64,000 nucleotides of DNA from positions 1 through 64,000 of the forward strand of contig JACPDW010000036.1 in NCBI GenBank assembly GCA_016183815.1. Reading direction: 5' to 3'. Made by a program: the position numbers and the translations under genes. Each line of letters opens with the position of its first letter. The first letter of the stretch is position 1. The notes beneath the pieces are model-generated. The model had not been told where the DNA came from, ran no database searches, and was given only the letters and a program-made list of their open reading frames with translations. This DNA is from Flavobacteriia bacterium (GTDB lineage: Bacteria > Bacteroidota > Bacteroidia > Flavobacteriales_D > Crocinitomicaceae). Positions 1-64,000 of the stretch are shown here, in pieces.

Positions 1-1740
1 GCTATGCCTTATATGAAACAACTCAATTTTAATTGGTGTAGTGGATATAAGGTTGAAGGAAATGTATTTAACAATTCCACCTTTGGTGCTTTAGGATGTT
101 TGGTCTATAATTCACAACATGAGCCGAATCAAATTTATCGAAACCAATATGAGGGTTTGTATTTAGCAAATTACGCTGAAGGAATTAATTCTAATAATAT
201 TTCAAACTTGCCTTGGAGTCAAAATATTCCTAGAGGTTTAGAATGGTTGTGTAATCGTTATTCCAACTCCATTGCCATGGATCAATACGTTTATGTTGCT
301 CCTGAAGATGTTCAATATTCAGGGTATGGAGTTAAAAGACATCAAGGAAGTTATTCGCTATCGGCTGGAAATATATTTTCAACAGGTCTAACTAAACCTG
401 GTCCAAATCAAGTCCCTTTTTACCATTACCTCAATAATGACCATGAAAATCAAAGGTATTATTACGACAACCAAAGTAACAAAAAACCCTTATTAAACTG
501 CTGTACTATTGAGTTGTTGGAAAGTGAAACAGCAAATACCTGTCTTTCGAGTTTTTCTTTACATCCTCAGGATAAATTTCCAATTTTTTCCCAAATTAGA
601 AAAAACGAGCTACAAGAGGATTTAAACGCTTTGATTCCTCAATTGGTGGGTAAAAAAACAGAATTAGAGGTATTGTTGGAAGTACACGATGCCGCTGAAT
701 TGCATTTGTTAGTTGAAACTGTCAATCAAAGCAATAAATTAGCTGTAAAGAGTATTTTGCTTATTAATAGTCCATACCTTTCTGTAGAATTGATGAAAAA
801 ATTGGCTGACAAAAGTCCTGGGGTTTTTCCAAACGCTTGGCTCAAAGAAGTGCTTCAATCCAATATTGAATTGGTCAATGATAAAGAGTTGATAGAATAC
901 TTAAAAAACAAAGCCAATCCCTTTCCACAAGGCATACTCAATCAATTGTTAGAGGAAGCTAAAACTAGAATAACGGAAAAAGGGAAAAAACTACAAGACA
1001 TTGAAGTGTTGGTAAGAGAACAAAGTACCTTAATTGATCAATTAATGCAACACGAATTGAGTGATACCTCACAGGTCGATTGGCAAGCACATGAAGATTT
1101 TCTTACTTGGAAGGAAAGTCCTTACGAAAAAAGTTTACGTGCCGATTTGTATGCTGGAATGGGCAATAAAGCTCAATCTTCTGCATGGTTAGACGAGATA
1201 GAAAACGACTTACCCTCCATTACAGACAGCATTGTGTATCGTGATTTGTCGGAATATTTAACGTATAAAAGATATATGGAGGACATTACCAACGATCAGG
1301 GAGCTATTACCCAGTTGACAGACGAACAAGTAGGAGAACTGATTCAGATGAAAAACACAATGAAAGGCAAAGCAGGCGAACAAATAAGCAACGTTCTCTG
1401 TTTTTTCAAAGGCATTTGTAACTACAAAGAGCCGACGATAATTGAAATGAACAAAAACGGAAAACAAACAATGCAAGAAGACGAAGAAAACGCCAACAAC
1501 ATTAAAATACATCCCAACCCCAACAACGGAAGTTTTATACTCCAGAGTGAAACGGAACTTGATTTAAACAAAATACATTTGTTTACTTTAGAGGGCAAAG
1601 AAGTAGAGTGTAAGATTACAGAAATTGAGTTAAACACCTATTCTATTAAACTCAACAGCGAAGTAAAGGGAGTGTATCTGTTAAAAACACAAAGTATAGA
1701 CAATAGTAAACAATTTTTAAACAAAATATTCATTTATTAA
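1..1740 (+). CDS. T9SS type A sorting-domain protein, 5' end outside window
   Basis: The frame is open from the first base, so the start lies upstream and the first ATG (position 4) is probably internal. There is no signal peptide in the visible part, which also fits a missing N-terminus. The first ~170 visible residues are rich in Asn, Gly and Tyr, as in beta-helix surface proteins; this is a weak impression. Residues ~195-470 are Leu/Glu/Lys-rich and look helical. The last ~75 residues start with IHPNPNNGSF and end in KQFLNKIFIY, the layout of a type A T9SS C-terminal sorting domain. That domain would direct export across the outer membrane and surface attachment or release. The next gene starts 11 bp downstream and has the same kind of sorting domain, so the two may be co-transcribed. 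The function of the passenger part is not recognised. Confidence 0.85.
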   Translation, partial: AMPYMKQLNFNWCSGYKVEGNVFNNSTFGALGCLVYNSQHEPNQIYRNQYEGLYLANYAEGINSNNISNLPWSQNIPRGLEWLCNRYSNSIAMDQYVYVAPEDVQYSGYGVKRHQGSYSLSAGNIFSTGLTKPGPNQVPFYHYLNNDHENQRYYYDNQSNKKPLLNCCTIELLESETANTCLSSFSLHPQDKFPIFSQIRKNELQEDLNALIPQLVGKKTELEVLLEVHDAAELHLLVETVNQSNKLAVKSILLINSPYLSVELMKKLADKSPGVFPNAWLKEVLQSNIELVNDKELIEYLKNKANPFPQGILNQLLEEAKTRITEKGKKLQDIEVLVREQSTLIDQLMQHELSDTSQVDWQAHEDFLTWKESPYEKSLRADLYAGMGNKAQSSAWLDEIENDLPSITDSIVYRDLSEYLTYKRYMEDITNDQGAITQLTDEQVGELIQMKNTMKGKAGEQISNVLCFFKGICNYKEPTIIEMNKNGKQTMQEDEENANNIKIHPNPNNGSFILQSETELDLNKIHLFTLEGKEVECKITEIELNTYSIKLNSEVKGVYLLKTQSIDNSKQFLNKIFIY

Positions 1741-1751
1741 CTCCTAAAACC

Positions 1752-3446
1752 ATGAAAAAAATAATAATTATTTGTTTGTTTTTAGGATTAAAAGCAGTAC
1801 AAGCCCAAGATGCTTATCCAGATTTAATTAAAAATGTAGGAGTTGGAGTAGGAGGTTATGATGTGGGTAACGACAGAGATGGAAACATTTATGTTGCTGG
1901 AGCAGGAGTTGTATATTTAAGTGATGATGAATTTTTACCTCATCAGAATTATGATGGTTATATAGTTAAATATTCTTCACAAGGTGAGGTACTGTGGGCA
2001 AAAAGAATGGGGGGGGAGGGTAATAGCGATTTGGTTTATAGTATATCTGTGTATAACGATGCGGTGTATGTTATAGGAGGATTTAGAGACAGTATGAATT
2101 TCAATAATCCTCCTTCATGGGAAAGTTTTGTTTTGTATTCAGATGAAACGAATATTTATAACGTTTTTTTGGCAAAATACTCATTAGAGGGAGATTTTAT
2201 ATGGGCTAATAGATTTACTGTATATGGTTTTTATCATGTAACTTCTTCCTTAGAAGGAGTGTATGTAAGTTCTGGTTTTAAAGACAGCATCAACTTTAAT
2301 ACACCAACAGATTGGAGCTCCAATAGTTTATATGCCATTGGAGACACAAGCGACATTTTTATCGCTAAATATAGCCATGAAGGTGATTTTGAGTGGGCGA
2401 AAAGATACGGCGGTCTGAAGCGTGAAGATGTTCTAGCACTAGATGCAAGTGGGGGTAAATTATACGTATGTGGTTATTTTGATGATACACTTAATTTTAG
2501 CCCTTACTACGAACCCAGTTCTTTTGAAGTCTATGCAGAAGGTCAATATGATGCTTTTATGGTTCAGTTAGACATGGAAGGCAACCCTCTTTGGGTCAAA
2601 AGAATGGGAAGTACTAACGGTGCAATAGCACACGACATCGATGTATATAACAATAAAATTTATGTCACAGGTACTTCTTCAGCTCAGATGAATTTTGAAA
2701 CCCCTTACAACCCTAATGCAGCAGTTTTAACATACCCTATTGGAGGGGGCATTCATTCATTTTTAGCCCAGTTCAACCTCGATGGAGAAGTACAATGGGC
2801 TGCTACATTAGACGGTACTTATTCATGGTCTCGTGGTGTAGAAGTAGGAGAAAGAGGCGTATATTGTACCGGTGGTTTTGAAGAAAGTATATCTGTAAAC
2901 TTTAGTTTTTCTGATTACCAATTTATAGCCAGTGCTCAGGGTGATAGGGATGTTTTTTTATGTAAATTTAGCCATGAAGGCATTTTTCAATGGGGCAAAA
3001 GAGGAGGAGGAGTTTATAAAGAATTTGCTAATTCAGTGTCCTTATACGATAAAAGTGTTTATATTGTTGGAGAAAGTTGGTCAGGTGGTTTAATGAATTT
3101 TAACACCCCCTGGGCAACGGGTAGCAATGAGATATTCTGTACTGGTTCTTTTTTAGCAGAGTTTGTAGAAAGCGAAGCAGGTTTGGAAGAATCCAACTTT
3201 TCCCCCTTTGGAGGGGGGCAGGGGGGAGGAACAACTGTAATTCCCAACCCCAACAACGGTAGTTTTACTCTGCAAAACTCTGCAACAACCATCAAAGAAT
3301 TAACACTCTACGATGCACAAGGCAGAAAACTGTATGATTTAGAGAAAAACTCTACAAAAGTTGAATTAAATTTGCCAAAAGGCGTATATTTTTTAGAGAT
3401 TATTTCCGAAAATAGTAGGAAAATTGAAAAAATTGTGGTAAATTAG
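1752..3446 (+). CDS. T9SS-secreted SBBP-repeat (beta-propeller-like) protein
   Basis: The 564-residue protein starts with a signal peptide (Lys-Lys then a hydrophobic stretch ending AVQAQ). Residues ~30-465 hold repeated units with motifs such as DGNIYVAGA, YIVKYSSQGEVLWAKRMGG and VYVIGGF. These are typical of SBBP-type propeller repeats on Bacteroidota surface proteins. The last ~65 residues (IPNPNNGSFTLQ to EKIVVN) are a type A sorting domain, so export by T9SS is expected. The linker between propeller and sorting domain, about residues 482-492, is encoded by a G-rich palindromic repeat (3199-3230) and reads SPFGGGQGGG. A second, promoterless copy of the sorting domain lies ~240 bp downstream. 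Ligand and function are unknown. Confidence 0.88.
   Translation: MKKIIIICLFLGLKAVQAQDAYPDLIKNVGVGVGGYDVGNDRDGNIYVAGAGVVYLSDDEFLPHQNYDGYIVKYSSQGEVLWAKRMGGEGNSDLVYSISVYNDAVYVIGGFRDSMNFNNPPSWESFVLYSDETNIYNVFLAKYSLEGDFIWANRFTVYGFYHVTSSLEGVYVSSGFKDSINFNTPTDWSSNSLYAIGDTSDIFIAKYSHEGDFEWAKRYGGLKREDVLALDASGGKLYVCGYFDDTLNFSPYYEPSSFEVYAEGQYDAFMVQLDMEGNPLWVKRMGSTNGAIAHDIDVYNNKIYVTGTSSAQMNFETPYNPNAAVLTYPIGGGIHSFLAQFNLDGEVQWAATLDGTYSWSRGVEVGERGVYCTGGFEESISVNFSFSDYQFIASAQGDRDVFLCKFSHEGIFQWGKRGGGVYKEFANSVSLYDKSVYIVGESWSGGLMNFNTPWATGSNEIFCTGSFLAEFVESEAGLEESNFSPFGGGQGGGTTVIPNPNNGSFTLQNSATTIKELTLYDAQGRKLYDLEKNSTKVELNLPKGVYFLEIISENSRKIEKIVVN
3199..3230 (+). repeat. G-rich palindromic repeat, copy 1 (inside a coding sequence)
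   Basis: The core CCCCCTTTGGAGGGGG is a near-palindrome followed by a second G-run and AGGA. The same arrangement recurs at 3967-4000. Copy 1 is in frame in the secreted propeller protein, where it encodes SPFGGGQGGG just before the sorting domain. Confidence 0.8.
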
Positions 3447-3539
3447 CATCTCGTAATAATCTAAAACGACCTTGAGAAAATGAATTTAGAAAACAAAGAG
3501 AACGTAGTTAAAACGAAACCCTTGTTTGAGCAAAATTGT

Positions 3540-3560
3540 CTGAAAATTTCTAATTTTCAG
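3540..3560. repeat. Perfect 9-bp inverted repeat with 3-nt loop
   Basis: CTGAAAATT, then TCT, then AATTTTCAG. It is part of the palindrome-rich stretch upstream of the orphan sorting domain. It has no T-run after it, so it is not a canonical terminator. Confidence 0.7.
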
Positions 3561-3620
3561 CGAACAATTGTAGCGAGTTTGGGATTCGTTAACGAAGTGA
3601 GATGTAGTTTTCAAATGAAG

Positions 3621-3686
3621 TTTCTCACAGTCTTTCCCGAATTTTCGGGATTGCTTACTTTTTCATCAAGGAAAAAGTAATGAAAG
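3621..3686 (+). repeat. Composite palindromic repeat, copy A
   Basis: The unit starts TTTCTCACAGTC, contains the palindrome CCCGAATTTTCGGG, then TTACTTTTT and the facing arm AAAAAGTAATGAAA. Copy B at 4417-4485 has the same order of elements with a few substitutions and a slightly longer loop. The two copies flank the orphan sorting domain and the DUF559 gene. Confidence 0.8.
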
Positions 3687-3687
3687 A

Positions 3688-3894
3688 TTTCCCAATCCCA
3701 ACAACGGAAGTTTTACTTTTCAAACAAATTCACTAGAAATCCAAGATTTAACACTTTACGATGCTCAAGGCAGAAAACTGTATGATTTAGACAGAAACTC
3801 CACAAAAATTGAGTTGAATTTATCAAAAGGAGTGTATTTTTTAGAGATTATTTCAGAAAATAGTAGGAGTTTAGAGAAAGTTGTGGTAAATTAG
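3688..3894 (+). pseudogene. Orphan T9SS sorting-domain fragment (duplicated 3' end)
   Basis: The 68 codons from FPNPNNGSFTFQ to EKVVVN and a TAG stop closely match the last ~68 codons of the upstream propeller gene, including the stretch LTLYDAQGRKLYDL. No passenger domain, signal peptide or start codon is attached. The fragment follows directly on the palindromic repeat copy A, as if the 5' part of a paralogous gene had been lost or replaced. The mix of synonymous and replacement changes between the copies suggests it is not a very recent duplication. It is probably not translated on its own. Confidence 0.75.
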
Positions 3895-3966
3895 TGTTCA
3901 ATTTCCGACATAGAAGAGGATTAGATGTTCTTCAACCTTTTGAGGAATCAAAGAGGAGAATTGCTA

Positions 3967-4000
3967 CTTTCCCCCTTTGGAGGGGGATTAAGGGGGAGGA
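3967..4000 (+). repeat. G-rich palindromic repeat, copy 2 (upstream of DUF559 gene)
   Basis: It reads TTTCCCCCTTTGGAGGGGG, then ATT and AAGGGGGAGGA, matching copy 1 at 3199-3230. Its last 11 bases, AAGGGGGAGGA (3990-4000), occur in inverted orientation just after the DUF559 gene (4406-4416). Confidence 0.82.
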
Positions 4001-4026
4001 AATTTAACTATTAAATTAAACGAAAA

Positions 4027-4392
4027 ATGATTAACAACCATTACAACAAAAACCTCAAAAATTATGCAAATGAACTTCGAAATGAAAGTGTTTCAAAAGC
4101 AGAAAAATACATTTGGAAATCACTTCTATCTAGAAAACAACTCGGAGTAGGATTTAAAAGACAAAGACCGATTTTGAATTTTATTGTTGATTTTTTTTCA
4201 GCTGAGATAGGTTTAATAATTGAAATTGATGGAAGTTCACATATCAACAAAGGGGAATACGATTTTTATCGTGAAAAAAAATTAAAAGAAAATGGCTTTA
4301 AAATGCTTAGATTTGAAGAAGGTCAAGTATTAAATAATATAGGTGAAGTACGTTTAAAATTAATACATACAATAGAATGTTTGAAAGAATAA
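4027..4392 (+). CDS. DUF559 endonuclease-like protein (Vsr-related fold)
   Basis: The 121-residue protein has the DUF559 pattern: an N-terminal helix (RNESVSKAEKYIWKSLL), then FKRQRPILNFIVDFF, IGLIIEIDGSSH and, near the end, GFKMLRFEEGQVL. DUF559 belongs to the PD-(D/E)XK / very-short-patch-repair-like nuclease group. The Asp of FIVDFF and the Glu-Ile-Asp of IIEIDGSSH are the likely metal ligands. Its length is normal for the family and there is no signal peptide, so it is cytoplasmic. The gene stands alone and is flanked by AAGGGGGAGGA at 3990-4000 and its reverse complement at 4406-4416, which suggests a small mobile or repeat-associated cassette. Substrate and role are not known; mobility is inference. 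Confidence 0.88.
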   Translation: MINNHYNKNLKNYANELRNESVSKAEKYIWKSLLSRKQLGVGFKRQRPILNFIVDFFSAEIGLIIEIDGSSHINKGEYDFYREKKLKENGFKMLRFEEGQVLNNIGEVRLKLIHTIECLKE

Positions 4393-4405
4393 TAAATTTT
4401 ATTAG

Positions 4406-4416
4406 TCCTCCCCCTT
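4406..4416 (-). repeat. Inverted 11-bp partner of the G-rich repeat
   Basis: TCCTCCCCCTT is the exact reverse complement of AAGGGGGAGGA at 3990-4000. Together the two arms bracket the DUF559 gene with 405 bp between them. It lies directly beside composite repeat copy B. Confidence 0.75.
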
Positions 4417-4485
4417 TTTCTCACAGTCATTTCCGAATTTTCGGGATTGTATACTTTTTTTGTGTCAAGACAAAAAGTAATGAAA
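4417..4485 (+). repeat. Composite palindromic repeat, copy B
   Basis: It has the same order as copy A: TTTCTCACAGTC, CCGAATTTTCGG, TACTTTTT, a GTCAAGAC loop region and AAAAAGTAATGAAA. The arms TACTTTTT and AAAAAGTA can form a hairpin. Repeats of this type are, from general knowledge, frequent between genes in Bacteroidota. Confidence 0.8.
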
Positions 4486-4531
4486 TACAATATATTGCCT
4501 ACTTCAATTGATTTTATTAATTTTGTTTTAA

Positions 4532-4539
4532 TAGCTTTG
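4532..4539 (+). promoter_or_regulatory. Candidate -7 box TAGCTTTG
   Basis: The octamer fits the Bacteroidota -7 consensus TAnnTTTG and lies 41 nt before the TonB receptor start at 4581. No convincing -33 TTG was seen at the usual spacing. Confidence 0.45.
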
Positions 4540-4580
4540 TAAATTGTTTTTAAATCGAATTCGTGTAAATATTTAATTTT

Positions 4581-7025
4581 ATGTTTCGTACGATAATTTT
4601 TCTTTTTATACTCGTCTCAATATTTTCAACATACTATTCGCAAGTTTATCAAGTAGTTAGTGGTAAAGTATTTGATCAAGAAACTAAAACTCCAATTAGT
4701 GGAGCAAAGGTATTTATCTACAAAAAAGATAGTACAATAATTGGAAAAACATTAACACTTCCCGATGGTTCATTTCAAATTCAAAATATAAGTATTGGAA
4801 AACATCAATTAAAAGTTAGTTATTTAGGATATGAAAATAAATCGCTTGCCATTACAGTTAATTCAGGCAAACAGGTCATTCTTGAGATTCCGCTTTCAGA
4901 AACTTTACTCGAACAAGAAGAAGTTAAAGTAGTAGCTCGAAAAAAAGGAGAAACCATCAATGAGTTAGGCATGGTTTCTTCCAAACAATTTAGTGTAGAA
5001 GAAACCGAACGTTATGCTGGTTCAAGGTCAGATCCTGCACGAATGGCCTCTAACTTTGCTGGTGTTCAAGGTGCTGATGATTCAAGAAACGACATCATTA
5101 TCAGAGGAAATTCGCCTTTAGGAGTTGTATGGAGAATTGAAGGGATAGATATTCCAAACCCCAACCATTTTGCTGTTTCTGGCAGTACTGGTGGTCCAGT
5201 CTCGATTATCAATAATAAGTTACTTTCCAATTCTGATTTTTTTATGAGTGCTTTCCCTGCTGAATATGGGAATAGTATTTCAGGAATTTTTGATTTAAAA
5301 TTGCGAAATGGAAACAATCAACAATATGAATTTACAGGACAGCTTGGTTTTTTAGGCACTGAATGGATGGCTGAGGGTCCTTTGAAAAAAAATGGTAAAT
5401 CTTCTTTCCTTTGGATGGGTAGGTATTCAACTTTGAGTTTGTTTAACTCAATGGGTGTTAAAATTGGCACAGATGCAGTTCCTATATATGGTGATATGGC
5501 TTTTAAAACCAATCATGTATTTAAAAAAGGTGGTATTCTCTCCATTTTTGGAATTGGAGGTAAAAGTAAAATTGCAATAAAAATTTCTGATCAGACTGAA
5601 TATTCCAAAGAACTATATGGTGAAGGGGATAGAGACCAATATTTTGGTACTGCAATGGGTGTAATTGGCATGAACTATAAAAAAACATTGAAAGAAAAAA
5701 CATTTATAAGCAATACATTTTCCTATAGTTATGAGGAGCAAAACGCAGAACATGATTTTTTAGTTCGCCATTTAGATACAGTTCAAGAAGGTTCAAAAGA
5801 AAAATACCTAATTAAGATTGACTCTATTTATCCTTTGATGGCTTATACTTTTAAAATCTCTCGAGTTTCACATTTTTTTTCATTGACACATAAATTTTCA
5901 AAAAAACATTTGATAAAATGGGGATTAAATAACGAGTTTCAGCTTTATGCAATGAATGATTCCGTTTTAGATCCAAGCCATAGTTTTTTTGTAAAACGAT
6001 GGGATAATTCAGGTCATGCTTTTTTTTATCATCAATTTATTCAATGGAAATGGAGAATGACAGAAAAAATGGATTTTACTCTTGGACTTCATGCTCAATA
6101 TTATTCTTTGAGTAATCATTTGAGTCCCGCTGAACCAAGAATAGCTTGGAAATTTAAAGCTAATAAGGGCAATGTGATCTCAGCTGGTGTTGGTTTACAT
6201 AGCCAAACTCAACCGATATATACTTATTTGTATTTCAAAAAAGATGTATTGGGTGGAAAAATCTTACATAATAGAGAAATGGGATTTTCTAAAAGTATTC
6301 ATACTGTTATTGCACATGAGAAAAATTTCCTTAAAAATCTTCAGTTAAAAACAGAGATTTACTATCAATATTTATATCAAATTCCGGTTTCAGTTAAACC
6401 CTCCGCTTATTCGTTGATTAATCAAGGAAGCGGTTTTGCTCGATTTTTCCCTGATTCCCTAAAAAATACTGGAACGGGTTATAATGTAGGTATTGAAATA
6501 ACCTTGCAAAAGTATTTTGACAAATCGTTTTATTTTCTTCTTTCTTCTTCATTATATCAGTCTAAATACAAAGGAAGTGATGGTATAGAAAGAAATTCTG
6601 CCTATAACGGAAATTATACTGTAAATTTTCTTGTTGGGAAAGAATTTTCCATTAAGGAAAAACAAGTTTTTTCAATTGGTTTAAAATCCACCTTAGCTGG
6701 TGGAAGAAGATATGGATACGTTGACGAAGCTTCTTCTAAATATTTAAATGAACTAATTTTTAAAGACTCTTTGTTGTATGAAAGACAGTTTAGACCTTAT
6801 TATAGATTAGATTTAAAGATTAATTGGAGATTAAACACAAAAAAAATGACGCATGAGATAGGAATTGATTTGGTCAATATTCTTAACACTAAAAACTTAT
6901 TGGGTTTAACCTATTCACCTGATTTAGCAAATCCAAGTGCTGAACCAATTGCTGAAAAACAACAATTAGGTTTCCTTCCAATTTTTTATTACAAATTAGA
7001 TTTCTATTCCATCAAAAAAAATTAA
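4581..7025 (+). CDS. TonB-dependent receptor with carboxypeptidase-regulatory-like domain
   Basis: This 814-residue outer-membrane protein has a signal peptide (residues 1-21, ending FSTYYSQ). A CarboxypepD_reg-like domain follows (~25-105: VSGKVFDQETKTPISGAKV, LPDGSFQIQNI). The plug domain (~120-240) carries DDSRNDIIIRGNSP and WRIEGIDIPNPNHF, and a long beta-barrel rich in aromatic residues makes up the rest. It should import a substrate energised by TonB/ExbBD. No SusD-like partner is next to it, so it is probably not a glycan-utilisation SusC. A paralogue with nearly the same plug motifs lies at 14652-17033 on the other strand. The start is set by the signal peptide. The substrate cannot be inferred. 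Confidence 0.93.
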   Translation: MFRTIIFLFILVSIFSTYYSQVYQVVSGKVFDQETKTPISGAKVFIYKKDSTIIGKTLTLPDGSFQIQNISIGKHQLKVSYLGYENKSLAITVNSGKQVILEIPLSETLLEQEEVKVVARKKGETINELGMVSSKQFSVEETERYAGSRSDPARMASNFAGVQGADDSRNDIIIRGNSPLGVVWRIEGIDIPNPNHFAVSGSTGGPVSIINNKLLSNSDFFMSAFPAEYGNSISGIFDLKLRNGNNQQYEFTGQLGFLGTEWMAEGPLKKNGKSSFLWMGRYSTLSLFNSMGVKIGTDAVPIYGDMAFKTNHVFKKGGILSIFGIGGKSKIAIKISDQTEYSKELYGEGDRDQYFGTAMGVIGMNYKKTLKEKTFISNTFSYSYEEQNAEHDFLVRHLDTVQEGSKEKYLIKIDSIYPLMAYTFKISRVSHFFSLTHKFSKKHLIKWGLNNEFQLYAMNDSVLDPSHSFFVKRWDNSGHAFFYHQFIQWKWRMTEKMDFTLGLHAQYYSLSNHLSPAEPRIAWKFKANKGNVISAGVGLHSQTQPIYTYLYFKKDVLGGKILHNREMGFSKSIHTVIAHEKNFLKNLQLKTEIYYQYLYQIPVSVKPSAYSLINQGSGFARFFPDSLKNTGTGYNVGIEITLQKYFDKSFYFLLSSSLYQSKYKGSDGIERNSAYNGNYTVNFLVGKEFSIKEKQVFSIGLKSTLAGGRRYGYVDEASSKYLNELIFKDSLLYERQFRPYYRLDLKINWRLNTKKMTHEIGIDLVNILNTKNLLGLTYSPDLANPSAEPIAEKQQLGFLPIFYYKLDFYSIKKN

Positions 7026-7035
7026 TTTATTAGTT

Positions 7036-7064
7036 CACATTATCGATAAATAGGGGATAATGTG
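7036..7064. terminator. 9-bp perfect hairpin after the TonB receptor gene
   Basis: CACATTATC and GATAATGTG pair perfectly around an 11-nt loop, 10 bp after the receptor stop codon. An A-run rather than a T-run follows on the plus strand, so it is not a textbook intrinsic terminator. It may protect the 3' end or terminate weakly. Confidence 0.35.
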
Positions 7065-7161
7065 TAAAAAAATTCTCGAACTTTTAGGGTGATACAAGAA
7101 TAGAGTTTAAATCCTTATTTAAAAATATTCTAAATAATTTTTTTTAAAGTCAATAATTACT

Positions 7162-7169
7162 TAATTTTG
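7162..7169 (+). promoter_or_regulatory. Candidate -7 box TAATTTTG
   Basis: It matches TAnnTTTG and ends 17 nt before the ATG at 7187. That is the same spacing as the box before the next gene. Confidence 0.5.
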
Positions 7170-7186
7170 TCGCTTCAAAACAAGAA

Positions 7187-8197
7187 ATGATAAAGTCAGA
7201 TATTCTTATAATAGGAGCTGGACCTGTTGGTCTATTTACAGTATTTGAGGCGGGATTATTAAAATTAAAATGCCATATTATAGATTCTTTACCAATTGCA
7301 GGTGGTCAGTGTGCAGAAATTTATCCCAAAAAACCAATTTATGATATTCCTGGATTTCCAATGATTTTAGCAGGAGATTTAATAGATAATTTGATGAAAC
7401 AAGCCGCTCCTTTTAAACCAGGTTTTACTTTAGGTGAAGCAGCAGAACACATAGAAAAATTGGAAGATGGAACTTTTTTTGTTACTACTTCTGAAGGAAC
7501 CGTTCATCATGCACCGATAATAATTATTGCTGGTGGCTTGGGCGTTTTTGAACCTAGAAAACCTCCAATTGAAAACATTAAAAATTTTGAGCAAAAAGGT
7601 GTTGATTACATCATAAAAGACCCTGAAAAATTTAGAAATAAAAAATGTGTAATTTCAGGTGGTGGTGATTCGGCCTTGGATTGGAGTATTTTTTTAGTTG
7701 AAAAAAATATTGCAAATTCTGTTACATTAGTGCATAGAAGTGCTTCTTTTAGAGGTCATTTAGATTCAATTCAAAAAGTTTTTAATTTAGTCGAAAAAGG
7801 AAAAATAAATTTAATAACGGAAGCAGAAGTTTTTGATTTAAAGGGTGAATCATTTCTTGAACAAGTTAGAGTTAAACATCAAGATCAAACTATAACAGAC
7901 ATCGATTGTGATTATTTTATTCCACTATTTGGATTAAAACCAGAGCTTGGTCCAATTGCTCAATGGGGTTTACAAATTGACAAAAATGCAATCGTAGTAA
8001 ATCCTTTAGATTATTCAACCAATATTTCTGGTATTTATGCTGTTGGAGATGTCAATACCTATCCAGGAAAATTAAAACTTATTTTGTGTGGATTTCATGA
8101 AACCACTTTAGCTCTTCAATCTGCATTTGCTAAAATTTATCCAGATAAAAAGAATGTTTTAAAATATACAACTGTAAACGGTATTCAAGGATTTTAG
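7187..8197 (+). CDS. Ferredoxin--NADP(+) reductase, thioredoxin-reductase-like type
   Basis: This 336-residue flavoprotein has an FAD dinucleotide-binding motif at the N-terminus (IIGAGPVGLF). GGQCAEIYPKKPIYDIPGFP, characteristic of type 2 ferredoxin/flavodoxin-NADP reductases, follows. It has a second Rossmann motif for NADPH (ISGGGDSALDW, ~residues 158-168) and a C-terminal FAD motif (GIYAVGDVNTYPGK). There is no CXXC redox pair between the domains, which separates it from true thioredoxin reductase. It should move electrons between NADPH and ferredoxin in the cytoplasm. A TAATTTTG box lies just upstream. The physiological partner and direction are not visible from the sequence. Confidence 0.88.
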   Translation: MIKSDILIIGAGPVGLFTVFEAGLLKLKCHIIDSLPIAGGQCAEIYPKKPIYDIPGFPMILAGDLIDNLMKQAAPFKPGFTLGEAAEHIEKLEDGTFFVTTSEGTVHHAPIIIIAGGLGVFEPRKPPIENIKNFEQKGVDYIIKDPEKFRNKKCVISGGGDSALDWSIFLVEKNIANSVTLVHRSASFRGHLDSIQKVFNLVEKGKINLITEAEVFDLKGESFLEQVRVKHQDQTITDIDCDYFIPLFGLKPELGPIAQWGLQIDKNAIVVNPLDYSTNISGIYAVGDVNTYPGKLKLILCGFHETTLALQSAFAKIYPDKKNVLKYTTVNGIQGF

Positions 8198-8237
8198 AAT
8201 TTTGCAATTTTCATTGAATAAAAAGCGAAAAAATATG

Positions 8238-8245
8238 TAGGTTTG
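8238..8245 (+). promoter_or_regulatory. Candidate promoter, -7 box TAGGTTTG
   Basis: It fits TAnnTTTG and ends 17 nt before the ATG at 8263. A TTG lies ~21 nt upstream (8214-8216), in the range expected for the -33 element of Bacteroidota promoters. Confidence 0.55.
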
Positions 8246-8262
8246 CAAAAAAAACATTTACA

Positions 8263-9402
8263 ATGAAATTTGGAACTAAAGCAATTCATGCAGGAGCACA
8301 TCCTGACCCAAGCACTGGAGCGATAATGACTCCAATTTATCAAACATCGACTTATGTCCAAGAGCAACCTGGGAAAAACAAAGGGTACGGTTACGCAAGA
8401 GGAAAAAACCCTACTAGAGAGGCACTTCAAGAAAATATTGCTGCATTAGAAAATGGAAAATATTGTGTTTGTTTTAGTAGTGGAGTTGCTGCAACCGACG
8501 CCGTTCTAAAATTATTAAAATCTGGTGATGAAGTGATAGCAGGAAATGATCTGTATGGTGGAACTTACAGATTATTTACAAAAATCTATGAATCGTTTGG
8601 AATTGTTTTTCATTTTGTGGATATAACAAAGCCAGAAAATATTTTACCATACATCAATTCTAAGACTAAATTGATTTGGGCAGAAACCCCTACCAATCCA
8701 ACAATGCAAATAGTTGATATAGTCGAATGTGCAAATATTGCGAAAAAAAACAATCTACTTTTTGTGGTGGACAATACTTTCGCTTCTCCCTATTTGCAAA
8801 ATCCACTCGATTTAGGTGCTGATATTGTTATGCATTCTGTAACAAAATATCTAGGTGGCCATAGTGATGTGGTAATGGGTGCTTTGATTACAAACAGAGC
8901 TGAATTACACGAAAAAATTTATTTTATTTTAAATAGTTCTGGTGCTAATCCAGGTCCGATGGATAGTTTTTTAGTTCTACGTGGAATTAAAACTCTACAT
9001 ATTAGAATGGAAAGACATTGTTTTAATGGAAAGTTGATTGCAGAATATTTAAATAAGCATCCAAAAATTGAAAAAGTGTATTGGCCTGGTTTTGAATCCC
9101 ATCCTAATCATGATGTGGCCAAAAAACAGATGAGAGGATTTGGGGGAATGATTTCAATTGTTTTAAAAGAAAAAAGTATTGAAAATACATTTAAAGTGGC
9201 TTCTTCGTTTAAAGTCTTTTCTTTAGCTGAATCATTGGGTGGGGTTGAATCATTGATTAATCACCCTGCTACAATGACTCATGCTGCAATACCTAAAGAG
9301 GAAAGAGAAAAGTCTGGCGTGGTGGATTCTTTATTACGTTTAAGTGTTGGCATTGAAGATGTTGAAGATTTAATTGCTGATTTGGAACAGGCACTTTCTT
9401 GA
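8263..9402 (+). CDS. Cystathionine gamma-synthase/lyase family PLP enzyme
   Basis: This 379-residue protein has the standard length of the Cys/Met-metabolism PLP family. Motifs in order are [60 protein letters not shown] and [15 protein letters not shown], whose Lys is the Schiff-base residue. [18 protein letters not shown] near the C-terminus fits cystathionine gamma-synthase or gamma-lyase. The family links cysteine and homocysteine metabolism through cystathionine. The sequence alone does not separate synthase (MetB) from lyase. The gene overlaps the following SDR gene by one base (TGATG), so the two are probably translated together, although no pathway link is obvious. Confidence 0.9.
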
Positions 9403-10091
9403 TGATTTACATCATTACTGGAATTTCAAGGGGAATAGGTAAAGCATTGGTTGAACATTATTTGAAAACCAATCAAAAGATTATTGGAATAGGTAGATTT
9501 AATCCTTTTAATGACAACAAAATTTCATTTATCCAATGTGATTTCTCTTCATTAGAAGAATTAAAAAAGATAAAATTACCCTTGTTAAAGGAAGAGGTAA
9601 CCCTTATTAATAATGCGGGTATTATTGGGGAAATTAGTCCCTTGATAAAAAAAGAAACTTTTGACGATCCATTTGTCTTTCAAGTGAATGTTTTTACACC
9701 CGTTTTTTTAATGAAAAAAGTACGCTTAAGTGTTGAGAACTCTAATCAACTTACTGTTTTAAATATCAGTTCAGGAGCAGGAAGGCGACCGATTGCTTCT
9801 TGGTCTTCTTACTGTGCTTCAAAAGCAGCTTTAGATAGTTACAGTGAAGTGTTTCAAGAAGAAGAAAAAGAACTTGGACATAAAACAAAAGTATATGCTT
9901 TAGCACCTGGAGTAATTGATACAGATATGCAAAAAAAAATAAGAGAAACAAAAGAAGAACTTTTTTCGTCTTGGAATTTTTTTAATGAACTAAAAAGTAA
10001 TAATAAGCTAAAGTCCGTTAAACAATGTGCTAAAGAGATTGCTGAATTTTTAGAATCGGAGAAAGATGAAAATGTTCTTTGTCGATTATGA
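9402..10091 (+). CDS. Short-chain dehydrogenase/reductase (SDR)
   Basis: The ATG at 9402 is chosen over a TTG at 9399 because it overlaps the preceding stop as TGATG, a typical coupling arrangement. The protein is a ~229-residue classical SDR. It has TGISRGIGKAL for NAD(P) binding, NNAGIIG, ISSGAG with the catalytic Ser, YCASKAALD with the Tyr-Lys pair, and a PGVIDTDM loop. The shape resembles sepiapterin or benzil reductases, which reduce carbonyls with NADPH in the cytoplasm. The substrate cannot be stated. Confidence 0.86.
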   Translation: MIYIITGISRGIGKALVEHYLKTNQKIIGIGRFNPFNDNKISFIQCDFSSLEELKKIKLPLLKEEVTLINNAGIIGEISPLIKKETFDDPFVFQVNVFTPVFLMKKVRLSVENSNQLTVLNISSGAGRRPIASWSSYCASKAALDSYSEVFQEEEKELGHKTKVYALAPGVIDTDMQKKIRETKEELFSSWNFFNELKSNNKLKSVKQCAKEIAEFLESEKDENVLCRL

Positions 10092-10194
10092 TTTGCAGTT
10101 TAATCAAAAAAAAATACCATTCATCAAAAAAAAAATATATAGAGCATTTTATTGTTTAATTTTATGAAATTATTCAAGCAAAAAAACTATAAAT

Positions 10195-12534
10195 ATGATT
10201 TTGAAACCTGTAAAACTTATAATTTTAATATTATCCTTTAGTTTAACTTCTTTTTATTTCTCTCAAGAAAATGGTGAATTAAAATATTGTGGTCAGCATC
10301 TTTTACATCAAAAAAATATGCAAAACCCAGATTATGCTCAACAATATTTATTAGATCAACAAGAGTTATCTGCCTTACAACAAATCGTTGAAAACAATCC
10401 AGAATTACAAAGAGGAACAGTATATAAAATTCCTATTGTATTTCATGTATTACACAATAATGGAGTTGAAAACATTTCTCGTGAACAAATTCTTGATGCT
10501 TTAAGAATTCTAAATAGAGATTATAGAAAGTTAAATGCCGATACAGCAACTGTTCAAAGTGAGTTTAGACCTCTAATAGCTGACATTGAAGTTGAATTTG
10601 TTTTGGCCACCAAAGCACCAAACGGCAATTGTTTTAACGGAATTACTAGAACACAATCTGTTATGACGTATGATGGTAACGATGGCTATGGTCAAGTAAC
10701 GGCAATTAAAAATGGAAATGATGTGTATCAAGGAGAATGGCCTGGAAATAAATACCTTAATATTTTTATTTGTGCAGACCTTGGTGATGGAGGAGCTGCT
10801 GGATATACTTCTCAACCTAGTAATTGGAGTGGTACTTCCATGACTAACGGTATTTGGGTACTTCATGATTATGTTGGGTCAATAGGTACTGGTGGAGAAG
10901 GAACGGACAGAACTTTAACACATGAAGCAGGTCATTGGTTAAATTTAGCTCATACTTGGGGTGACACCAATGAACCAGGTTTGGCTTCAAATTGCAATAC
11001 AGACGATGGAGTGACAGATACTCCAAACACAAGAGGTGTAACATCTTGTAATTTAAATGAAAATTATTGTGGACCAAAAGCAAACGTAGAAAATTATATG
11101 GATTACTCTTATTGCTCAAAAATGTTTACTACTGGTCAAAAAAACAGGATTAGAGCTGCCTTAGTTTCTTCTGTTGGGGGACGGAATAATCTTTGGCAAG
11201 CAGCAAATTTAACAGCAACAGGAGCAGATGGTACTTTAACTCTTTGCAATGCAGAGTTTTCAAGTAACAAAAATGTTGTATGTGTGGGAGATGAAGTAAA
11301 TTTTACTGATTTATCATACAATGCAGTAGAAAGTTGGAGTTGGAATTTTGAAGGTGCTTTATTAAATCAATCTAATGTACAGAATCCAACTGTAATGTAT
11401 TCAACACCAGGAGAGTATGATGTTACTCTAAATGCACACTTCGGTAGTGAAACTAAAACAACAACAAAATCAAATTGGATAAAAGTTCTTCCACAAAGTG
11501 ATGTAATTCCATTTTTTGAAGGATTTGAAGCATACAGTAGTTTAATCAATAATCCTAAATGGAGTTATACTAATCCACAAAACAACCAAGCTTTTGATAT
11601 AACTAATATTGGTCATACAGGTTCAAAGTCTGTTAAATTGACAAATTATAATCAATCTGCGGATAGTGAAGACGAACTACTTGCACCCCCTGTTGATTTA
11701 TCGGATGTTTCGGGAACAGTTACATTAACTTTCCGTTTTTCTTATCGTAAAAAAGCAAGTGCAAATAACGAAAAACTTCAAGTATTAGGCTCAAACAATT
11801 GTGGAAATACGTGGAATGTTTTAAAAAATATATCAGGTACAAATTTAGGGTCACAAGTGGTAACAAATGCTTGGACGCCTGCAAACCAATCTGAATGGAC
11901 AACAGCTCACGTAACAGGAGTATCATCTCAATATTTTGTAAATAATTTCTTGTATAAATTTAAATTTACCAGTGATGGTGGAAATAATATATATATCGAT
12001 GACATTAATATTTATAATGGTACACAATCAACAGACATTGTTTATGCCGATTCAGATAATGATGGAACAACAAATGACATAGATGAAGACGACGATAATG
12101 ATGGAGTTTTAGATATTAACGATGCATTTCCATTTGACCCTACGGAGACTACTGATACAGATGGAGATGGAATGGGAAATAATACTGACACAGATGACGA
12201 CAACGATACTGTCGCTGATGTTGATGACCCAGCTCCTTTAGATCCTTATTCACCTTTTGCGACTATTAACGAACTGCAAAATGATTTTGTTTTTGAGGTT
12301 TATCCCAATCCTGCTGATGACGAAATTGTGGTAGAATACACAATGATACATAAAAATCAAACCAAAATTGAAATAAGAAATGCAATTGGGCAAATTGTTC
12401 AAAGCCATAATGTAATGTCTAATTCTGGAAAAAATCTTGTATTTTTAGATATTAAAAATATTGAAGTTGGTTTATATACAGTTTTAATTCAAAATGGAAG
12501 CCAGCAATCATATAAAAAACTTTTGATAAAATAA
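10195..12534 (+). CDS. M43 (pappalysin-type) metalloprotease with PKD, TSP3-like repeats and T9SS domain
   Basis: This secreted protein of 779 residues has a signal peptide (LILSFSLTSFYFSQ). The catalytic domain carries the zinc site HEAGHWLNLAH (residues 243-253) and the Met-turn region NYMDYSYCSKMFTTGQ, as in M43 cytophagalysin-like proteases. A PKD-like domain (~355-430: FTDLSYNAVESWSWNFEG) and a jelly-roll-like module follow. Next comes a calcium-binding thrombospondin type 3-like stretch of DxDxDG units (~615-690: DEDDDNDGVLDINDAFPFDP), then a type A sorting domain (VYPNPADDEIVVEY). It should be exported by T9SS and digest extracellular protein. The paralogue just downstream lacks the DxD repeats. 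Confidence 0.93.
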   Translation: MILKPVKLIILILSFSLTSFYFSQENGELKYCGQHLLHQKNMQNPDYAQQYLLDQQELSALQQIVENNPELQRGTVYKIPIVFHVLHNNGVENISREQILDALRILNRDYRKLNADTATVQSEFRPLIADIEVEFVLATKAPNGNCFNGITRTQSVMTYDGNDGYGQVTAIKNGNDVYQGEWPGNKYLNIFICADLGDGGAAGYTSQPSNWSGTSMTNGIWVLHDYVGSIGTGGEGTDRTLTHEAGHWLNLAHTWGDTNEPGLASNCNTDDGVTDTPNTRGVTSCNLNENYCGPKANVENYMDYSYCSKMFTTGQKNRIRAALVSSVGGRNNLWQAANLTATGADGTLTLCNAEFSSNKNVVCVGDEVNFTDLSYNAVESWSWNFEGALLNQSNVQNPTVMYSTPGEYDVTLNAHFGSETKTTTKSNWIKVLPQSDVIPFFEGFEAYSSLINNPKWSYTNPQNNQAFDITNIGHTGSKSVKLTNYNQSADSEDELLAPPVDLSDVSGTVTLTFRFSYRKKASANNEKLQVLGSNNCGNTWNVLKNISGTNLGSQVVTNAWTPANQSEWTTAHVTGVSSQYFVNNFLYKFKFTSDGGNNIYIDDINIYNGTQSTDIVYADSDNDGTTNDIDEDDDNDGVLDINDAFPFDPTETTDTDGDGMGNNTDTDDDNDTVADVDDPAPLDPYSPFATINELQNDFVFEVYPNPADDEIVVEYTMIHKNQTKIEIRNAIGQIVQSHNVMSNSGKNLVFLDIKNIEVGLYTVLIQNGSQQSYKKLLIK

Positions 12535-12553
12535 TTTAACTCAATATTTTAGA

Positions 12554-14638
12554 GTGAAAAAAAATATTTTTTTATTAGTCTTATTTGCAGTTCAACAATT
12601 GTTTGCTCAATCTGAGGGTTTTACTTGTGGTACTCATAAAAAGTTAGAAGGTTTATTACAAAATCCTACCTTTCAAAATCAATTTTGGCAAAACAGAGCA
12701 AATATACAAGCTCTAATTGGTGATAACGATAGTTCTGAACTTGTGAGATCTACTATCTATACAATTCCAGTTGTTTTTCATGTTCTTCACAATGGCGGAG
12801 ATGAAAATATTTCTAGAGAACAAATTTTAGATGCTTTAGAGGTTTTAAATAGAGATTATAGAAAATTGAATACAGATGTAGCGACAGTTCATCAAAATTT
12901 TCAAGATATTGCTGCTGATATTGAAATAGAATTTAAATTGGCCACAAAAGCTCCTAACGGTCAATGTTTTAATGGAATTACTCGTACTCAATCTGATTTT
13001 AGTTTTAATGAAGATGGATGGGGACAAGTAGATGCAATTATTAATGGAAACGATGTATATCAAGGAGAATGGCCTGGAGATAGTTATTTAAACTTTTTTA
13101 TTTGTGGAGCTATTGGTTTTGGAGCTGCTGGATATACCTATTTGCCTGGAAGTATAGGAGAGAGTATGTATAATGGAATATGGGTGCTACATGAATATGT
13201 AGGTCGAATAGGTACTAGTGATGAAGGTCGTTCTCGAGTATTAACTCATGAAGTTGGGCATTGGTTGGATTTACCACATACTTGGGGTTATACTAATGAC
13301 CCTGGTTTGCCAGATAATTGTTTCTCAGATGACGAGATTTTAGATACACCCAATACCATAGGTTCAACTTGGTGTAATCTTAATGAAAACACTTGCGGAG
13401 AAATAGCAAATGTAGAAAATTATATGGATTATTCTTATTGTTCAAAAATGTTTACCCTCGGTCAAAAAGACAGAATGAGGGCTACTTTGTCCTCTGGAAT
13501 TGACAATAGAAACAATTTATGGACAAATACAAATTTAATAAATACGGGAACTTTTGAAGAACCATATCTTTGTAAAGCAACTTTTACACAAGATATGCAG
13601 TTAATTTGCCAAGGAGAAGATATTCAATTCACTGATTTATCCTATAACAAAGCTGTTTCTTGGAATTGGTATTTTGAAGGAGGTAATCCATCTACTTCTA
13701 CTGAACAACATCCGATTGTTAGCTATTTACAAACAGGAACTTTTGATGTTAAATTGGTTGTTTCTGATGGTACAAACAGCGATTCAGTAACAGTTAATCA
13801 AGCGGTAATTGTCAATAATCCAAGTTTGAGTCTTCCATTTAGCGATGATTTTGATTCATACACCTCACTTTCGAACCAAAACGTTTGGAAAGTATCAAAT
13901 CCTCAATTAAATAATGCTTTTGAAATTACAAATCAAGCTGCTTTTTCTGAAACGAATTCAGTTTACCTTCTTAACTATTTTGAATTTGGACCAAATACAG
14001 ATGAGATAATCTCTCCAAACTTTGATTTGAGTTCTATCGACTCAATGCTAACTCTTTCCTTCTTTTTCGCTTATCAAAAATATCCTGATGTGAATAATGA
14101 AAAATTGCAAGTTTATGTTTCTTCAGATTGTGGAAAAACATGGATTCTTAGAAGAACAATCAGTGGCACTTTATTATACAATGAAGAAAATACCTCATCC
14201 TATTTTCCTAGCTCAAGAGAGGAATGGCAATTGGTTCATGTGAACAATATTACAGAATCGTATTGGAGTCCTAATTTTTTATTTAAATTCAAGTTTTCTG
14301 GTTTTGAAGGAAATAATATTTTTATTGATAATGTAAATCTTTATGAAGGGCCTCCTGATGAAACCTTAACACAACTGGGAACAGTTTCTTTGCAAAATGA
14401 ATCGTTTAAAATTTTCCCCAATCCAACAAACAATTGGTTTACTCTTTATTCAGATAATAATTTGACTGAAATGAATTTCGAATTAATTGATGTATTGGGT
14501 CAAAAAATTGAAGTGAATAGTCTTCAACTGGCATCAAACCAAATAAAAATTGATGTGAGTAATTGTCCATCTGGAATTTACCTTCTAAAAGTGTTTAATA
14601 ACGATAAAGAATTTATCTATAAATTATCAATTAAATAA
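12554..14638 (+). CDS. M43 (pappalysin-type) metalloprotease, paralogue with T9SS domain
   Basis: This is a tandem paralogue of the preceding gene, 19 bp downstream. The start is GTG (12554), supported because it places a signal peptide, KKNIFLLVLFAVQQLFAQ, exactly at the N-terminus. The zinc site is HEVGHWLDLPH (residues 232-242), and NYMDYSYCSKMFTLGQ is the Met-turn region. A PKD-like domain (FTDLSYNKAVSWNWYFEGG), a jelly-roll-like module and a type A sorting domain (IFPNPTNNWFTLYS) follow. The thrombospondin type 3-like stretch of the neighbour is missing, so the sorting domain joins the jelly roll directly. It is expected to be secreted and proteolytic. The two genes are probably co-transcribed. 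Confidence 0.92.
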   Translation: MKKNIFLLVLFAVQQLFAQSEGFTCGTHKKLEGLLQNPTFQNQFWQNRANIQALIGDNDSSELVRSTIYTIPVVFHVLHNGGDENISREQILDALEVLNRDYRKLNTDVATVHQNFQDIAADIEIEFKLATKAPNGQCFNGITRTQSDFSFNEDGWGQVDAIINGNDVYQGEWPGDSYLNFFICGAIGFGAAGYTYLPGSIGESMYNGIWVLHEYVGRIGTSDEGRSRVLTHEVGHWLDLPHTWGYTNDPGLPDNCFSDDEILDTPNTIGSTWCNLNENTCGEIANVENYMDYSYCSKMFTLGQKDRMRATLSSGIDNRNNLWTNTNLINTGTFEEPYLCKATFTQDMQLICQGEDIQFTDLSYNKAVSWNWYFEGGNPSTSTEQHPIVSYLQTGTFDVKLVVSDGTNSDSVTVNQAVIVNNPSLSLPFSDDFDSYTSLSNQNVWKVSNPQLNNAFEITNQAAFSETNSVYLLNYFEFGPNTDEIISPNFDLSSIDSMLTLSFFFAYQKYPDVNNEKLQVYVSSDCGKTWILRRTISGTLLYNEENTSSYFPSSREEWQLVHVNNITESYWSPNFLFKFKFSGFEGNNIFIDNVNLYEGPPDETLTQLGTVSLQNESFKIFPNPTNNWFTLYSDNNLTEMNFELIDVLGQKIEVNSLQLASNQIKIDVSNCPSGIYLLKVFNNDKEFIYKLSIK

Positions 14639-14639
14639 T

Positions 14640-14659
14640 AATTCTGCTTTTTTAGAATT
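14640..14659. terminator. Short inverted repeat between convergent genes
   Basis: AATTCT and AGAATT face each other around a T-rich loop in the 13-bp gap between the M43 gene and the convergent TonB receptor gene, overlapping the latter's stop. A shared weak terminator is possible. The stem is only 6 bp and A/T-rich. Confidence 0.3.
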
Positions 14660-17033
14660 GTAACTTATATACAAAATTTGGAAAAAAACCAATTTGATAA
14701 GCAGTATTGATGCTTTTTGTATTCTCGCTGTATCTTTGAGCAAATACATTTTTATTATTGGTAATATTTTGAATATCAAAAAATAGAGATTGTGATAATT
14801 TTCTTTTTTTACTGTTCAAATTCACTCCAAATTTAACATCTAATCGTAAGAAATCTGGATTTTTTTCTGAAAAAGCAAAATCATCACCTTTCAGAGTTTG
14901 TTTGTTGATTTCGATACTTTTATCAAGATCAATTGGCGTAAAAAATCGTCCTCCTGCATGAGTAAATTTTATATCGAAAGAAAACCGTTGTCTTTTATCT
15001 TTTCCAAAACTAAACTCTTTCCCAAATAATAAATTATAAACATACTGACCGTTAAAAGCTGTGTTGTGAGTTACCTTGTCGTACCCTTTGTATTTGGATT
15101 CGTAAAGAGAACCAGAAAAAAGCAAGTAATAAGATTTACTAAAAAATTTTTCAATAGTCAATTCTAAGCCATAATTTTCTCCAGTACCTACATTTTGTAA
15201 GTAGGCCTGTTCATTGGGTATAAAACCCGCACCAGTGTTTAACATAGAATAACTTCTATAATAGGGGGAAACAGGCACATCAAACAAATATTGGTAATAG
15301 GTCTCCCCTTTGATACGCCAATCTTTAAAAGGTAACCAATCATAAGAAAGCACAAAATGATGACTTTTAGTAAAATCTAAATCTTTGTTAGATTGAACAT
15401 ATTGATTGGAGCTGTCTAAATTCCTATAAAAATAGACATCAGTAGGTTGCATTTGACTATGTAAACCATATCCTACACCAAGAGTACTTTTTGTATTGAC
15501 TTGCCATTTTAATCCCCATCTTGGTTCAAGTGCAAAAGACTGATTTAATGTTAGAAATTGAGTCCTAAAACCAACATTCATTGAAAGTTCATTTGTAAAA
15601 TTATATTTTGCATGAGCAAACCCTTGAATGAGAGAAGTGTAATCGTTAAAATCCCATATTTCAAGCCAATAAGGGGTATAGGTTCTGTTTTTATACAATA
15701 AAGTTAAATGAAACAATTCCTCAAGTACGCCAATTTTAAGAAACAGTTTAGAATTTACTTTTGAATGGAAAGCCGTATTAAAAGAATATCGTTGTTGGGC
15801 TGTTTTGTTAATAATAATTCTAGTCACTTCTGAAGTGGTTTTATTTATAGAATCCTCATCATAGATAGATCCATTATAAGTTGCTCCAACAATTGTTTTG
15901 AAATAAGATTTTTCATTAATTCTTCCAAAATGACTGAAACCAATTAAACCAATTTTACTTGTAAAATAGGAATCTCTATTTGGAAAAGCAAATAAATCTG
16001 CAGAGTCAACTTCATCGTGTTTAAATTCGATTTTACTTGTTCCCCCAATTCCAAAAAGAGTAAACTTACCCCATTTGGTATTACCACTGTTAATTTTAAA
16101 GGACAAATCTTGATAAAATGGAGTAGCAGTTGTTCCAATATTTAGACCAATAGCTTGTGCAATTCCTGTAAATGAATATCTATATGCTACAAGATAGGAA
16201 GAGGAATTTCCTTTTTTAATAGGTCCTTCTGTCATGGCTTCTATTCCAGTCAGCATACCAAATTGAATGGTGTGTTCTCTTTTGTCAGTGTTTCCGCTTC
16301 TAAAACCCAAATCAAAAACTCCAGCATTGGCATTGCCATATTCTGATGGAAAAGCAGAGGTGAAAAAATCGGAATTTTTTAAAATATTTGTATTGATACC
16401 ACTTACTGGTCCTCCAGTTGTTCCGATAGTAGAAAAATGATTTGGATTAGGAATATTCAATCCTTCAATTCTCCAAAGCACACCAGTAGGGGAGTTTCCT
16501 CTAATTACTATATCGTTTCTAGAATCATCAGGAGTACTAACGCCAGCAAAATTAGCCGCCAATCTAGAGGGGTCTGAACGTCCACCAGCAAAACGATTCA
16601 CTTCTTCCGTACTGAAAGAACGTGCACTTACTGACGAAAGTTCATTTATTGTTTCATGTTTTTTTGTTCCTACGACTTGTACTTCTTTTATTTCGCTGAC
16701 CAACTCTTCCAATGAAATATCCAATTCTACTTGTTTTCCAGCAGAAAGATTTATGTTAGACATTTGAATGGTTTTGTAACCAGAATAGGAAAAAGTAATA
16801 TCGTATTTCCCTGGCAATAGATTTTCCAATCTAAATTTTCCGTTGACATCACTCAATACTTTTTTTATTGGTGAAGTATTTGTAATACTTATAATAACAC
16901 CTGGAATACCAACTTGAGATTCTTTGTCAAGTATTGTACCTTTAATTACTTGAAAATTTTCTTGAGAAAAAAGAATATTGGAAAATATCAAAAAAAAAAA
17001 TAGAATTGTATTTTTATTCCAAAAGGAGCACAT
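14652..17033 (-). CDS. TonB-dependent receptor with carboxypeptidase-regulatory-like domain
   Basis: This 793-residue paralogue of the receptor at 4581 has a signal peptide (FFFLIFSNILFSQ) and a CarboxypepD_reg-like domain (VIKGTILDKESQVGIPGV, LSDVNGKFRLENLLPGKY). A plug with GGRSDPSRLAANFAGVS, DDSRNDIVIRGNSP and WRIEGLNIPNPNHF is followed by a C-terminal barrel ending in aromatic Phe (FVYKLQF), as outer-membrane proteins do. It should be a TonB-energised importer. It starts directly after the stop of the small lipoprotein gene upstream (no gap), so the two form an operon. No SusD homologue is present and the substrate is unknown. Confidence 0.93.
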   Translation of the reverse strand: MCSFWNKNTILFFFLIFSNILFSQENFQVIKGTILDKESQVGIPGVIISITNTSPIKKVLSDVNGKFRLENLLPGKYDITFSYSGYKTIQMSNINLSAGKQVELDISLEELVSEIKEVQVVGTKKHETINELSSVSARSFSTEEVNRFAGGRSDPSRLAANFAGVSTPDDSRNDIVIRGNSPTGVLWRIEGLNIPNPNHFSTIGTTGGPVSGINTNILKNSDFFTSAFPSEYGNANAGVFDLGFRSGNTDKREHTIQFGMLTGIEAMTEGPIKKGNSSSYLVAYRYSFTGIAQAIGLNIGTTATPFYQDLSFKINSGNTKWGKFTLFGIGGTSKIEFKHDEVDSADLFAFPNRDSYFTSKIGLIGFSHFGRINEKSYFKTIVGATYNGSIYDEDSINKTTSEVTRIIINKTAQQRYSFNTAFHSKVNSKLFLKIGVLEELFHLTLLYKNRTYTPYWLEIWDFNDYTSLIQGFAHAKYNFTNELSMNVGFRTQFLTLNQSFALEPRWGLKWQVNTKSTLGVGYGLHSQMQPTDVYFYRNLDSSNQYVQSNKDLDFTKSHHFVLSYDWLPFKDWRIKGETYYQYLFDVPVSPYYRSYSMLNTGAGFIPNEQAYLQNVGTGENYGLELTIEKFFSKSYYLLFSGSLYESKYKGYDKVTHNTAFNGQYVYNLLFGKEFSFGKDKRQRFSFDIKFTHAGGRFFTPIDLDKSIEINKQTLKGDDFAFSEKNPDFLRLDVKFGVNLNSKKRKLSQSLFFDIQNITNNKNVFAQRYSENTKSINTAYQIGFFPNFVYKLQF

Positions 17034-17648
17034 TTAATATCTGATTAAGTCTATTATTTGAGTAATAAAAACAATTGCACTAAGTCCAGCTAATCCATAC
17101 CAAACATAAATCATTGGTGCAACAGCAGCAAGTCCAAGGATAACAAACAATACTATTAAACCTGCAAATAAAACTGTTAAAATTATGTTAATGGTTAAAT
17201 CGCCATCTATTCTACTTTTTTGATTCAAATTACTTTCATTCTTTGTTTGTTTAGATGAACTAACATTGATTTCTTGGGATTTATGTTCAACTTCTGAATT
17301 CATCATTTCATGTAAAATATCATTTGAAGATGTTGAAACAGCATTTTCTTCAGAAGTAAAAAGATTTTCATTTTTATCAAAGGAATTCAATTTATTATGA
17401 TTCATTTCTGTGTTTGAAAATGAATTATTTATTGAAATTTCTTCATTGGAAAGAGTAAAATCTTCATTGTTAGAAATTTCAGAAATTGTTATATTCTTTT
17501 GAGATTCGTCATTTTCAGCAGTAGTTTTGTAATTTTTGTGCCATTGTACAAAATAACCCTTCTGATGTAATCGTTTTTGAACAGTACAGGAAGACACAAT
17601 AGAGAAGAGTAAAGCGATTGTCAACAAAGAGTTTAAGACATTTTTCAT
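17034..17648 (-). CDS. Small lipoprotein with C-terminal membrane segments
   Basis: The 204-residue protein has a lipoprotein signal (LLFSIVSSC, lipobox Cys at ~21). The conserved-looking segment VQKRLHQKGYFVQWHKN follows, then an Asn/Ser/Glu-rich linker (~45-140) of low complexity. Two hydrophobic segments (~150-175 and ~180-200) close the protein. Proteins with a KR..KGY segment after a lipobox are common in Bacteroidota, but I know no assigned function. Its stop abuts the start of the TonB receptor, so a joint role at the envelope is possible; this is inference. A lipid anchor combined with transmembrane helices is unusual and worth checking. Confidence 0.75.
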   Translation of the reverse strand: MKNVLNSLLTIALLFSIVSSCTVQKRLHQKGYFVQWHKNYKTTAENDESQKNITISEISNNEDFTLSNEEISINNSFSNTEMNHNKLNSFDKNENLFTSEENAVSTSSNDILHEMMNSEVEHKSQEINVSSSKQTKNESNLNQKSRIDGDLTINIILTVLFAGLIVLFVILGLAAVAPMIYVWYGLAGLSAIVFITQIIDLIRY

Positions 17649-17697
17649 AGTTTATTTATTTTATTTTTAATTAAATATAATCAGATAGAGAATTGGG

Positions 17698-18354
17698 TTA
17701 AATTTTCATTTCTGGAACAGAATCAGGCACAATTAATTCACCTTCTGTTTTATCGATTATTTCTTGAACGCTTACACCTGGAGCTCTTTCTATCAAATGA
17801 AATTTACCGTCTTTAATTTCTAAAACAGCAATTTCTGTTACTACTTTTTTCACACAGCCAACGCCAGTTAAAGGCAAAGTACATTCTTTAAGTATTTTAG
17901 ATTCACCAGCTTTATTGGTGTGCATCATTGCAACAATAATATTTTCAGCAGAAGCAACTAAATCCATTGCACCACCCATTCCTTTGACCATTTTACCTGG
18001 AATTTTCCAATTGGCTATATTTCCATTTTGAGAAACTTCCATAGCACCTAAAACGGTAAGTTGAACGTGTTGTCCTCTAATCATAGCAAAAGAAGTAGCT
18101 GAATCAAATAAAGATGCTCCAGCTCTTAAAGTTACTGTCTGTTTACCTGCATTAATTAAATCAGGATCTTCTTCACCTTCGAAGGGGAAAGGTCCCATAC
18201 CTAAAATTCCGTTTTCAGATTGAAATTCGACGTCGATTCCTTCAGGAATATAGTTGGCGACAAGTGTTGGTATTCCAATGCCTAAGTTGACATACCATCC
18301 ATTTTTTAGTTCTTGAGCAATTCTTTTTGCTATACCATTTTTATCTAAAGCCAT
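17698..18354 (-). CDS. scoB: 3-oxoacid CoA-transferase subunit B
   Basis: The 218-residue protein matches the beta subunit of succinyl-CoA:3-ketoacid CoA-transferase in length and motifs. It has GWYVNLGIGIPTLVANYIPE, then SENGILGMGP whose Glu is the CoA-thioester-forming residue, and GGAMDLV. It transfers CoA between succinyl-CoA and acetoacetate in ketone-body or short-chain acid metabolism and needs a subunit A. No subunit A gene lies beside it in this window. The gap to the next minus-strand gene upstream (124 bp) contains only a candidate promoter. In related bacteria the two subunits are often, but not always, adjacent. Confidence 0.93.
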   Translation of the reverse strand: MALDKNGIAKRIAQELKNGWYVNLGIGIPTLVANYIPEGIDVEFQSENGILGMGPFPFEGEEDPDLINAGKQTVTLRAGASLFDSATSFAMIRGQHVQLTVLGAMEVSQNGNIANWKIPGKMVKGMGGAMDLVASAENIIVAMMHTNKAGESKILKECTLPLTGVGCVKKVVTEIAVLEIKDGKFHLIERAPGVSVQEIIDKTEGELIVPDSVPEMKI

Positions 18355-18421
18355 GTTTTATTTATAAAATTCAAGTTCAAAATTTCCATTTAAAATCGTA
18401 TGATCTTTTTGAAATTGATTC

Positions 18422-18429
18422 CAAAAATA
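18422..18429 (-). promoter_or_regulatory. Candidate -7 box TATTTTTG upstream of scoB
   Basis: On the minus strand the octamer reads TATTTTTG, matching TAnnTTTG. It lies 67 nt before the scoB ATG, leaving a longer leader than at other genes here. Confidence 0.35.
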
Positions 18430-18478
18430 CACTAAAATTTTATATTTAAGTTCATTTTATATTAAATAAAAACAAAGC

Positions 18479-19540
18479 TTATCTTATTCCCTCACTAACA
18501 AGCCATTGACTGTATTTCTTAGCTAAAAAAGAATGTTTTGAGTAATCGACTGAAAAATCGTGTAATCCCGAATAATCTGGTTTAGCAATCAAGAATAAAA
18601 ATTCATTTTTTTCTCTATTTAAAACGGCATCTACTACTTTAACTGGTGGAATACAGATTGGTCCGGGAGGTAATCCGCTGTAAATATATGTATTATATGG
18701 GCAGTCTTTGTCTCGATGCTCAAAAGTTAAGCGTTGAACACTATCCAAGGCATTTCCCCAACAAAATTTGAAAGTTGGGTCTGATTGCAATTTAATTCCT
18801 TTATTGATTCTGTTTAGATAAAGACCCGCAATAATAGGCCACTCAGAAGGATTTCTACTTTGTTCTGAATATACAATACTTGCTAAGGTTACTACTTGTG
18901 AAGGACTTTCTAAACCAATGGATTTAATTTTATTTTTTCTTTCAGTTGTCCAAAATTGTTTAAATTCTTTAGCCATTCTTTCTACAAAAGCTTTTTCATC
19001 GGTATCCCAATACATTTTATACGTATTTGGTAAAAATAAACTGGGAAGTTGTTCAAGTGTAAAATCGTATTTTGACAAACACTCATCTGAAGTAATATAT
19101 GTAGCTAATAATGAGCTGTCCAGCATTAAATTTTTTGCAACTTTCCCACATAATTGATAAATATCTCTACAATTGTTAAAGGTAACATCAACTTCAACTT
19201 CAGCATTTCCATTTCCTTTTGAGTTTAATGTAAAACCATTTAATAAATGACGAATTGGAGTTTTTGCTTTAATAATGTATTTACCTGCAGAGAGTTTGCT
19301 TTTTTTCAATCTTTTATAATTGGCTACTTTTAAAAAACCTTCTTTATCTTTTAAAAAACCTTCTTTAATTAATAATTCAGCTAATTCATTTGTTTCTAAA
19401 TTACCTCTAAAATAAAATTCAACATCTTGATTGTTTAATGTTTTTTTTGCTCCTGCGAGATATAAATTAATTTGAGGAATTGCTAAAATCACTAAAGTTA
19501 GACAGATTAAAATCAAGGCAATAATTATTTTTTTTTTCAT
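18479..19540 (-). CDS. mltG: Endolytic murein transglycosylase MltG
   Basis: The 353-residue YceG/MltG family protein has one N-terminal membrane helix (residues 4-26), a LysM-like region (~40-110) and the catalytic domain. ASIVYSEQ contains the Glu (residue 226) that aligns with E. coli Glu218. The family signatures LYLNRINKGIKLQSDPT and YNTYIYSGLPPGPICIPP follow. It cleaves nascent glycan strands at the periplasmic face of the inner membrane and so limits their length. The first residue after ASIV is Tyr rather than the usual Glu, but the catalytic Glu is kept. The start overlaps the GNAT gene stop by 4 bp (ATGA), placing it last in a four-gene operon. Confidence 0.94.
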   Translation of the reverse strand: MKKKIIIALILICLTLVILAIPQINLYLAGAKKTLNNQDVEFYFRGNLETNELAELLIKEGFLKDKEGFLKVANYKRLKKSKLSAGKYIIKAKTPIRHLLNGFTLNSKGNGNAEVEVDVTFNNCRDIYQLCGKVAKNLMLDSSLLATYITSDECLSKYDFTLEQLPSLFLPNTYKMYWDTDEKAFVERMAKEFKQFWTTERKNKIKSIGLESPSQVVTLASIVYSEQSRNPSEWPIIAGLYLNRINKGIKLQSDPTFKFCWGNALDSVQRLTFEHRDKDCPYNTYIYSGLPPGPICIPPVKVVDAVLNREKNEFLFLIAKPDYSGLHDFSVDYSKHSFLAKKYSQWLVSEGIR

Positions 19541-20055
19541 AAATACTGATAGATATGTTCGTTAATTCTTTTTCCTTTTTCTACAAAACAAGCCAATTTT
19601 GTTCCTACTTTGATAAAACCAGCTTTTTCAAATAATTGAATACTTTCAAAATTGTCTTCTAAAATATGAGCAAATATCGTATGAAATTCTAAAAAATCAA
19701 GCACATATTTTTTTATTAATTCTAAAGATTCACTGGCATATCCTTTTTTTCGATTTGATGAATCGGCAATTAAAATTCCAATACCAACTCGTTGATGTTT
19801 AAAATGTGCATCATATAAATCTAAAGTGCCTATAGAATCATTGTTTTCTTTTAAACAAATCATTAAACGTAATTCACCTGATTGTCTAAAGTTTTGAATG
19901 CTATGAATATGATCTAGAATTGCTTGTAAAGAGTATGGTGCTTCTGTATTACTTACTCGCCAGTTTTCTTGATTATTTTCCCATACAAGAATTTTTGGTG
20001 CATCAGATGGTTCAACTGCTCTTAAATATATATTTTTTCCTTCTAGATAATTCAT
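19537..20055 (-). CDS. GNAT family N-acetyltransferase (RimJ/RimL-like)
   Basis: The 172-residue protein starts with YLEGKNIYLRAVEPSDAPKI, typical of RimJ/RimL-type acetyltransferases. It has the acetyl-CoA loop region RVGIGILIADSSNRKKGYASESLEL and ends with ESIQLFEKAGFIKVGT. It probably transfers an acetyl group to an amine of a small molecule or a protein N-terminus; the substrate is unknown. It overlaps both neighbours by 4 bp, so it is translated in an operon with the unknown gene upstream and mltG downstream. Confidence 0.88.
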   Translation of the reverse strand: MNYLEGKNIYLRAVEPSDAPKILVWENNQENWRVSNTEAPYSLQAILDHIHSIQNFRQSGELRLMICLKENNDSIGTLDLYDAHFKHQRVGIGILIADSSNRKKGYASESLELIKKYVLDFLEFHTIFAHILEDNFESIQLFEKAGFIKVGTKLACFVEKGKRINEHIYQYL

Positions 20056-20549
20056 TTTTTATTGAGAAGTTGATTGACTCTTTGTTGAACATCATTTTTA
20101 TTATACGACAATACAAAATGATGAAAGTTTGGCAAAAATAGTCCAAAATAATTAACTATTCTTTTTTTTTGATTCAATTCGTTTAATAATTCAGGTAAAA
20201 TAAATGACTTTGTTTTATTTAAAAGAATTTCAATAAGTGGTACAATACAAGTGATTTGATGGTTTACTTGAGGATATTTATTGACAATAATATCAAAACG
20301 CTTTTCATAAGATGAATCATGAGTTAATTCGACAAGTATAAAAGGAATTTTCTTTTTAATTATAAAAGACAGAATTGTTTGAACATTTTGTATGTCTTTA
20401 CCATTGATTTTCAAGCTAAAGTATTGTTCGTTTACTGATAAGGCAATATGTGGAGGTATTTTGTCTGCATGAATTATCCAAAGAAAGGTTTTGTTAACGA
20501 ATGATTCAACTTTAAATTCTTGAATAGTTTTAAATTGAAAAAAAGACAT
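20052..20549 (-). CDS. Conserved-looking protein of unknown function
   Basis: The 165-residue protein has no signal peptide, no membrane segment and no domain I recognise. Visible features are WIIHADKIPPHIALSVNEQY near the N-terminus, a stretch of alternating hydrophobic residues (IPFILVELTHD), and a Lys/Asn-rich C-terminus. It sits 8 bp after the giant repeat protein gene and overlaps the GNAT gene by 4 bp, so it is clearly part of that operon. It is probably cytoplasmic. The tight coupling on both sides supports a real gene. Confidence 0.78.
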   Translation of the reverse strand: MSFFQFKTIQEFKVESFVNKTFLWIIHADKIPPHIALSVNEQYFSLKINGKDIQNVQTILSFIIKKKIPFILVELTHDSSYEKRFDIIVNKYPQVNHQITCIVPLIEILLNKTKSFILPELLNELNQKKRIVNYFGLFLPNFHHFVLSYNKNDVQQRVNQLLNKK

Positions 20550-20557
20550 TATATTAA

Positions 20558-23500
20558 CTAATAATTTTTTGTCAATTTAGCGTCTTGAGTTTCCTTTTGC
20601 CAAACATATTCTGTTGAAGGATTGCTGTTTTTCGAAAAAGTAATTCCAGTTAATGTTTGAGTTCTGATATAAATTTGACCATATCCATTTTTTACCACAA
20701 TTCTTCTAGTAATGACCGCTTTAAGTAAGCCATTTTCATCGTGTTGGTTAAAAACTTCTTGAGAAACACCTTCTGGGTATAATGTTCCTAATTCGTTGGC
20801 TACTTTATCGTCAAATTTGATTTGTTTAGAGTTTAATTTATCTAACAATCCTTGTGAAGATTTTAACTGATCCTCTTTAGAAATTGAATTTTTATCGTTT
20901 TTATTTTGAATGTCTGTACTAACCGTCTGCATTTCACTAATATTTTCATCCACTTTTTTACTTTTTTCAGTATTAGCAAGAGAATTGCCTTGATCAATGG
21001 TGCTTATAGTGTATTTGCTATCTAAAATTTGCTGATTGTTGTTTTCTGAATTTTGATTTAGATTGGTAGCTTGTTCATTGTTAACTTTAGTCATGTTTTC
21101 TACTTTAGAATCCATTTTGTTTTTTTCAATATCAAATCGTTGGTCTTGATTAACCTGATTTTCAGATAGTTTGTTTTGATTGGTCAAACTTTTCTCCAAA
21201 TGTTCATTTTGTTTGCTACCTTCATTATTTGTAATTTCATTTACACCTTTTTTAAGGTTTTCAACATTGTCTTGACGAATTTTGTCTTGTTCTTCGTTAA
21301 GATTATATTGATTGTTGGTTGTTTCATTTAATGATTTATCTGCTTGTAAAGACAATTCTTGTGATTTTTTACCTGATTCAAATTCACTTTTGAGTAAATC
21401 ACTTTCAATAGCTTCAATCTCTTCTTTGTTGTTATTTGAAATTTTTCCATCTTCAACAGCTTTAATGGATTGATTTTTTTTCTCTTCTTCAAATTCAACA
21501 GATAAGTTTAAAATATTTTTACTTTCTTTGGTTTGATTTTCGTAATCATTTTTGTTTAGTTCATTATTTGTCGAACTTACGTGTTTTTCAACTATTTTAC
21601 GAGAATCAAAATCGTCTTCCACTTTTTCAGAAATTTTTATTTGAGTACTTTCAAGTTGACCTTGATCTTTAATGTTTTTGTTGTAAGCATTTAAATTTGA
21701 TTCAATATCAACTTTCTTATTCTCATCAACGATTTGAACAATACCTTTTGTGTTTCCTTCATAAACAAGAGATTTTTCAGTTTCATATTGACCTTTTTCA
21801 ATAGAAACATTATTCACATAATCTTTATTGTTAAGTTGTTCATTGTATTTAAAATTACTTGTTTCACTTACAAATTGTTCATTTTGTTTAGTACTATTTT
21901 TTAATTCATCTACTGTATTTTGTCTATTTTCATCAGCCTGATCATCTCTTTCGGTGTTTTTCTTTTCGATGTTAGAGATCGTATTAGTAGTTGTTAATAA
22001 TTGTTCTTTCTTTTGAATAGTAGTTCCCGTTTCTGCATCTTGAATTTTCTCTTGTCTATTTTTTAATTTACCTGATTTTATACTTTTTCGTTGTAATTCA
22101 GCTTTAATAAGTGCTTCATGAACTTTTTCAGGATCTTCATTGCTTGGTTCGCCTAAAATTGCTAAAGGTTCAACCTTTTTAACAACTTTTGGGTTTAAAA
22201 TAGCTTCAATTTCTGCTAATTTTTGTTTAGGATAAGAGTCTGTGTTGCGAAGAGATAATGCACGTTCATACAATTCTTTTGCTCTATCGTATTTAGTATT
22301 TCCAAAAAATTCATCTGCTTTGGTAATTATTTTTTGATATTGAATATTTTCATCGTCTATTAATTTGATTTGCTTTAAGCATATATCATATTGTTTTTTA
22401 GCATATTTATCATTAGAAATCAAATTTAAAGCCAATTCATATTTATTTTTAGCTTCTTTATATTCTTTTAAATTAAATAATTCATCTGCTGATTTTATTA
22501 TTGCATCAAAATCTTTTTTTAATTTATTCGCATCATTTTGTTTGGATTCATTATCTAAAATTTGTTGTATTTCTTTTATTTTATCTTCTGCTTTCTTATC
22601 TCCGGGTTTTATTTGTAGTGCATTGTTAAATTCTTTAATTGCATTATCGTACAATTTATTTTTAAAAGCCAGTTCTCCTTTAGACATAAAGTCATTATAT
22701 GCTTGTTCTTTTTTAGAATTATCTGAATTTTTGTTTTTTAAATCTGTCAATTCTGTGATTCTTTTAGGAGGTAAAGTTTCATTTGGTTTTAGTTTACCTG
22801 CTTCTACAAAAGAATTAATGGCTTTTTCATAGTCTTTATTTGTTGCAAAAGTTTCAGCTGATTTAATTAAATCATTGTACTTTTTGTCTTTATCAGCTTG
22901 ATTTAATTTATCTTCTTTTTCTTTTTTTATTAATTCTTCGATTTCAGTTAATTTGTTTTTTGGAATTATATCGTCTTTTTTAAGAGTTAATGCCCTGTTA
23001 TACATCTCTTTAGCTTTAGTCCAGTTTTTTTCGTCAATAGCTTTCTGTCCAGCTTCTAATATTTTTTGATATTGTTTATCACTTTCAGATTTGTTACTTT
23101 CTTCTAATTTTTGTGCTTCTGCTGCTTTTTCTACAGGTTCTTTTTCGTTTGGTTTAATTGTCAATGCATCATTATATAATTTGATGGCATCTATATATTT
23201 TTTTGCTGTAAACGATTCATTGGCTTTTTTCATTACTGCTAAATATTTTTTATCTACTTCAGCTATATTGGCTTGATTCGACTTAATTTTTTCTAATTCA
23301 GAAATTTTATTTTTAGCTTTTTCACTGGAAGGTTTTTTACTTAAAGCTAATTTGTATTTTGTAATTGCTGCGTCTAAATTGCTTATTTCCAAAGTTTGTG
23401 CTTCTTGCATTATAGATAAAAACTCATTTTCTGTTTTGAGTTTGTTTTCAACATCAACTAAATATTTATTGACTTCTGCATCATTACTTTTTATTCCTTT

Positions 23501-25219
23501 AGCTTCATTGAAAGCTTGTTTGGATTCAAGGTAATTTTCGGATTTAAACAATTCAATACCTTTGTTTTTTAAGAGCTTAAATTTTTCGTCTAACTGTGCT
23601 TGAGATTGCTGTTGATTGATTTTTGTATTGATTTCATCCAATTTTTTTTGTGCTTCAATGTGTTTATTGTCTAAAAGTAAAACCTCTTCGAAAGATTTTT
23701 TAGCTCCAAATAAATCGTTTTTGCCTAATTTAGTGTTGCCATCCTTTAATAAATTATTGATTTGTTCCAGTTTTTTTTGTGCCTCAGCTTGACTTTGTAA
23801 TAATTGGTCAATTTTGGCTATATTTTGTTTTGGTAAAACATTGTTTGGATCGATGTTACTTGCTTCAAGATATTTAGTTTTGGCTTCATTGAGTTTATTT
23901 GCACTCATCAATTCATCGGCCAATTTCATTACGGAGTTGAATTTAGCAATTTTTTCAGCGTTTTTAGCGTCTTCAAGAATTTTTATCTCTATTTCCTTTA
24001 ATTTATCTTTTGGATAGTTTGGAATATTGTCTATTGCTATCGCTTGATTATAAGCTGCTTTGGCTTCTGGATATTTTTTTTGAGCTAGGAACTCGTCACC
24101 TTGTTTAATAAAACCTTGATATTTTTGATTCTTTTGCTCTTGCTCAGCTAATGTTTTCATTAGACTTTCAATCTCTGAGATTCTTTTTTTAACGTTTTCA
24201 TCTGAAGGTTTTAATTTAACAGCCTCCATATATTTTTCTTTTGCTTCAGGATATTTTTTTTGATTAAATAAAGCATCAGCTGAAGAAACAAGTTGTTTAA
24301 ATTGATTTTCTAACTCTTGTTCTTTTTTGGTTTTTTCAATCAACTTATTAACATTGTTAATCTGATCTTTAGGGTAAGGATCGTCTTTTATTTTTAATGC
24401 TTCGTTATATTTGTTTATTGCTTCATTGTATTTTTTTTGTTTTTGTAATTCATCTGCTGTGGATAATATTGCTTTGTATTGCTCTTCTTTTTGTTGATCA
24501 GCTAAATTGGCTTGTTTTTGTTTTTTAACTAGAGCATCTAATTCCTTTATTTTGTCTTTTGGATATTGTTCTTTTGGCTTAAGCATTGAGGCCTCTTCGT
24601 ATTTTGTTAATGCCATTTCATATTTTGCTTCTTTGTACCAACCATCGGCTAAATCAATAGCTTTTTGATATAAAACATCATTTTGAGAATTTTTTTTGTT
24701 GGCATCGGCTAAGATAGAATCAATTTTTTTCTTCATTTTGTTTGCCATGTCTTGATCGTAGGTTAACAAGGCATTCATTCCATCAAAATAAAACTCAGTT
24801 ATAGGGTTGTTTTCTACAAAACTAAAGTCAACATCAGGAATTTTATCAAACAAACTAACTTCAACTTCCATTTTTGCTTTGTTACCTCCTTGTAGTAATT
24901 CAGCAGCAATTCCTTTGGTATCTACAATTAGATAACGAGAAACTTTTCCACTTTTTGTGAGTTCTAATTTGTATTTTTTACCTGAGGGCACTGTGAATTT
25001 TAAATTTCCACTGCTTGTTGTAGTAGCTGATTGAATTGTGCTTGTGCCTTCAACTACTTCTATATTTACTCCTGATAACTTTTTTCCTGTAGCAAAATCT
25101 GCAGTTTTAACATCTATTTCTACCATCACTTGGGCAGAGAAATAGGTAGAAAAAAGTACGATAAATAATCCAAATAAAACCCTCATTGTTGCAGTATTTT
25201 TTATAAGATACAATTTCAT
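20558..25219 (-). CDS. Giant TPR-like repeat protein with low-complexity tail
   Basis: The 1553-residue exported protein has a signal peptide; translation may begin at Met1 or at Met12, just before VLFGLFIVLFSTYFSAQ. Residues ~30-125 look like a carboxypeptidase-regulatory fold. About 14 repeats of ~60 residues follow from ~183 to ~1020, each like YNEAINKYNEALKIK plus YPKDKIKEIE, resembling TPRs joined by coiled-coil linkers. Residues ~1080-1470 are Asn/Gln/Glu/Lys-rich and low in complexity. A compact C-terminal part contains TRRIVVKNGYGQIYI and STEYVWQKET. It is likely periplasmic or envelope-associated, perhaps a scaffold. It heads the operon that ends in mltG, which hints at a cell-wall role; that is inference. 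I see no T9SS sorting domain. Confidence 0.88.
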   Translation of the reverse strand: MKLYLIKNTATMRVLFGLFIVLFSTYFSAQVMVEIDVKTADFATGKKLSGVNIEVVEGTSTIQSATTTSSGNLKFTVPSGKKYKLELTKSGKVSRYLIVDTKGIAAELLQGGNKAKMEVEVSLFDKIPDVDFSFVENNPITEFYFDGMNALLTYDQDMANKMKKKIDSILADANKKNSQNDVLYQKAIDLADGWYKEAKYEMALTKYEEASMLKPKEQYPKDKIKELDALVKKQKQANLADQQKEEQYKAILSTADELQKQKKYNEAINKYNEALKIKDDPYPKDQINNVNKLIEKTKKEQELENQFKQLVSSADALFNQKKYPEAKEKYMEAVKLKPSDENVKKRISEIESLMKTLAEQEQKNQKYQGFIKQGDEFLAQKKYPEAKAAYNQAIAIDNIPNYPKDKLKEIEIKILEDAKNAEKIAKFNSVMKLADELMSANKLNEAKTKYLEASNIDPNNVLPKQNIAKIDQLLQSQAEAQKKLEQINNLLKDGNTKLGKNDLFGAKKSFEEVLLLDNKHIEAQKKLDEINTKINQQQSQAQLDEKFKLLKNKGIELFKSENYLESKQAFNEAKGIKSNDAEVNKYLVDVENKLKTENEFLSIMQEAQTLEISNLDAAITKYKLALSKKPSSEKAKNKISELEKIKSNQANIAEVDKKYLAVMKKANESFTAKKYIDAIKLYNDALTIKPNEKEPVEKAAEAQKLEESNKSESDKQYQKILEAGQKAIDEKNWTKAKEMYNRALTLKKDDIIPKNKLTEIEELIKKEKEDKLNQADKDKKYNDLIKSAETFATNKDYEKAINSFVEAGKLKPNETLPPKRITELTDLKNKNSDNSKKEQAYNDFMSKGELAFKNKLYDNAIKEFNNALQIKPGDKKAEDKIKEIQQILDNESKQNDANKLKKDFDAIIKSADELFNLKEYKEAKNKYELALNLISNDKYAKKQYDICLKQIKLIDDENIQYQKIITKADEFFGNTKYDRAKELYERALSLRNTDSYPKQKLAEIEAILNPKVVKKVEPLAILGEPSNEDPEKVHEALIKAELQRKSIKSGKLKNRQEKIQDAETGTTIQKKEQLLTTTNTISNIEKKNTERDDQADENRQNTVDELKNSTKQNEQFVSETSNFKYNEQLNNKDYVNNVSIEKGQYETEKSLVYEGNTKGIVQIVDENKKVDIESNLNAYNKNIKDQGQLESTQIKISEKVEDDFDSRKIVEKHVSSTNNELNKNDYENQTKESKNILNLSVEFEEEKKNQSIKAVEDGKISNNNKEEIEAIESDLLKSEFESGKKSQELSLQADKSLNETTNNQYNLNEEQDKIRQDNVENLKKGVNEITNNEGSKQNEHLEKSLTNQNKLSENQVNQDQRFDIEKNKMDSKVENMTKVNNEQATNLNQNSENNNQQILDSKYTISTIDQGNSLANTEKSKKVDENISEMQTVSTDIQNKNDKNSISKEDQLKSSQGLLDKLNSKQIKFDDKVANELGTLYPEGVSQEVFNQHDENGLLKAVITRRIVVKNGYGQIYIRTQTLTGITFSKNSNPSTEYVWQKETQDAKLTKNY

Positions 25220-25252
25220 TTAAAAAAGGTTCAATAAATTGGATTTAATCTA

Positions 25253-25260
25253 CAAAAATA
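25253..25260 (-). promoter_or_regulatory. Candidate -7 box TATTTTTG upstream of giant repeat gene
   Basis: Minus-strand TATTTTTG fits TAnnTTTG and lies 33 nt before the start at 25219. It would drive the four-gene operon ending in mltG. Confidence 0.45.
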
Positions 25261-25386
25261 AGAATTTATTACAAAAGTTAATAAGATGAATGGAATTTAT
25301 TTATAAGTCATCAAAAAATATCTTTTTATTTCGATCTTTTTAAAACAAAAATATTTTTTATAAATTTATACACTTAAAAACATAGA

Positions 25387-26340
25387 ATGGACTCAAATTC
25401 TTCAATTAAAATTCGTTTTTCTTTTTTAGGCACAGGAGGTGAATTGTTTAAAATACTTCTTCTAAATTGGATATTAACGGTGCTTACTTTAGGTATTTAT
25501 TACCCTTGGGCAAAAGAAAAATACCTTAAATATTTATACAATTCTTCACAGTTTAACAATGACCCTTTTCGTTTTCACGGCACCGGAAAAGAAATGTTTA
25601 TCGGAATGATAAAAGCTTTGGTTTTGGTGATTTTATTTTACGGAATTTTTTATCTTTTGCTCATCAATGGGCAAATTATCGCGTTACTTGTATTTTTTTA
25701 CGCAGGACTTTTTTTTATTGTTCCTTTAGCGATTCATGGCTCGTATAGATATCGTTTGTCTCGTTCGTCCTGGAGAAATATTCGTTTTAGATATTCAGGT
25801 AATAAAACAATTTTGATGTTGAATTTTCTAAAATGGGTTATACTAACTATAGTAACTCTTGGAATTTACACCTCATGGTTTAAATGTAATTTACGTAAAT
25901 ATTTATACGATAACATTTATTTTGGTAATGTTCGTTTTAGATATGTTGGAAATGGGGAAGATTTGTTTGTTATAAACTTTAAAGGTATTGTTTTTTCATT
26001 TTTAACTTTTGGGATTTATAGTTTTTGGTGGAAAAAAGATCAATTTAACTTTTATGTCAATAATATACGTATAGAACAAGACGGAAAAATTTCAAAATTA
26101 CAGTCTAATTTAGACGCAGGAGAAGTCTTTGAACTTATTGTAATCAACTATTTGATGATGGTTTTCACTTTTGGAATTGCTTATCCTTGGGTGGTGAGTA
26201 GAAGTCTAAAAAAACTCTATTCTTTGATGTATGTAGTAGGTGAGGTTGATTTTGATGGATTAGCACAAAATACAGAAAATTACAACGATGCCTTGGGTGA
26301 TGATGTTGCCGACTTTCTTGACATAGATTTCTTCATTTAA
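25387..26340 (+). CDS. DUF898 (YjgN-like) membrane protein
   Basis: The 317-residue multi-pass inner-membrane protein has about six to eight hydrophobic segments. It is built from repeats of the DUF898 pattern: FLGTGGELF, then LNWILTVLTLGIYYPWAKEKYLKYLYNSS and FRFHGTG. Variants appear at ~140-200 (LKWVILTIVTLGIY, RFRYVGNG) and ~195-280 (FLTFGIYSFWW, FTFGIAYPW). The function of the family is unknown. The next gene, an M48 protease, starts 3 bp later. DUF898 and M48 genes are often paired, so the two probably act together in the membrane. Confidence 0.9.
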   Translation: MDSNSSIKIRFSFLGTGGELFKILLLNWILTVLTLGIYYPWAKEKYLKYLYNSSQFNNDPFRFHGTGKEMFIGMIKALVLVILFYGIFYLLLINGQIIALLVFFYAGLFFIVPLAIHGSYRYRLSRSSWRNIRFRYSGNKTILMLNFLKWVILTIVTLGIYTSWFKCNLRKYLYDNIYFGNVRFRYVGNGEDLFVINFKGIVFSFLTFGIYSFWWKKDQFNFYVNNIRIEQDGKISKLQSNLDAGEVFELIVINYLMMVFTFGIAYPWVVSRSLKKLYSLMYVVGEVDFDGLAQNTENYNDALGDDVADFLDIDFFI

Positions 26341-26343
26341 ATT

Positions 26344-27414
26344 ATGTATTTTTCAAAAGCCATATATTATGATGGATTAACATCAACTCCTCATCCAGTC
26401 GAATTAAAATATGACGAAAACAAAAACGACATTTCTTTTGTTACTGCTGACAAAATAGACCACTCATGGCTTTTATTTTCATGTATAGTAGAAATAAAAC
26501 CTCATTTATTAAGGATTAGCAGTAAAGACAATACTGGTCAACAAATAAAAGTAGAAGATTTACAGTTTATTTACCATTTTAATCGTTTATTTCAAGAGGG
26601 GAAAGTTTCGTGGTACACTCGTTTATTACGAATGAATTTTTTAAAATGGATTCTTTTTATAAGTGGATTTATGGTGTTGATAATCAGCTTGTATATGTTA
26701 TTTTTACCTGTACTTTCTGATGCCTTATGTTCAGTAATACCTAAAGATGTTGACAATGAAATTGGAGAAAAGTCCTTAAATTCGTTTTTATCTGATTACG
26801 AAATAGACTCGAATAAAACTGTTGTATTAAATCAATATCTAAGGGAAATCAAAACTCCTAAAAACAACAAATTTAAAATAATTGTCGTAAAATCAAAAGA
26901 AATTAACGCTTTTGCTTTACCAAATGGAAGTATAGTAATATTTTCAGAAATGCTCAATAAAATAAAACATTCCAGTCAATTAAATGCCTTATTAGGGCAT
27001 GAGATAAGTCACGTTACGCACCGACATTCGATGAGATCACTATGTAAAAACATGTTTACTTATCTTTGGATATCTTTATTATTTTCTGATGTAAGTACAG
27101 TACAAACGATTTTAGCTGAGAACGCATATACCTTACAAAGTTTATCTTTTTCGAGAGAGTTTGAGAAAGAAGCTGATTTTGGAAGTATTGATTTGTTAAG
27201 ACAAAACGGACTTCCTGTTGAGGGGATAATTGAGTTAATGCAAATTATTAGTGTGGAACAAAAAAGCAGCATCCCACAATTTTTAAGTACTCATCCAATG
27301 GGAAACAAGAGAATTGAGTATAACAAGAAGGAAATTGGCAAGTTAAAACCCTATATGATTCAAGAAAAAAAGGTGGAAAAATTAAATGAAATTTGGGGAG
27401 AGATTCAGAAGTGA
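26344..27414 (+). CDS. M48 family (HtpX/Oma1-like) metalloprotease
   Basis: This 356-residue membrane-anchored zinc protease has one hydrophobic segment at ~100-125 (WILFISGFMVLIISLYMLFL). The catalytic domain carries INAFALPNGSIVIFSEML, the zinc site HEISH (residues 219-223) and the third ligand in FEKEADFGSIDLL. STHPMGNKRI near the C-terminus is typical of M48 proteins such as Oma1 and BepA. It probably degrades misfolded membrane or envelope proteins. It follows the DUF898 gene by 3 bp and should be co-transcribed with it. The N-terminal ~95 residues resemble the domain found in other DUF898-linked M48 proteins. Confidence 0.91.
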   Translation: MYFSKAIYYDGLTSTPHPVELKYDENKNDISFVTADKIDHSWLLFSCIVEIKPHLLRISSKDNTGQQIKVEDLQFIYHFNRLFQEGKVSWYTRLLRMNFLKWILFISGFMVLIISLYMLFLPVLSDALCSVIPKDVDNEIGEKSLNSFLSDYEIDSNKTVVLNQYLREIKTPKNNKFKIIVVKSKEINAFALPNGSIVIFSEMLNKIKHSSQLNALLGHEISHVTHRHSMRSLCKNMFTYLWISLLFSDVSTVQTILAENAYTLQSLSFSREFEKEADFGSIDLLRQNGLPVEGIIELMQIISVEQKSSIPQFLSTHPMGNKRIEYNKKEIGKLKPYMIQEKKVEKLNEIWGEIQK

Positions 27415-27476
27415 TGAAAATGAATTTCGGGTTATTATAAAATCTAAAAAAAGGTAAATGTTTTATTCTAAATGAA

Positions 27477-27635
27477 TTATATTTCCTTTAAGTTGTTCTT
27501 ATAAAACCTTGAAATCAAAATCTCCTTTTCACCAATAAAAATTGAAGAAGATTTTCGTGAAGTGATTTTATTTTTATTAATTAAATAGGAGCGATGAACT
27601 CGTATAAAAATTTCACTTAGTTTTTTTTCAATTTC
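27477..27635 (-). pseudogene. Cut-off 3' part of LytTR DNA-binding domain
   Basis: After the in-frame TAA (27636-27638) the same frame continues for 52 codons to a TAA at 27477. It reads EIEKKLSEIFIRVHRSYLIN, then KNKITSRKSSSIFIGEKE and so on. This is the normal second half of a LytTR domain (the RVHRSYLIN motif is diagnostic), so the regulator gene was originally about 219 codons long. Confidence 0.8.
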
Positions 27636-28136
27636 TTATAGAGTTGTTCTTTGCGTATATTTATGATTTTCAGTAACAACATCAACATAAGAACCATTTG
27701 CTTCGCAATATAAAATAGTTTGTTCTGGAATGTTTATTTTACCTTTAGTTGTCATAATTTGTAAATAACGTTTGTTGTTTAGTTTAATTTTTAATAATTC
27801 AAGAGCTGCCAACACATCTCGTTCGTTAAATGGTTTAGAAATATACGTTTGAGGATTTGTTGCAACGGCTTTTTTTATTACACTCATCTCATTATTTGCT
27901 GTAATATAAATAAATGGAATATTCAGTTTGTTTAATTTTTCACCAATTTCTATACCACTACTATTTTCAAATAAACGAATATCTAATAAGAAGAAATCTG
28001 GATTTGTTGAGATTAAATTTTCTGCTTCTTTAACATTATCTACAATATCAATTACCTCTATATCTTCTTTTAACAAGATGATTTTAATATGGTTTGCAAC
28101 TAAAAGTTCGTCTTCTACAATAACTGCTTTTATCAT
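27636..28136 (-). CDS. LytTR-type response regulator, cut short by an in-frame stop
   Basis: The receiver domain is complete (~1-118). It has IVEDE acidic residues, the phospho-acceptor Asp in FFLLDIRLF, the Thr in YITANNE and the Lys in YISKPF. The LytTR domain begins at ~125 (ILYCEANGSYVDVV) but stops at residue 166 at a TAA. The rest of the domain remains in frame downstream, so a single substitution explains the truncation. Without the second half, DNA binding is unlikely. The gene overlaps the kinase gene by 4 bp (ATGA) and the pair would form a two-component system. Readthrough or a sequence error are alternatives. The neighbouring kinase gene is also interrupted. Confidence 0.8.
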   Translation of the reverse strand: MIKAVIVEDELLVANHIKIILLKEDIEVIDIVDNVKEAENLISTNPDFFLLDIRLFENSSGIEIGEKLNKLNIPFIYITANNEMSVIKKAVATNPQTYISKPFNERDVLAALELLKIKLNNKRYLQIMTTKGKINIPEQTILYCEANGSYVDVVTENHKYTQRTTL

Positions 28137-28813
28137 TTTTTAAGGTATAATTTAAAAATAAGTCCATTGTTGTTGATAAATTCAGACCTTGATTTTAACT
28201 GTTTACAAAGTAATTCAACTAAATAAGGTTTGTTTTCGTCTTCTAATCCCTTTCCATTGTCTTGATAATAAATGATAATTGTACCATTTTCTTCATTGAT
28301 TTTTAAAGTTATGCTTTTTTTAATTTCATTTTCTGAAAAAGCATGTTTAAAACCATTGGTGAGTAATTCATTGACTAAAAGACCAACATATACAGATCTA
28401 TTGGAATCAAAGGATATTTTTTTAATTTCTGTTGTCACATGAATTCCTTTTTCTTTAAAAATTGGAGCTAAGTTTAAATAAATACTATTAATATAGTCTG
28501 AAAGATTAACTTGAGATTTGTCCTTAATACGATATAATTGTTGATGAAGACTTGTGATAGCTTCAATTTTTGAAGTGATGTTTTTGATGGAATCATTTTC
28601 GATTTTATTCTCTTTATTTTTAGAAGATTCATCAGCTAGTAATGAGAGGATAAGTTGTAAATTGTTTTTTATACGGTGATTGGCTTCGCCCACTAAAAAA
28701 TCATTTTCTTTTATTAATTTAAGCAAACGATTGTTTTTAGATTTTATCATATAATAAAAGACAGCAGAAAGGATTAACAACAGGGCTAAAAAAATTAAAA
28801 TCAATATAAGCAT
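28133..28813 (-). CDS. Histidine kinase half (HisKA_2 + HATPase) of a split sensor gene
   Basis: The 226-residue frame begins with a transmembrane helix (residues 1-23), then the phospho-acceptor motif ANHRIKNNLQLILSLLADES (His46) of HisKA_2 kinases. An ATPase domain follows with an N-box (VNELLTNGFKHAF) and a G1 motif (YQDNGKGLEDE). The region that normally reads like LGLxLV is YLVELL here, so the second G-box looks degenerate. The ATG at 28813 is in the same frame as the TPR gene upstream and is separated from it only by TGA and one Lys codon. I therefore read both as pieces of one TPR sensor kinase of ~526 codons. Whether this half is made separately is unknown. Confidence 0.8.
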   Translation of the reverse strand: MLILILIFLALLLILSAVFYYMIKSKNNRLLKLIKENDFLVGEANHRIKNNLQLILSLLADESSKNKENKIENDSIKNITSKIEAITSLHQQLYRIKDKSQVNLSDYINSIYLNLAPIFKEKGIHVTTEIKKISFDSNRSVYVGLLVNELLTNGFKHAFSENEIKKSITLKINEENGTIIIYYQDNGKGLEDENKPYLVELLCKQLKSRSEFINNNGLIFKLYLKK

Positions 28814-28816
28814 CTT

Positions 28817-29710
28817 TCACTGTTGATTATTTTTTGAAATGATGTTTTTTTGTTTTATAATTTCAGCATTTTTTTCTTTAGTTTCATATTCTACAATTAA
28901 TTTATTTAGATTGGTGCTGTGTTCTTCTTCTTGAATTTCATTCAACTCTTGTGCATTGAGGTGGAGGTATTTGTAAGCGTTTAAAGAATCTTTTTTTTTA
29001 AAGTATGCTTGAGCTAAATAAAAGTAAATAGGGCATTTAGCTTTGTGCCAATCCGTTTTAGAAATAGCCCTTTCGTTTTCTTTCAGCAAGGCTATTTCTT
29101 TGTCGTAATTTCCAAGTTTATAAAAAATTCGTGCTTTATTATAATGTGTATTGGCATAATAACGAAGGTTGTTTTTATAGACTTCACACGCTACATTGTA
29201 ATATTCTAAAGCAGTTTTTAAATCTCCTTGTTTTTCATAAATATTTGCTAATTCATTATAAATAGTTCCCTTATCATCTGTAAGTTTATTTTCATTTGCT
29301 ATTTTTAATGCTTTATTAGAAAAAAAAACGGCTGAATCTAAACGATTGATTTGATTGAAATAAAACGCCTTTCTATGATAGAATTTACTATGAGTTTTAG
29401 CTCCATAGTTACTTTTGGGACTTATTAATTTAAAGGTTTCATTTGCTTTTTTATAATCACCAATCATGATGTGAAAATCTGCTAATTCTATGGTTGAAAT
29501 AAAATACAGTTCATCTAAATGATTAAATTTACATAATTTTTGAGCTGTGGTTATTAATTCAAACACCTCATGATCATTGCCTGAAAGTCTTAATTCATTT
29601 GATTTTTTTAATAAATTGACGATTTGTATGGAGTCTTTTTTATTGTCAATTTGTGCAAAGAAAAATTGATTGTAAAACAATAATACCAACAAAAATTTTA
29701 TTACAAACAT
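28817..29710 (-). CDS. TPR sensor half of a split histidine kinase gene
   Basis: The 297-residue frame has a signal peptide (FLLVLLFYNQFFFAQ). About five or six TPRs follow (examples: GTIYNELANIYEKQGDLKTA, THYNKARIFYKLGNYDKEIA), then a coiled-coil start (VEYETKEKNAEIIKQKN). In Bacteroidota this architecture runs directly into a transmembrane helix, HisKA_2 and HATPase. Here a TGA (28817-28819) interrupts the reading frame immediately before the membrane helix, and the kinase continues in the same frame. As it stands the product would be a periplasmic TPR protein with no kinase. The divergent gene to the right encodes a large T9SS surface protein. Confidence 0.8.
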   Translation of the reverse strand: MFVIKFLLVLLFYNQFFFAQIDNKKDSIQIVNLLKKSNELRLSGNDHEVFELITTAQKLCKFNHLDELYFISTIELADFHIMIGDYKKANETFKLISPKSNYGAKTHSKFYHRKAFYFNQINRLDSAVFFSNKALKIANENKLTDDKGTIYNELANIYEKQGDLKTALEYYNVACEVYKNNLRYYANTHYNKARIFYKLGNYDKEIALLKENERAISKTDWHKAKCPIYFYLAQAYFKKKDSLNAYKYLHLNAQELNEIQEEEHSTNLNKLIVEYETKEKNAEIIKQKNIISKNNQQ

Positions 29711-29799
29711 ACACTTATTTTTGTAATTATTTTTTTAAATAATGATGACAAAAATTTAAAACCTTCTCTTTTTTATCTCATAATAACAAAAAAAGTGTC

Positions 29800-29830
29800 A
29801 CTCACAACAAAAATTGGTTACTCACAACAA
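29800..29830 (+). promoter_or_regulatory. Two 11-bp direct repeats, LytTR-type operator layout
   Basis: ACTCACAACAA occurs at 29800-29810 and again at 29820-29830, exactly 20 bp apart (two helical turns). It lies in the divergent intergenic region between the TPR kinase/LytTR genes and the surface protein gene. LytTR regulators classically bind two ~9-11 bp direct repeats with this period. The second copy covers the -35 position of a TATAAT-like sequence at 29846-29851, fitting activation of the plus-strand gene. Assignment to the neighbouring regulator is inference. Confidence 0.55.
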
Positions 29831-29896
29831 TTTCAAGTGGTTTAGTATAATATTAAAATTACTTCGTTTTATTTTGTGTTGTTAATTGTTTGTTTT

Positions 29897-32800
29897 ATGA
29901 AAAAAAATCTAAAAAAAAAATTACTTATTTTGTTTATAATAACAATAAGTAGTTTTAGCAATTTATTTACTCAAACTAGAGTAGGAAAATATATTTTTAA
30001 TCATAATGTACGTGCAATTGCTGATGATTCTGATGGAAGCTCGTATGTTGGAGGTACATTTAATTATTTAACACTATATTGCGGATATGGTATAAAAATG
30101 GATGCATCTAATGCTAATTGGAATGATTTAGATGTTAAAGTTGAGGGCATTATCGATGTTGTAATAGCTATACCTGATGCTTTTGGAGGGGGTTGGTATA
30201 TTGGTGGGAATTTTACTTCTATTGAAGGGGTTACCAGAAATCGATTAGCTCGTATTAATGCAGATGGTACTTTACATGATTTTAATCCAAATGTTAATAA
30301 TAGAGTACGTGCTTTAGTGCTAGATGCTACTGGGTCATTGTATGTTGGAGGTTCATTTACGACTGTAAATGGAGGAACTATAAGAAATTATTTTGCAAAA
30401 TATAATTCTGACGGCAGTTTAAATTCTTTTGACCCAAATATAAATGGTATTGTTTACGCTTTAACACTTGATACTGCTGAATCTTTGTATGTTGGAGGTA
30501 CTTTTACAACTGTAAATGGAGGAACAACTAGAAATCGATTAGCAAAATTTAATAATGACGGTAGTCTGAATTCTTTTGATCCAAATATAAATAACGTTGT
30601 ATACTCTTTAGCACTTGATTCTTTTGGGTCATTGTATGTTGGAGGAGCTTTCACAACTGTAAATGGAGGAACAACTAGAAATCGATTAGCAAAATATAAT
30701 TCTGACGGTAGTTTGAATTCTTTTGACCCAAATATAAATAACATTGTATACTCTTTAGTACTTGATGCTGGAGGTTATTTATATGTGGGGGGTACATTTA
30801 CAACTGTAAATGGAGGAACAACTAGAAATCGATTAGCAAAATATAATTCTGACGGCAGTTTAAATTCTTTTGACCCAAATATAAATGGTATTGTTTACGC
30901 TTTAGCACTTGATGCTGCTGAATCTTTATACGTTGGAGGTACATTCACAACTGTAAATGGAGGAACAACAAGAAATTATTTTGCAAAATTTAATTCTGAC
31001 GGCAGTTTAAACACGTTCAATCCGAATTTTGGAGCTACTGTTTATTGTTTGAATTTGGATGATTCTGATGATTTGTACGTTGGAGGTTCATTTGTCCCAA
31101 GGTTTTTAAAATTTGATTTTTCATGTTCAACTCCCACCATAACTGCTAGCACAGCAAATTCAAGATGTGGCACTGGCACAGTAGATTTAGAAGCAACAGC
31201 AAGTGCAGGAGATGTAAAATGGTACGATGCAGAAACAGGAGGTGCATTGTTACATACAGGAACAAGTTTTACAACACCAAGAATAAGTTCCACAACAAGT
31301 TATTGGGCTGGAGCATTAGATGGAACTTGTGAGAGCGTAAGCAGAACAGAAGTAATCGCTACTGTAAACACCACACCAACAGCCGATGCACCAAGTGATG
31401 TTACGGCATGTGATAGCTATACTTTACCAGCACTTACCGTTGGTAACTATTTCACAGGGAGTGGAGGAACAGGAACAGCACTATCTGCTGGAAATAACAT
31501 TACTTCCACACAAACAATTTATGTGTTTGCAGAAACAGGAACAACGCCAAACTGTACCGATGAAAACAGTTTTACAGTAACCATTAATACCACACCAACA
31601 GCCGATGCACCAAGTGATGTTACGGCATGTGATACCTATACCTTACCAGCACTTACCGTTGGTAACTATTTCACAGGAAGTGGAGGGACAGGAACAGCAT
31701 TATCGGCTGGAAACAACATTACTTCCACACAAACAATTTATGTGTATGCAGAAACAGGAACAACGCCAAACTGTACAGATGAAAACAGTTTTACAGTAAC
31801 TATTAACACTACACCAACAGCCGATGCACCAAGTGATGTTACGGCATGTGATAGCTATACTTTACCAGCACTTACCGTTGGTAACTATTTCACAGGAAGT
31901 GGAGGAACAGGAACAGCATTATCGGCTGGAAACAACATCACTTCCACACAAACAATTTATGTGTATGCAGAAACAGGAACAACGCCAAACTGTACAGATG
32001 AAAATAGTTTTACAGTAACCATTAGCACAACAACAACTATTTCAACTACCACTCCAAATTCACGTTGTGGAACAGGCACAGTAACACTTGGAGCAACAGC
32101 AAGTTTAGGTGATGTAAAATGGTATGACCAAGTAACAGGTGGAACATTATTGCACACTGGAACAAGTTATACTACTTCAAGTATAAGTACAACAACAAGT
32201 TATTGGGCAGAAGCAAGCAATGGAACATGTTCAAGTGCAAGAAGTGAAGTTATTGCAACAGTAAACGATTGTAGTACAACATTAACTGGTCTATCTTGTG
32301 GGAAAAATTTATCTACAATGAGTGAAGCGTTGTATTGTCAAGCTGTTACTGATGCAACAAATTATCGTTATGAGGTAAGAAAATTAAGTGATAATAGCTT
32401 AGTTGCAGTTTCTGTTCGAGGTTCAAATAGTACTTTGTATAGATTAAGTTGGTTGACTGCAAATCCTGCACAATATAACACCACCTATTCCATAAAAGTT
32501 GCTGCCTATGTTGATGGAACATGGAGGGATTATGGTGAAACATGTACTGTAACCACTCCGCCAACTCCAACAAAATTGGAATCTGGTTCGTGTAATGTTT
32601 CTATCACAACAATGAGTCAAGCGTTGTACTGTGATCCTGTAACTAATGCCACAAATTATCGTTATGAGGTTAGAAAACAAAGTGATAACAGTTTAGTAGC
32701 TGTATCTGTTCGAGGGTCAAATAGTACTTTGTTTAGATTAAGTTGGTTATCATATAATCCTGCACAATATAACACCACCTATTCCATTAAAGTTGCTGCC

Positions 32801-33130
32801 TATGTTGATGAAACTTGGTCGGATTATGGGCAAGCTTGCACAGTCACTACCCCAGTATCAGGAATGCAACAAAAAGACGATGAAGATAAATTTATATTGG
32901 ATAATCATTTAGTAATCTATCCAAACCCTAACGATGGAACCTTTACCATCAGTGTTTCAAAAGAGGGAATGTATAATTTGATTAATGAAGTAGGACAAAA
33001 AGTACAAGAAATCAATATTAGTCCAGAAAATGGTTATCAATACAAGGTTGAAGGGCTTAAACAAGGTGTTTACTTTATTACAGGAGTAATAGAAAATGAA
33101 GTGTTGACTGAAAAAGTTGTCGTTCAATAA
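29897..33130 (+). CDS. Repeat-rich T9SS surface protein (delta-60 propeller, Ig-like and FN3-like modules)
   Basis: The start is placed at the ATG at 29897, which begins the signal peptide (KKKLLILFIITISSFSNLF); an upstream ATG at 29876 only adds seven residues. The 1077-residue protein has ~7 delta-60-like repeats of 49 residues (LYVGGTFTTVNGGTTRNRLA, NSDGSLNSFDPNING). A Cys-containing Ig-like module with WYDAETGGALLHTG follows, then three almost identical 73-residue modules (ADAPSDVTACDSYTLPALTV). Another WYD module and two ~98-residue FN3-like modules (NYRYEVRKLSDNSLVAVSV) come next, then a type A sorting domain (IYPNPNDGTFTIS). It should be exported by T9SS and may act as an adhesin. A hairpin terminator follows. 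Confidence 0.9.
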   Translation: MKKNLKKKLLILFIITISSFSNLFTQTRVGKYIFNHNVRAIADDSDGSSYVGGTFNYLTLYCGYGIKMDASNANWNDLDVKVEGIIDVVIAIPDAFGGGWYIGGNFTSIEGVTRNRLARINADGTLHDFNPNVNNRVRALVLDATGSLYVGGSFTTVNGGTIRNYFAKYNSDGSLNSFDPNINGIVYALTLDTAESLYVGGTFTTVNGGTTRNRLAKFNNDGSLNSFDPNINNVVYSLALDSFGSLYVGGAFTTVNGGTTRNRLAKYNSDGSLNSFDPNINNIVYSLVLDAGGYLYVGGTFTTVNGGTTRNRLAKYNSDGSLNSFDPNINGIVYALALDAAESLYVGGTFTTVNGGTTRNYFAKFNSDGSLNTFNPNFGATVYCLNLDDSDDLYVGGSFVPRFLKFDFSCSTPTITASTANSRCGTGTVDLEATASAGDVKWYDAETGGALLHTGTSFTTPRISSTTSYWAGALDGTCESVSRTEVIATVNTTPTADAPSDVTACDSYTLPALTVGNYFTGSGGTGTALSAGNNITSTQTIYVFAETGTTPNCTDENSFTVTINTTPTADAPSDVTACDTYTLPALTVGNYFTGSGGTGTALSAGNNITSTQTIYVYAETGTTPNCTDENSFTVTINTTPTADAPSDVTACDSYTLPALTVGNYFTGSGGTGTALSAGNNITSTQTIYVYAETGTTPNCTDENSFTVTISTTTTISTTTPNSRCGTGTVTLGATASLGDVKWYDQVTGGTLLHTGTSYTTSSISTTTSYWAEASNGTCSSARSEVIATVNDCSTTLTGLSCGKNLSTMSEALYCQAVTDATNYRYEVRKLSDNSLVAVSVRGSNSTLYRLSWLTANPAQYNTTYSIKVAAYVDGTWRDYGETCTVTTPPTPTKLESGSCNVSITTMSQALYCDPVTNATNYRYEVRKQSDNSLVAVSVRGSNSTLFRLSWLSYNPAQYNTTYSIKVAAYVDETWSDYGQACTVTTPVSGMQQKDDEDKFILDNHLVIYPNPNDGTFTISVSKEGMYNLINEVGQKVQEINISPENGYQYKVEGLKQGVYFITGVIENEVLTEKVVVQ
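30197..31090 (+). repeat. 147-bp tandem coding repeats
   Basis: The motif TATGTTGGAGG or a close variant recurs at 30341, 30488, 30635, 30782, 30929 and 31076, a period of exactly 147 bp. Long stretches are nearly identical. The units encode the 49-residue delta-60-like repeats. Confidence 0.88.
31377..32033 (+). repeat. Three nearly identical 219-bp coding repeats
   Basis: GCCGATGCACCAAGTGATG occurs at 31382, 31601 and 31820, a period of exactly 219 bp. The three units differ at only a few positions. Each encodes one 73-residue module. Confidence 0.9.
32287..32860 (+). repeat. Two ~294-bp coding repeats
   Basis: ATTATCGTTATGAGGT occurs at 32361 and 32655, and the surrounding ~270 bp are similar. 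They encode two FN3-like modules before the sorting domain. Confidence 0.8.
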
Positions 33131-33151
33131 ATAAAAATAGTGTATTTTTAC

Positions 33152-33180
33152 AAGGTCGTCAAAATTTGGCGACCTTTTTT
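33152..33180 (+). terminator. Intrinsic terminator
   Basis: AAGGTCG pairs with CGACCTT around an 11-nt loop, and the stem runs into a T-run. It lies 21 bp after the surface protein stop and separates that gene from the polysaccharide locus. This is the clearest terminator in the window. Confidence 0.85.
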
Positions 33181-33220
33181 GTTTTTTTGAATTTAATAAA
33201 AACCTCGAAGTCAACTTGTA

Positions 33221-34228
33221 ATGAATATTTATATCACGTTAGATTACGAACTATTTTTTGGTGAAAATACTGGAAGCGTAGAAAATACTCTAATAAAGCC
33301 CACTTATTTATTATTGGAAAAATGCAAAAACCTACCAGTTCAATTTACTTTTTTTATTGATGTGGGATATATTATCCAGCTCGAAAAACTTCAAAATATT
33401 TATGAATGTTTTCAAAATGATTTGGAAAAAATCAAAAATCAAATCATGTTCATAATTGAAAACAATCATTCGTGTCAATTACATATTCATCCTCATTGGG
33501 AAAGGGCTGTTTTTGATGGTAAAAATTGGATTTTTGATTATAATTTTTATAAATTGTCTGATTTTACTATTAATGAAGCAAAACAAATATTTTCAAATTA
33601 TAAAAATTATTTGGAAAAATTGACAAATAAAAAAGTTCATAGTTTTAGAGCAGGTGGTTGGTGTATCCAGCCATTTACTTACTTTAACGAATCATTTTCA
33701 AACAATAATATAATGATTGATTCATCTATTTTTCCAAAAGGAAAACATATTGAAAAAGTGTATTCTTATGATTTCACAGCTTGTCCAAGCAAAGATTATT
33801 GGTCATTTTCTGATGATCCATGCTCTGAAGATAAAGCGGGTCAATTTATTGAATTGCCTATATCGTCATATAAATACAGTCCTTTATTTTTTTGGAAGTT
33901 GTTTGTTTTGGGAAGACTTTTTCCAAAAAGACATAAAACTCTAGGAGATGGAAAATCAATGCCATCAAGTTACACTAAAAAGAAATTATTAAGCAAAAGT
34001 CATTTGTTTTGTGGATCTATTGATGGATATTATTGTACAAAAATGAAGAAAATAATAAAAAATAATGAACATAAAGGTTTTGAGCATACTGTTTTTTTGG
34101 GACATCCGAAAGCATTGACAGTGTTTTCGATAAATAGACTTTCTAAATTTATTTTAATAAATAAGTCTGATAATTATTTAACTTTAGACGATTTTTATGA
34201 TAAAGTTTACCAAAAGAAAAGATATTGA
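33221..34228 (+). CDS. Polysaccharide-deacetylase-like protein
   Basis: The 335-residue protein has the order of motifs expected of a NodB-type deacetylase fold: YITLDYELFFGE near the N-terminus (metal-binding Asp region), CQLHIHPHWER (two His ligands) and SFRAGGWCIQP. IELPIS and FLGHPKAL occur further on. There is no signal peptide, so it would act in the cytoplasm on a sugar nucleotide or lipid-linked sugar rather than on exported polymer. It is the first gene of the plus-strand polysaccharide locus, after the terminator, and overlaps the next gene by 32 bp. Substrate and even the reaction are inferred; metal-dependent deacetylation is likely. Confidence 0.7.
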   Translation: MNIYITLDYELFFGENTGSVENTLIKPTYLLLEKCKNLPVQFTFFIDVGYIIQLEKLQNIYECFQNDLEKIKNQIMFIIENNHSCQLHIHPHWERAVFDGKNWIFDYNFYKLSDFTINEAKQIFSNYKNYLEKLTNKKVHSFRAGGWCIQPFTYFNESFSNNNIMIDSSIFPKGKHIEKVYSYDFTACPSKDYWSFSDDPCSEDKAGQFIELPISSYKYSPLFFWKLFVLGRLFPKRHKTLGDGKSMPSSYTKKKLLSKSHLFCGSIDGYYCTKMKKIIKNNEHKGFEHTVFLGHPKALTVFSINRLSKFILINKSDNYLTLDDFYDKVYQKKRY

Positions 34229-35027
34229 CATCGATAAATGGGATTCAATAGTTGCCTCTTCAAATAAAAATGCAATTTTTTCTTATTCATGGTATTTAGA
34301 TGCAGTATCTTCGACATGGGGAGTGGTTCATAATTCTGATTGGACTATTTCAATGCCGATTTCATATAAAGTATTTATTTTTTGGATTAAAGTGCATCCG
34401 CCACTTTTTTCTCGTAATTTGTCTATTTTTGGAAACACTCAAAATGCTGACAAACTTATTACCTTTGCTTTAAAAAATTTTTGGATTTGTCACTTGAAAT
34501 TAGATGAAAGATGTAATTTGTATAAAAATAAACTAATTTATCAAAAAATAGATTTAACAGAAGAAATACAATACCATAAGAATACTACAAGAATTTTAAA
34601 AAAAAATTTCAATAAATACACTTTTAAAAAAACTAAAAATTATAAATATGTGTTACAGTTTTATTATGAAAACGCGTTTAAAAAATTGGGATTATCTTCT
34701 TTACAAAAAATTAAAATTCAAAAATTAATGACAAATGCTATTTTAAAAGATAAGGCAGAAGTTATTGAGGTATTTGATATTAATTTACAGAGGGTAGGTG
34801 CTTCTTTTTTTTTAATGGACAAAAACACAGTGTATTATTTAGTGGGAGATTGTGATTTTGAGGAAAAAAAGGGGGGTCTAATGTTTAGTTTGATGGATTT
34901 TGCTATTACTGAATATAAGAGGAATTTTAGTTATTTTGACTTTGGTGGATCAAATATTGAAAGTGTAGCAACTTTTTATCGTAAATTGGGAGGTAAAGAT
35001 TATGAGTATTTTGAATACATCAAATAA
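34197..35027 (+). CDS. GNAT/FemAB-like acyltransferase
   Basis: The 276-residue protein begins with KWDSIVASSNKNAIFSYSWY, the usual opening of FemAB/BioF2-like acyltransferases. It ends with a region typical of that fold: GASFFLMDKNTVYYLVGD, GLMFSLMDFAI and FDFGGSNIESVATFYRKLGG. Such enzymes transfer an acyl or aminoacyl group to an amino sugar or peptide. Here it lies between a deacetylase-like and an AAC(3)-like gene and overlaps both, so modification of an amino sugar is plausible. The acyl donor is unknown. The start ATG at 34197 lies inside the upstream gene. Confidence 0.72.
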   Translation: MIKFTKRKDIDIDKWDSIVASSNKNAIFSYSWYLDAVSSTWGVVHNSDWTISMPISYKVFIFWIKVHPPLFSRNLSIFGNTQNADKLITFALKNFWICHLKLDERCNLYKNKLIYQKIDLTEEIQYHKNTTRILKKNFNKYTFKKTKNYKYVLQFYYENAFKKLGLSSLQKIKIQKLMTNAILKDKAEVIEVFDINLQRVGASFFLMDKNTVYYLVGDCDFEEKKGGLMFSLMDFAITEYKRNFSYFDFGGSNIESVATFYRKLGGKDYEYFEYIK

Positions 35028-35823
35028 ATTAGCGTGTTCATTTGAACAGTTACCTTTATATCTTAAGATAAAAAAAGACGATTTTGTATTTATAAGTTCA
35101 GATTTAAAAAATATCGCCCTAAATTATAAAAAAGAAAATAGGAAACTAGATATAGATTTATTTATATCAAATTTCCAGTTGGTATTATCAGAGGGCACTT
35201 TAGTTATCCCAGCTTATACTGATAATTTAAAAGACGGTGAAACTTTTGACATAAAAAATTCAAAACCGACAACAGGAGCTTTATCGAATAAGGTTTTTAA
35301 AAGAAAAGACTTCAAACGTACTTTTGAACCATTACATTCTGTTTTTGTATGGGGTAAAGATTCAGATGAAGTTTTAAATCATACTGAAAAAAGTACATTT
35401 GGAATAAATTCTATTTATAGTTTATTATTTAAAAAAAATGCAATATTTCTTTTTATTGATGTCCATATTGTAAATAGTTTTACTTTTATTCATTTTATAG
35501 AAGAAAAAAATAAAGTACCTTACAGAAAGTATTTTAAAAGAAATTTTTTTCTTATTGATGAAAAGGGTATAAAATACTCAAAAGAAATTTTGTTTCATAC
35601 TAGGAAACCTGGTGTTATCACAAATTTTGATGAATTAAATAAAAAAATGTTGGAAACAAACATAATGGAAAGACAATCAATGTGTAATATAAATATCGAT
35701 TTAATAAATGCTTTTGAAACAGTTGAATTAGTTGAACAACTGCTTAAAAATAAAAAATACTTATATCACTTTAGTTTTATTGATTTTTTTAAGATATGGA
35801 TTAAAAAAATGATAAAAAAGTGA
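35002..35823 (+). CDS. AAC(3)-family N-acetyltransferase-like protein
   Basis: The 273-residue protein shows the AAC(3) family pattern: EGTLVIPAYTDNL, NSKPTTGALSNKVFKRKDFK, EPLHSVFVWG and TFGINSIYSLLFKKNAIFLF. Family members in polysaccharide loci acetylate amino sugars with acetyl-CoA rather than aminoglycoside drugs. The start overlaps the preceding gene by 26 bp. It is likely cytoplasmic. The C-terminal ~25 residues are hydrophobic and basic (FSFIDFFKIWIKKMIKK) and might touch the membrane. A resistance function should not be assumed. Confidence 0.75.
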   Translation: MSILNTSNKLACSFEQLPLYLKIKKDDFVFISSDLKNIALNYKKENRKLDIDLFISNFQLVLSEGTLVIPAYTDNLKDGETFDIKNSKPTTGALSNKVFKRKDFKRTFEPLHSVFVWGKDSDEVLNHTEKSTFGINSIYSLLFKKNAIFLFIDVHIVNSFTFIHFIEEKNKVPYRKYFKRNFFLIDEKGIKYSKEILFHTRKPGVITNFDELNKKMLETNIMERQSMCNINIDLINAFETVELVEQLLKNKKYLYHFSFIDFFKIWIKKMIKK

Positions 35824-35886
35824 TTTTCTTTTGGGGGTAAAACTAAAAATTGAGGTCAATATACTTTACAATTCTACAATTTGATA

Positions 35887-35894
35887 TATCTTTG
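35887..35894 (+). promoter_or_regulatory. Candidate -7 box TATCTTTG with very short leader
   Basis: TATCTTTG is a strong match to TAnnTTTG and ends only 7 nt before the ATG at 35902. If transcription starts 5-7 nt after the box, the mRNA would be almost leaderless. Confidence 0.6.
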
Positions 35895-35901
35895 CAAAAA
35901 A

Positions 35902-37311
35902 ATGAAAAAGATTCTTACCTTTATTTCAAAATATTATAAGTTCATTTTAATTGTATTCGATTTTTTAGCATTAAACTTAACCTTCCTATTATCAATTTAC
36001 ATTGTTTATTCTAATTTTAGTTTTTCTGACAAAAACCAATCCTTATTAATCTTTGGAAATATCATTTTATTGTTATTAATTATAATTTTCAGCTCTTCAA
36101 AAATTATGCGATTTGAACCAGTTGAAAATATGTTTTCTAAATCAATAAATAAATCCTTCATTTTAATTTTAATTTTTTTTCTTTTAGTTTATATATTTGA
36201 TTATACTACTTTAGATAAAAGACAAATTGTGTATTTTATATTTTTGTTTTTAATTCTTAATATCCTCCTTAAAATAACCTTTTTATATGTATTGCAAAAA
36301 ATTAGAAAAAAAGGTATTAATAGTAAAAAAATAGTGATAATGGGATATACAGATAACACTATCGAATTAAAAAAACTTTTTTTAAAAGAATTAACTTTTG
36401 GATATAAAATTTTGGGTTTTTTTGATGACGATATTGATAAAGTCACTTTAGAATCAGAAAAAGAAATTACTTTTTTAGGTAATACAGAAGATTTTTATCA
36501 ATTCACAAAAGAAAATAAAGTTGATGAGGTTTTTATTATGCAAAATGATAAACCAAAAAATATTTTAAAAGATTTTATATTATATTGTGAAAACAACCTT
36601 TTAAGAGTAAAAATTGTTCCAGATTATAGAAACTTGATATTTAAGAGGCATATAAATATAGATTATTATTCTGATTTACCTGTGTTACTATTAAGAAAAG
36701 AACCTCTAGATAATTCTCTTAACAAGTTTATTAAAAGGACATTTGATATTATTTTTTCATTAATTGTAATCATTTTCATACTATCTTGGGTCATTCCTAT
36801 TATCTCCATAACAATCAAACTAACCTCTAGAGGACCAGTGTTTTTCAAACAGTTAAGATCTGGAAAAGAAAATGAAGATTTTATTTGTTGGAAATTTAGA
36901 AGTATGTATTTAAATAAGGAGTCTGATTTTGTCCAGGCTAAATTAGGAGATAGCAGAATAACTCCAATAGGAAAATTTATCAGAAAAACAAGTATTGATG
37001 AATTTCCACAGTTTTTTAATGTCTTATTGGGTTCAATGTCTATTGTAGGTCCTCGTCCACATCCCTTGAAGCTTACAAATGATTATTCAAAAATTATAAA
37101 TAAATATATGGTTAGACATTATGTTAAACCTGGGATAACTGGTTTGGCACAAATAAAAGGGTTTAGAGGCGAAACATCTGACCCAAAATCAATGGAAAAT
37201 AGAGTAATAGAAGATATAAATTACATTGAAAATTGGACTTTTGCTTTAGACATTAAAATTATCATTAAAACTGTTTTAAACATCTTTAAAGGAGAAGAAA
37301 ATGCTTATTAA
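35902..37311 (+). CDS. Initiating sugar transferase (polyprenyl glycosylphosphotransferase)
   Basis: The start is the ATG at 35902 (MKKILTFISKYYKF); a TTG at 35881 would place a promoter box inside the gene. The ~469-residue protein has four to five membrane helices in the first ~150 residues and a Rossmann-like CoA-binding region (KIVIMGYTDNTIELK). Another helix at ~280 precedes the catalytic bacterial sugar transferase domain. Signatures are FFKQLRSGKENEDFICWKFR, TSIDEFPQFFNVLLGSMSIV, GPRPHP and HYVKPGITGLAQIKGFRGE. It transfers a sugar-1-phosphate to undecaprenyl phosphate and so starts assembly of the repeat unit. It resembles WcaJ-type enzymes; the sugar is unknown. Confidence 0.92.
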   Translation: MKKILTFISKYYKFILIVFDFLALNLTFLLSIYIVYSNFSFSDKNQSLLIFGNIILLLLIIIFSSSKIMRFEPVENMFSKSINKSFILILIFFLLVYIFDYTTLDKRQIVYFIFLFLILNILLKITFLYVLQKIRKKGINSKKIVIMGYTDNTIELKKLFLKELTFGYKILGFFDDDIDKVTLESEKEITFLGNTEDFYQFTKENKVDEVFIMQNDKPKNILKDFILYCENNLLRVKIVPDYRNLIFKRHINIDYYSDLPVLLLRKEPLDNSLNKFIKRTFDIIFSLIVIIFILSWVIPIISITIKLTSRGPVFFKQLRSGKENEDFICWKFRSMYLNKESDFVQAKLGDSRITPIGKFIRKTSIDEFPQFFNVLLGSMSIVGPRPHPLKLTNDYSKIINKYMVRHYVKPGITGLAQIKGFRGETSDPKSMENRVIEDINYIENWTFALDIKIIIKTVLNIFKGEENAY

Positions 37312-37322
37312 AATTTATTCTT

Positions 37323-37330
37323 TATCTTTG
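37323..37330 (+). promoter_or_regulatory. Candidate internal -7 box TATCTTTG
   Basis: The box lies 18 nt before the ATG at 37349 in the short gap after the sugar transferase gene. It also argues against the upstream ATG at 37301, which lies inside the preceding gene. Confidence 0.55.
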
Positions 37331-37348
37331 CAGATTCAAAAAAATAAA

Positions 37349-39703
37349 ATGAGTTTACATCTAAAATTTACAAAAGCTTTATATATACTAATTATTTGTT
37401 TATTTGTTATAAATTTTCATAGTTTTTCACAAGGTTTTATCAATCCTAACTCAATTAAAAACATTAAAGTTCAAAGTTTATCAGATTCCGAGATCTCTCA
37501 GATTCGAAAAGAAATGGACAAAGAAAAAATGAGTATTGAACAGTTAGAAAACCTTGCTATTACTAATGGAATGTCAGCAACCGATTTTGCTACATTAAAA
37601 TTAAGATTAGAAAATAAAAAACCTACTGAAACTGAACTTAATGTTGAAAAAGGTGTTACCATTTCAGAAAAACCAATAGAAATGGACGATAGATCTGATT
37701 TAAAAACTTCTGAAATATTTGGTTCTGAAATATTTAGAAGTTCATCTATGAGTTTTGAACCTAATCCACATTTAGCAACCCCTACAAACTATATTTTAGG
37801 ACCTGGAGACGAATTGCAAATTGTTGTTTTTGGGATGCAGGAATATACATCAAGTCCAAGAGTTAGTAAAGAAGGTAGAATTTCAATTCCTGTTGTTGGA
37901 CAAATATATGTTAATGGTTTATCCATTGAGGCAGCTAAAAGTAAAATTAAAAGTTCTTTTACGAAAGTTTTTAGTTCATTAAATTCAGGGCAATCTCAAA
38001 TTTCAATTACTTTAACAAATGTTAGAACTATAAGAATAACCATTTTAGGGTCAAGAAAACCAGGTAATTACTCAGTTTCCTCACTATCAACAGTATTTAA
38101 CGCTTTACATATTGCTGGAGGTCCAAATGACAACGGCTCCTATAGAAAAATTGAATTGTTAAGAAATAACAAAATAATTAAAATAATTGATATTTATAAA
38201 TTTTTAATGACAGGTGATCAATCTGATAATATAAATTTACTTGATAATGATATTATTAGAATACCAGTTTATGAAAATAGAGTCAAAATTGAAGGAAAAG
38301 TTAAAAGACCAGGAGTTTTTGAATTACTTCCTAATGAAAACTTTAATGATTTATTGAGTTATTGCTCTGGTTTTGATGAAGCTGCTTACAAAGCCAATAT
38401 AAAATTGGTACAAAATACAGATAAAGAGCTTAAAATATCTGATTTAAATGAAAAAGAATACAGTACATATACTCCTAAACTTGGAGATGTTTTTAAAGTT
38501 AGCACTATTTTAAACCGTTTTGAAAACAAAGTTTCAATAAAAGGATCTGTTTTTAGACCTGATGATTATGCTTTAGTACCTGGGATGACTCTGAATGATT
38601 TGATTTCTAAAGCCGATGGTCTGACTGAAGACGCTTTTAAAAATAGAGCATTATTAATAAGAGAAAAAGAAGATCTAAGAAAAGAAATCGAATTTATAAA
38701 CTTAAATTCAAACCAAAACCCAGAATTAAGAAAAAATGATGAAGTAATTATTTCTTCAATATTTGATTTAAAAAATATCGAAAATGTATATATTTCTGGA
38801 TATGTAAAAAAACCAGGAGAATATCCTTTTGCAGAAAAACTTACTTTGTACGACTTAATACTGCAAGCGGGTGGTTTTAAAACTGGTGCTTCAAGACAAG
38901 TTGAAATATCTAGGGTTATTATAAAAGATGAGGAAATTTCAAATCAAGTTGAAAAGTCAAAAGTATTTACATTAACAATTGATACTTTGTTAATCGATCA
39001 AACAAAAAATTTCATATTACAACCAGAAGATGTAGTACAAGTTAGAAAAAAACCTGTTTATGAAATTCAAAAAACCATTTATGTAACAGGAAGAGTCATG
39101 TATCCAGGTGAGTATGTGTTATCAACTGAATTAGAAACTTTTATGGATTTTATAAAAAGAGCAGGTGGTTTAAAAGAAGATGCCAATGTTGAATCAATTT
39201 ACATCAAAAGGAAAACAGACTTTGCATCAACTGAACAAATTGAACATACTGTTAAAAAAATACCAATAGATTATAAATATATCCTAAGAAAACCAAACTC
39301 ATATAGAAATGTCTTTATGAAGCCGGGTGATCAAATAATAGTTGAAAAAATTGATAATACTGTTCGTGTTTTAGGGAATGTGTATTTATCGACAGAAATT
39401 CCTTATATAAATGGAAAACGTTTAAAATACTATGTTAACTCTGTCGGTGGTTATAATGAAAATACAGATAAAAATAGAGTATATGTTGTTAAACCTAATG
39501 GATTAGCTAAAACTACCAAAAGTTTTCTTTTTTTTAGAGTTTATCCAAAAGTACATAAAGGTTCAGATATTATTGTACCTGTCCAAGTTGAAAAAATAAG
39601 TAAAAAAGTTAAGATGACAATACAAGAAATAGCATCAATAACAGGTGTAATTGGAAGTTTAGCAGGTATGACTGTTGCAATTTTAAATTTATATAATAAA
39701 TGA
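37349..39703 (+). CDS. Polysaccharide export protein (Wza-like) with six SLBB-like repeats
   Basis: The start at 37349 gives a signal peptide ([18 protein letters not shown]). The 784-residue protein has a ~100-residue helical N-terminal region, a polysaccharide export domain ([38 protein letters not shown]), then about six SLBB-like repeats. Each has a core like [11 protein letters not shown] or [11 protein letters not shown] followed by a GG motif. The C-terminus has a hydrophobic segment ([20 protein letters not shown]) that may span the outer membrane. It should form the export channel for the polysaccharide. E. coli Wza has far fewer SLBB repeats, so a longer periplasmic tube is possible. 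It overlaps ugd by 4 bp. Confidence 0.9.
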
Positions 39704-41097
39704 AAAAAATTGAGAAGATTTGTTGCATTGGTGCTGGTTATGTGGGTGGTCCAACTATGGCAATTATAGCAGAAAAATGCCCTAATATTAAAGTGACAGT
39801 TGTAGATTTAAATGAAAATAGAATTAATAATTGGAACGACGAGGATTTATCTAAAATTCCTATTTATGAACCAGGTTTAGGTGAAGTTGTAGGAAAAGCT
39901 AGAGGTAAAAACTTATTTTTTTCTACGGATGTAGATACTGCTATTGATGAAGCAGAAATGATTTTTATCTCTGTTAATACCCCAACAAAAACGTACGGTT
40001 TAGGTAAAGGTATGGCAGCTGATTTGAAACATATTGAATTGTGTGCAAGACAAATTGCTCGAGTAGCAAAATCTGATAAAATTGTAGTTGAAAAATCTAC
40101 ATTACCTGTTCGAACTGCTGAAGCTATTAAAAGTATTTTAGAAAACACTGGTAATGGATCAAATTTTCAAATTTTATCTAATCCAGAATTTTTAGCAGAA
40201 GGTACTGCAGTAGCTGATTTGTTAAATCCAGATCGTGTATTAATTGGTGGTGATCAAACTCCAGAAGGGTTAAATGCAATTAATTCATTAGTTCAAATAT
40301 ATGCTAATTGGGTTCCAATTGAAAAAATATTAACTACAAACTTGTGGTCATCAGAGTTATCCAAGTTGACGGCTAATGCTTTTCTTGCTCAAAGGGTTTC
40401 TTCAATTAATTCAATTTCAGAACTTTGTGAAAGAACAGGTGCAGATATTCAAGAAGTAGCTAAATCAATTGGTACAGATAGTAGAATTGGATCTAAATTT
40501 TTGAAATCCTCTGTTGGTTTTGGTGGTTCATGTTTTCAAAAAGATATTTTAAATTTAGTATATATAGCAAGAAGTTATAGCTTAAATGAAGTTGCAGATT
40601 ATTGGGAACAAGTAATTATTATGAATGATCATCAAAAAAGTCGTTTTGCAAGAAACATTATTAAAACATTATACAATACAGTATCTGATAAAAAAATTGC
40701 ATTTTTAGGTTGGGCATTTAAAAAAGACACAAATGATTCTAGAGAATCACCAGCTATATATGTTGCCGATGAATTGATTAATGAAGGTGCAAACATTTAT
40801 GTATATGACCCTAAAGTAAGCAAAAATCAAATGTTAAGTGATTTAAACTATTTAGAAACAAGAACTAATAAAGATAATGAAAAAAAATTAAATTCTTCAT
40901 CTGATGTTTATGAGATTTGCAATAATGCACACTCTATTGCTATTTTAACAGAATGGGAAGAATTTATTGATTTAGATTGGCAGAAAATTTATGATAATAT
41001 GTTAAAACCTGCTTTCATTTTTGACGGAAGAAATTTATTAAATAGAATTAAATTGGAAAAAATTGGATTTAAATTTTATAGTATAGGAATTTCTTAA
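39700..41097 (+). CDS. ugd: UDP-glucose 6-dehydrogenase
   Basis: The 465-residue protein has the UDP-glucose/GDP-mannose dehydrogenase family layout. It has an NAD motif ([15 protein letters not shown]), [30 protein letters not shown] and [27 protein letters not shown] carries the catalytic Cys, and [20 protein letters not shown] the C-terminal domain. Length and the sequence around [13 protein letters not shown] are closer to the animal-type UGDH than to the short bacterial type. It oxidises UDP-glucose to UDP-glucuronate, a precursor for acidic polysaccharide. It overlaps the export gene by 4 bp. Confidence 0.94.
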
Positions 41098-41109
41098 AAG
41101 AATTAAAAA

Positions 41110-42159
41110 ATGAGTAAAAGTAACAATGTTATAAAAGAAATTTTTTTATATCTCCTACTTAAATGGAAAATTGTAATTTCTGTTTGTATAATAGGGGGTG
41201 GTATAGGGTTGTTAATTTCTTTATTTAACAAACCTAAATTTGAATCAAAATTATCTTTTTCATTAGATTCATCTAGCATTTCATCTGGTTCAATAGGTGG
41301 TGGTATTGGAAATATTGCTAGTTCTCTTGGTTTTGGGGGAACAACTGGAGAAAGCTTATTTGAAGGTGATAATTTAATTGAGTTAATGAAATCAAAAAAT
41401 GTTATTATTAAATCTTTTTTATCTAAAATTCCGTATAAGAAACATAATTTTGTTGAGGAATATATAAATACTTATGAATTAAGATCTTCTTGGGAAGAGA
41501 AAAGCACATTAAAAAACATTAAATTTAATTTAAACCAAAACAGAAATAAATTTTCTTATGAACAAGATAGTATTTTATTTGAAATTTATGAAAGTTTTTT
41601 GGAAAAAAATATTAAAATTAAACAAATAAGTAATAAAATAAACATAATTAATATAACAGTGAAAACCAAAAGTCATGTTTTTACTAGATATTTTCCTGAA
41701 ATTCTTATAAAAAATCTAATCGATTTTTATACTGAAGTAAAAACCAAAAAAGCGAAATTAAATTACGATGTATTAAAAAAACAAACGGATTCTATTAGAG
41801 TAGCTTTAAATAATGCTATTTCATCAGTAGCAGCATCAAATGATAACATATTTGGACTTAATCCTTCAATGAATATTCAAAGAGTACCTTCTCTTAGGAA
41901 ACAAGTAGATATTCAAGCAAATACTGCAATTTTGAATGAATTAGTAAAAAATTTAGAATTAGCAAGGATTAGTTTGCTAAATAATACACCAATTATTCAA
42001 TTAATTGATGTTCCTCGATATCCAGTTGAAAAAATTTATACTAGAAAATTATACTTTATTTTTTTTGGAGGGTTAATTTCTGGTATATTTTTATTAGTTT
42101 ATTTATATTTTTCGGACATCAATTTTAAAAAAATTCTAAAATCAATTAAAAATGAGTAA
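41110..42159 (+). CDS. Chain-length determinant (Wzz-like) protein
   Basis: The 349-residue protein has two membrane helices, at ~21-38 ([19 protein letters not shown]) and ~325-342 ([20 protein letters not shown]). A periplasmic part with coiled-coil stretches lies between them, as in Wzz-type polysaccharide co-polymerases. A Gly/Ser-rich segment after the first helix (~57-80) may be a flexible loop. No tyrosine kinase domain is attached and none is next to it, so chain-length control would not use Wzc-type phosphorylation. It overlaps gmd by 8 bp. Confidence 0.85.
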
Positions 42160-43255
42160 AATCGCTTTAATAACTGGTATTACAGGACAAGACGGTGCGT
42201 ATCTTAGTGAATTCTTGTTAAAGAAAAATTATATTGTACATGGAATCAAAAGAAGGTCATCTAGCTTTAATACTGATAGAATTGATCATCTATACCAAGA
42301 TCCACATGTGAATAATCAAAATTTCATCCTCCACTATGGAGATATGACAGATAGTACTAATTTAATTAGAATTATTCAGGAGGTTAAACCAGATGAAATA
42401 TATAATCTTGCCGCCATGAGTCATGTTCACGTTTCTTTTGAAACACCTGAATATACTGCTAATGCAGATGGATTAGGTACTTTAAGATTATTAGAAGCTT
42501 TGAGAATACTTGGAATGGAAAAAAAAGTTAGAATCTATCAAGCTTCAACTTCAGAATTGTATGGACTTGTACAACAAGTACCTCAAACTGAAAAAACTCC
42601 ATTTTATCCAAGAAGTCCATATGCTGTTGCAAAAATGTATGCTTATTGGATTACAGTAAACTATCGTGAAGCCTATGGGATTTATGCATGTAATGGAATA
42701 TTGTTTAACCACGAATCACCATTAAGAGGTGAAACATTTGTAACAAGAAAAATTACAAGAGCGGTTGCTAAAATAGCCTTGGGTTTACAAGATAAATTAT
42801 ACTTAGGAAATTTAAATGCTCAAAGAGATTGGGGACACGCTAAGGATTATGTCAGAATGATGTGGATGATACTACAAGCTGACCAAGCTGAAGATTGGGT
42901 CATTGCAACAGGAAAAACTACCCCAGTTAGAGATTTTATTAAAATGGCCTTCAATGAAGTTGGTATTATTTTAGACTTTAAAGGTGAAGGAGAAAATGAA
43001 AAAGCTTATATAAAGGAATGTAATAATCCTGAATATCAAGTTGAAATAGGTAAAGAAGTTCTTGCAGTAGATAAACGCTATTTTAGACCAACAGAAGTGG
43101 ATCTTCTTATTGGAGATGCAACAAAAGCAAAAGAAAAACTAGGTTGGGTTCCAGAATGTTCTTTACCTGAATTGATTAAAGATATGATGAGCTCTGATAT
43201 TAATGTTATGAAAAAAGAAATTTATTTAAATAAAGGAGGCTTTTTAAAAAAATAA
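42152..43255 (+). CDS. gmd: GDP-mannose 4,6-dehydratase
   Basis: The 367-residue protein is nearly standard. It has [19 protein letters not shown] for NADP binding, [18 protein letters not shown], the catalytic region [30 protein letters not shown] with the Tyr-Lys pair, and [20 protein letters not shown]. It converts GDP-D-mannose to GDP-4-keto-6-deoxy-D-mannose, the branch point for GDP-L-fucose, GDP-colitose and related sugars. It is followed by an Fcl-type reductase and a ColD-like dehydratase, so the branch taken is probably colitose. Confidence 0.96.
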
Positions 43256-43265
43256 AAGGTAAATA

Positions 43266-44192
43266 ATGAAAAAAATTTTAATATTAGGTGGGAATGGAAT
43301 GGTTGGTAAAAATTTTATTGAAAATAATAACTCAAATAAAATTTGTATTTCTCCAAGTTCATCTGAATTAAACTTATTAGACTATAATGCATGCTTATCA
43401 TTTTTTAATGAATGCCAACCTGATGTGATACTTCATTGTGCAGGATTGGTTGGTGGTATACAAGCAAACATGAATAATCCAGTTGATTTTTTGTTGAAAA
43501 ATACAGACATTGGAAGAAATGTCGTATGGGCAGCTTATAATGCAAATATAAAAACATTGATTAATATTGGTTCTTCTTGTATGTATCCAAGAGATGCAGA
43601 AAATCCATTAAAAGAGGATTTAATTTTAAAAGGTGAGTTGGAACCTACAAATGAAGGTTACGCTTTAGCCAAAATATTTACACAAAGGTTATGTTCTTAC
43701 ATTAACAAACAATATCCTTCTTTTCATTTCAAAACTATTATTCCTTGTAATCTTTTTGGAAAATATGACAAATTTGAAGAATCAAAATCACATTTAATTC
43801 CTGCAATCATTCATAAAATACATCATGCAAAAGAAAATAATGAGAATGAAGTAGAAATTTGGGGTGATGGATTGGCAAGAAGAGAATTTATGTATGCTAA
43901 AGATTTAGCATTAATACTTTGGAAAGTAGTAGAAAATTTTGAAAATATTCCAGATGTAATGAATGTTGGTCTAGGTTATGACTATTCAATTTTAGAATAT
44001 TATCAAACTGTTTCAAAAGTATTAAATTATAATGGAAACTTTAAATTTAATTTAAACAAACCTGTAGGAATGAAACAAAAAGTTGTTGAAATCTCTAATT
44101 TGAAAAGATTAAATCTCTCTATCAATCATGATTTATCAAATGGAATAAAAGAAACGTATGATTATTATTTAACTCTAATTAATAAAAAATGA
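43266..44192 (+). CDS. fcl: GDP-L-fucose synthase family epimerase/reductase (Fcl or ColC)
   Basis: The 308-residue extended SDR has LILGGNGMVGKNFIE for NADP binding and INIGSSCMYPRDAENPLKE, with the Ser and the Cys used in epimerisation. EGYALAKIFTQRL carries the Tyr and Lys, and PCNLFGKYDKFEESKSHLIP follows. The family performs 3,5-epimerisation and 4-reduction of GDP-4-keto-6-deoxymannose to GDP-fucose. The homologue ColC does 5-epimerisation and reduction of the 3-deoxy compound to GDP-L-colitose. Because a ColD-like gene follows with a 4-bp overlap, the ColC role is at least as likely. The sequence by eye does not separate the two. Confidence 0.9.
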   Translation: MKKILILGGNGMVGKNFIENNNSNKICISPSSSELNLLDYNACLSFFNECQPDVILHCAGLVGGIQANMNNPVDFLLKNTDIGRNVVWAAYNANIKTLINIGSSCMYPRDAENPLKEDLILKGELEPTNEGYALAKIFTQRLCSYINKQYPSFHFKTIIPCNLFGKYDKFEESKSHLIPAIIHKIHHAKENNENEVEIWGDGLARREFMYAKDLALILWKVVENFENIPDVMNVGLGYDYSILEYYQTVSKVLNYNGNFKFNLNKPVGMKQKVVEISNLKRLNLSINHDLSNGIKETYDYYLTLINKK

Positions 44193-45364
44193 AATATCCT
44201 TTAGCAAGTGTTTCTTGGGACACAAAAGAATTCGAAGCTATGCAAAGTGTAATAAATTCTGGTGAATTTACAATGGGCAAAAAAGTAATAGAATTTGAAA
44301 ATAACTTCGCAAAATATTTTGGTAGTAAATATGCTTGTATGGTTAATTCTGGATCTTCAGCTAATTTGATTGCAATTGCAACTTTGTTTTATAGAAAAAA
44401 TAATCCTTTAAAACGAGGTGATGAAGTTATTGTACCTGCTGTTTCTTGGTCAACGACCTACTATCCTTTACAACAATATGGATTACATTGTAAATTTGTT
44501 GATATAGATATTGATACCTTAAATTATGATTTAGATTCTTTGGAAAAAGCTGTATCTGATTCAACGAAAGCAATTGTTGTTGTTAACTTGCTTGGAAACC
44601 CAAATGATTTCAATAAAATTAAATCAATAATTGGTAATAGAAAAATTGACATTATAGAAGACAACTGTGAATCTATGGGTGCTGAATATGATAATAAAAA
44701 AACTGGAACTTTGTCATTAATAGGTACATTTAGTTCGTTTTTTAGTCATCACATTTCTACAATGGAAGGTGGAATTATAGTGACGGATAATGAAGAACTG
44801 TATCAAATTATGCTTTGTCTTAGGGCTCACGGGTGGACAAGAAATCTTCCTGATGAAAATATGGTGAGTGGAACAAAATCTTCCAATCCATTTTATGAAT
44901 CGTTCAATTTTATACTTCCTGGATATAATGTAAGACCTGGCGAAATCCATGCAGCATTAGGAATAGAACAATTAAAAAAACTTGATTCTTTTATTAAAAT
45001 TAGAAGAAAAAATGCAAAAATATTTTTGAATGAATTTCAAAATCATCCATTTATAAAATTTCAAAAAGAAATTTCAAATAGTTCTTGGTTTGGATTTTCA
45101 ATGATTGTTTCAAAAAACTCTACAAAAAAAAGAGATGATTTAATAAACTTTTTAACTAGCAATGGTGTTGAATGTAGGCCGATTGTATCCGGAAATTTTT
45201 TAAAAAATCCAGTATTAAAATATTTTGATTATTCTGTTCACGGAAAGATAGTAAATGCTTCCGAAATTGATGATTATGGTTTCTTTATTGGGAACCATCA
45301 ATACGATTTAGAAACAGAAATTAAAGAGTTAAAAAAGTTAGTTAACTTATTTTTTGAACTATAA
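44189..45364 (+). CDS. colD: GDP-4-keto-6-deoxymannose 3-dehydratase-like PLP enzyme (ColD-like)
   Basis: The 391-residue DegT/DnrJ/EryC1-fold enzyme has VNSGSSANLIA, DEVIVPAVSWSTT and IEDNCESMGAEY. The position of the usual PLP-binding Lys is occupied by His: FFSHHISTMEGG, His187-His188. That Lys-to-His change is the hallmark of the sugar 3-dehydratases ColD and RfbH, which remove the C3 hydroxyl instead of transaminating. ColD is about 388 residues long, in agreement. With gmd and an Fcl/ColC gene directly upstream, the expected product is GDP-4-keto-3,6-dideoxymannose on the way to GDP-L-colitose. An RfbH-like reaction on a CDP-sugar is less likely since no CDP-glucose genes are present. 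Confidence 0.85.
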   Translation: MKYPLASVSWDTKEFEAMQSVINSGEFTMGKKVIEFENNFAKYFGSKYACMVNSGSSANLIAIATLFYRKNNPLKRGDEVIVPAVSWSTTYYPLQQYGLHCKFVDIDIDTLNYDLDSLEKAVSDSTKAIVVVNLLGNPNDFNKIKSIIGNRKIDIIEDNCESMGAEYDNKKTGTLSLIGTFSSFFSHHISTMEGGIIVTDNEELYQIMLCLRAHGWTRNLPDENMVSGTKSSNPFYESFNFILPGYNVRPGEIHAALGIEQLKKLDSFIKIRRKNAKIFLNEFQNHPFIKFQKEISNSSWFGFSMIVSKNSTKKRDDLINFLTSNGVECRPIVSGNFLKNPVLKYFDYSVHGKIVNASEIDDYGFFIGNHQYDLETEIKELKKLVNLFFEL

Positions 45365-46050
45365 TGAAAAATTATACAAAAATCACCCTTTTAATACCAA
45401 TGAAGGGTAATTCAGAAAGAGTTCCTAATAAAAATATGAGACTTTTTGATGGGAAACCCCTTTATCATGCAATTATTTCAGAACTATTAAATTCAAAGTA
45501 TATCACAAATATTATAATTAATACAGATAGTGAAAAAATCAAACAAGATGCTAATTTGAATTTCCCTTCTGTAATTATTGTTGATAGACCGATAGAAATT
45601 CAAGGAGATTTTGTACCTATGAATGAAATTATTGAATATGATATAAATCAAATTGAATCAGATATATACATTCAAACACATAGTACTAATCCATTACTTA
45701 AACACATTACATTGGATAATGCGATTAAAGCATTTATTGATGCAGATGGTAAATTTGATTCTGTATTTTCAGTAACTAGACTTCAAACTAGACTATATTG
45801 GGAAGACGGTAAACCTGTTAATCATAATCCAAATGAATTGTTAAGAACACAAGATTTACCTCCAGTATTTGAGGAAAATTCAAATTTTTATATTTTCACT
45901 AAGGAATCCTTTAAAAAAGTGGGTAAAAAAAGAATTGGACTTAAACCATTAATGTTTCCAATGAACAAAATTGAAGCTCAAGATATTGATGAGCCAGAGG
46001 ATTTTATTTTGGCAGAAACCCTTTATAAAGTAAGACATGATATACGATAA
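45364..46050 (+). CDS. Acylneuraminate/ulosonate cytidylyltransferase family protein
   Basis: The 228-residue protein has the CMP-sugar synthetase pattern: LIPMKGNSERVPNKNMRLF (nucleotide loop), NIIINTDSEKIKQDA, and THSTNPLLKHITLDNAIKAF in place of the QPTSPLR-like motif. IEAQDIDEPEDFILAE near the C-terminus gives the metal-binding Asp. It should activate an eight- or nine-carbon keto-deoxy sugar acid with CTP. No NeuB- or KdsA-like synthase is nearby to make Neu5Ac or Kdo, so the substrate may be unusual. The start overlaps the previous stop by one base (TAATG). Confidence 0.85.
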   Translation: MKNYTKITLLIPMKGNSERVPNKNMRLFDGKPLYHAIISELLNSKYITNIIINTDSEKIKQDANLNFPSVIIVDRPIEIQGDFVPMNEIIEYDINQIESDIYIQTHSTNPLLKHITLDNAIKAFIDADGKFDSVFSVTRLQTRLYWEDGKPVNHNPNELLRTQDLPPVFEENSNFYIFTKESFKKVGKKRIGLKPLMFPMNKIEAQDIDEPEDFILAETLYKVRHDIR

Positions 46051-46498
46051 GATTAATAATTGGAGAACTTATTTTAAATATCAAGTTTTTGAAGAAATAT
46101 TTGATTCTTTAAAAACTTATAATGTTGACACTGAAGATGGTGTTTATTATTATGATGGATATTACTTTAAAGTAATGTCATATGAAACTAAGGAAAATCC
46201 AACTATTATTGAGTCGCACTTAAAGGAAGTAGATATACAAATATTGTTAGCAGGTGCTGAAAATATAAAAATGTATCATCTGGAAGATTTGAAAGTAATA
46301 GAAGAATATAATGATCAGACTGATTGCATTTTTTATTCTTCAACAAAAAATCCTTATACAGAATTAACACTAATTCCAGATTATATGGCAATATTTTTTC
46401 CTAGTGATCCTCATCATCCTCAATTTAGAAGTGCTACTGGAGTTTCTTTTTTAAAAAAAATTGTAATTAAAGTTAATCTTAATGCCTTCCAAATATGA
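46037..46498 (+). CDS. YhcH/YjgK/YiaL family (sugar-acid anomerase-like) protein
   Basis: The 153-residue cupin-type protein carries the family signatures ESHLKEVDIQILLAGAENI and AIFFPSDPHHPQ, with conserved His and Glu metal ligands. One characterised member acts as an N-acetylneuraminate anomerase. In this position, 14 bp inside a CMP-sugar synthetase gene, it may supply the right anomer of a keto sugar acid for activation or use. The length is normal for the family and it is cytoplasmic. The exact substrate is inferred only from context. Confidence 0.85.
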   Translation: MIYDKINNWRTYFKYQVFEEIFDSLKTYNVDTEDGVYYYDGYYFKVMSYETKENPTIIESHLKEVDIQILLAGAENIKMYHLEDLKVIEEYNDQTDCIFYSSTKNPYTELTLIPDYMAIFFPSDPHHPQFRSATGVSFLKKIVIKVNLNAFQI

Positions 46499-47271
46499 AA
46501 AAAAAAATAAAAAAGTTAATTGGAAAAAAGTTTCTGAATTTTTTAAAAAAGTTACTATACAAGCGTATTGATGAACTTGATGTTATACATAATTATTTGA
46601 AAAGAATTAACTCCAATCATGGAGTGATGGTTGACGTTGGTGTACATTATGGTGAATCTTGTATCCCCTTTTTAAAAGACGGTTGGAAAGTATATGGTTT
46701 TGAACCAGATAAAGAAAATCAAAAGATTCTTAAAAAAGAAATTACTGATACTTCTAATTTTGTTCTATTTGATTATGCTTTATCAAATGAACCTGGTGAA
46801 ATGAATTTTTATGCATCAGAAGAGTCTACTGGAATTTCAAGTCTACTTAATTTTCACGAGACGCATATTATTTCAAATGTTGTAAAAGTTGAAACTTTAA
46901 AAAATATTATCGATCAACACAATATTCAAAATATTAAACTTTTAAAAATTGATGTAGAAGGTTATGATTATTTTGTTTTAAAAGGTTTTGATTTTGAAAA
47001 ACACACTCACCCAGAATATATTATATGTGAGTATGAAGATTTGAAAACTTCTAAATTGGGTTATAATGTTTTAGATATGATTGAATATCTTCAAACTATC
47101 GGTTACAAAGTTTTAGTGTGTGAATGGGAACCGATAATAAAATATGGTGGTCATCACAGATTTAACAAGGCAAAATTTTATCCATGTGATTTAAATCCTA
47201 AAGCTTGGGGTAATTTAATTGCGTTTAAAGATGAAAATTTCATCCAATTTGCTCTAAAAAAAATGAACTAA
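46495..47271 (+). CDS. FkbM family methyltransferase
   Basis: The 258-residue protein has the FkbM fold signatures: MVDVGVHYGESCIPFLKDGW (SAM-binding loop), VYGFEPDKENQKIL, VKVETLKNII and IKLLKIDVEGYDYFVLKGF. It should O-methylate a sugar or sugar acid with S-adenosylmethionine. It overlaps the anomerase-like gene by 4 bp and the aldolase gene by 1 bp, so it belongs to the same operon. The target is not known. The N-terminal ~30 residues are strongly basic. Confidence 0.88.
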   Translation: MKKKIKKLIGKKFLNFLKKLLYKRIDELDVIHNYLKRINSNHGVMVDVGVHYGESCIPFLKDGWKVYGFEPDKENQKILKKEITDTSNFVLFDYALSNEPGEMNFYASEESTGISSLLNFHETHIISNVVKVETLKNIIDQHNIQNIKLLKIDVEGYDYFVLKGFDFEKHTHPEYIICEYEDLKTSKLGYNVLDMIEYLQTIGYKVLVCEWEPIIKYGGHHRFNKAKFYPCDLNPKAWGNLIAFKDENFIQFALKKMN

Positions 47272-48056
47272 TGAAAAACATTACTCCAAATTGGTCATTA
47301 AAAGATAAATTAAAAAATAATCAGCTGACTTTAGGTTCTTGGTTAACAATCCCTCATCAATCGGTAGTAGAAATTATGGCAACTGCTGGTTTCGAGTGGC
47401 TTACTCTTGATTTAGAACATGCAGCTATCGATATTTCTCAAGCCATGAATATGATTGCTTTAATCCAAGGAAAAGGAATGAAGGCTTTGGTTCGTGTCAG
47501 TAAAAATGAAGAAGTAATCATTAAAAGAATGCTTGATGCTGGTGCAGATGGAGTGATTATTCCAACCGTAAAAAATGCAGAAGAAGCCAGACAAGCTGTA
47601 GATTTTGTTAAATATCCACCTGTAGGTAAAAGAGGTGTTGGTCTGAATAGAGCTCAAAATTACGGAACTGGTTTTGACGAATACCAAGATTGGCTAAAAA
47701 ATGAATGTGTCATTATTGTTCAAATTGAACACATTGAGTCAGTTCATAACTTAGAATCTATTTTAAATGTAGAAGGAATCGACGGAATCATTGTTGGACC
47801 TTATGATCTTTCTGCTTCTATGGGAATGCCTGGAAATTACGAACACCCAGATGTAGTTATTGCTTTAAAAAAAGTAGAAGAAACAACCTTAAGGATGAAA
47901 AAACCACTAGGATTTCATGTGATTCATTCAGATCATCAAAAAACATTGGATAAAATAAATGTAGGATATTCCTTTTTAGCATTTAGTATCGATTTCTTTT
48001 TCTTAGGTGACAAAGCAAGAGATGAAATGAATTTATTAAAAAGTAAAATTCAATAA
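47271..48056 (+). CDS. HpcH/HpaI family pyruvate aldolase
   Basis: The 261-residue protein is a class II pyruvate aldolase. It has LGSWLTIPHQSVVEIMATAG, WLTLDLEHAAID with the catalytic His, LVRVSKNEEVIIKRMLDAGA, PPVGKRGVGLNRAQNYG and QIEHIESVHNLE with the metal-binding Glu. GIDGIIVGPYDLSASMG supplies the second acidic ligand. Family members condense or cleave pyruvate with aldehydes to give 4-hydroxy-2-oxo acids. Inside a biosynthetic locus with a CMP-sugar synthetase it could build a keto-deoxy sugar acid from pyruvate and a sugar aldehyde. That direction is inference. Confidence 0.9.
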   Translation: MKNITPNWSLKDKLKNNQLTLGSWLTIPHQSVVEIMATAGFEWLTLDLEHAAIDISQAMNMIALIQGKGMKALVRVSKNEEVIIKRMLDAGADGVIIPTVKNAEEARQAVDFVKYPPVGKRGVGLNRAQNYGTGFDEYQDWLKNECVIIVQIEHIESVHNLESILNVEGIDGIIVGPYDLSASMGMPGNYEHPDVVIALKKVEETTLRMKKPLGFHVIHSDHQKTLDKINVGYSFLAFSIDFFFLGDKARDEMNLLKSKIQ

Positions 48057-48057
48057 A

Positions 48058-48933
48058 ATGAAAGTAGCAGTTTTTGGTGGGAGTGGTTTTCTTGGACTTT
48101 ATTTAGCTAAAGAATTATTGAGAAGAAATTATTGTGTGGTTATATTTGATATTGTTGATACTAGTTATACACATGAAAATTTAACTTTTTGCATTACAGA
48201 CATCTTAAATGCCAAATTAATTGAAGAACAAATAGTTGAAGGTCAATTTGATTATGTGTATAATCTAGCAGGTTTTGCAAATTTAGACAAAGCAGTTTTG
48301 GATCCATTTAGAACGATGGAACTAAATGTTTTAGGAAATATTAATATTCTCAACGCCTGTCTTAAAGCTAATATTAAAAGATTTATTTATGCAAGTAGTG
48401 CTTATGCGATGAGCGACAAAGGTTCTTTTTATGGTATAAGTAAACTCACATCTGAAAAAATAGTGGAAGAATATGCTGTAAAATTTGACCTTAAATTTAC
48501 CATTTTAAGATATGGTTCGGTATATTCAGAATTAGATTATGACAATAATTATATCTACAATCTAATAAAAAATGCTATTGATACAGGTAAAATTGAACAT
48601 GGTGGTGATGGAAACGAAATGAGAGAATATATACATGCTTCTGATGCCGCAAAACTTTCGGTCGATGTATTAAAAAGTGAAGATTTTGTTAATGAACATG
48701 TTATTTTTACTGGAATTGAAAAAATGAAACGTTCAGAACTATTTGAAGTCATAAATGAAATCCTAGGCAATAAAATTGAAATTACCTATAAAAACAGTAG
48801 CTATAATCACCATTATCGTTTTACTCCATATTCCTATTCTCCTACTTTAAGTAAAAAAATGGTTGCAAATCCTCATATTGACATGGGACAAGGTTTGTTA
48901 GAATGTATAAAAGCTGTTTATAATAATAAATGA
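48058..48933 (+). CDS. NAD-dependent epimerase/dehydratase (extended SDR)
   Basis: The 291-residue protein has VAVFGGSGFLGLYLAKELL for NAD binding. YVYNLAGFANLDKAVLDP follows, then YASSAYAMSDKGSFYGISKL, with the Ser and the Tyr-x-x-x-Lys, and ILRYGSVYS. It is a nucleotide-sugar or sugar-acid epimerase/dehydratase. The substrate is unknown. It lies 1 bp after the aldolase gene and overlaps the next gene by 4 bp. Confidence 0.88.
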   Translation: MKVAVFGGSGFLGLYLAKELLRRNYCVVIFDIVDTSYTHENLTFCITDILNAKLIEEQIVEGQFDYVYNLAGFANLDKAVLDPFRTMELNVLGNINILNACLKANIKRFIYASSAYAMSDKGSFYGISKLTSEKIVEEYAVKFDLKFTILRYGSVYSELDYDNNYIYNLIKNAIDTGKIEHGGDGNEMREYIHASDAAKLSVDVLKSEDFVNEHVIFTGIEKMKRSELFEVINEILGNKIEITYKNSSYNHHYRFTPYSYSPTLSKKMVANPHIDMGQGLLECIKAVYNNK

Positions 48934-49625
48934 GAAATATTGGAAATTTACTATCTTTAAGTAATTTAGAGGAATGGGTTAAAACTATTTGTACTATAAT
49001 TTCTGAAAGAATAACTAAAACCTTAGAATCAAGTGTTAATTTCAATATTGCAATTTCAGGTGGGAATACACCAAAACTTGTGTTTGAAGAGTTAATTAAA
49101 AATCAGTATTTGAAAAATGATAGTTGGAAAAAAGTAAATTTCTTTTGGGTCGATGAAAGAATGGTTCCTATTAATCATCCTGAAAGTAATTTTGGTAATG
49201 CAATGAGATTTTTATCGCAAATTCCTGCTAACTTTTTCCAAATGTATGATGAAAATATTGGGTTAGAAGCTTCTATTGTAAATTATTGCAAACAATTAGA
49301 AGCTGTTCCAAAAAAAGGGAACTTTCCGTTTTTTAATTTAATGTTACTAGGAATGGGCGATGATGGTCATACTGCATCACTATTTCCCAATACTAAAGGT
49401 TTATTAGAAAATAAAAGCTTTGTAATTTGTAACGAAGTACCACAATTTAATACTTCAAGAATTACCTTAACTTTTCCTGTAATTAAAAATTCAGATGAAC
49501 TTTTGATACTAATTAATAGAGAAAAGGTAAAGTTGTTGCATGAAATAATAGATTATAAGACAAATTATCCCATTGAAAAATTATTTGATGGAGGAACAAA
49601 TATAACATGGTTATACCATAATTGA
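48930..49625 (+). CDS. 6-phosphogluconolactonase / sugar-phosphate isomerase family protein
   Basis: The 231-residue protein has the NagB/Pgl fold motifs FNIAISGGNTPKLVFEEL, VNFFWVDERMVPINHPESNFG and NLMLLGMGDDGHTASLFPNT. The GMGDDGHTASLFP motif is typical of 6-phosphogluconolactonases. In a polysaccharide operon it may hydrolyse a lactone of a sugar acid or isomerise an amino-sugar phosphate rather than serve the pentose phosphate path. It is coupled to the epimerase gene by a 4-bp overlap. Confidence 0.85.
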   Translation: MRNIGNLLSLSNLEEWVKTICTIISERITKTLESSVNFNIAISGGNTPKLVFEELIKNQYLKNDSWKKVNFFWVDERMVPINHPESNFGNAMRFLSQIPANFFQMYDENIGLEASIVNYCKQLEAVPKKGNFPFFNLMLLGMGDDGHTASLFPNTKGLLENKSFVICNEVPQFNTSRITLTFPVIKNSDELLILINREKVKLLHEIIDYKTNYPIEKLFDGGTNITWLYHN

Positions 49626-49629
49626 AAAC

Positions 49630-50274
49630 ATGATAAAAAATATTTTTTTTGATTTTGATGGTGTTTTGGCGGAATCAGTTAATGTTAAAACCGAAGCATT
49701 TAAGAATTTGTATTTACCATTTGGTGAAGAAATTGCTAACAAAGTAGTTGAACATCATTTAGCACATGGTGGAATTAGTCGATTTGAAAAAATTAAAAAA
49801 TATCACCAAGATTTTTTGGGAATTGAGTTAAGTGAAAATGAAGTCTTTCATTGGGCAGAGAAATTTTCTGAATTGGTATTAATAGGTGTCATTGAATCAC
49901 CAGAAGTAAAAGGAGCGGAGGATTTTCTTAAAAAGAATTTCGAGAATTATCAATTTTGGGTAATAACAGGTACACCTACTGAAGAAATTAAAATAATTTT
50001 AGAAAAAAGAAACTGGAACAGCTATTTTAAAGGTGCTTTTGGCTCACCTGAGAAAAAAAATCATTGGACTGAATTTTTGATTGAAAAGTACGATATTAAT
50101 AGAAAAGAAACAGTATTTGTCGGTGATGCAACAACTGATCAAGAAGCAGCATACTATTCAAAGCTTCATTTTATTTTGAGAAGAAATGAAGACAACAAAC
50201 ATTTATTTAAAAACTATAAAGGATTTGAATTAAATGATTTAACAAATTTAAATGAAATTTTAAAATCAATCTAA
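49630..50274 (+). CDS. HAD family phosphatase
   Basis: The 214-residue HAD hydrolase has NIFFDFDGVLAESVNVKTEA (nucleophile Asp and general acid Asp), VITGTPTEE (motif II Thr), and KKNHWTEFL (motif III Lys region). VFVGDATTDQEAAYYSK is motif IV. It should remove a phosphate from a small phosphosugar or sugar-acid phosphate, comparable in position to the phosphatases of Kdo and sialic acid pathways. It lies 4 bp after the 6PGL-like gene and 1 bp before the dehydrogenase gene. Confidence 0.9.
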   Translation: MIKNIFFDFDGVLAESVNVKTEAFKNLYLPFGEEIANKVVEHHLAHGGISRFEKIKKYHQDFLGIELSENEVFHWAEKFSELVLIGVIESPEVKGAEDFLKKNFENYQFWVITGTPTEEIKIILEKRNWNSYFKGAFGSPEKKNHWTEFLIEKYDINRKETVFVGDATTDQEAAYYSKLHFILRRNEDNKHLFKNYKGFELNDLTNLNEILKSI

Positions 50275-50275
50275 A

Positions 50276-51223
50276 ATGAGCATAAAATTATTACTTACTT
50301 CCACTTCTTTCACTGATGCAAAAGGAGTACATCAAGACTTATTAAATAAACAAGGTTTTGATATAGATGTGATGAGAGGTCCATTGTTTGATTATGAATT
50401 GAAACCCATCATAGCAAATTATGATGCGGTGATTTGTGGAGACGATGAATATACTGCTGAAATACTTGAAATAGGTAAAGCTGGCAAGTTGAAGTATATC
50501 TCAAAATATGGAGTTGGACTAGATAAAATTGATCTTAAAAAAGCTAAAGAACTTGGAATACCTGTAACAAATTGTCCAGGTGTGAATCAAGTTTCTGTTG
50601 CAGAACATGTTTATGCCTTATTGTTAAGCTTCGTTAAAAATATACATTTAGAATATAACATAACAAAAGACGGAGGATGGAAAAGACACGTTAGTACAGA
50701 AATTTATGGAAAAACATTAGGAATTGTTGGACTTGGAGCTATTGGTAAAGAAGTGGCTAAAAGAGCAACTTGTTTTGGTTTAAATGTGATAGCATTTGAC
50801 AAATTTGTTAGTGCTGATTTTATCAACGAACATCCATTTATTAAATTAGCTGAAAACTTTGAAGAAATAGCCTCAAAATCAGACATTATTACGCTTCATG
50901 TTCCTCACACACCAGAAACAGAATCAATAATTAATGCTCAAATTATCAACGAAAAATTAAAAAAAGGAGTAATAATAATAAACACAGCTAGAGGAAAATT
51001 AGTTAATCTAGAAGACTTAATAAAAGGGTTAGACAGTGGAACAATTGGAGGATATTTGGCTGATGTATTAGACATTGAACCAATGCCAGAAAATTATGTC
51101 TTAAAAGATAAAGAAAATGTATTAATCACCCCACACATTGGATCTAGAACTTATGAAAGTGTTCAAAGACAGGGTTTATTTGCTGTTCAAAATCTGATTA
51201 AATTACTTAAAAATAATGAATAA
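50276..51223 (+). CDS. D-isomer-specific 2-hydroxyacid dehydrogenase
   Basis: The 315-residue protein is of the phosphoglycerate dehydrogenase type. It has VTNCPGVNQVSVAEHVYALL, the NAD motif GIVGLGAIGKEVAKRA, TLHVPHTPETESIINAQ, INTARGKLVNLEDL with the catalytic Arg, and VLITPHIGSRTYESV with the catalytic His. It interconverts a 2-keto acid and a D-2-hydroxy acid with NAD. There is no ACT domain. In this operon it might make or use the acid that feeds the aldolase step. It overlaps the next gene by 8 bp. Confidence 0.9.
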   Translation: MSIKLLLTSTSFTDAKGVHQDLLNKQGFDIDVMRGPLFDYELKPIIANYDAVICGDDEYTAEILEIGKAGKLKYISKYGVGLDKIDLKKAKELGIPVTNCPGVNQVSVAEHVYALLLSFVKNIHLEYNITKDGGWKRHVSTEIYGKTLGIVGLGAIGKEVAKRATCFGLNVIAFDKFVSADFINEHPFIKLAENFEEIASKSDIITLHVPHTPETESIINAQIINEKLKKGVIIINTARGKLVNLEDLIKGLDSGTIGGYLADVLDIEPMPENYVLKDKENVLITPHIGSRTYESVQRQGLFAVQNLIKLLKNNE

Positions 51224-52247
51224 ATTTATTATTATTTTTATTATACTATGTAATTACTGTTTTTCTCAAAACTATACAGGAAAATTAATTCTCACAACTA
51301 GATGGTTTCATCCAAGAAACTCTATGGATACGTTGAGTACTTTAAAAGCAATTCGAGATTTTAAACCTTCAAGAATAGATTGGGTTTACACGAATGATTC
51401 AAATGTGACAAATATTTTTAAAAAGTTGAATATTGCTTATAGTTTAACTGCAAACCCAATGTGCCCTGACTCTTCAGGCTATACAACACAAAAATTAAGA
51501 ATTAAAACAATAAACGGTGAAACTTATATTGCGCCATGGATGAAAAGTTGGAAAATTAAAACTCCCTATTGGGGATGTGTAAACAATCCTGAATTTCAAA
51601 AATTATTCTTAGATTACACAAAATCCTTAGTTAAATTAGGTCCTGATGGTATTATGGTTGATAACCCAGAATTTAATGCTAGACTTGAAAGAGACAAATT
51701 GATTGGTTGTTTTTGTGATCATTGTGAAAGAAAATTTATTAATAAAAAATTTAGATACAAAAGAAATAAAAATAAATTAGAAGAAGAAATTAAAACTTTA
51801 ATCGAAAATTCAAAAGATAAAAATTTTAAAAAAAATGAATTACAAATTAAATATGAGGAATTTCAAATTAATTCAGTTACTAAATTTTTGGCTAATTGGA
51901 AAAAGGAATTATTAAAAACTAATCCTAATCTTAAGTTTTTCTGTAATAATTACAACGGTGAGTGGAGAAAATATCATTTAATTTTTGATGGTGGTATCGC
52001 TGAAATCACTGAAAGCAATATTAATGACAAGAAACTTGATGAATTATATAAGTTATCTGATAGTTTAAAAAAATCACAACTATTTAATTGTAATTCTGGA
52101 GATTTCTCTTTACATGAAAAATTGCTTATTTATAACTTAAAACACAATAGAGATATTTTAATACCATGGGATTTATTTATTTTAGGAGAAAAAAATCGAT
52201 TTTATATGGATGAAAAAAAATTCAATGAAATTATCAATGAATACTAA
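51216..52247 (+). CDS. Exported glycoside-hydrolase-like protein (TIM barrel), possibly shortened
   Basis: The 343-residue protein has a signal peptide (FIIIFIILCNYCFSQ). KLILTTRWFHPRNSMDTLST follows, and then PDGIMVDNPEFNARLERDK, and GCFCDHCERKF, a Cys-rich element typical of hypothetical TIM-barrel glycosidases. ITESNI and ILIPWDLFILGEKNRFYMD are near the end. It would act in the periplasm or outside the cell, perhaps trimming the polymer. From memory, proteins of this kind usually continue for some distance past the PWDxF motif, so the C-terminus may be lost. The 143-bp gap downstream shows no continuation I can read. No enzyme class can be assigned. Confidence 0.7.
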   Translation: MNKFIIIFIILCNYCFSQNYTGKLILTTRWFHPRNSMDTLSTLKAIRDFKPSRIDWVYTNDSNVTNIFKKLNIAYSLTANPMCPDSSGYTTQKLRIKTINGETYIAPWMKSWKIKTPYWGCVNNPEFQKLFLDYTKSLVKLGPDGIMVDNPEFNARLERDKLIGCFCDHCERKFINKKFRYKRNKNKLEEEIKTLIENSKDKNFKKNELQIKYEEFQINSVTKFLANWKKELLKTNPNLKFFCNNYNGEWRKYHLIFDGGIAEITESNINDKKLDELYKLSDSLKKSQLFNCNSGDFSLHEKLLIYNLKHNRDILIPWDLFILGEKNRFYMDEKKFNEIINEY

Positions 52248-52253
52248 ATAAGT

Positions 52254-52261
52254 TAGCTTTG
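52254..52261 (+). promoter_or_regulatory. Possible -7 box TAGCTTTG inside the locus
   Basis: It fits TAnnTTTG and lies in the only gap over 100 bp within the polysaccharide locus (52248-52390). It is 129 nt before the next ATG, so it is a weak call. Confidence 0.3.
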
Positions 52262-52390
52262 ATATACTACTGAAAGTAAGCTTCTCATTACAATTATTAT
52301 TTAAAAAAACCAAATATTGTTAATAATTATTAAATTCGTAAATTGTGTGAAATGTATGTTAAGTCGAATTGATAACATTTATTTTTTAAT

Positions 52391-53137
52391 ATGAAAATAA
52401 AATTAATAAAAAAAATAATATCGTTTTTAATTATCATTTTGAAATATAAAAATTTTAAAAAGAAAAAAATTTTAATTTATACTGATTCAAGAGGATATAA
52501 TGTTATTGGAAAATTTGGAAAGATTCCATTTGATTCATATATTTTTCAACTTTGTTTTAAGTACAATGTAGATTATTTCATTTGCCCAGAAAAATATACT
52601 ACAATTGTTGATTTCTTAAATTATATAAATGAAATTGATACAAATAAATATGACTTCATTATTATGCATTGTGGTGTGGTTGATTTTTCACCAAGACCAT
52701 TGACAAATATATCAAATGTTAAAGAAAGTAAAAAAGGGAATAAAACATTTGACCAATTGTTCAATTTAAATCAAGAATATTATGATAATCCATTTGAAAC
52801 TGAATATAATAATGAAAAAACTATAACGTTATATTCAACAAAATATCTTGAGTCACACATTATTCCACATTTAAAAAAGATAAAAAATCTTATTTGGATA
52901 AACTCAAATAAATTTGTTTTTGGTTGGGAAGGTAATTATACAAAAGGAAGACCAAAAAATATAATGCAAACAGTAAATGATTTTGATTCTGTTATGTCTT
53001 ATCATATAAAGAATTTTATCGATTTAAAGTCATGGGATGACAATACAATAAAAGATTTAACAATTGACAATATCCATTTTACAAAAGAAGGATTCTATGA
53101 AATTTATCAATTAATTAAAAAAGAAATAGAAAAATGA
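52391..53137 (+). CDS. SGNH/GDSL-like hydrolase-fold protein
   Basis: The 248-residue protein starts with a short hydrophobic stretch (IISFLIIILKY) that may anchor it. ILIYTDSRGYNVIG follows, with the Ser of block I. DFIIMHCGVVDFSPRP is block III and LTIDNIHFTKEGFYEI block V, with Asp and His. This is the layout of an SGNH esterase or acyltransferase fold. In a polysaccharide locus such proteins often add or remove O-acetyl groups. The substrate is unknown. It overlaps the first DUF115 gene by 4 bp. Confidence 0.72.
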   Translation: MKIKLIKKIISFLIIILKYKNFKKKKILIYTDSRGYNVIGKFGKIPFDSYIFQLCFKYNVDYFICPEKYTTIVDFLNYINEIDTNKYDFIIMHCGVVDFSPRPLTNISNVKESKKGNKTFDQLFNLNQEYYDNPFETEYNNEKTITLYSTKYLESHIIPHLKKIKNLIWINSNKFVFGWEGNYTKGRPKNIMQTVNDFDSVMSYHIKNFIDLKSWDDNTIKDLTIDNIHFTKEGFYEIYQLIKKEIEK

Positions 53138-54000
53138 TAAAGAAATTTTTAAAAACCATTTTTTATAAAGTAGTTAGTCCATATGCTTATTTTGGAAGTG
53201 TCCCTAAATGGAAACAATTTTTCATAAGTCTAAGATACATCTTAGCAAGTAAAGGTATAATACTCAATAGAAATGTGAGACAATTAAAAAAAATTAAAAA
53301 TAGTCATCAAGGACAAAGATGTTTTATTATAGGGAATGGACCATCTTTGAATAAAATGGACTTAACAAAGCTTAAAAATGAAATCACATTTGGTGTAAAT
53401 GCTATTTATTTAAACTATGAAAAAATGAATTTTCATCCAACTTATTATGTAGTTGAGGATATTTTTGTAGCAGAAGATAGAGCAGATGAAATAAATAATT
53501 ACAAACAGCCTAAAATTAAATTTTTTGGAAATTATTTAAGAAAATATATAAAAAAAGATGAAAAAACTGTTTTTATGAACCTAATTAGAAATTATTCCGA
53601 CATTGATAATTTTCCATATTTCTCTACCAATTGTTTAAAAGATTTAGGCGTTGGTGGATCTGTTACATACGTATGTCTAGAACTAGCTTTCTACATGGGT
53701 TTTAAAGAGGTTTATATGATTGGTTTTGATCATAATTATGTTATTCCGAATTCTGTCATTATTACAAATGAGCGTATTACTGGTTGTGATATATTGTCAA
53801 CCGAAGATGATGTTAATCACTTTCATAAAGATTATTTTGGAAAAGGATATAGATGGCATGACCCTAAAGTAGATCGTATGGAAGTTGGATTTTCTAAAGC
53901 AAATGAGATTTATTCAAAGCATGGAAAAAAAATATTTAATGCTTCTGTTGGGGGTAAACTTGAAGTTTTTGAAAGAATAGATTATAATTCCATATTTTAA
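53134..54000 (+). CDS. DUF115 / MptE-like protein, GT42-like motifs (paralogue 1)
   Basis: The 288-residue protein contains FIIGNGPSLNKMDLTKL and ITFGVNAIYLNYEKMNFHPT. GVGGSVTYVCLELAFYMGFK, YMIGFDHNY, DDVNHFHKDYFGKGYRWHDP and IFNASVGGKLEVFERI follow. The family is annotated as DUF115 or 6-hydroxymethylpterin diphosphokinase MptE-like. The GNGPSL loop and the later NHF..DYF element recall the GT42 sialyltransferases, where a GNGPSL motif binds CMP-sugar and a His acts as base. Two paralogues lie at 56315 and 59419. A glycosyltransferase role is inferred. The N-terminal ~50 residues are basic and hydrophobic, perhaps membrane-associated. Confidence 0.8.
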   Translation: MIKKFLKTIFYKVVSPYAYFGSVPKWKQFFISLRYILASKGIILNRNVRQLKKIKNSHQGQRCFIIGNGPSLNKMDLTKLKNEITFGVNAIYLNYEKMNFHPTYYVVEDIFVAEDRADEINNYKQPKIKFFGNYLRKYIKKDEKTVFMNLIRNYSDIDNFPYFSTNCLKDLGVGGSVTYVCLELAFYMGFKEVYMIGFDHNYVIPNSVIITNERITGCDILSTEDDVNHFHKDYFGKGYRWHDPKVDRMEVGFSKANEIYSKHGKKIFNASVGGKLEVFERIDYNSIF

Positions 54001-54005
54001 TTTTC

Positions 54006-54872
54006 ATGACAGTTAGTATATTAATTAACAATTATAATTATGGTCATTTCTTAGATGAATGTTTGCTTTCTATACAAAACCAAACTGTTAAACCTGATGA
54101 AGTGATTTTATATGATGATGGTTCCACTGATAACTCATTGGAGGTAGTTTCCAAATATAATTTTGTAAAGGTAATAGCTAATAAAAATTTTGGCGAAAAA
54201 CCTTCATTTAATCAAGGAAATGCAATTAATCAAGCGTTTAAAGAATCAACAGGTCAAATAATTATTCTGCTTGATAGTGATGATTTTTTTGATCCAAAAA
54301 AAGTAGAAAGTGTAAAATACCATTTTGAAAATAATAAGAGCTTAGTGTTTCTTCAAGATTCATACTTTGAGTATTATTCCAAAGATAATTTTTCAAAAAA
54401 AAGTAACACTAAGATTGATTTTAACTATCTAAAATTATATCAAAGAGAAAATTGGACAGCCTACTTTAACCCAACAAGTATGATGTCATTTTCTAGAGAC
54501 TATCTTGAAAAACAACTTCCTATCACAGTTGATGACTTTTGGAGAGTTTGGCCAGATGTTAGATTATCAAGAATAGCACCTTACTTTGGTGATATTTGCA
54601 TGTTAGATGAAGCTTATACCTATTACAGAAGACATTTGTCAAGTGACTCAGCTACCATGAATGCAAGTCATCAAAAGGCACTTGAAAATCAAATTGCACA
54701 TCATGAATATATTAATAAAAAATTGATATCCCTTGGATTTGAAAAAATTAATTTTACAAAAAGTATTCCTTTTAAAAGATATAAATTGAGGCTTAAATAC
54801 CCAGAAAAAGTAATACGATATATTTTATTACCTAGTAAAATAATACATTTTATAAAAAATATTTTTACTTAA
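54006..54872 (+). CDS. Family 2 glycosyltransferase
   Basis: The 288-residue GT-A enzyme has VSILINNYNYGHFLDECLLS, QTVKPDEVILYDDGSTDNSL and the DxD-like motif IILLDSDDFFDPKKV. It adds a sugar to the lipid-linked repeat unit on the cytoplasmic face. The region WRVWPDVRLSRIAPYFGDIC and the late YTYYRRH are common in GT2 enzymes. It lies 5 bp after the DUF115 gene and 9 bp before the flippase gene. Donor and acceptor are unknown. Confidence 0.9.
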   Translation: MTVSILINNYNYGHFLDECLLSIQNQTVKPDEVILYDDGSTDNSLEVVSKYNFVKVIANKNFGEKPSFNQGNAINQAFKESTGQIIILLDSDDFFDPKKVESVKYHFENNKSLVFLQDSYFEYYSKDNFSKKSNTKIDFNYLKLYQRENWTAYFNPTSMMSFSRDYLEKQLPITVDDFWRVWPDVRLSRIAPYFGDICMLDEAYTYYRRHLSSDSATMNASHQKALENQIAHHEYINKKLISLGFEKINFTKSIPFKRYKLRLKYPEKVIRYILLPSKIIHFIKNIFT

Positions 54873-54881
54873 AATTAATCC

Positions 54882-56318
54882 ATGTTAAAACAAAAAATAA
54901 TTTCTATTTGGAATTCACCTACTCTAATGACATGGTTAAGTTATTCGACTAAATCACTAAGTCTTTTACTTGTCACACCTTTAATCATTACCAAATTAAC
55001 AGAGACAGAAATTATTATTTGGTACCTAATGGCAACTTTTGTATCGATGGCGGGTGTTGTAGATTTTGGATTTAGAAGCACTTTTATAAGATTTATATCA
55101 TACGCAAATGGAGGAGCAAAAGATTTGATAAACCCATTAGAATCAAAAAATAATACTAGTGAAGTAAATTGGGAGCTAATTGATAAACTTTATTTTCATA
55201 TGAGAAAAATATACCTTACATTATCTGTTTTTCTCTTTTTTATACTCGTTATTATTGGATATTTTAGTCTAAAAAAAATTGTTTCTAATTACTATAATCC
55301 TTCTCAAATTTGGATTAGCTGGTTAATTATTTCTCTAACCTTAAGTATTGATTTTTACTGCAAAGTTTATTATAATTATATTGAAGGATTGGGCAAGGTT
55401 GCAATTGTAAGACGTATTGAAAGTTTTTTTAAAATTGGAACTATTTTTTCTCTTTTTGCAGTTCTAATAATTTTTAACAATATATTGAGTTTATCAATTG
55501 TAATTGGTATTGGCTACATTTTAAATACAGTAAGAAATTCATATTTATCAAATAGAATTTTTGATAATAAAAAGAAACAGTTTAAAGAAACAGAATTTAA
55601 TTTTCAGTTTTTCAAAGAAATTTGGAAGCCAGCATGGAAAACTGGTTTATCTGGTATATTCTCAATTGGTCTGATTAATTTTTCCTCAATCATTTTTGCC
55701 CAAGTAGGAACTCCTTCTGTTGTAGCTTCATACATGTTTGCAATTAGAATTATTACCGAAATTAGAATGTTTTCTAATGCACCTTTTTACAGCAAATTAC
55801 CTCTACTCTCTAAGTTAAATGCACAGAATAAGAAAGTAGAATTCATAAAGGTTGCAATAGGAGGAATTAACAAGAGTCATTTTACTTTTATCATAAGTGT
55901 GATATTAGTAAATATTTTTATAAAAACTATACTACTTACCATAAATAGTCAAATTAGTTTTGTCGATACCAAACTATGGTTTCTGATCTGTTTTGCATAT
56001 TACTTTCACCTATATGGGGCCTTTCACCTACAACTATATTCTACAAACAATAAAATAATCGCTCACATAGCAGATTTCGTTTCAGGGATAATTTTTGTTT
56101 TAACTTCATATTTTTTATTCCCTTTTTTAGGAATATACACTCTTCCTATAGGAATGTTATGTGCATATTTAGGTTTTTATAGTTGGTTTACCGCATATAA
56201 ATCCTTAAATAGTTTGAATATGTCTTTTCTTCAATTTGAGAGAAAAACTTCATTTCTCCCCTTTTCAATCTTAATTATATATTGTATCTTTGTGACCCTA
56301 TTTACAAAATATTCATGA
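54882..56318 (+). CDS. Polysaccharide flippase (Wzx/MATE-like)
   Basis: The 478-residue inner-membrane protein has about 12 hydrophobic segments. The opening TWLSYSTKSLSLLLVTPLII and GVVDFGFRSTFIRFISYANGG resemble polysaccharide transport proteins of the Wzx type. A long polar loop (~75-100) separates the second and third segments. It should move the undecaprenyl-linked repeat unit across the inner membrane. Together with the polymerase at 58099 and the Wzz at 41110 it indicates a Wzx/Wzy-dependent pathway. The 3' end overlaps the next gene by 4 bp (ATGA) and contains a candidate promoter. Confidence 0.88.
   Translation: MLKQKIISIWNSPTLMTWLSYSTKSLSLLLVTPLIITKLTETEIIIWYLMATFVSMAGVVDFGFRSTFIRFISYANGGAKDLINPLESKNNTSEVNWELIDKLYFHMRKIYLTLSVFLFFILVIIGYFSLKKIVSNYYNPSQIWISWLIISLTLSIDFYCKVYYNYIEGLGKVAIVRRIESFFKIGTIFSLFAVLIIFNNILSLSIVIGIGYILNTVRNSYLSNRIFDNKKKQFKETEFNFQFFKEIWKPAWKTGLSGIFSIGLINFSSIIFAQVGTPSVVASYMFAIRIITEIRMFSNAPFYSKLPLLSKLNAQNKKVEFIKVAIGGINKSHFTFIISVILVNIFIKTILLTINSQISFVDTKLWFLICFAYYFHLYGAFHLQLYSTNNKIIAHIADFVSGIIFVLTSYFLFPFLGIYTLPIGMLCAYLGFYSWFTAYKSLNSLNMSFLQFERKTSFLPFSILIIYCIFVTLFTKYS
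56285..56292 (+). promoter_or_regulatory. Candidate -7 box TATCTTTG inside flippase 3' end
   Basis: A strong TAnnTTTG match ends 22 nt before the ATG at 56315. It could give the second DUF115 gene and those after it their own promoter. It also argues for the ATG at 56315 rather than the TTG at 56282. Confidence 0.45.
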
Positions 56319-57121
56319 ATTATATCAGTCAACAAAATTTACCAGATAGTCTCAATGCTTATAGGATATCAATGGGAATACTATTTAATAGAATTAAATG
56401 GGATTTAAACCTAAAATCATGGAAAAGTAAAAAGTACTTCAGTCAAAATCATACTAAGTACAATGGAAAAAAGGCTATTATACTATGTAATGGTCCTAGC
56501 TTGAATAGTGTAGATTTTAAACTTCTTAAAGAAAAAAACATTTATACAATAGGATTAAATAAAATTAATCTTTTATTTGAAAACACAGATTTTAGACCGA
56601 ACTTAATTGTTGCTATAAATAAACTAGTAATTGAACAAAACATAGAGTTTTATAAAAACACAGACATTGAGCTTATTTTAGATAGTTCATGTGCAAATTT
56701 ATTTAATAGTAAAAAAATGAATATTCATTTCGTACATTCACTTCCTTTGCAATTAAAATTTGCCAGAAATATTAAAGAATCGATTTGTCAAGGATATACT
56801 GTTACATATGTTGCTTTGCAGATAGCTTATCATTTAGGATTTTCTGAAGTGGCTTTAGTTGGATGTGACCATAATTTTACCACCAAAGGCTCTTCTAATA
56901 TGACTGTAAGGGCTGAGGATAAAGACCCTAATCATTTTTCTCCAAATTATTTTAGTAATGGAGTTAAATGGCAATTACCCGATTTATTAGGTTCAGAGTT
57001 ACATTATAAATTAGCTAATGAATATTATGAATCAAATAATCGAAAAATTTATAACGCTACTGATGGTGGTAAATTAGAAATTTTTGAACGAAAAACTTTA
57101 ATAGACTATATTAATGAATGA
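56315..57121 (+). CDS. DUF115 / MptE-like protein, GT42-like motifs (paralogue 2)
   Basis: The start ATG at 56315 overlaps the flippase stop (ATGA). The 268-residue protein carries IILCNGPSLNSVDFKLL, IYTIGLNKINLLFENTDFRP and QGYTVTYVALQIAYHLGFS. VALVGCDHNF, DPNHFSPNYFSNGVKWQLPD and IYNATDGGKLEIFERK follow. It matches paralogues 1 and 3 motif for motif, so all three should do related chemistry, probably sugar transfer. The first Gly of the GNGPSL loop is Cys here (CNGPSL). The substrate is unknown. Confidence 0.8.
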   Translation: MNYISQQNLPDSLNAYRISMGILFNRIKWDLNLKSWKSKKYFSQNHTKYNGKKAIILCNGPSLNSVDFKLLKEKNIYTIGLNKINLLFENTDFRPNLIVAINKLVIEQNIEFYKNTDIELILDSSCANLFNSKKMNIHFVHSLPLQLKFARNIKESICQGYTVTYVALQIAYHLGFSEVALVGCDHNFTTKGSSNMTVRAEDKDPNHFSPNYFSNGVKWQLPDLLGSELHYKLANEYYESNNRKIYNATDGGKLEIFERKTLIDYINE

Positions 57122-58085
57122 TAATGTCTATTGTTTTAGTTCTAAAAATCGTAGATGTCATCATGACGACTATTTTTTGTTAATTTCCAAAATTAGAAAT
57201 GCAATTAACGTAAAATCATTTGGACTGAAATTTAAATTGCTATTTTCAAAAAAGCCTATTGTTTTTCTTGATATAGATGCGCAAGATTTATTATTTTTCC
57301 CTATAATGTTATTGCGATCAATATGGGGAGCAAAAGCTATTGCTATTAGTGTTAGAACAGAATATCTTTATTTAGATAAAAACTATGAAAAAGAATCAGA
57401 TAAAAGTTTTAAATACAAACAAAAATTAAAGCAAATAATTTTTTTGCTAATTAAACACTTTTCTCTAACAAAAGTATACTCAATACATAAAAACACAAAA
57501 TATGATAAATTAGTTTTACATTATACTCATGGAAATTTTTACGATATTCAACTTTGGGACTTAAAATATTTAAACTTTAAAGAATCCATGCCCAAAGAAC
57601 TTATAAACCTTAAACTTGACTTAGATAACTATGTATTACTTGCAGGTAAATTAGATGAAAGAAGATCTAAAAGTGAATTTATTAAATTTATTAAAAATAA
57701 TTCTGATATAAAATTTATAATTGCTGGAATTATTGATGATAACGATATTAATATACTTAAAGATAAACCCAACTTAATTTTAATAAATAGATTTATAAGT
57801 AATGAAGAACTATTTTTTTTAATGAAATACTGTAAAAGCATTTATTCGTATTATTCAAATTATAGACCATCAGGTTTTTTTGGAAGAAGTGTTCAGCTAA
57901 ATAGACAAATTATTGTTAAAAATAATTCTTTTTTAAGTGAAAATTTTAAAGAATACAAAAAATTAATTAGTATTTCAAACTTAAGTGAACTAAATGCAGA
58001 CTTACTATGTATGCCTATGTCTCATGATGAATCTTTCATTTATGACGATTATAATTTTTTTAGTAAACTAATTCTATTGTTGTAA
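57114..58085 (+). CDS. Probable glycosyltransferase (GT-B-like)
   Basis: The 323-residue protein overlaps the previous gene by 8 bp. The N-terminal half has KPIVFLDIDAQDLLFFPIML and WGAKAIAISVRTEYLYL. The C-terminal half has YVLLAGKLDERRSKSEFIKF, KFIIAGIIDDNDINIL, LINRFISNEELFFLMKYCKS and NYRPSGFFGRSVQLNRQIIV. This resembles the second domain of GT4-type enzymes: a sugar-nucleotide site, a late-loop PSG and a search for the best position in the cell. I am fairly sure of the fold and unsure of the family. Its position suggests it builds the repeat unit. Confidence 0.68.
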   Translation: MNDNVYCFSSKNRRCHHDDYFLLISKIRNAINVKSFGLKFKLLFSKKPIVFLDIDAQDLLFFPIMLLRSIWGAKAIAISVRTEYLYLDKNYEKESDKSFKYKQKLKQIIFLLIKHFSLTKVYSIHKNTKYDKLVLHYTHGNFYDIQLWDLKYLNFKESMPKELINLKLDLDNYVLLAGKLDERRSKSEFIKFIKNNSDIKFIIAGIIDDNDINILKDKPNLILINRFISNEELFFLMKYCKSIYSYYSNYRPSGFFGRSVQLNRQIIVKNNSFLSENFKEYKKLISISNLSELNADLLCMPMSHDESFIYDDYNFFSKLILLL

Positions 58086-58098
58086 ATACTATCTAAAA

Positions 58099-59400
58099 AT
58101 GAATTTTCTTCGGTTTTTGTTTTTTTTAGGTTTATTAAACATACACATCTCTGTTGGAAATTTTTATTTAATTATTCTTTTTACAATTCTTTTTTTTTCA
58201 ACTTTCATAATCGAGTTAAACAAAAGCAAAATATTAATTTTTCAGAAATATTATATAAAACAGCTCCGTTTTATTTATCTCTATATACTCTTAATTTTTG
58301 TTGCATATACCAGAGATCCTGAGTTTCCCATTATTAGATTTATATATTCATTGTCATTCATCCTATTTCTATTAGTTTATTTATCAAGAATAATTGAAAT
58401 TTCAATAAAATCTGAAAAAAACAATTTGTTTTATTTTAGAAAATTTATTATATATCCATTTTTATATTATATCTTTTTAAACTTTATATTTTGGTTATTA
58501 AATCTTAAATTTAATGTTAAACTTGATGAAGAAATTTCTATCGGCAAGTCTCTTATTCTTTCAAACTTTGGATTTCAAGTAGATAGAGTAAACTTTGCCT
58601 TTTCTAATGGAGTAAATAGTTATGCTGTAATTTTAGGTTCAATTATGACTTTTTTTTCAGTTGACATTTTTCTAAACAAACAATGGTCACTTAAGATTTT
58701 ATGCCTTTTTTTTATTGTTATTATTTGTGTTTTATTAACTGATGCTAGAGGTGCGATTGTTTTCCCGTTAATTATTTCTTTGATTTGTTATCTATTTTAC
58801 TATTTTAAACTCAAAAAAATCATCAAGTTAACTCCTCTACTTTTTATCTTATTACCTATATTTGCAATAACAATCGTTCCTTTATTGTCAAATATTGAAA
58901 TGTTTAACCAATTTTCAAGAAATGATACTGATTTATTTACACTAAACGGAAGGTTATTTATTTGGCTTTTTTCATTTGAAGATTTTATGGCATTTAAAAT
59001 TCAACATCTTTTCGGTTATGGATTTAAAGGTCATGTAAATTCTGGTGTAAGTCAAAATTGGGCCTTTGTTTTTGCAACTTATAGTAGTCCCGAAACTGTT
59101 CATCCACATAATTCTATTCTATCAATAATATTCGATATAGGCTATCTAGGACTTATTACAATGCTTATAGTAATAAATAAAGTTTCTAAAAACATTTATT
59201 TATTATATAAGATAAGCAAAAAAGAAGCTCTTACCTTCTTTGCTATGTTATTATTTATTATTTTTATATCAATAACAGAATCTTTTTTAAATGATATATA
59301 TATGAATACATTTAATTTATATATTTCTTTTTTTATTTACATCATTGCATCAGAAGACAATAAATTAAATATCCATCAACCAATAAAAATCAAAAAGTAA
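58099..59400 (+). CDS. O-antigen polymerase/ligase-like membrane protein (Wzy)
   Basis: The 433-residue protein has about 11 membrane helices. A long loop near the C-terminal third carries GYGFKGHVNSGVSQNW and then TVHPHNSILSIIFDIGYLGL. A PHN motif in that loop is characteristic of the O-antigen ligase/Wzy superfamily. A Thr-Asp-Ala-Arg-Gly-Ala segment at the start of a helix (LLTDARGAIVFPLII) is another typical element. It probably polymerises repeat units at the periplasmic face of the inner membrane. Ligase activity cannot be excluded, but being in the locus favours Wzy. Confidence 0.85.
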   Translation: MNFLRFLFFLGLLNIHISVGNFYLIILFTILFFSTFIIELNKSKILIFQKYYIKQLRFIYLYILLIFVAYTRDPEFPIIRFIYSLSFILFLLVYLSRIIEISIKSEKNNLFYFRKFIIYPFLYYIFLNFIFWLLNLKFNVKLDEEISIGKSLILSNFGFQVDRVNFAFSNGVNSYAVILGSIMTFFSVDIFLNKQWSLKILCLFFIVIICVLLTDARGAIVFPLIISLICYLFYYFKLKKIIKLTPLLFILLPIFAITIVPLLSNIEMFNQFSRNDTDLFTLNGRLFIWLFSFEDFMAFKIQHLFGYGFKGHVNSGVSQNWAFVFATYSSPETVHPHNSILSIIFDIGYLGLITMLIVINKVSKNIYLLYKISKKEALTFFAMLLFIIFISITESFLNDIYMNTFNLYISFFIYIIASEDNKLNIHQPIKIKK

Positions 59401-59418
59401 CATTCTAATTTCTCACCC

Positions 59419-60207
59419 ATGTTTATAAAACGCTTTCATCCAAAAAGATTAATTCCTGGAATTTTTAGAAGAATCTTAGAAAAAAAATATAACTTTCTAT
59501 GGAATAATTCTCTTCTTGGGAAAAATAATAAATCTTTTATATCAAATATCAAAAATAAATTTAAAGATGAAAAACTTTTCTTAATAGCCAACGGTCCTAG
59601 CTTAAAGGATATGGATCTAACAGTTTTAAAAGACAAACACGTTATGTGTATGAATCGCTTTTATATTTATTTTGATAAAATTGGTTTCACTCCTGAGTTT
59701 ATAGTTTGCGTGGAAGATTTTGTACTAGAACAGTTCGCAGATGATTTCAATAAATTAAATATTAAATATAAATTTATGAATTGGAGAAAACATAAAATAA
59801 TTCCTAATTCTAATTTTTTAAAGGAATCTTTCGCTTTTAATCCATTTTTTCAAACAGATTTAACAAAACCTACACATTTTGGTGGTACAGTTACTTTTGC
59901 TTGTCTTCAATTAGCTTATTATTTAGGTTTTAAAGAAGTCATTATTGTTGGTATGGATCATAGTTTTAAAGAGAAAGGTATAGCTAATAAAATTGAAGTG
60001 AGAAAATATGAAAAAGATGAAAGTCATTTTGATGCTAATTATTTTCCAAAAGGTATGAAGTGGAAACTGCCTGATCTTGTAAAGTCAGAAATTAGTTATA
60101 ATATTGCCAAAAATATCTACGAAAATAGTGGCAGAAAAATTATTGATTGTACAATAAAAGGTAAATGTACAATATTTGAAAAAGGGGAATTTTCTAATTT
60201 TATTTAA
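59419..60207 (+). CDS. DUF115 / MptE-like protein, GT42-like motifs (paralogue 3)
   Basis: The 262-residue protein has FLIANGPSLKDMDLTVL, VMCMNRFYIYFDKIGFTP, FGGTVTFACLQLAYYLGFK, VIIVGMDHSF, DESHFDANYFPKGMKWKLPD and IIDCTIKGKCTIFEKG. It follows the pattern of the paralogues at 53134 and 56315, with an Ala in place of the first Gly of the loop and a less conserved C-terminal GGKLE motif. The MNRFYIYF segment is close to the CNQFYFE segment that I recall from the GT42 enzyme CstII. The N-terminus is strongly basic, which suits a peripheral membrane protein. A transferase role is inferred. Confidence 0.8.
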   Translation: MFIKRFHPKRLIPGIFRRILEKKYNFLWNNSLLGKNNKSFISNIKNKFKDEKLFLIANGPSLKDMDLTVLKDKHVMCMNRFYIYFDKIGFTPEFIVCVEDFVLEQFADDFNKLNIKYKFMNWRKHKIIPNSNFLKESFAFNPFFQTDLTKPTHFGGTVTFACLQLAYYLGFKEVIIVGMDHSFKEKGIANKIEVRKYEKDESHFDANYFPKGMKWKLPDLVKSEISYNIAKNIYENSGRKIIDCTIKGKCTIFEKGEFSNFI

Positions 60208-60214
60208 ATGTTTT

Positions 60215-60964
60215 ATGCTTTCTTATAAAAAAGTAATTAGTTTAAATATTTCAACAGGATCACGTCAAGATTTTATAAATGAAATTATTTTACTTGCTAA
60301 ATCTAAATCTTCTTATGTTTGTTTTACAAACGTTCATATGACGGTCGAAGCTTATGATGATGTTGATTTTGCTAAATGTGTAAATAATGCAGATATTGTT
60401 TCTCCTGACGGAATGCCACTTACAAAATGCATCAAACTCTTATATAATACCAAACAAGATCGTATTGCTGCTACGGATATTATTCCAGACATATTAAAAA
60501 ATGCTGAACAAAATCATCTGACTGTATATTTTTATGGTGGAACGCCAGAAATGCAAAAACATACAAAAAATTTTATTGAAAAAAAATATCCAAATTTAGT
60601 TTGCACAGGATATGACAGCCCTCCTTTCAGGGTATTAAATGAAGAAGAAAAAAGTGAAACGATTAATAGAATCAATAAGTCAGGAGCAAAACTTTTGTTT
60701 GTAATTTTAGGTTGTCCAAAACAAGAAAAATGGATGGCTTATCACAAAGATAAAATAAATGCATGTATGTTAGGTATAGGAGGGGCATTACCTATTTTGA
60801 TTGGAATTCAAAAAAGAGCACCTATTTGGATGCAGAAAATGAGTCTTGAATGGCTTTATAGACTTATTCAAGAACCAAGAAGGCTTTTTAAAAGATATTT
60901 TTATACAAATTTTAAATTTATTTATTTAATAATTAAAATAAAAATCTTTACAAAAAAAATCTAA
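60215..60964 (+). CDS. WecG/TagA/CpsF family glycosyltransferase
   Basis: The ATG at 60215 is preferred over a TTG at 60176, which would overlap the upstream gene and add residues unlike the family. The 249-residue GT26 enzyme has CFTNVHMTVEAYDDVDFAKC, ADIVSPDGMPLTKC, VYFYGGTPEMQKHT, LFVILGCPKQEKWM, GIGGALPILIGIQKRAP and LEWLYRLIQEPRRLFKRYF. It usually adds the second sugar (often a ManNAc-type residue) to the undecaprenyl-linked primer. It is the last gene of the locus. Confidence 0.93.
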   Translation: MLSYKKVISLNISTGSRQDFINEIILLAKSKSSYVCFTNVHMTVEAYDDVDFAKCVNNADIVSPDGMPLTKCIKLLYNTKQDRIAATDIIPDILKNAEQNHLTVYFYGGTPEMQKHTKNFIEKKYPNLVCTGYDSPPFRVLNEEEKSETINRINKSGAKLLFVILGCPKQEKWMAYHKDKINACMLGIGGALPILIGIQKRAPIWMQKMSLEWLYRLIQEPRRLFKRYFYTNFKFIYLIIKIKIFTKKI

Positions 60965-60965
60965 A

Positions 60966-60981
60966 TTCTTTATACAAAGAA
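60966..60981 (+). terminator. Weak hairpin after the last polysaccharide gene
   Basis: TTCTTT and AAAGAA pair around a short loop just after the WecG-like stop, followed by a T-rich stretch. It lies in the 34-bp gap before a convergent gene. The stem is short and A/T-rich. Confidence 0.35.
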
Positions 60982-60998
60982 GTTTAATTTTTACTTTA

Positions 60999-61685
60999 TT
61001 AACCTTTTGAATAATAGGCTATAAAAGATTTGTTTAATCCGAAAGCTTTTTCATTGTATATATTTGCATTTGGAAACATTTCTTTTAACTCAGAAAGATT
61101 CATTAGCCTAACTTCTCTTATGCGATCCAAGGCTTTCTCATTATCTTTTATATAACCAATATGACCTAATTTTGTATATTTTGTGATTAATAATTTAATA
61201 GATTCTGGAAAATATTGAAAAAATGGAAATACCCAATGAGGTTCTATTGGAAACCAATAATTTGGAGTTTGTACAAAATAATTTTTACCCACCCTCATAA
61301 CTTCCTTAGCCATTTTTTTTTGATTATCTAAAGTATATAAATGTTCAATTACAGAATTTGAATATACCAAATGAAACTGATTTTCACTATACTGAATTAA
61401 ATTAGTTGCATCTCCTGTTGTACTATCAAAATATTCATTATTTTCAATTTTATTTAAAAATAAATTAAGTAAAGTGATTCGAACATTGTCACCTTTTTTT
61501 GGAAAACCCATTCTCTCCCAATATTCTTTAGTTCCTCCAATATCTAGAATTTCAATTGTTTGTTCGGGATATAATTTCTTAATTTTTTCAAATTCATTTA
61601 GGAAAAAATTAAATCTTTTTTGACGATAATTTTGATTAATTGAATTTGAATTCTTAGGATCAAATTTAGATAAATTTTGCTGCAT
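60999..61685 (-). CDS. Class I SAM-dependent methyltransferase
   Basis: The 228-residue protein has ILDIGGTKEYWERMGFP (SAM-binding loop), GDATNLIQYSENQFHLVYSN and SVIEHLYTLDNQKKMAKEV, in the style of methyltransferase type 11. FVQTPNYWFPIEPHW is a segment common in sugar or lipid methyltransferases of surface-polysaccharide regions. It is convergent with the polysaccharide locus and has its own promoter candidate. The target is unknown. Confidence 0.86.
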   Translation of the reverse strand: MQQNLSKFDPKNSNSINQNYRQKRFNFFLNEFEKIKKLYPEQTIEILDIGGTKEYWERMGFPKKGDNVRITLLNLFLNKIENNEYFDSTTGDATNLIQYSENQFHLVYSNSVIEHLYTLDNQKKMAKEVMRVGKNYFVQTPNYWFPIEPHWVFPFFQYFPESIKLLITKYTKLGHIGYIKDNEKALDRIREVRLMNLSELKEMFPNANIYNEKAFGLNKSFIAYYSKG

Positions 61686-61714
61686 TTTTAGGCGAATTTA
61701 TGGTAAAAACTATA

Positions 61715-61722
61715 CAAATATA
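61715..61722 (-). promoter_or_regulatory. Candidate -7 box TATATTTG for the methyltransferase gene
   Basis: Minus-strand TATATTTG fits TAnnTTTG and lies 29 nt before the ATG at 61685. Confidence 0.45.
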
Positions 61723-61811
61723 ATAAATATGTTAAAAACAAACCTCGAAAATTAATCACTACTTTATTTTTCTCTGTCACTTTAGTCACCATTAACTCAT
61801 TTATTTTTCAT

Positions 61812-61819
61812 TACTTTTG
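61812..61819 (+). promoter_or_regulatory. Candidate -7 box TACTTTTG for the cytochrome gene
   Basis: It fits TAnnTTTG and ends 16 nt before the ATG at 61836. Confidence 0.45.
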
Positions 61820-61835
61820 TCGTTTATCTGATTAA

Positions 61836-63083
61836 ATGACAATGAATATTCCCTTAAAAAGAATAAGTTATATCTCATTATTGGTTTTATTACTTTTGAC
61901 TGGTTCAATCTTATTTTTAAGAAATAAAAATTATTCATTTAAAAATGGTAAGAACGAAAATGCTTTAGTTAATGATACCGTTCCTCTTACAAAATATTGG
62001 GAATCTCCAATACCTCATCAAAAAGTGCCAAAAGGTTTGTCTTCTTTAAGTGCTAAATCTTGCGGGGCTTGTCATCAAGAAATTTATAATGAATGGAAAG
62101 AATCAACACACGCCATTGCTTATCAGGATTTACAATTTCAAGCGGAATTAAATAAAGACCACATTCTCACTTGTTTAAATTGTCATACTCCTTTACAAAA
62201 TCAGTTAAAATATATAATTACAGGGTTTGTTAATGGAGATTATAAAACCCCTGTTAAAAAGAAAAATCCGAATTTTGACAAAGCTCTGCAAGCTGAAAGT
62301 ATTACTTGTGCCTCTTGTCATGTCCGTGATGGAAAAGTAATTGGTGCTATTGGTTATCCAAATACCCCTCATTTAACACAAAAAAATCCAGAATTTTTAA
62401 AAGAATCTCTTTGTATTTCTTGCCATAATGTGGTCGATCAAGTTAGCCCTGTTTTAGTTTGTTCATTTGAAACGGGTGATGAATGGAAAAACAATTGGGC
62501 AAGCAAAGAAGGAAAAAATTGTATTTCATGCCACATGGAAACAAAACATAGACCGCTTATGCCTGGTTTTCCCGAAAGAAAAGGACATTTTCATGCTTTT
62601 CCAGGTTCTGGTATTCCAAAACTTTTTAATAGAAAAACACACCGATTAGAAAGTTTGAATTTTATTGAATCAACAATTCCAAAAACTGTGAAAGTGAATG
62701 AATCATTGAATTATTTCATTACTTTACAAAATGAAAATGCGGGTCATTCTGTCCCAACTGGAGATCCAGAACGTTTTATTTTCACTACTTTCACACTATT
62801 AGATAACAAAGGACAGGTTGTTGTTCAAGAAAAACATCGTATTGGTGAAAAATGGAAATGGTATCCAAATGCTGAAAAATTAGAAGACAATAATCTTAAA
62901 CCTAAAGAAAAAAGAACGTATTCGTTTACAAATGAAATAAAAAATAAAGGAAAATATGTGTTAAAAGTTGAAGTTACTAAACATCGTATGAACGAAGAAA
63001 ATGCAAAATTCAACCAAATTTTAGGTAAATATCCACTTTCTATTACTGTATTTGAAAAAAAATACACAATAGAAGTGTTGTAA
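61836..63083 (+). CDS. Multiheme c-type cytochrome (cytochrome c-554-like)
   Basis: The 415-residue protein has an N-terminal membrane anchor or signal (ISYISLLVLLLLTGSILFL) and five CXXCH haem motifs: CGACH, CLNCH, CASCH, CISCH and CISCH. The first, SCGACHQEIYNEWKESTHA, is typical of cytochrome c-554-like domains. The C-terminal ~150 residues have no haem motif and look like an immunoglobulin-type beta domain (VNESLNYFITLQNENAGHSV). Haem would be attached in the periplasm and the protein should carry electrons or reduce a small nitrogen or sulfur compound. Translation may start at 61836 or at the ATG at 61842. No partner reductase gene is next to it. Confidence 0.9.
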   Translation: MTMNIPLKRISYISLLVLLLLTGSILFLRNKNYSFKNGKNENALVNDTVPLTKYWESPIPHQKVPKGLSSLSAKSCGACHQEIYNEWKESTHAIAYQDLQFQAELNKDHILTCLNCHTPLQNQLKYIITGFVNGDYKTPVKKKNPNFDKALQAESITCASCHVRDGKVIGAIGYPNTPHLTQKNPEFLKESLCISCHNVVDQVSPVLVCSFETGDEWKNNWASKEGKNCISCHMETKHRPLMPGFPERKGHFHAFPGSGIPKLFNRKTHRLESLNFIESTIPKTVKVNESLNYFITLQNENAGHSVPTGDPERFIFTTFTLLDNKGQVVVQEKHRIGEKWKWYPNAEKLEDNNLKPKEKRTYSFTNEIKNKGKYVLKVEVTKHRMNEENAKFNQILGKYPLSITVFEKKYTIEVL

Positions 63084-63190
63084 TCAGTATTAATATTGGC
63101 TTTAGATTCTATCAAATCAAATTTACACATCAAGTAAAATTTTAAGAATTTTTGTTAAAAACTTTTCTTAAATAAAAACAATTTTTCTTT

Positions 63191-63198
63191 TATCTTTG
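63191..63198 (+). promoter_or_regulatory. Candidate -7 box TATCTTTG for the DUF2461 gene
   Basis: A strong TAnnTTTG match ends 24 nt before the ATG at 63223. Confidence 0.5.
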
Positions 63199-63222
63199 TC
63201 GATTTAATGGGATTTTGAATCG

Positions 63223-63900
63223 ATGAACTCTTATTTTTCAAAAGATTTTTTACAATTTTTTATTGACTTATCATTGAACAATAACAAGCAATGGTTTGAT
63301 AATAATAGAGTTCGTTACGAAGAAAATGTTAAAAAACCGTTTGAACTCTTTGTTCAACACATGTTGGGTTTATTGTCTAAAATTGATTCGTCTTTTGAAA
63401 ATGTTTTAGCAAAAGAATGTATTTTTCGTATAAATAGAGATATTCGGTTTTCTAAAGACAAAATACCATACAAAACATATACATCGGCTGTTCTTGCTCC
63501 TAATGGAAAAAAAAGTAAATCAATTAACGGTATTTATTTTGAATGCACACCTGATCATTTACGAGTTTATGGAGGAATTTATGAAATTGAAAAAGAAGAA
63601 ATCCAAAAATTAAGAGAATACATAAGTAAAACAACTACACAATTTAAAAAACTCTATTCTAATCCTGAATTTGTTCAATTATTTGGTGAAATAAAAGGTG
63701 TTAAGAATAAGATTTTACCAAAAAACATGCAACCATTTGCTGAAAAAGAACCATTAATATACAATAAACAATGGTATTTTTATGCAGAATTTTCAGCTGA
63801 AAAAATCTTAGATAAAAACCTTGACAAAATACTGTTGGAATGTTATAAGACAGGTAAACCAATAGAAGATTATTTTAACCATGTATTAAATCGTAAATAA
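63223..63900 (+). CDS. DUF2461 domain protein
   Basis: The 225-residue protein matches DUF2461 (TIGR02453) in length and motifs: FLQFFIDLSLNNNKQWFDNN, CIFRINRDIRFSKDKIPYKT and GIYFECTPDHLRVYGGIYE. The family is widespread in bacteria and fungi and has no established function. There is no signal peptide, so it is cytoplasmic. It stands alone, with its own promoter candidate. Confidence 0.92.
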   Translation: MNSYFSKDFLQFFIDLSLNNNKQWFDNNRVRYEENVKKPFELFVQHMLGLLSKIDSSFENVLAKECIFRINRDIRFSKDKIPYKTYTSAVLAPNGKKSKSINGIYFECTPDHLRVYGGIYEIEKEEIQKLREYISKTTTQFKKLYSNPEFVQLFGEIKGVKNKILPKNMQPFAEKEPLIYNKQWYFYAEFSAEKILDKNLDKILLECYKTGKPIEDYFNHVLNRK

Positions 63901-63910
63901 ATTAAAATCT

Positions 63911-64000
63911 ATGAATAAAGTTTATTATCTCCTTTTTCTTTTAGTATTTACCTCAGCTGAATTAACTGCTCAAAAGAAAACGCTTACTTTAAGTGATGCG
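63911..64000 (+). CDS. Start of an exported protein, cut by the window end
   Basis: The first 30 codons from the ATG at 63911 are visible. They encode a clear signal peptide (VYYLLFLLVFTSAELTAQ) followed by KKTLTLSDA. The mature part might begin a TolC-type efflux protein or an S9 peptidase, both of which can open with such a segment. Too little is present to choose. Confidence 0.7.
   Translation, partial: MNKVYYLLFLLVFTSAELTAQKKTLTLSDA

Follow-up and report, generated by a model that had tools for sequence, protein, structure and literature searches.

A small predicted DNA-cutting enzyme of unknown function, DUF559, is repeatedly encoded between copies of one kind of short palindromic repeat in many bacteria, and enzyme type and repeat type match. 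This suggests that the enzyme is the missing partner that helps these repeats and its own gene spread, although cleavage and transposition are inferred. The association was first noted in the window, a stretch of 64,000 nucleotides from a Flavobacteriia bacterium (GCA_016183815.1, contig JACPDW010000036.1, positions 1 to 64,000). It was found to be far beyond chance and widespread. No paper linking DUF559 with such repeats was found, although most subscription papers lay outside the literature searched.

The DUF559 cassette in the window and its genome

The original prediction of a DUF559 gene bracketed by 11-bp inverted arms was confirmed. The sequence AAGGGGGAGGA lies at 3990-4000 (+), and its exact reverse complement TCCTCCCCCTT at 4406-4416 (-). 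These are the only two copies in 64 kb, against a mean of 0.00 in 100 dinucleotide shuffles. The ORF between them (4027-4392, +; 121 aa) is separated from the arms by 26 and 13 bp and matched PF04480/DUF559 (COG2852, YcjD family) with 93.7 bits against a curated cut-off of 20.6 (E = 7.8e-27). The left arm is the tail of a complete repeat, TTTCCCCCTTTGGAGGGGGATTAAGGGGGAGGA (3968-4000, +), consisting of a hairpin CCCCCT-TTGG-AGGGGG (3971-3986), a linker, and a G-rich tail pointing at the gene. The complete unit comprises a C-rich/G-rich hairpin, a linker of 3-5 bases, and the tail. The right arm is a truncated inverted copy of which only the tail remains.

The genome (3.24 Mb, 44 contigs) holds four DUF559 matches. 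Two of them, on contigs C1 and C2, are 94% identical to the window protein over the part present, and both sister cassettes end in the full inverted repeat TCCTCCCCCTTTGTCCCCCTCCAATGGGGGAAA. The hairpin 16-mer has 9 exact copies plus 3 with one mismatch, whereas the reversed control gave none, and three of the four DUF559 genes have a copy within 100 bp. Contigs C1, C2 and C8 of this genome begin inside DUF559 cassettes or repeats, so the assembly probably collapses further copies and the true copy number may be higher.

A second feature had been missed in the original prediction. A 66-70 bp palindrome-containing sequence (3621-3686, + and 4417-4486, +; 91% identical over its first 43 bp) brackets the segment that holds the cassette as a direct repeat. 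The right copy abuts the truncated right arm, and the 21-bp core occurs only twice in the genome, both here. Between the direct repeats, a second, partial copy (83% identical) of the C-terminal sorting-domain coding end of the neighbouring protein is carried together with the cassette (3689-3894, +). It forms a tandem partial duplication with 3241-3446, separated by the 66-bp palindromic repeat, and a similar arrangement ends contig C8. The arrangement looks as if a segment had been copied in together with its flank, which is an inference.

A dispersed copy of the repeat was located at 3200-3230 (+), in frame inside ORF 1752-3446, where it encodes SNFSPFGGGQGGGTT. Eight of the twelve copies in the genome lie inside open ORFs, including ileS, a sufD-like gene and T9SS-type genes. 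Orthologues of ileS vary in length at the insertion point, so no exact empty site could be read there. The sufD-like gene shows an extra segment of about 7-11 aa, which relatives lack. The paralogous T9SS-type genes on contigs C13, C44 and C40 carry the repeat at nearly the same place in opposite orientations, with remnants, and therefore do not serve as empty sites. In other genomes, most of 20 sampled copies are intergenic or near gene ends, but in-frame cases occur, one of them in a leucyl-tRNA synthetase-like ORF (leuS-like; contig C28, position 249293) of genome G017. This genome has five hairpin copies and no detected close DUF559 gene.

The protein was modelled with AlphaFold2 (pLDDT 91.4), and a Vsr-like PD-(D/E)XK/EDxHD fold was predicted. 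In 64 sequences, D55 and E66 are invariant, and D68, G69 and H72 are conserved in at least 90%. The nearest solved structure was 3hrl, a gonococcal DUF559 protein (N. gonorrhoeae NGO0050), followed by 3r3p, the catalytic domain of the homing endonuclease I-Bth0305I (E = 6.8e-4; TM-score 0.84 by target length). 1vsr ranked fifth. I-Bth0305I is described as an EDxHD homing enzyme acting on an exceptionally long target (PMC3943268), which makes spread by cut-and-repair plausible but does not prove it.

Association, specificity and presence or absence in other genomes

A scan of genome contigs returned 80 DUF559 loci, about 60 close and 20 more distant, including Planctomycetota (Brocadia), Chloroflexota and Nitrospirota records. 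A scan of viral contigs gave only 8 distant relatives. In the 250 bp on either side, an inverted repeat with a score of 33 or more brackets 54% of 76 usable genes, against 1.2% of 255 control ORFs on the same contigs and 0.07% of shuffles. Left and right repeats of one locus match better than those of different loci (p = 1.6e-8). C-rich hairpins occur at 3.6-6.5 per kb within 100 bp of the gene and at 0-0.17 per kb beyond 1 kb, in both sets and in near and far phyla alike. Long direct repeats (score 70 or more) bracket the gene in 41% of loci against 0.5% of controls.

Elsewhere, the layout is complete in Deinococcus and Pseudanabaena, recognisable in Picosynechococcus, and one-sided in Photobacterium, Azospirillum and Sphingomonas. 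In cyanobacterial plasmids (loci L198, L199 and L206), DUF559 genes lie among defence-like genes (PglX of BREX, DUF499/DUF1156), sometimes overlapping the neighbouring ORF. In E. coli, such repeats lie downstream of ycjD (locus L195, 3361-3576). This hairpin-tail repeat, CCCCTCGCCCCTCTGGGGAGAGGGTTAGGGTGAGGGG, occurs at a median of 19 places (2 to 35) per E. coli genome, as determined by a similarity search. It is possibly the BoxC family, reported as 56 bp long with 32 copies (PMC2267715), an identity inferred in part from copy number. The ycjD gene is present in some phylogroups and replaced by eefRABCD in others (PMC12817139).

The repeat tails fall into classes. In the close set there are two broad ones, GGGGGAGGA (A) and the GGGAGGTG/GGAGGGTG/GGGGGATG group (B). 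On a tree of 54 proteins the class changes only twice, against a mean of 18.2 for shuffled labels, with 0 of 500 shuffles as low. Four MAGs hold nucleases of both clades, each with its own repeat class (loci L066 with L089/L106, L068 with L086, L058 with L060, and L059 with L096). This argues against a mere property of the genome, with the caveat that bins can be impure. A record titled Glaciecola amylolytica (Gammaproteobacteria; CP034120.1) carries a DUF559 gene that groups firmly with Fluviicola proteins, which indicates horizontal transfer or a mislabelled genome.

Presence or absence of the cassette was compared between relatives. Brumimicrobium aurantiacum has the cassette between two conserved blocks 789 bp apart, whereas in a congener the blocks are 77 bp apart. 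The latter site still holds one repeat-like remnant, so loss is as likely as gain there. Deinococcus psychrotolerans has the cassette between paaD and paaZ (521 bp between the genes, 56-bp inverted ends), whereas Deinococcus sp. QL22 has 83 bp and no cassette. These relatives are only about 74-79% identical in DNA, so exact insertion points are not resolved. Congener comparisons for two further loci (L082 and L031) gave no clean empty site. In a Sphingomonas plasmid a DUF559 gene (locus L202, 2977-3387) lies between sufB and sufC, which are closer together in other taxa. Contigs C1 and C2 of the window genome share 341 bp at 99.4% identity and then diverge just beyond the repeat, so that near-identical cassettes sit at different sites in one genome. 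Loci L121 and L125 share only 459 bp at 92%.

The original prediction had proposed a small mobile cassette, or a nuclease that spreads or acts on these repeats as RAYTs do for REPs. This interpretation is supported. Both tests named there, enrichment beside DUF559 genes and empty-site polymorphism, came out in its favour.

ALTERNATIVES

The data are best explained, with somewhat better than even confidence, by a small mobile element in which a predicted Vsr-fold DUF559 nuclease gene lies between copies of a hairpin-plus-G-tail repeat (REP-like; in pairs REPIN-like) that the nuclease recognises. In the proposed cycle, the nuclease cuts or nicks DNA at such repeats or at repeat-like targets. Host repair then copies in either the repeat alone, giving the dispersed copies of which some land in frame in genes, or the whole repeat-nuclease-repeat unit with some flanking sequence. 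Recombination between the direct repeats can remove the gene again. Cleavage, the copying step, and the spreading of the dispersed repeats by DUF559 are inferred. The gene is usually present at one to a few copies per genome, while repeats reach about ten or more.

The dispersed copies could in principle be moved by another enzyme, such as a RAYT or another IS200/IS605-type transposase, with DUF559 genes merely tolerated or captured as passengers. The window genome has two Y1_Tnp matches, 25 of 35 genomes searched have at least one, and repeats occur in genomes without a detected close DUF559 gene. However, no Y1_Tnp match lies near a copy of the repeat in the window genome or in genomes G008, G010, G011, G017 and G018, the repeat class follows the DUF559 tree also within single MAGs, and the repeats are enriched beside DUF559 over other genes on the same contigs. 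That RAYT-type genes are not the movers is therefore likely but not proven, and the passenger explanation was considered unlikely. An ordinary insertion sequence, with DUF559 as a cut-and-paste or copy-and-paste transposase acting on terminal inverted repeats, was judged equally unlikely. The inverted ends of up to 56 bp in Deinococcus, the interruption of the paa gene run, and the near-identical copies at two sites are in its favour. On the other hand, repeat orientation varies (tail inward in Bacteroidota, outward in Deinococcus and Chloroflexota), and the ends are often doublets or arrays. No consistent short target duplication was seen, as far as could be read from relatives too diverged to resolve the junctions, and long direct repeats are frequent instead. 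A lone PD-(D/E)XK-like domain of about 120 aa also does not appear to be a known stand-alone transposase.

A role of the repeats as transcription terminators, RNA-stability elements or expression controls of the nuclease gene, kept by selection and not mobile, was regarded as very doubtful. Stable hairpins lie at both gene ends, and such roles are hypothesised for REPs elsewhere (PMC3733652). However, hairpins are nearly absent beyond 1 kb, where other genes lie on the same contigs, the same repeat is dispersed in frame in coding sequence, and the cassette is absent at orthologous sites. Neither class matching nor the long direct repeats are explained by such roles.

Relation to known systems and biological meaning

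The layout is that of REP/REPIN elements with RAYT transposases (REPtrons; PMC3116915, PMC3733652), namely a short palindrome with a distinctive tag or tail, dispersed in the genome, with pairs in inverted order, a nuclease gene flanked by the same repeats, and a repeat class matched to the enzyme lineage. The partner, however, is a nuclease of predicted Vsr-like fold and not an HUH tyrosine enzyme (Y1_Tnp), and the tails are G-rich (GGGGGAGGA, GGGAGGTGA, GGAGGGTGG, GGGGTGTGT, GGGTGAGGG) and not GTAG or CGTC. In addition, several copies lie in frame within genes, and the gene is often bracketed by long direct repeats. Since two defining features were tested and not found, the element was not assigned to the RAYT systems.

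With the homing endonuclease I-Bth0305I the protein shares the predicted catalytic-domain fold and the proposed route of spread, but it has no attached DNA-binding region and no intron, and is associated with dispersed palindromes rather than one conserved gene site. E. coli Vsr and the Vsr-like Caulobacter VsrA belong to the same fold superfamily. VsrA is reported to contain a DUF559 domain and to cause DNA damage in some backgrounds; it was proposed to act in mismatch repair, and no repeat association was reported (PMC12907096). Rickettsia palindromic elements also appear to be inserted in frame in protein-coding genes, including essential ones, but seem to differ in sequence and size and to have no known nuclease partner.

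About as likely as not, DUF559/YcjD proteins across bacterial phyla are the dedicated mobilising nucleases of a second, RAYT-independent superfamily of REP/REPIN-like palindromic elements, which would include the G-rich repeats of Bacteroidota, Cyanobacteria, Chloroflexota and Deinococcota and the orphan repeat beside ycjD in E. coli. REP-like palindromes are among the commonest repeats in bacterial genomes, and many families have no known mover. DUF559 is a large family of unknown function, often labelled a very-short-patch-repair-type endonuclease. Matching the two would explain both at once. It would also give a testable partner for an E. coli repeat family, and account for in-frame insertions of palindromes in essential genes such as ileS.

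Follow-up and report, generated by a model that had tools for sequence, protein, structure and literature searches.

Within the 64,000-nucleotide stretch of Flavobacteriia bacterium DNA analysed here (the window), eight tightly coupled open reading frames on the plus strand are followed by a glycosidase-like gene and by genes for MptE-like transferases. Their setting is a surface-polysaccharide locus.

45364-46050, plus strand: cytidylyltransferase (PF02348, CTP_transf_3) of CMP-sugar (ulosonate) type, forming its own subfamily; core gene 1
46037-46498, plus strand: YhcH/DUF386 anomerase-like protein (PF04074, 1.2e-29); accessory
46495-47271, plus strand: FkbM-type methyltransferase (Pfam FkbM); optional decoration
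47271-48056, plus strand: class II HpcH/HpaI 2-keto-acid aldolase (HpcH_HpaI) with the signature H216 and Y178; core gene 2
48058-48933, plus strand: GalE-like extended SDR (Epimerase), probable sugar dehydrogenase or epimerase; core gene 3
48930-49625, plus strand: 6-phosphogluconolactonase (6PGL) family protein (Glucosamine_iso/6PGL, TIGR01198); lactonase slot
49630-50274, plus strand: HAD-family phosphatase (HAD_2); core gene 4
50276-51223, plus strand: D-2-hydroxyacid dehydrogenase (2-Hacid_dh), PGDH-like without the PGDH phosphate Arg; core gene 5
51216-52247, plus strand: secreted TIM-barrel glycosidase-like protein, named from fold matches and kept alongside in four related loci
53134-54000, plus strand: MptE-like/GT42-like glycosyltransferase (PF01973), candidate CMP-sugar user
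56282-57121 (282-1121 of locus L043), plus strand: second MptE-like transferase, 33% identical to the 53134 gene product
59419-60207 (3419-4207 of L043), plus strand: third MptE-like transferase, 31% identical to the 53134 gene product

The first-pass annotation had described eight coupled genes with overlaps of 1-14 bp and gaps of at most 4 bp; all eight were found at these positions, with overlaps of 14, 4, 1 and 4 bp, in order, and gaps of 1, 4 and 1 bp, and Pfam and NCBIfam profiles agree with all eight family names given then. The frame starting at 51216 overlaps the end of the dehydrogenase gene by a further 8 bp. The 6PGL-family protein passes TIGR01198 (160 bits, cut-off 124). The cytidylyltransferase (best match PseF, 94.6 vs 205.7 needed), the YhcH protein (76.8 vs 160 for the N-acetylneuraminate anomerase NanQ, NF040884) and the aldolase (192 vs 369 for HpaI) remain below equivalog cut-offs, and these three are therefore named at family level only. 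The product of the 53134 gene matches the Cst-II sialyltransferase profile (E 5e-5) and has the Maf glycosyltransferase 5mu5 as its top fold match, at a modest TM-score of 0.48; it is a possible distant relative of GT42 and Maf transferases. The 51216 product showed fold matches to the PelA hydrolase domain, GH191 and GH31 (moderate model, pLDDT 71).

The same cytidylyltransferase subfamily was found in at least 84 loci from many phyla among the matches listed, and scanning the ORFs of all frames with HMMs, which were built from the same loci and hence count members rather than give independent proof, detected the 2-hydroxyacid dehydrogenase in 75/84 listed loci, the aldolase in 71/84, the GalE-like SDR in 61/84, the HAD phosphatase in 60/84 and all five core families together in 56/84. 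The search for the set in other genomes that the first-pass annotation had suggested thus shows recurrence with the aldolase across many phyla, but the common core is five genes (cytidylyltransferase, aldolase, dehydrogenase, SDR and HAD) and not the eight-gene pathway then assumed. All pairs of core families show correlated gene distances. Culturable environmental bacteria such as Flavobacterium akiainvivens and Polaribacter glomeratus are among the carriers. Moreover, in loci found with HAD as the seed the same enzymes lie beside other PF02348 synthetases, KdsB-like or NeuA-like, which makes the link to CMP activation independent of one synthetase subfamily. Natural fusions join HAD to the dehydrogenase (L107) and a cytidylyltransferase-like part to the dehydrogenase (L157), the latter not being found in relatives. 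Small sets comprise only synthetase, aldolase, dehydrogenase and HAD (L095, L096) or only the first three (L114). Synthetase and dehydrogenase occur without aldolase in 10/84 listed loci, and the aldolase without dehydrogenase in 6/84, several of them on short contigs. HAD accompanied only the aldolase in the synthetase-seeded set (60/71 loci with aldolase, 0/13 without), but this fails as a general rule in the HAD-seeded L164 and L169, which have dehydrogenase, SDR and HAD and lack the aldolase; L164 carries 6PGL as well, and no aldolase lies within 18 kb. Some variants include sugar-phosphate enzymes (TAL_FSA and SIS in L174, transketolase in L121, SIS in L102, L118 and L123), and an aldolase-free module consists of synthetase, dehydrogenase and an adh_short SDR, often with a PF04199 hydrolase or with an SMP-30 lactonase nearby. 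Phage records gave no match; matches on E. coli and Enterobacter plasmids are about 30% identical. No paper describing the gene set was found in the literature; the 3-deoxy-pentulosonic acid of Klebsiella K38 would be a possible fit.

The nearest solved relatives of the cytidylyltransferase are CMP-Neu5Ac synthetases, and its nucleotide and metal residues R19, K23, N24, Q104, D207 and D209 are kept in 79-80/80 of the cytidylyltransferases, giving it the nucleotide R/K, the Q104-type residue and the two metal Asp of PF02348 CMP-ulosonate enzymes. In the CMP-Neu5Ac synthetase of N. meningitidis, R165 forms a salt bridge to the Neu5Ac carboxylate (PMC2901514). The aligned position is Thr162 here, in 79/80 sequences, so that this mark of CMP-Neu5Ac synthetases is missing and the acid is either bound otherwise or not a classic ulosonate.

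The aldolase shares sequence family, metal and catalytic residues with HpaI, GarL, YfaU/RhmA and SwHKA, and its closest relatives are pyruvate aldolases. E49, H50, R75, E153 and D179 are kept in 80/80 sequences, H50, R75, E153 and D179 supplying the catalytic His/Arg and metal Glu/Asp of class II HpcH/HpaI enzymes. It differs from HpaI, GarL and YfaU in having His216 and Tyr178 where those have Leu (L212 in HpaI) and Ala/Ser, H216 being present in 76/79 sequences, and thus lacks the pocket Leu conserved in the pyruvate-specific subgroup. The ability of SwHKA to accept pyruvate analogues, hydroxypyruvate among them, has been ascribed to an aromatic residue that replaces a conserved Leu (PMC10099721); H216 may be the counterpart of SwHKA F210, the two being compared only indirectly. 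The equivalent Leu of AbHpaI, however, lines the aldehyde site (PMC8560999), and H216 may accordingly reflect the acceptor and not the donor. The window aldolase also lies in a biosynthetic setting, not the catabolic one of known HpcH/HpaI aldolases. Only one HpcH/HpaI gene of the 3.2 Mb genome passes the family cut-off, yet aldolase and synthetase are paired in 71/84 listed loci, a pairing beyond chance. The aldolase is the likely C-C bond former of the pathway.

The dehydrogenase shares the catalytic set R239, E268 and H287 with PGDH and glyoxylate/2-ketogluconate reductases. PGDH anchors the substrate phosphate with an Arg-Ser pair, whereas Gly (position 55, in 69/71 sequences) and a variable residue stand here, which disfavours 3-phosphoglycerate itself as the direct substrate. 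The HAD phosphatase retains D8, D10, K143, D166 and D170, and the SDR retains G7xxGxxG13, Y125xxxK129 and R189. An adh_short SDR substitutes for the GalE-like SDR in 11 listed loci and never occurs together with it. Similarly, PF04199 hydrolases, which are unrelated to 6PGL, are found in 43/84 listed loci and 6PGL in 15/84, with zero overlap; among SDR loci the naive probability of this, uncorrected for relatedness, is 1e-7. This replacement points to a lactone step, a role that the first-pass scheme had not given to the 6PGL-like protein. The lactonase is nearly always accompanied by an SDR, although 11 SDR loci have no lactonase. YhcH, found in 24/84 listed loci and always with the aldolase (24 vs 0 without), belongs to the PF04074 family of the sialic acid anomerase NanQ and keeps the conserved, putatively metal-binding residues E59, H61, D66, Q68, E75 and H126; it differs from NanQ in its sub-equivalog score. 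The O-methylation previously counted as a pathway step lies outside the shared pathway, as FkbM is a rare add-on (7/80 related loci).

As the first-pass annotation had stated, a dedicated NeuB or KdsA synthase, the mark of PEP-dependent NulO/Kdo pathways, is absent from the locus. A NeuB encoded elsewhere was not found either: the genome, which is 100% complete, has a single PF03102 match, and this is weak and lies inside a DAHP-synthase-type protein. Both PF00793 proteins of the genome are located outside the locus. The genome appears able to make Kdo, judging from a KdsB-like gene on the same contig beyond the window (C4, 67.7 kb) and a DAHP-type synthase adjoining a KdsC-like phosphatase on contig C19. 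Since this KdsB-like protein is separate from, and 24% identical to, the window cytidylyltransferase, the latter is probably not the Kdo enzyme.

Taken together, the locus probably directs synthesis of a CMP-activated ulosonic acid without a PEP-dependent synthase. It would share PF02348 activation, in some cases a phosphatase, and product use by sialyltransferase/Maf-like transferases with the PEP-dependent Neu5Ac, Kdo, legionaminic and pseudaminic pathways, and would differ in that an aldolase of the class II HpcH/HpaI type, together with a 2-hydroxyacid dehydrogenase, takes the place of NeuB. To our knowledge, all characterised CMP-ulosonate pathways use PEP-dependent synthases. Gene content, its recurrence, the exclusive slots, the intact catalytic residues and the missing NeuB are observations, whereas every substrate, the donor and the sequence of steps are inferred. 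HAD and then the dehydrogenase would convert a (phospho)-2-hydroxyacid to a 2-keto acid, in the simplest case glycerate to hydroxypyruvate, which the aldolase would join to a sugar aldehyde; SDR and lactonase-type hydrolase may form a second redox and lactone-opening pair, setting or trimming the sugar. YhcH could interconvert anomers, the cytidylyltransferase would add CMP to the acid, the MptE-like proteins may transfer the sugar within the same locus, and FkbM would methylate it in some strains. A donor other than pyruvate is favoured by a dehydrogenase as constant as the aldolase, by its fusion to HAD and by the near-invariant pocket His. Even so, hydroxypyruvate made by HAD and dehydrogenase is a tentative choice of donor, which leaves the roles of SDR and lactonase unaccounted for, and its extension to a cross-phylum class of CMP-2-ulosonates that are not 3-deoxy, formed by aldol addition of hydroxypyruvate to sugar aldehydes, is rather doubtful; such a class would bring a second chemical logic beside that of the PEP synthases and a new kind of surface sugar.

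Two other routes are each unlikely. The first-pass scheme, in which pyruvate and a phosphorylated sugar aldehyde give a 3-deoxy-ulosonate phosphate, followed by HAD, SDR and CMP activation with the dehydrogenase as auxiliary, stands as regards a recurrent, NeuB-independent route with the aldolase as likely bond former. It is supported by the confinement of HAD and YhcH to aldolase loci in the synthetase-seeded set, by the sugar-phosphate enzymes in variants and by the closest relatives of the aldolase. Its pyruvate donor was assumed, however, and H216 is unlike the pyruvate aldolases; the dehydrogenase stays idle despite its constancy and the L107 fusion, and the lactonase slot has no task. 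Alternatively, the SDR could oxidise an aldose (phosphate) to a lactone, opened by 6PGL or PF04199, and HAD and dehydrogenase would yield a 2-keto-aldonate of the same length for CMP activation, the aldolase epimerising or remodelling the product or serving a side branch. The mutual exclusion in the lactonase slot, its association with the SDR, the aldolase-free module, L164 and the fusions centred on the dehydrogenase (L107, L157) are in line with such an oxidation; the near-universal aldolase would then have no clear task, and L095, L096 and L114 have neither SDR nor lactonase.

A reading with SDR and dehydrogenase working on a sugar linked to a nucleotide, and with aldolase, HAD and 6PGL as a separate co-transcribed catabolic or precursor branch, is improbable: the SDR comes closest to UDP-glucose 4-epimerase and dTDP-glucose dehydratase, with the Arg189 region retained, but all families are inherited in a correlated way across phyla, and this and the small intact sets favour one pathway. 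An ordinary Kdo or sialic-type locus served by NeuB or KdsA from elsewhere is very improbable, for although the genome appears to make Kdo, it contains no NeuB and its KdsB-like gene is a different one.

If correct, the proposed pathway would constitute a second route to CMP-ulosonates beside the PEP synthases. It would imply that many environmental phyla bear acidic surface sugars yet to be described, provide enzymes for their production, and assign a role to the hundreds of genes whose annotation now goes no further than 'acylneuraminate cytidylyltransferase family' or 'phosphoglycerate dehydrogenase'.

The first-pass annotation's eight open reading frames and their spacing were borne out, and each of its eight family calls was upheld by Pfam/NCBIfam. 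The block and its neighbors are arranged as follows:
42152-45364: gmd, fcl-like gene, DegT-family protein
45364-51223, forward strand: the block, coding for cytidylyltransferase, YhcH, FkbM, HpcH/HpaI aldolase, SDR, 6PGL, HAD and 2-hydroxyacid dehydrogenase
45364-46050, forward strand: CMP-sugar cytidylyltransferase (PF02348; the synthetase)
50276-51223, forward strand: D-2-hydroxyacid dehydrogenase
51216-52247: secreted-looking protein with no Pfam match, overlapping the dehydrogenase gene by 8 bp

The block sits within a Bacteroidota surface-polysaccharide locus, which holds Poly_export, Bac_transf sugar transferase and UDP-glucose/GDP-mannose dehydrogenase as well as gmd, the fcl-like and DegT-family genes, a flippase-like gene, Wzy_C and WecG. 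The DegT-family protein apparently has His at the PLP lysine position (SFFSHHISTMEGG) and resembles a ColD/RfbH-type sugar 3-dehydrase; with gmd and the fcl-like gene it suggests GDP-colitose in the same polymer. Relatives of the 51216-52247 protein, a predicted TIM barrel like the PelA hydrolase domain, GH191 and GH31, lie between HAD and dehydrogenase in two related loci (L066 and L083).

With the synthetase as seed, a scan of a genome collection returned at least 570 relatives, of which 80 loci were kept; among the matches listed, Bacteroidota MAGs were the closest genomes. In an HMM census of these loci and four more (n = 84), aldolase was present in 71, dehydrogenase in 75, GalE-like SDR in 61, HAD in 60, PF04199 in 43, MptE-like transferase in 30, YhcH in 24 and 6PGL in 15. 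The set proposed earlier is real and recurs more widely than claimed, but its core is five genes (cytidylyltransferase, aldolase, dehydrogenase, SDR and HAD), found together in 56/84 loci. Carriers, by record title, include Bacteroidota, Campylobacterota, Deferribacterota, Desulfobacterota, Chloroflexota, Nitrospirota and Spirochaetota, a Clostridium, Gammaproteobacteria and Bdellovibrio-type bacteria. On an alphaproteobacterial plasmid, aldolase, synthetase, phosphoglycerate-dehydrogenase-like, HAD and SDR genes are consecutive, and the same replicon has an MptE-like gene. Pairwise distances were correlated among all core families (0.27-0.66, uncorrected for host relatedness; 54-70 loci; 0/500 permutations), so the set has largely been inherited or transferred as a unit.

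Smaller sets consist only of synthetase, aldolase and dehydrogenase, with HAD (L095, L096) or without it (L114). Single cases of fusion join HAD to dehydrogenase (L107, 535 aa) and a cytidylyltransferase-like part, lacking the usual nucleotide motif, to dehydrogenase (L157:9681-11453, 590 aa); a second, intact KdsB-like gene lies near the latter. In L102, L118 and L123, SIS_2 isomerase, GFO/IDH oxidoreductase and dehydroquinate-synthase-like genes (Pfam on representatives) adjoin synthetase, aldolase, dehydrogenase and adh_short SDR, and in L121 a split transketolase (12452-14172) lies directly 3' of synthetase, aldolase and SDR.

As an independent seed, the HAD profile was run against 395 Bacteroidota genomes and identified 22 carriers among them; the 20 regions retrieved contained aldolase (10/20), dehydrogenase (8/20) and GalE-like SDR (7/20). 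Several had other PF02348 enzymes, KdsB-like (L157, L170) or NeuA-like (L163, L167, L169), and the biosynthetic enzymes therefore associate with CMP-ulosonate-type synthetases generally. The HAD family also occurs in loci without other pathway genes.

The genome to which the window belongs measures 3.24 Mb and is 100% complete; in it the NeuB profile (PF03102) gave no more than a weak match, inside a DAHP-synthase-type protein. PF00793 matched two proteins, by sequence a DAHP synthase that ends in a mutase-like tail, and the DAHP-type protein, which adjoins a KdsC-like phosphatase. The DAHP-type synthase at C19:293074-293790, in one operon with a KdsC-like phosphatase, may be the Kdo-8-phosphate synthase, as the genome yielded no separate gene of KdsA type. 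A KdsB-like gene (C4:67.7 kb) shares 24% identity with the locus synthetase over half the length. No HpcH/HpaI gene in the genome other than the locus aldolase exceeds the family cut-off. Three MptE-like genes downstream in the locus are candidate users of the product: in a profile comparison they match Cst-II sialyltransferase (E 5e-5), and an AlphaFold model (pLDDT 82.7) matches, with modest TM-scores, Maf glycosyltransferase first and CMP-bound human sialyltransferase at rank 7 in the PDB, which would fit a CMP-ulosonate donor. A CMP-ulosonate pathway free of a PEP synthase is common ground of three main models, and a probable one; they diverge over the roles of dehydrogenase, SDR and aldolase.

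Catalytic residues are intact in every family of the set. The dehydrogenase retains R239, E268 and H287, with Gly in place of the PGDH Arg, and the synthetase retains nucleotide and metal residues, with Thr162 in place of the carboxylate Arg. In the aldolase, metal and catalytic residues and Tyr178 are kept in 80/80 sequences and His216 in 76/79, Phe replacing it in L160, L162 and L167, whereas HpaI, GarL and YfaU have Leu at this position. The promiscuity of SwHKA, hydroxypyruvate included, has been credited to aromatic residues in place of a conserved Leu (PMC10099721), and Leu214 of AbHpaI, judged by position probably the counterpart, lines the aldehyde site (PMC8560999). Because His216 replaces Leu, the pocket as read from sequence differs from that of a standard pyruvate aldolase, and the change may concern donor or acceptor. 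Two of the Phe loci hold a second, HMGL-like aldolase-family gene (L160:4206-5756, by Pfam; L167:11205-12746, by similarity) adjoining HpcH/HpaI aldolase, synthetase and HAD without dehydrogenase, possibly a sister pathway. Hydroxypyruvate as aldolase donor would explain both the unusual pocket and the joint travel of dehydrogenase, HAD and aldolase, and we put it forward tentatively.

An oxidative route, in which SDR oxidation and lactone opening precede formation of a 2-keto acid by the dehydrogenase, appears rather unlikely overall, yet gives the best account of why lactonase goes with SDR and why variants lacking aldolase exist. The slot between SDR and HAD is often occupied by either 6PGL or PF04199, mutually unrelated hydrolases never found in one locus (n = 84), for which lactone opening is the simplest common reaction; GalE-like and adh_short SDR are likewise mutually exclusive (n = 84), and in a Thalassovita locus an SMP-30 gluconolactonase adjoins adh_short SDR. 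Lactonase genes nearly always accompany an SDR and 11 SDR loci lack a lactonase, gene content consistent with a dispensable step downstream of the SDR. In ten loci synthetase and dehydrogenase are present but aldolase is not; most of these carry an adh_short SDR. Condensation of pyruvate with a sugar aldehyde, as first annotated, stays in play and best accounts for the aldolase-HAD-YhcH association, but is doubtful as the whole scheme, leaving the dehydrogenase and the lactonase slot without a part to play. Separate lineages may use separate versions of the pathway.

Our search, which covered the openly accessible literature, turned up no publication dealing with the set. The set is real and under-described, a core of five genes spread over many phyla.
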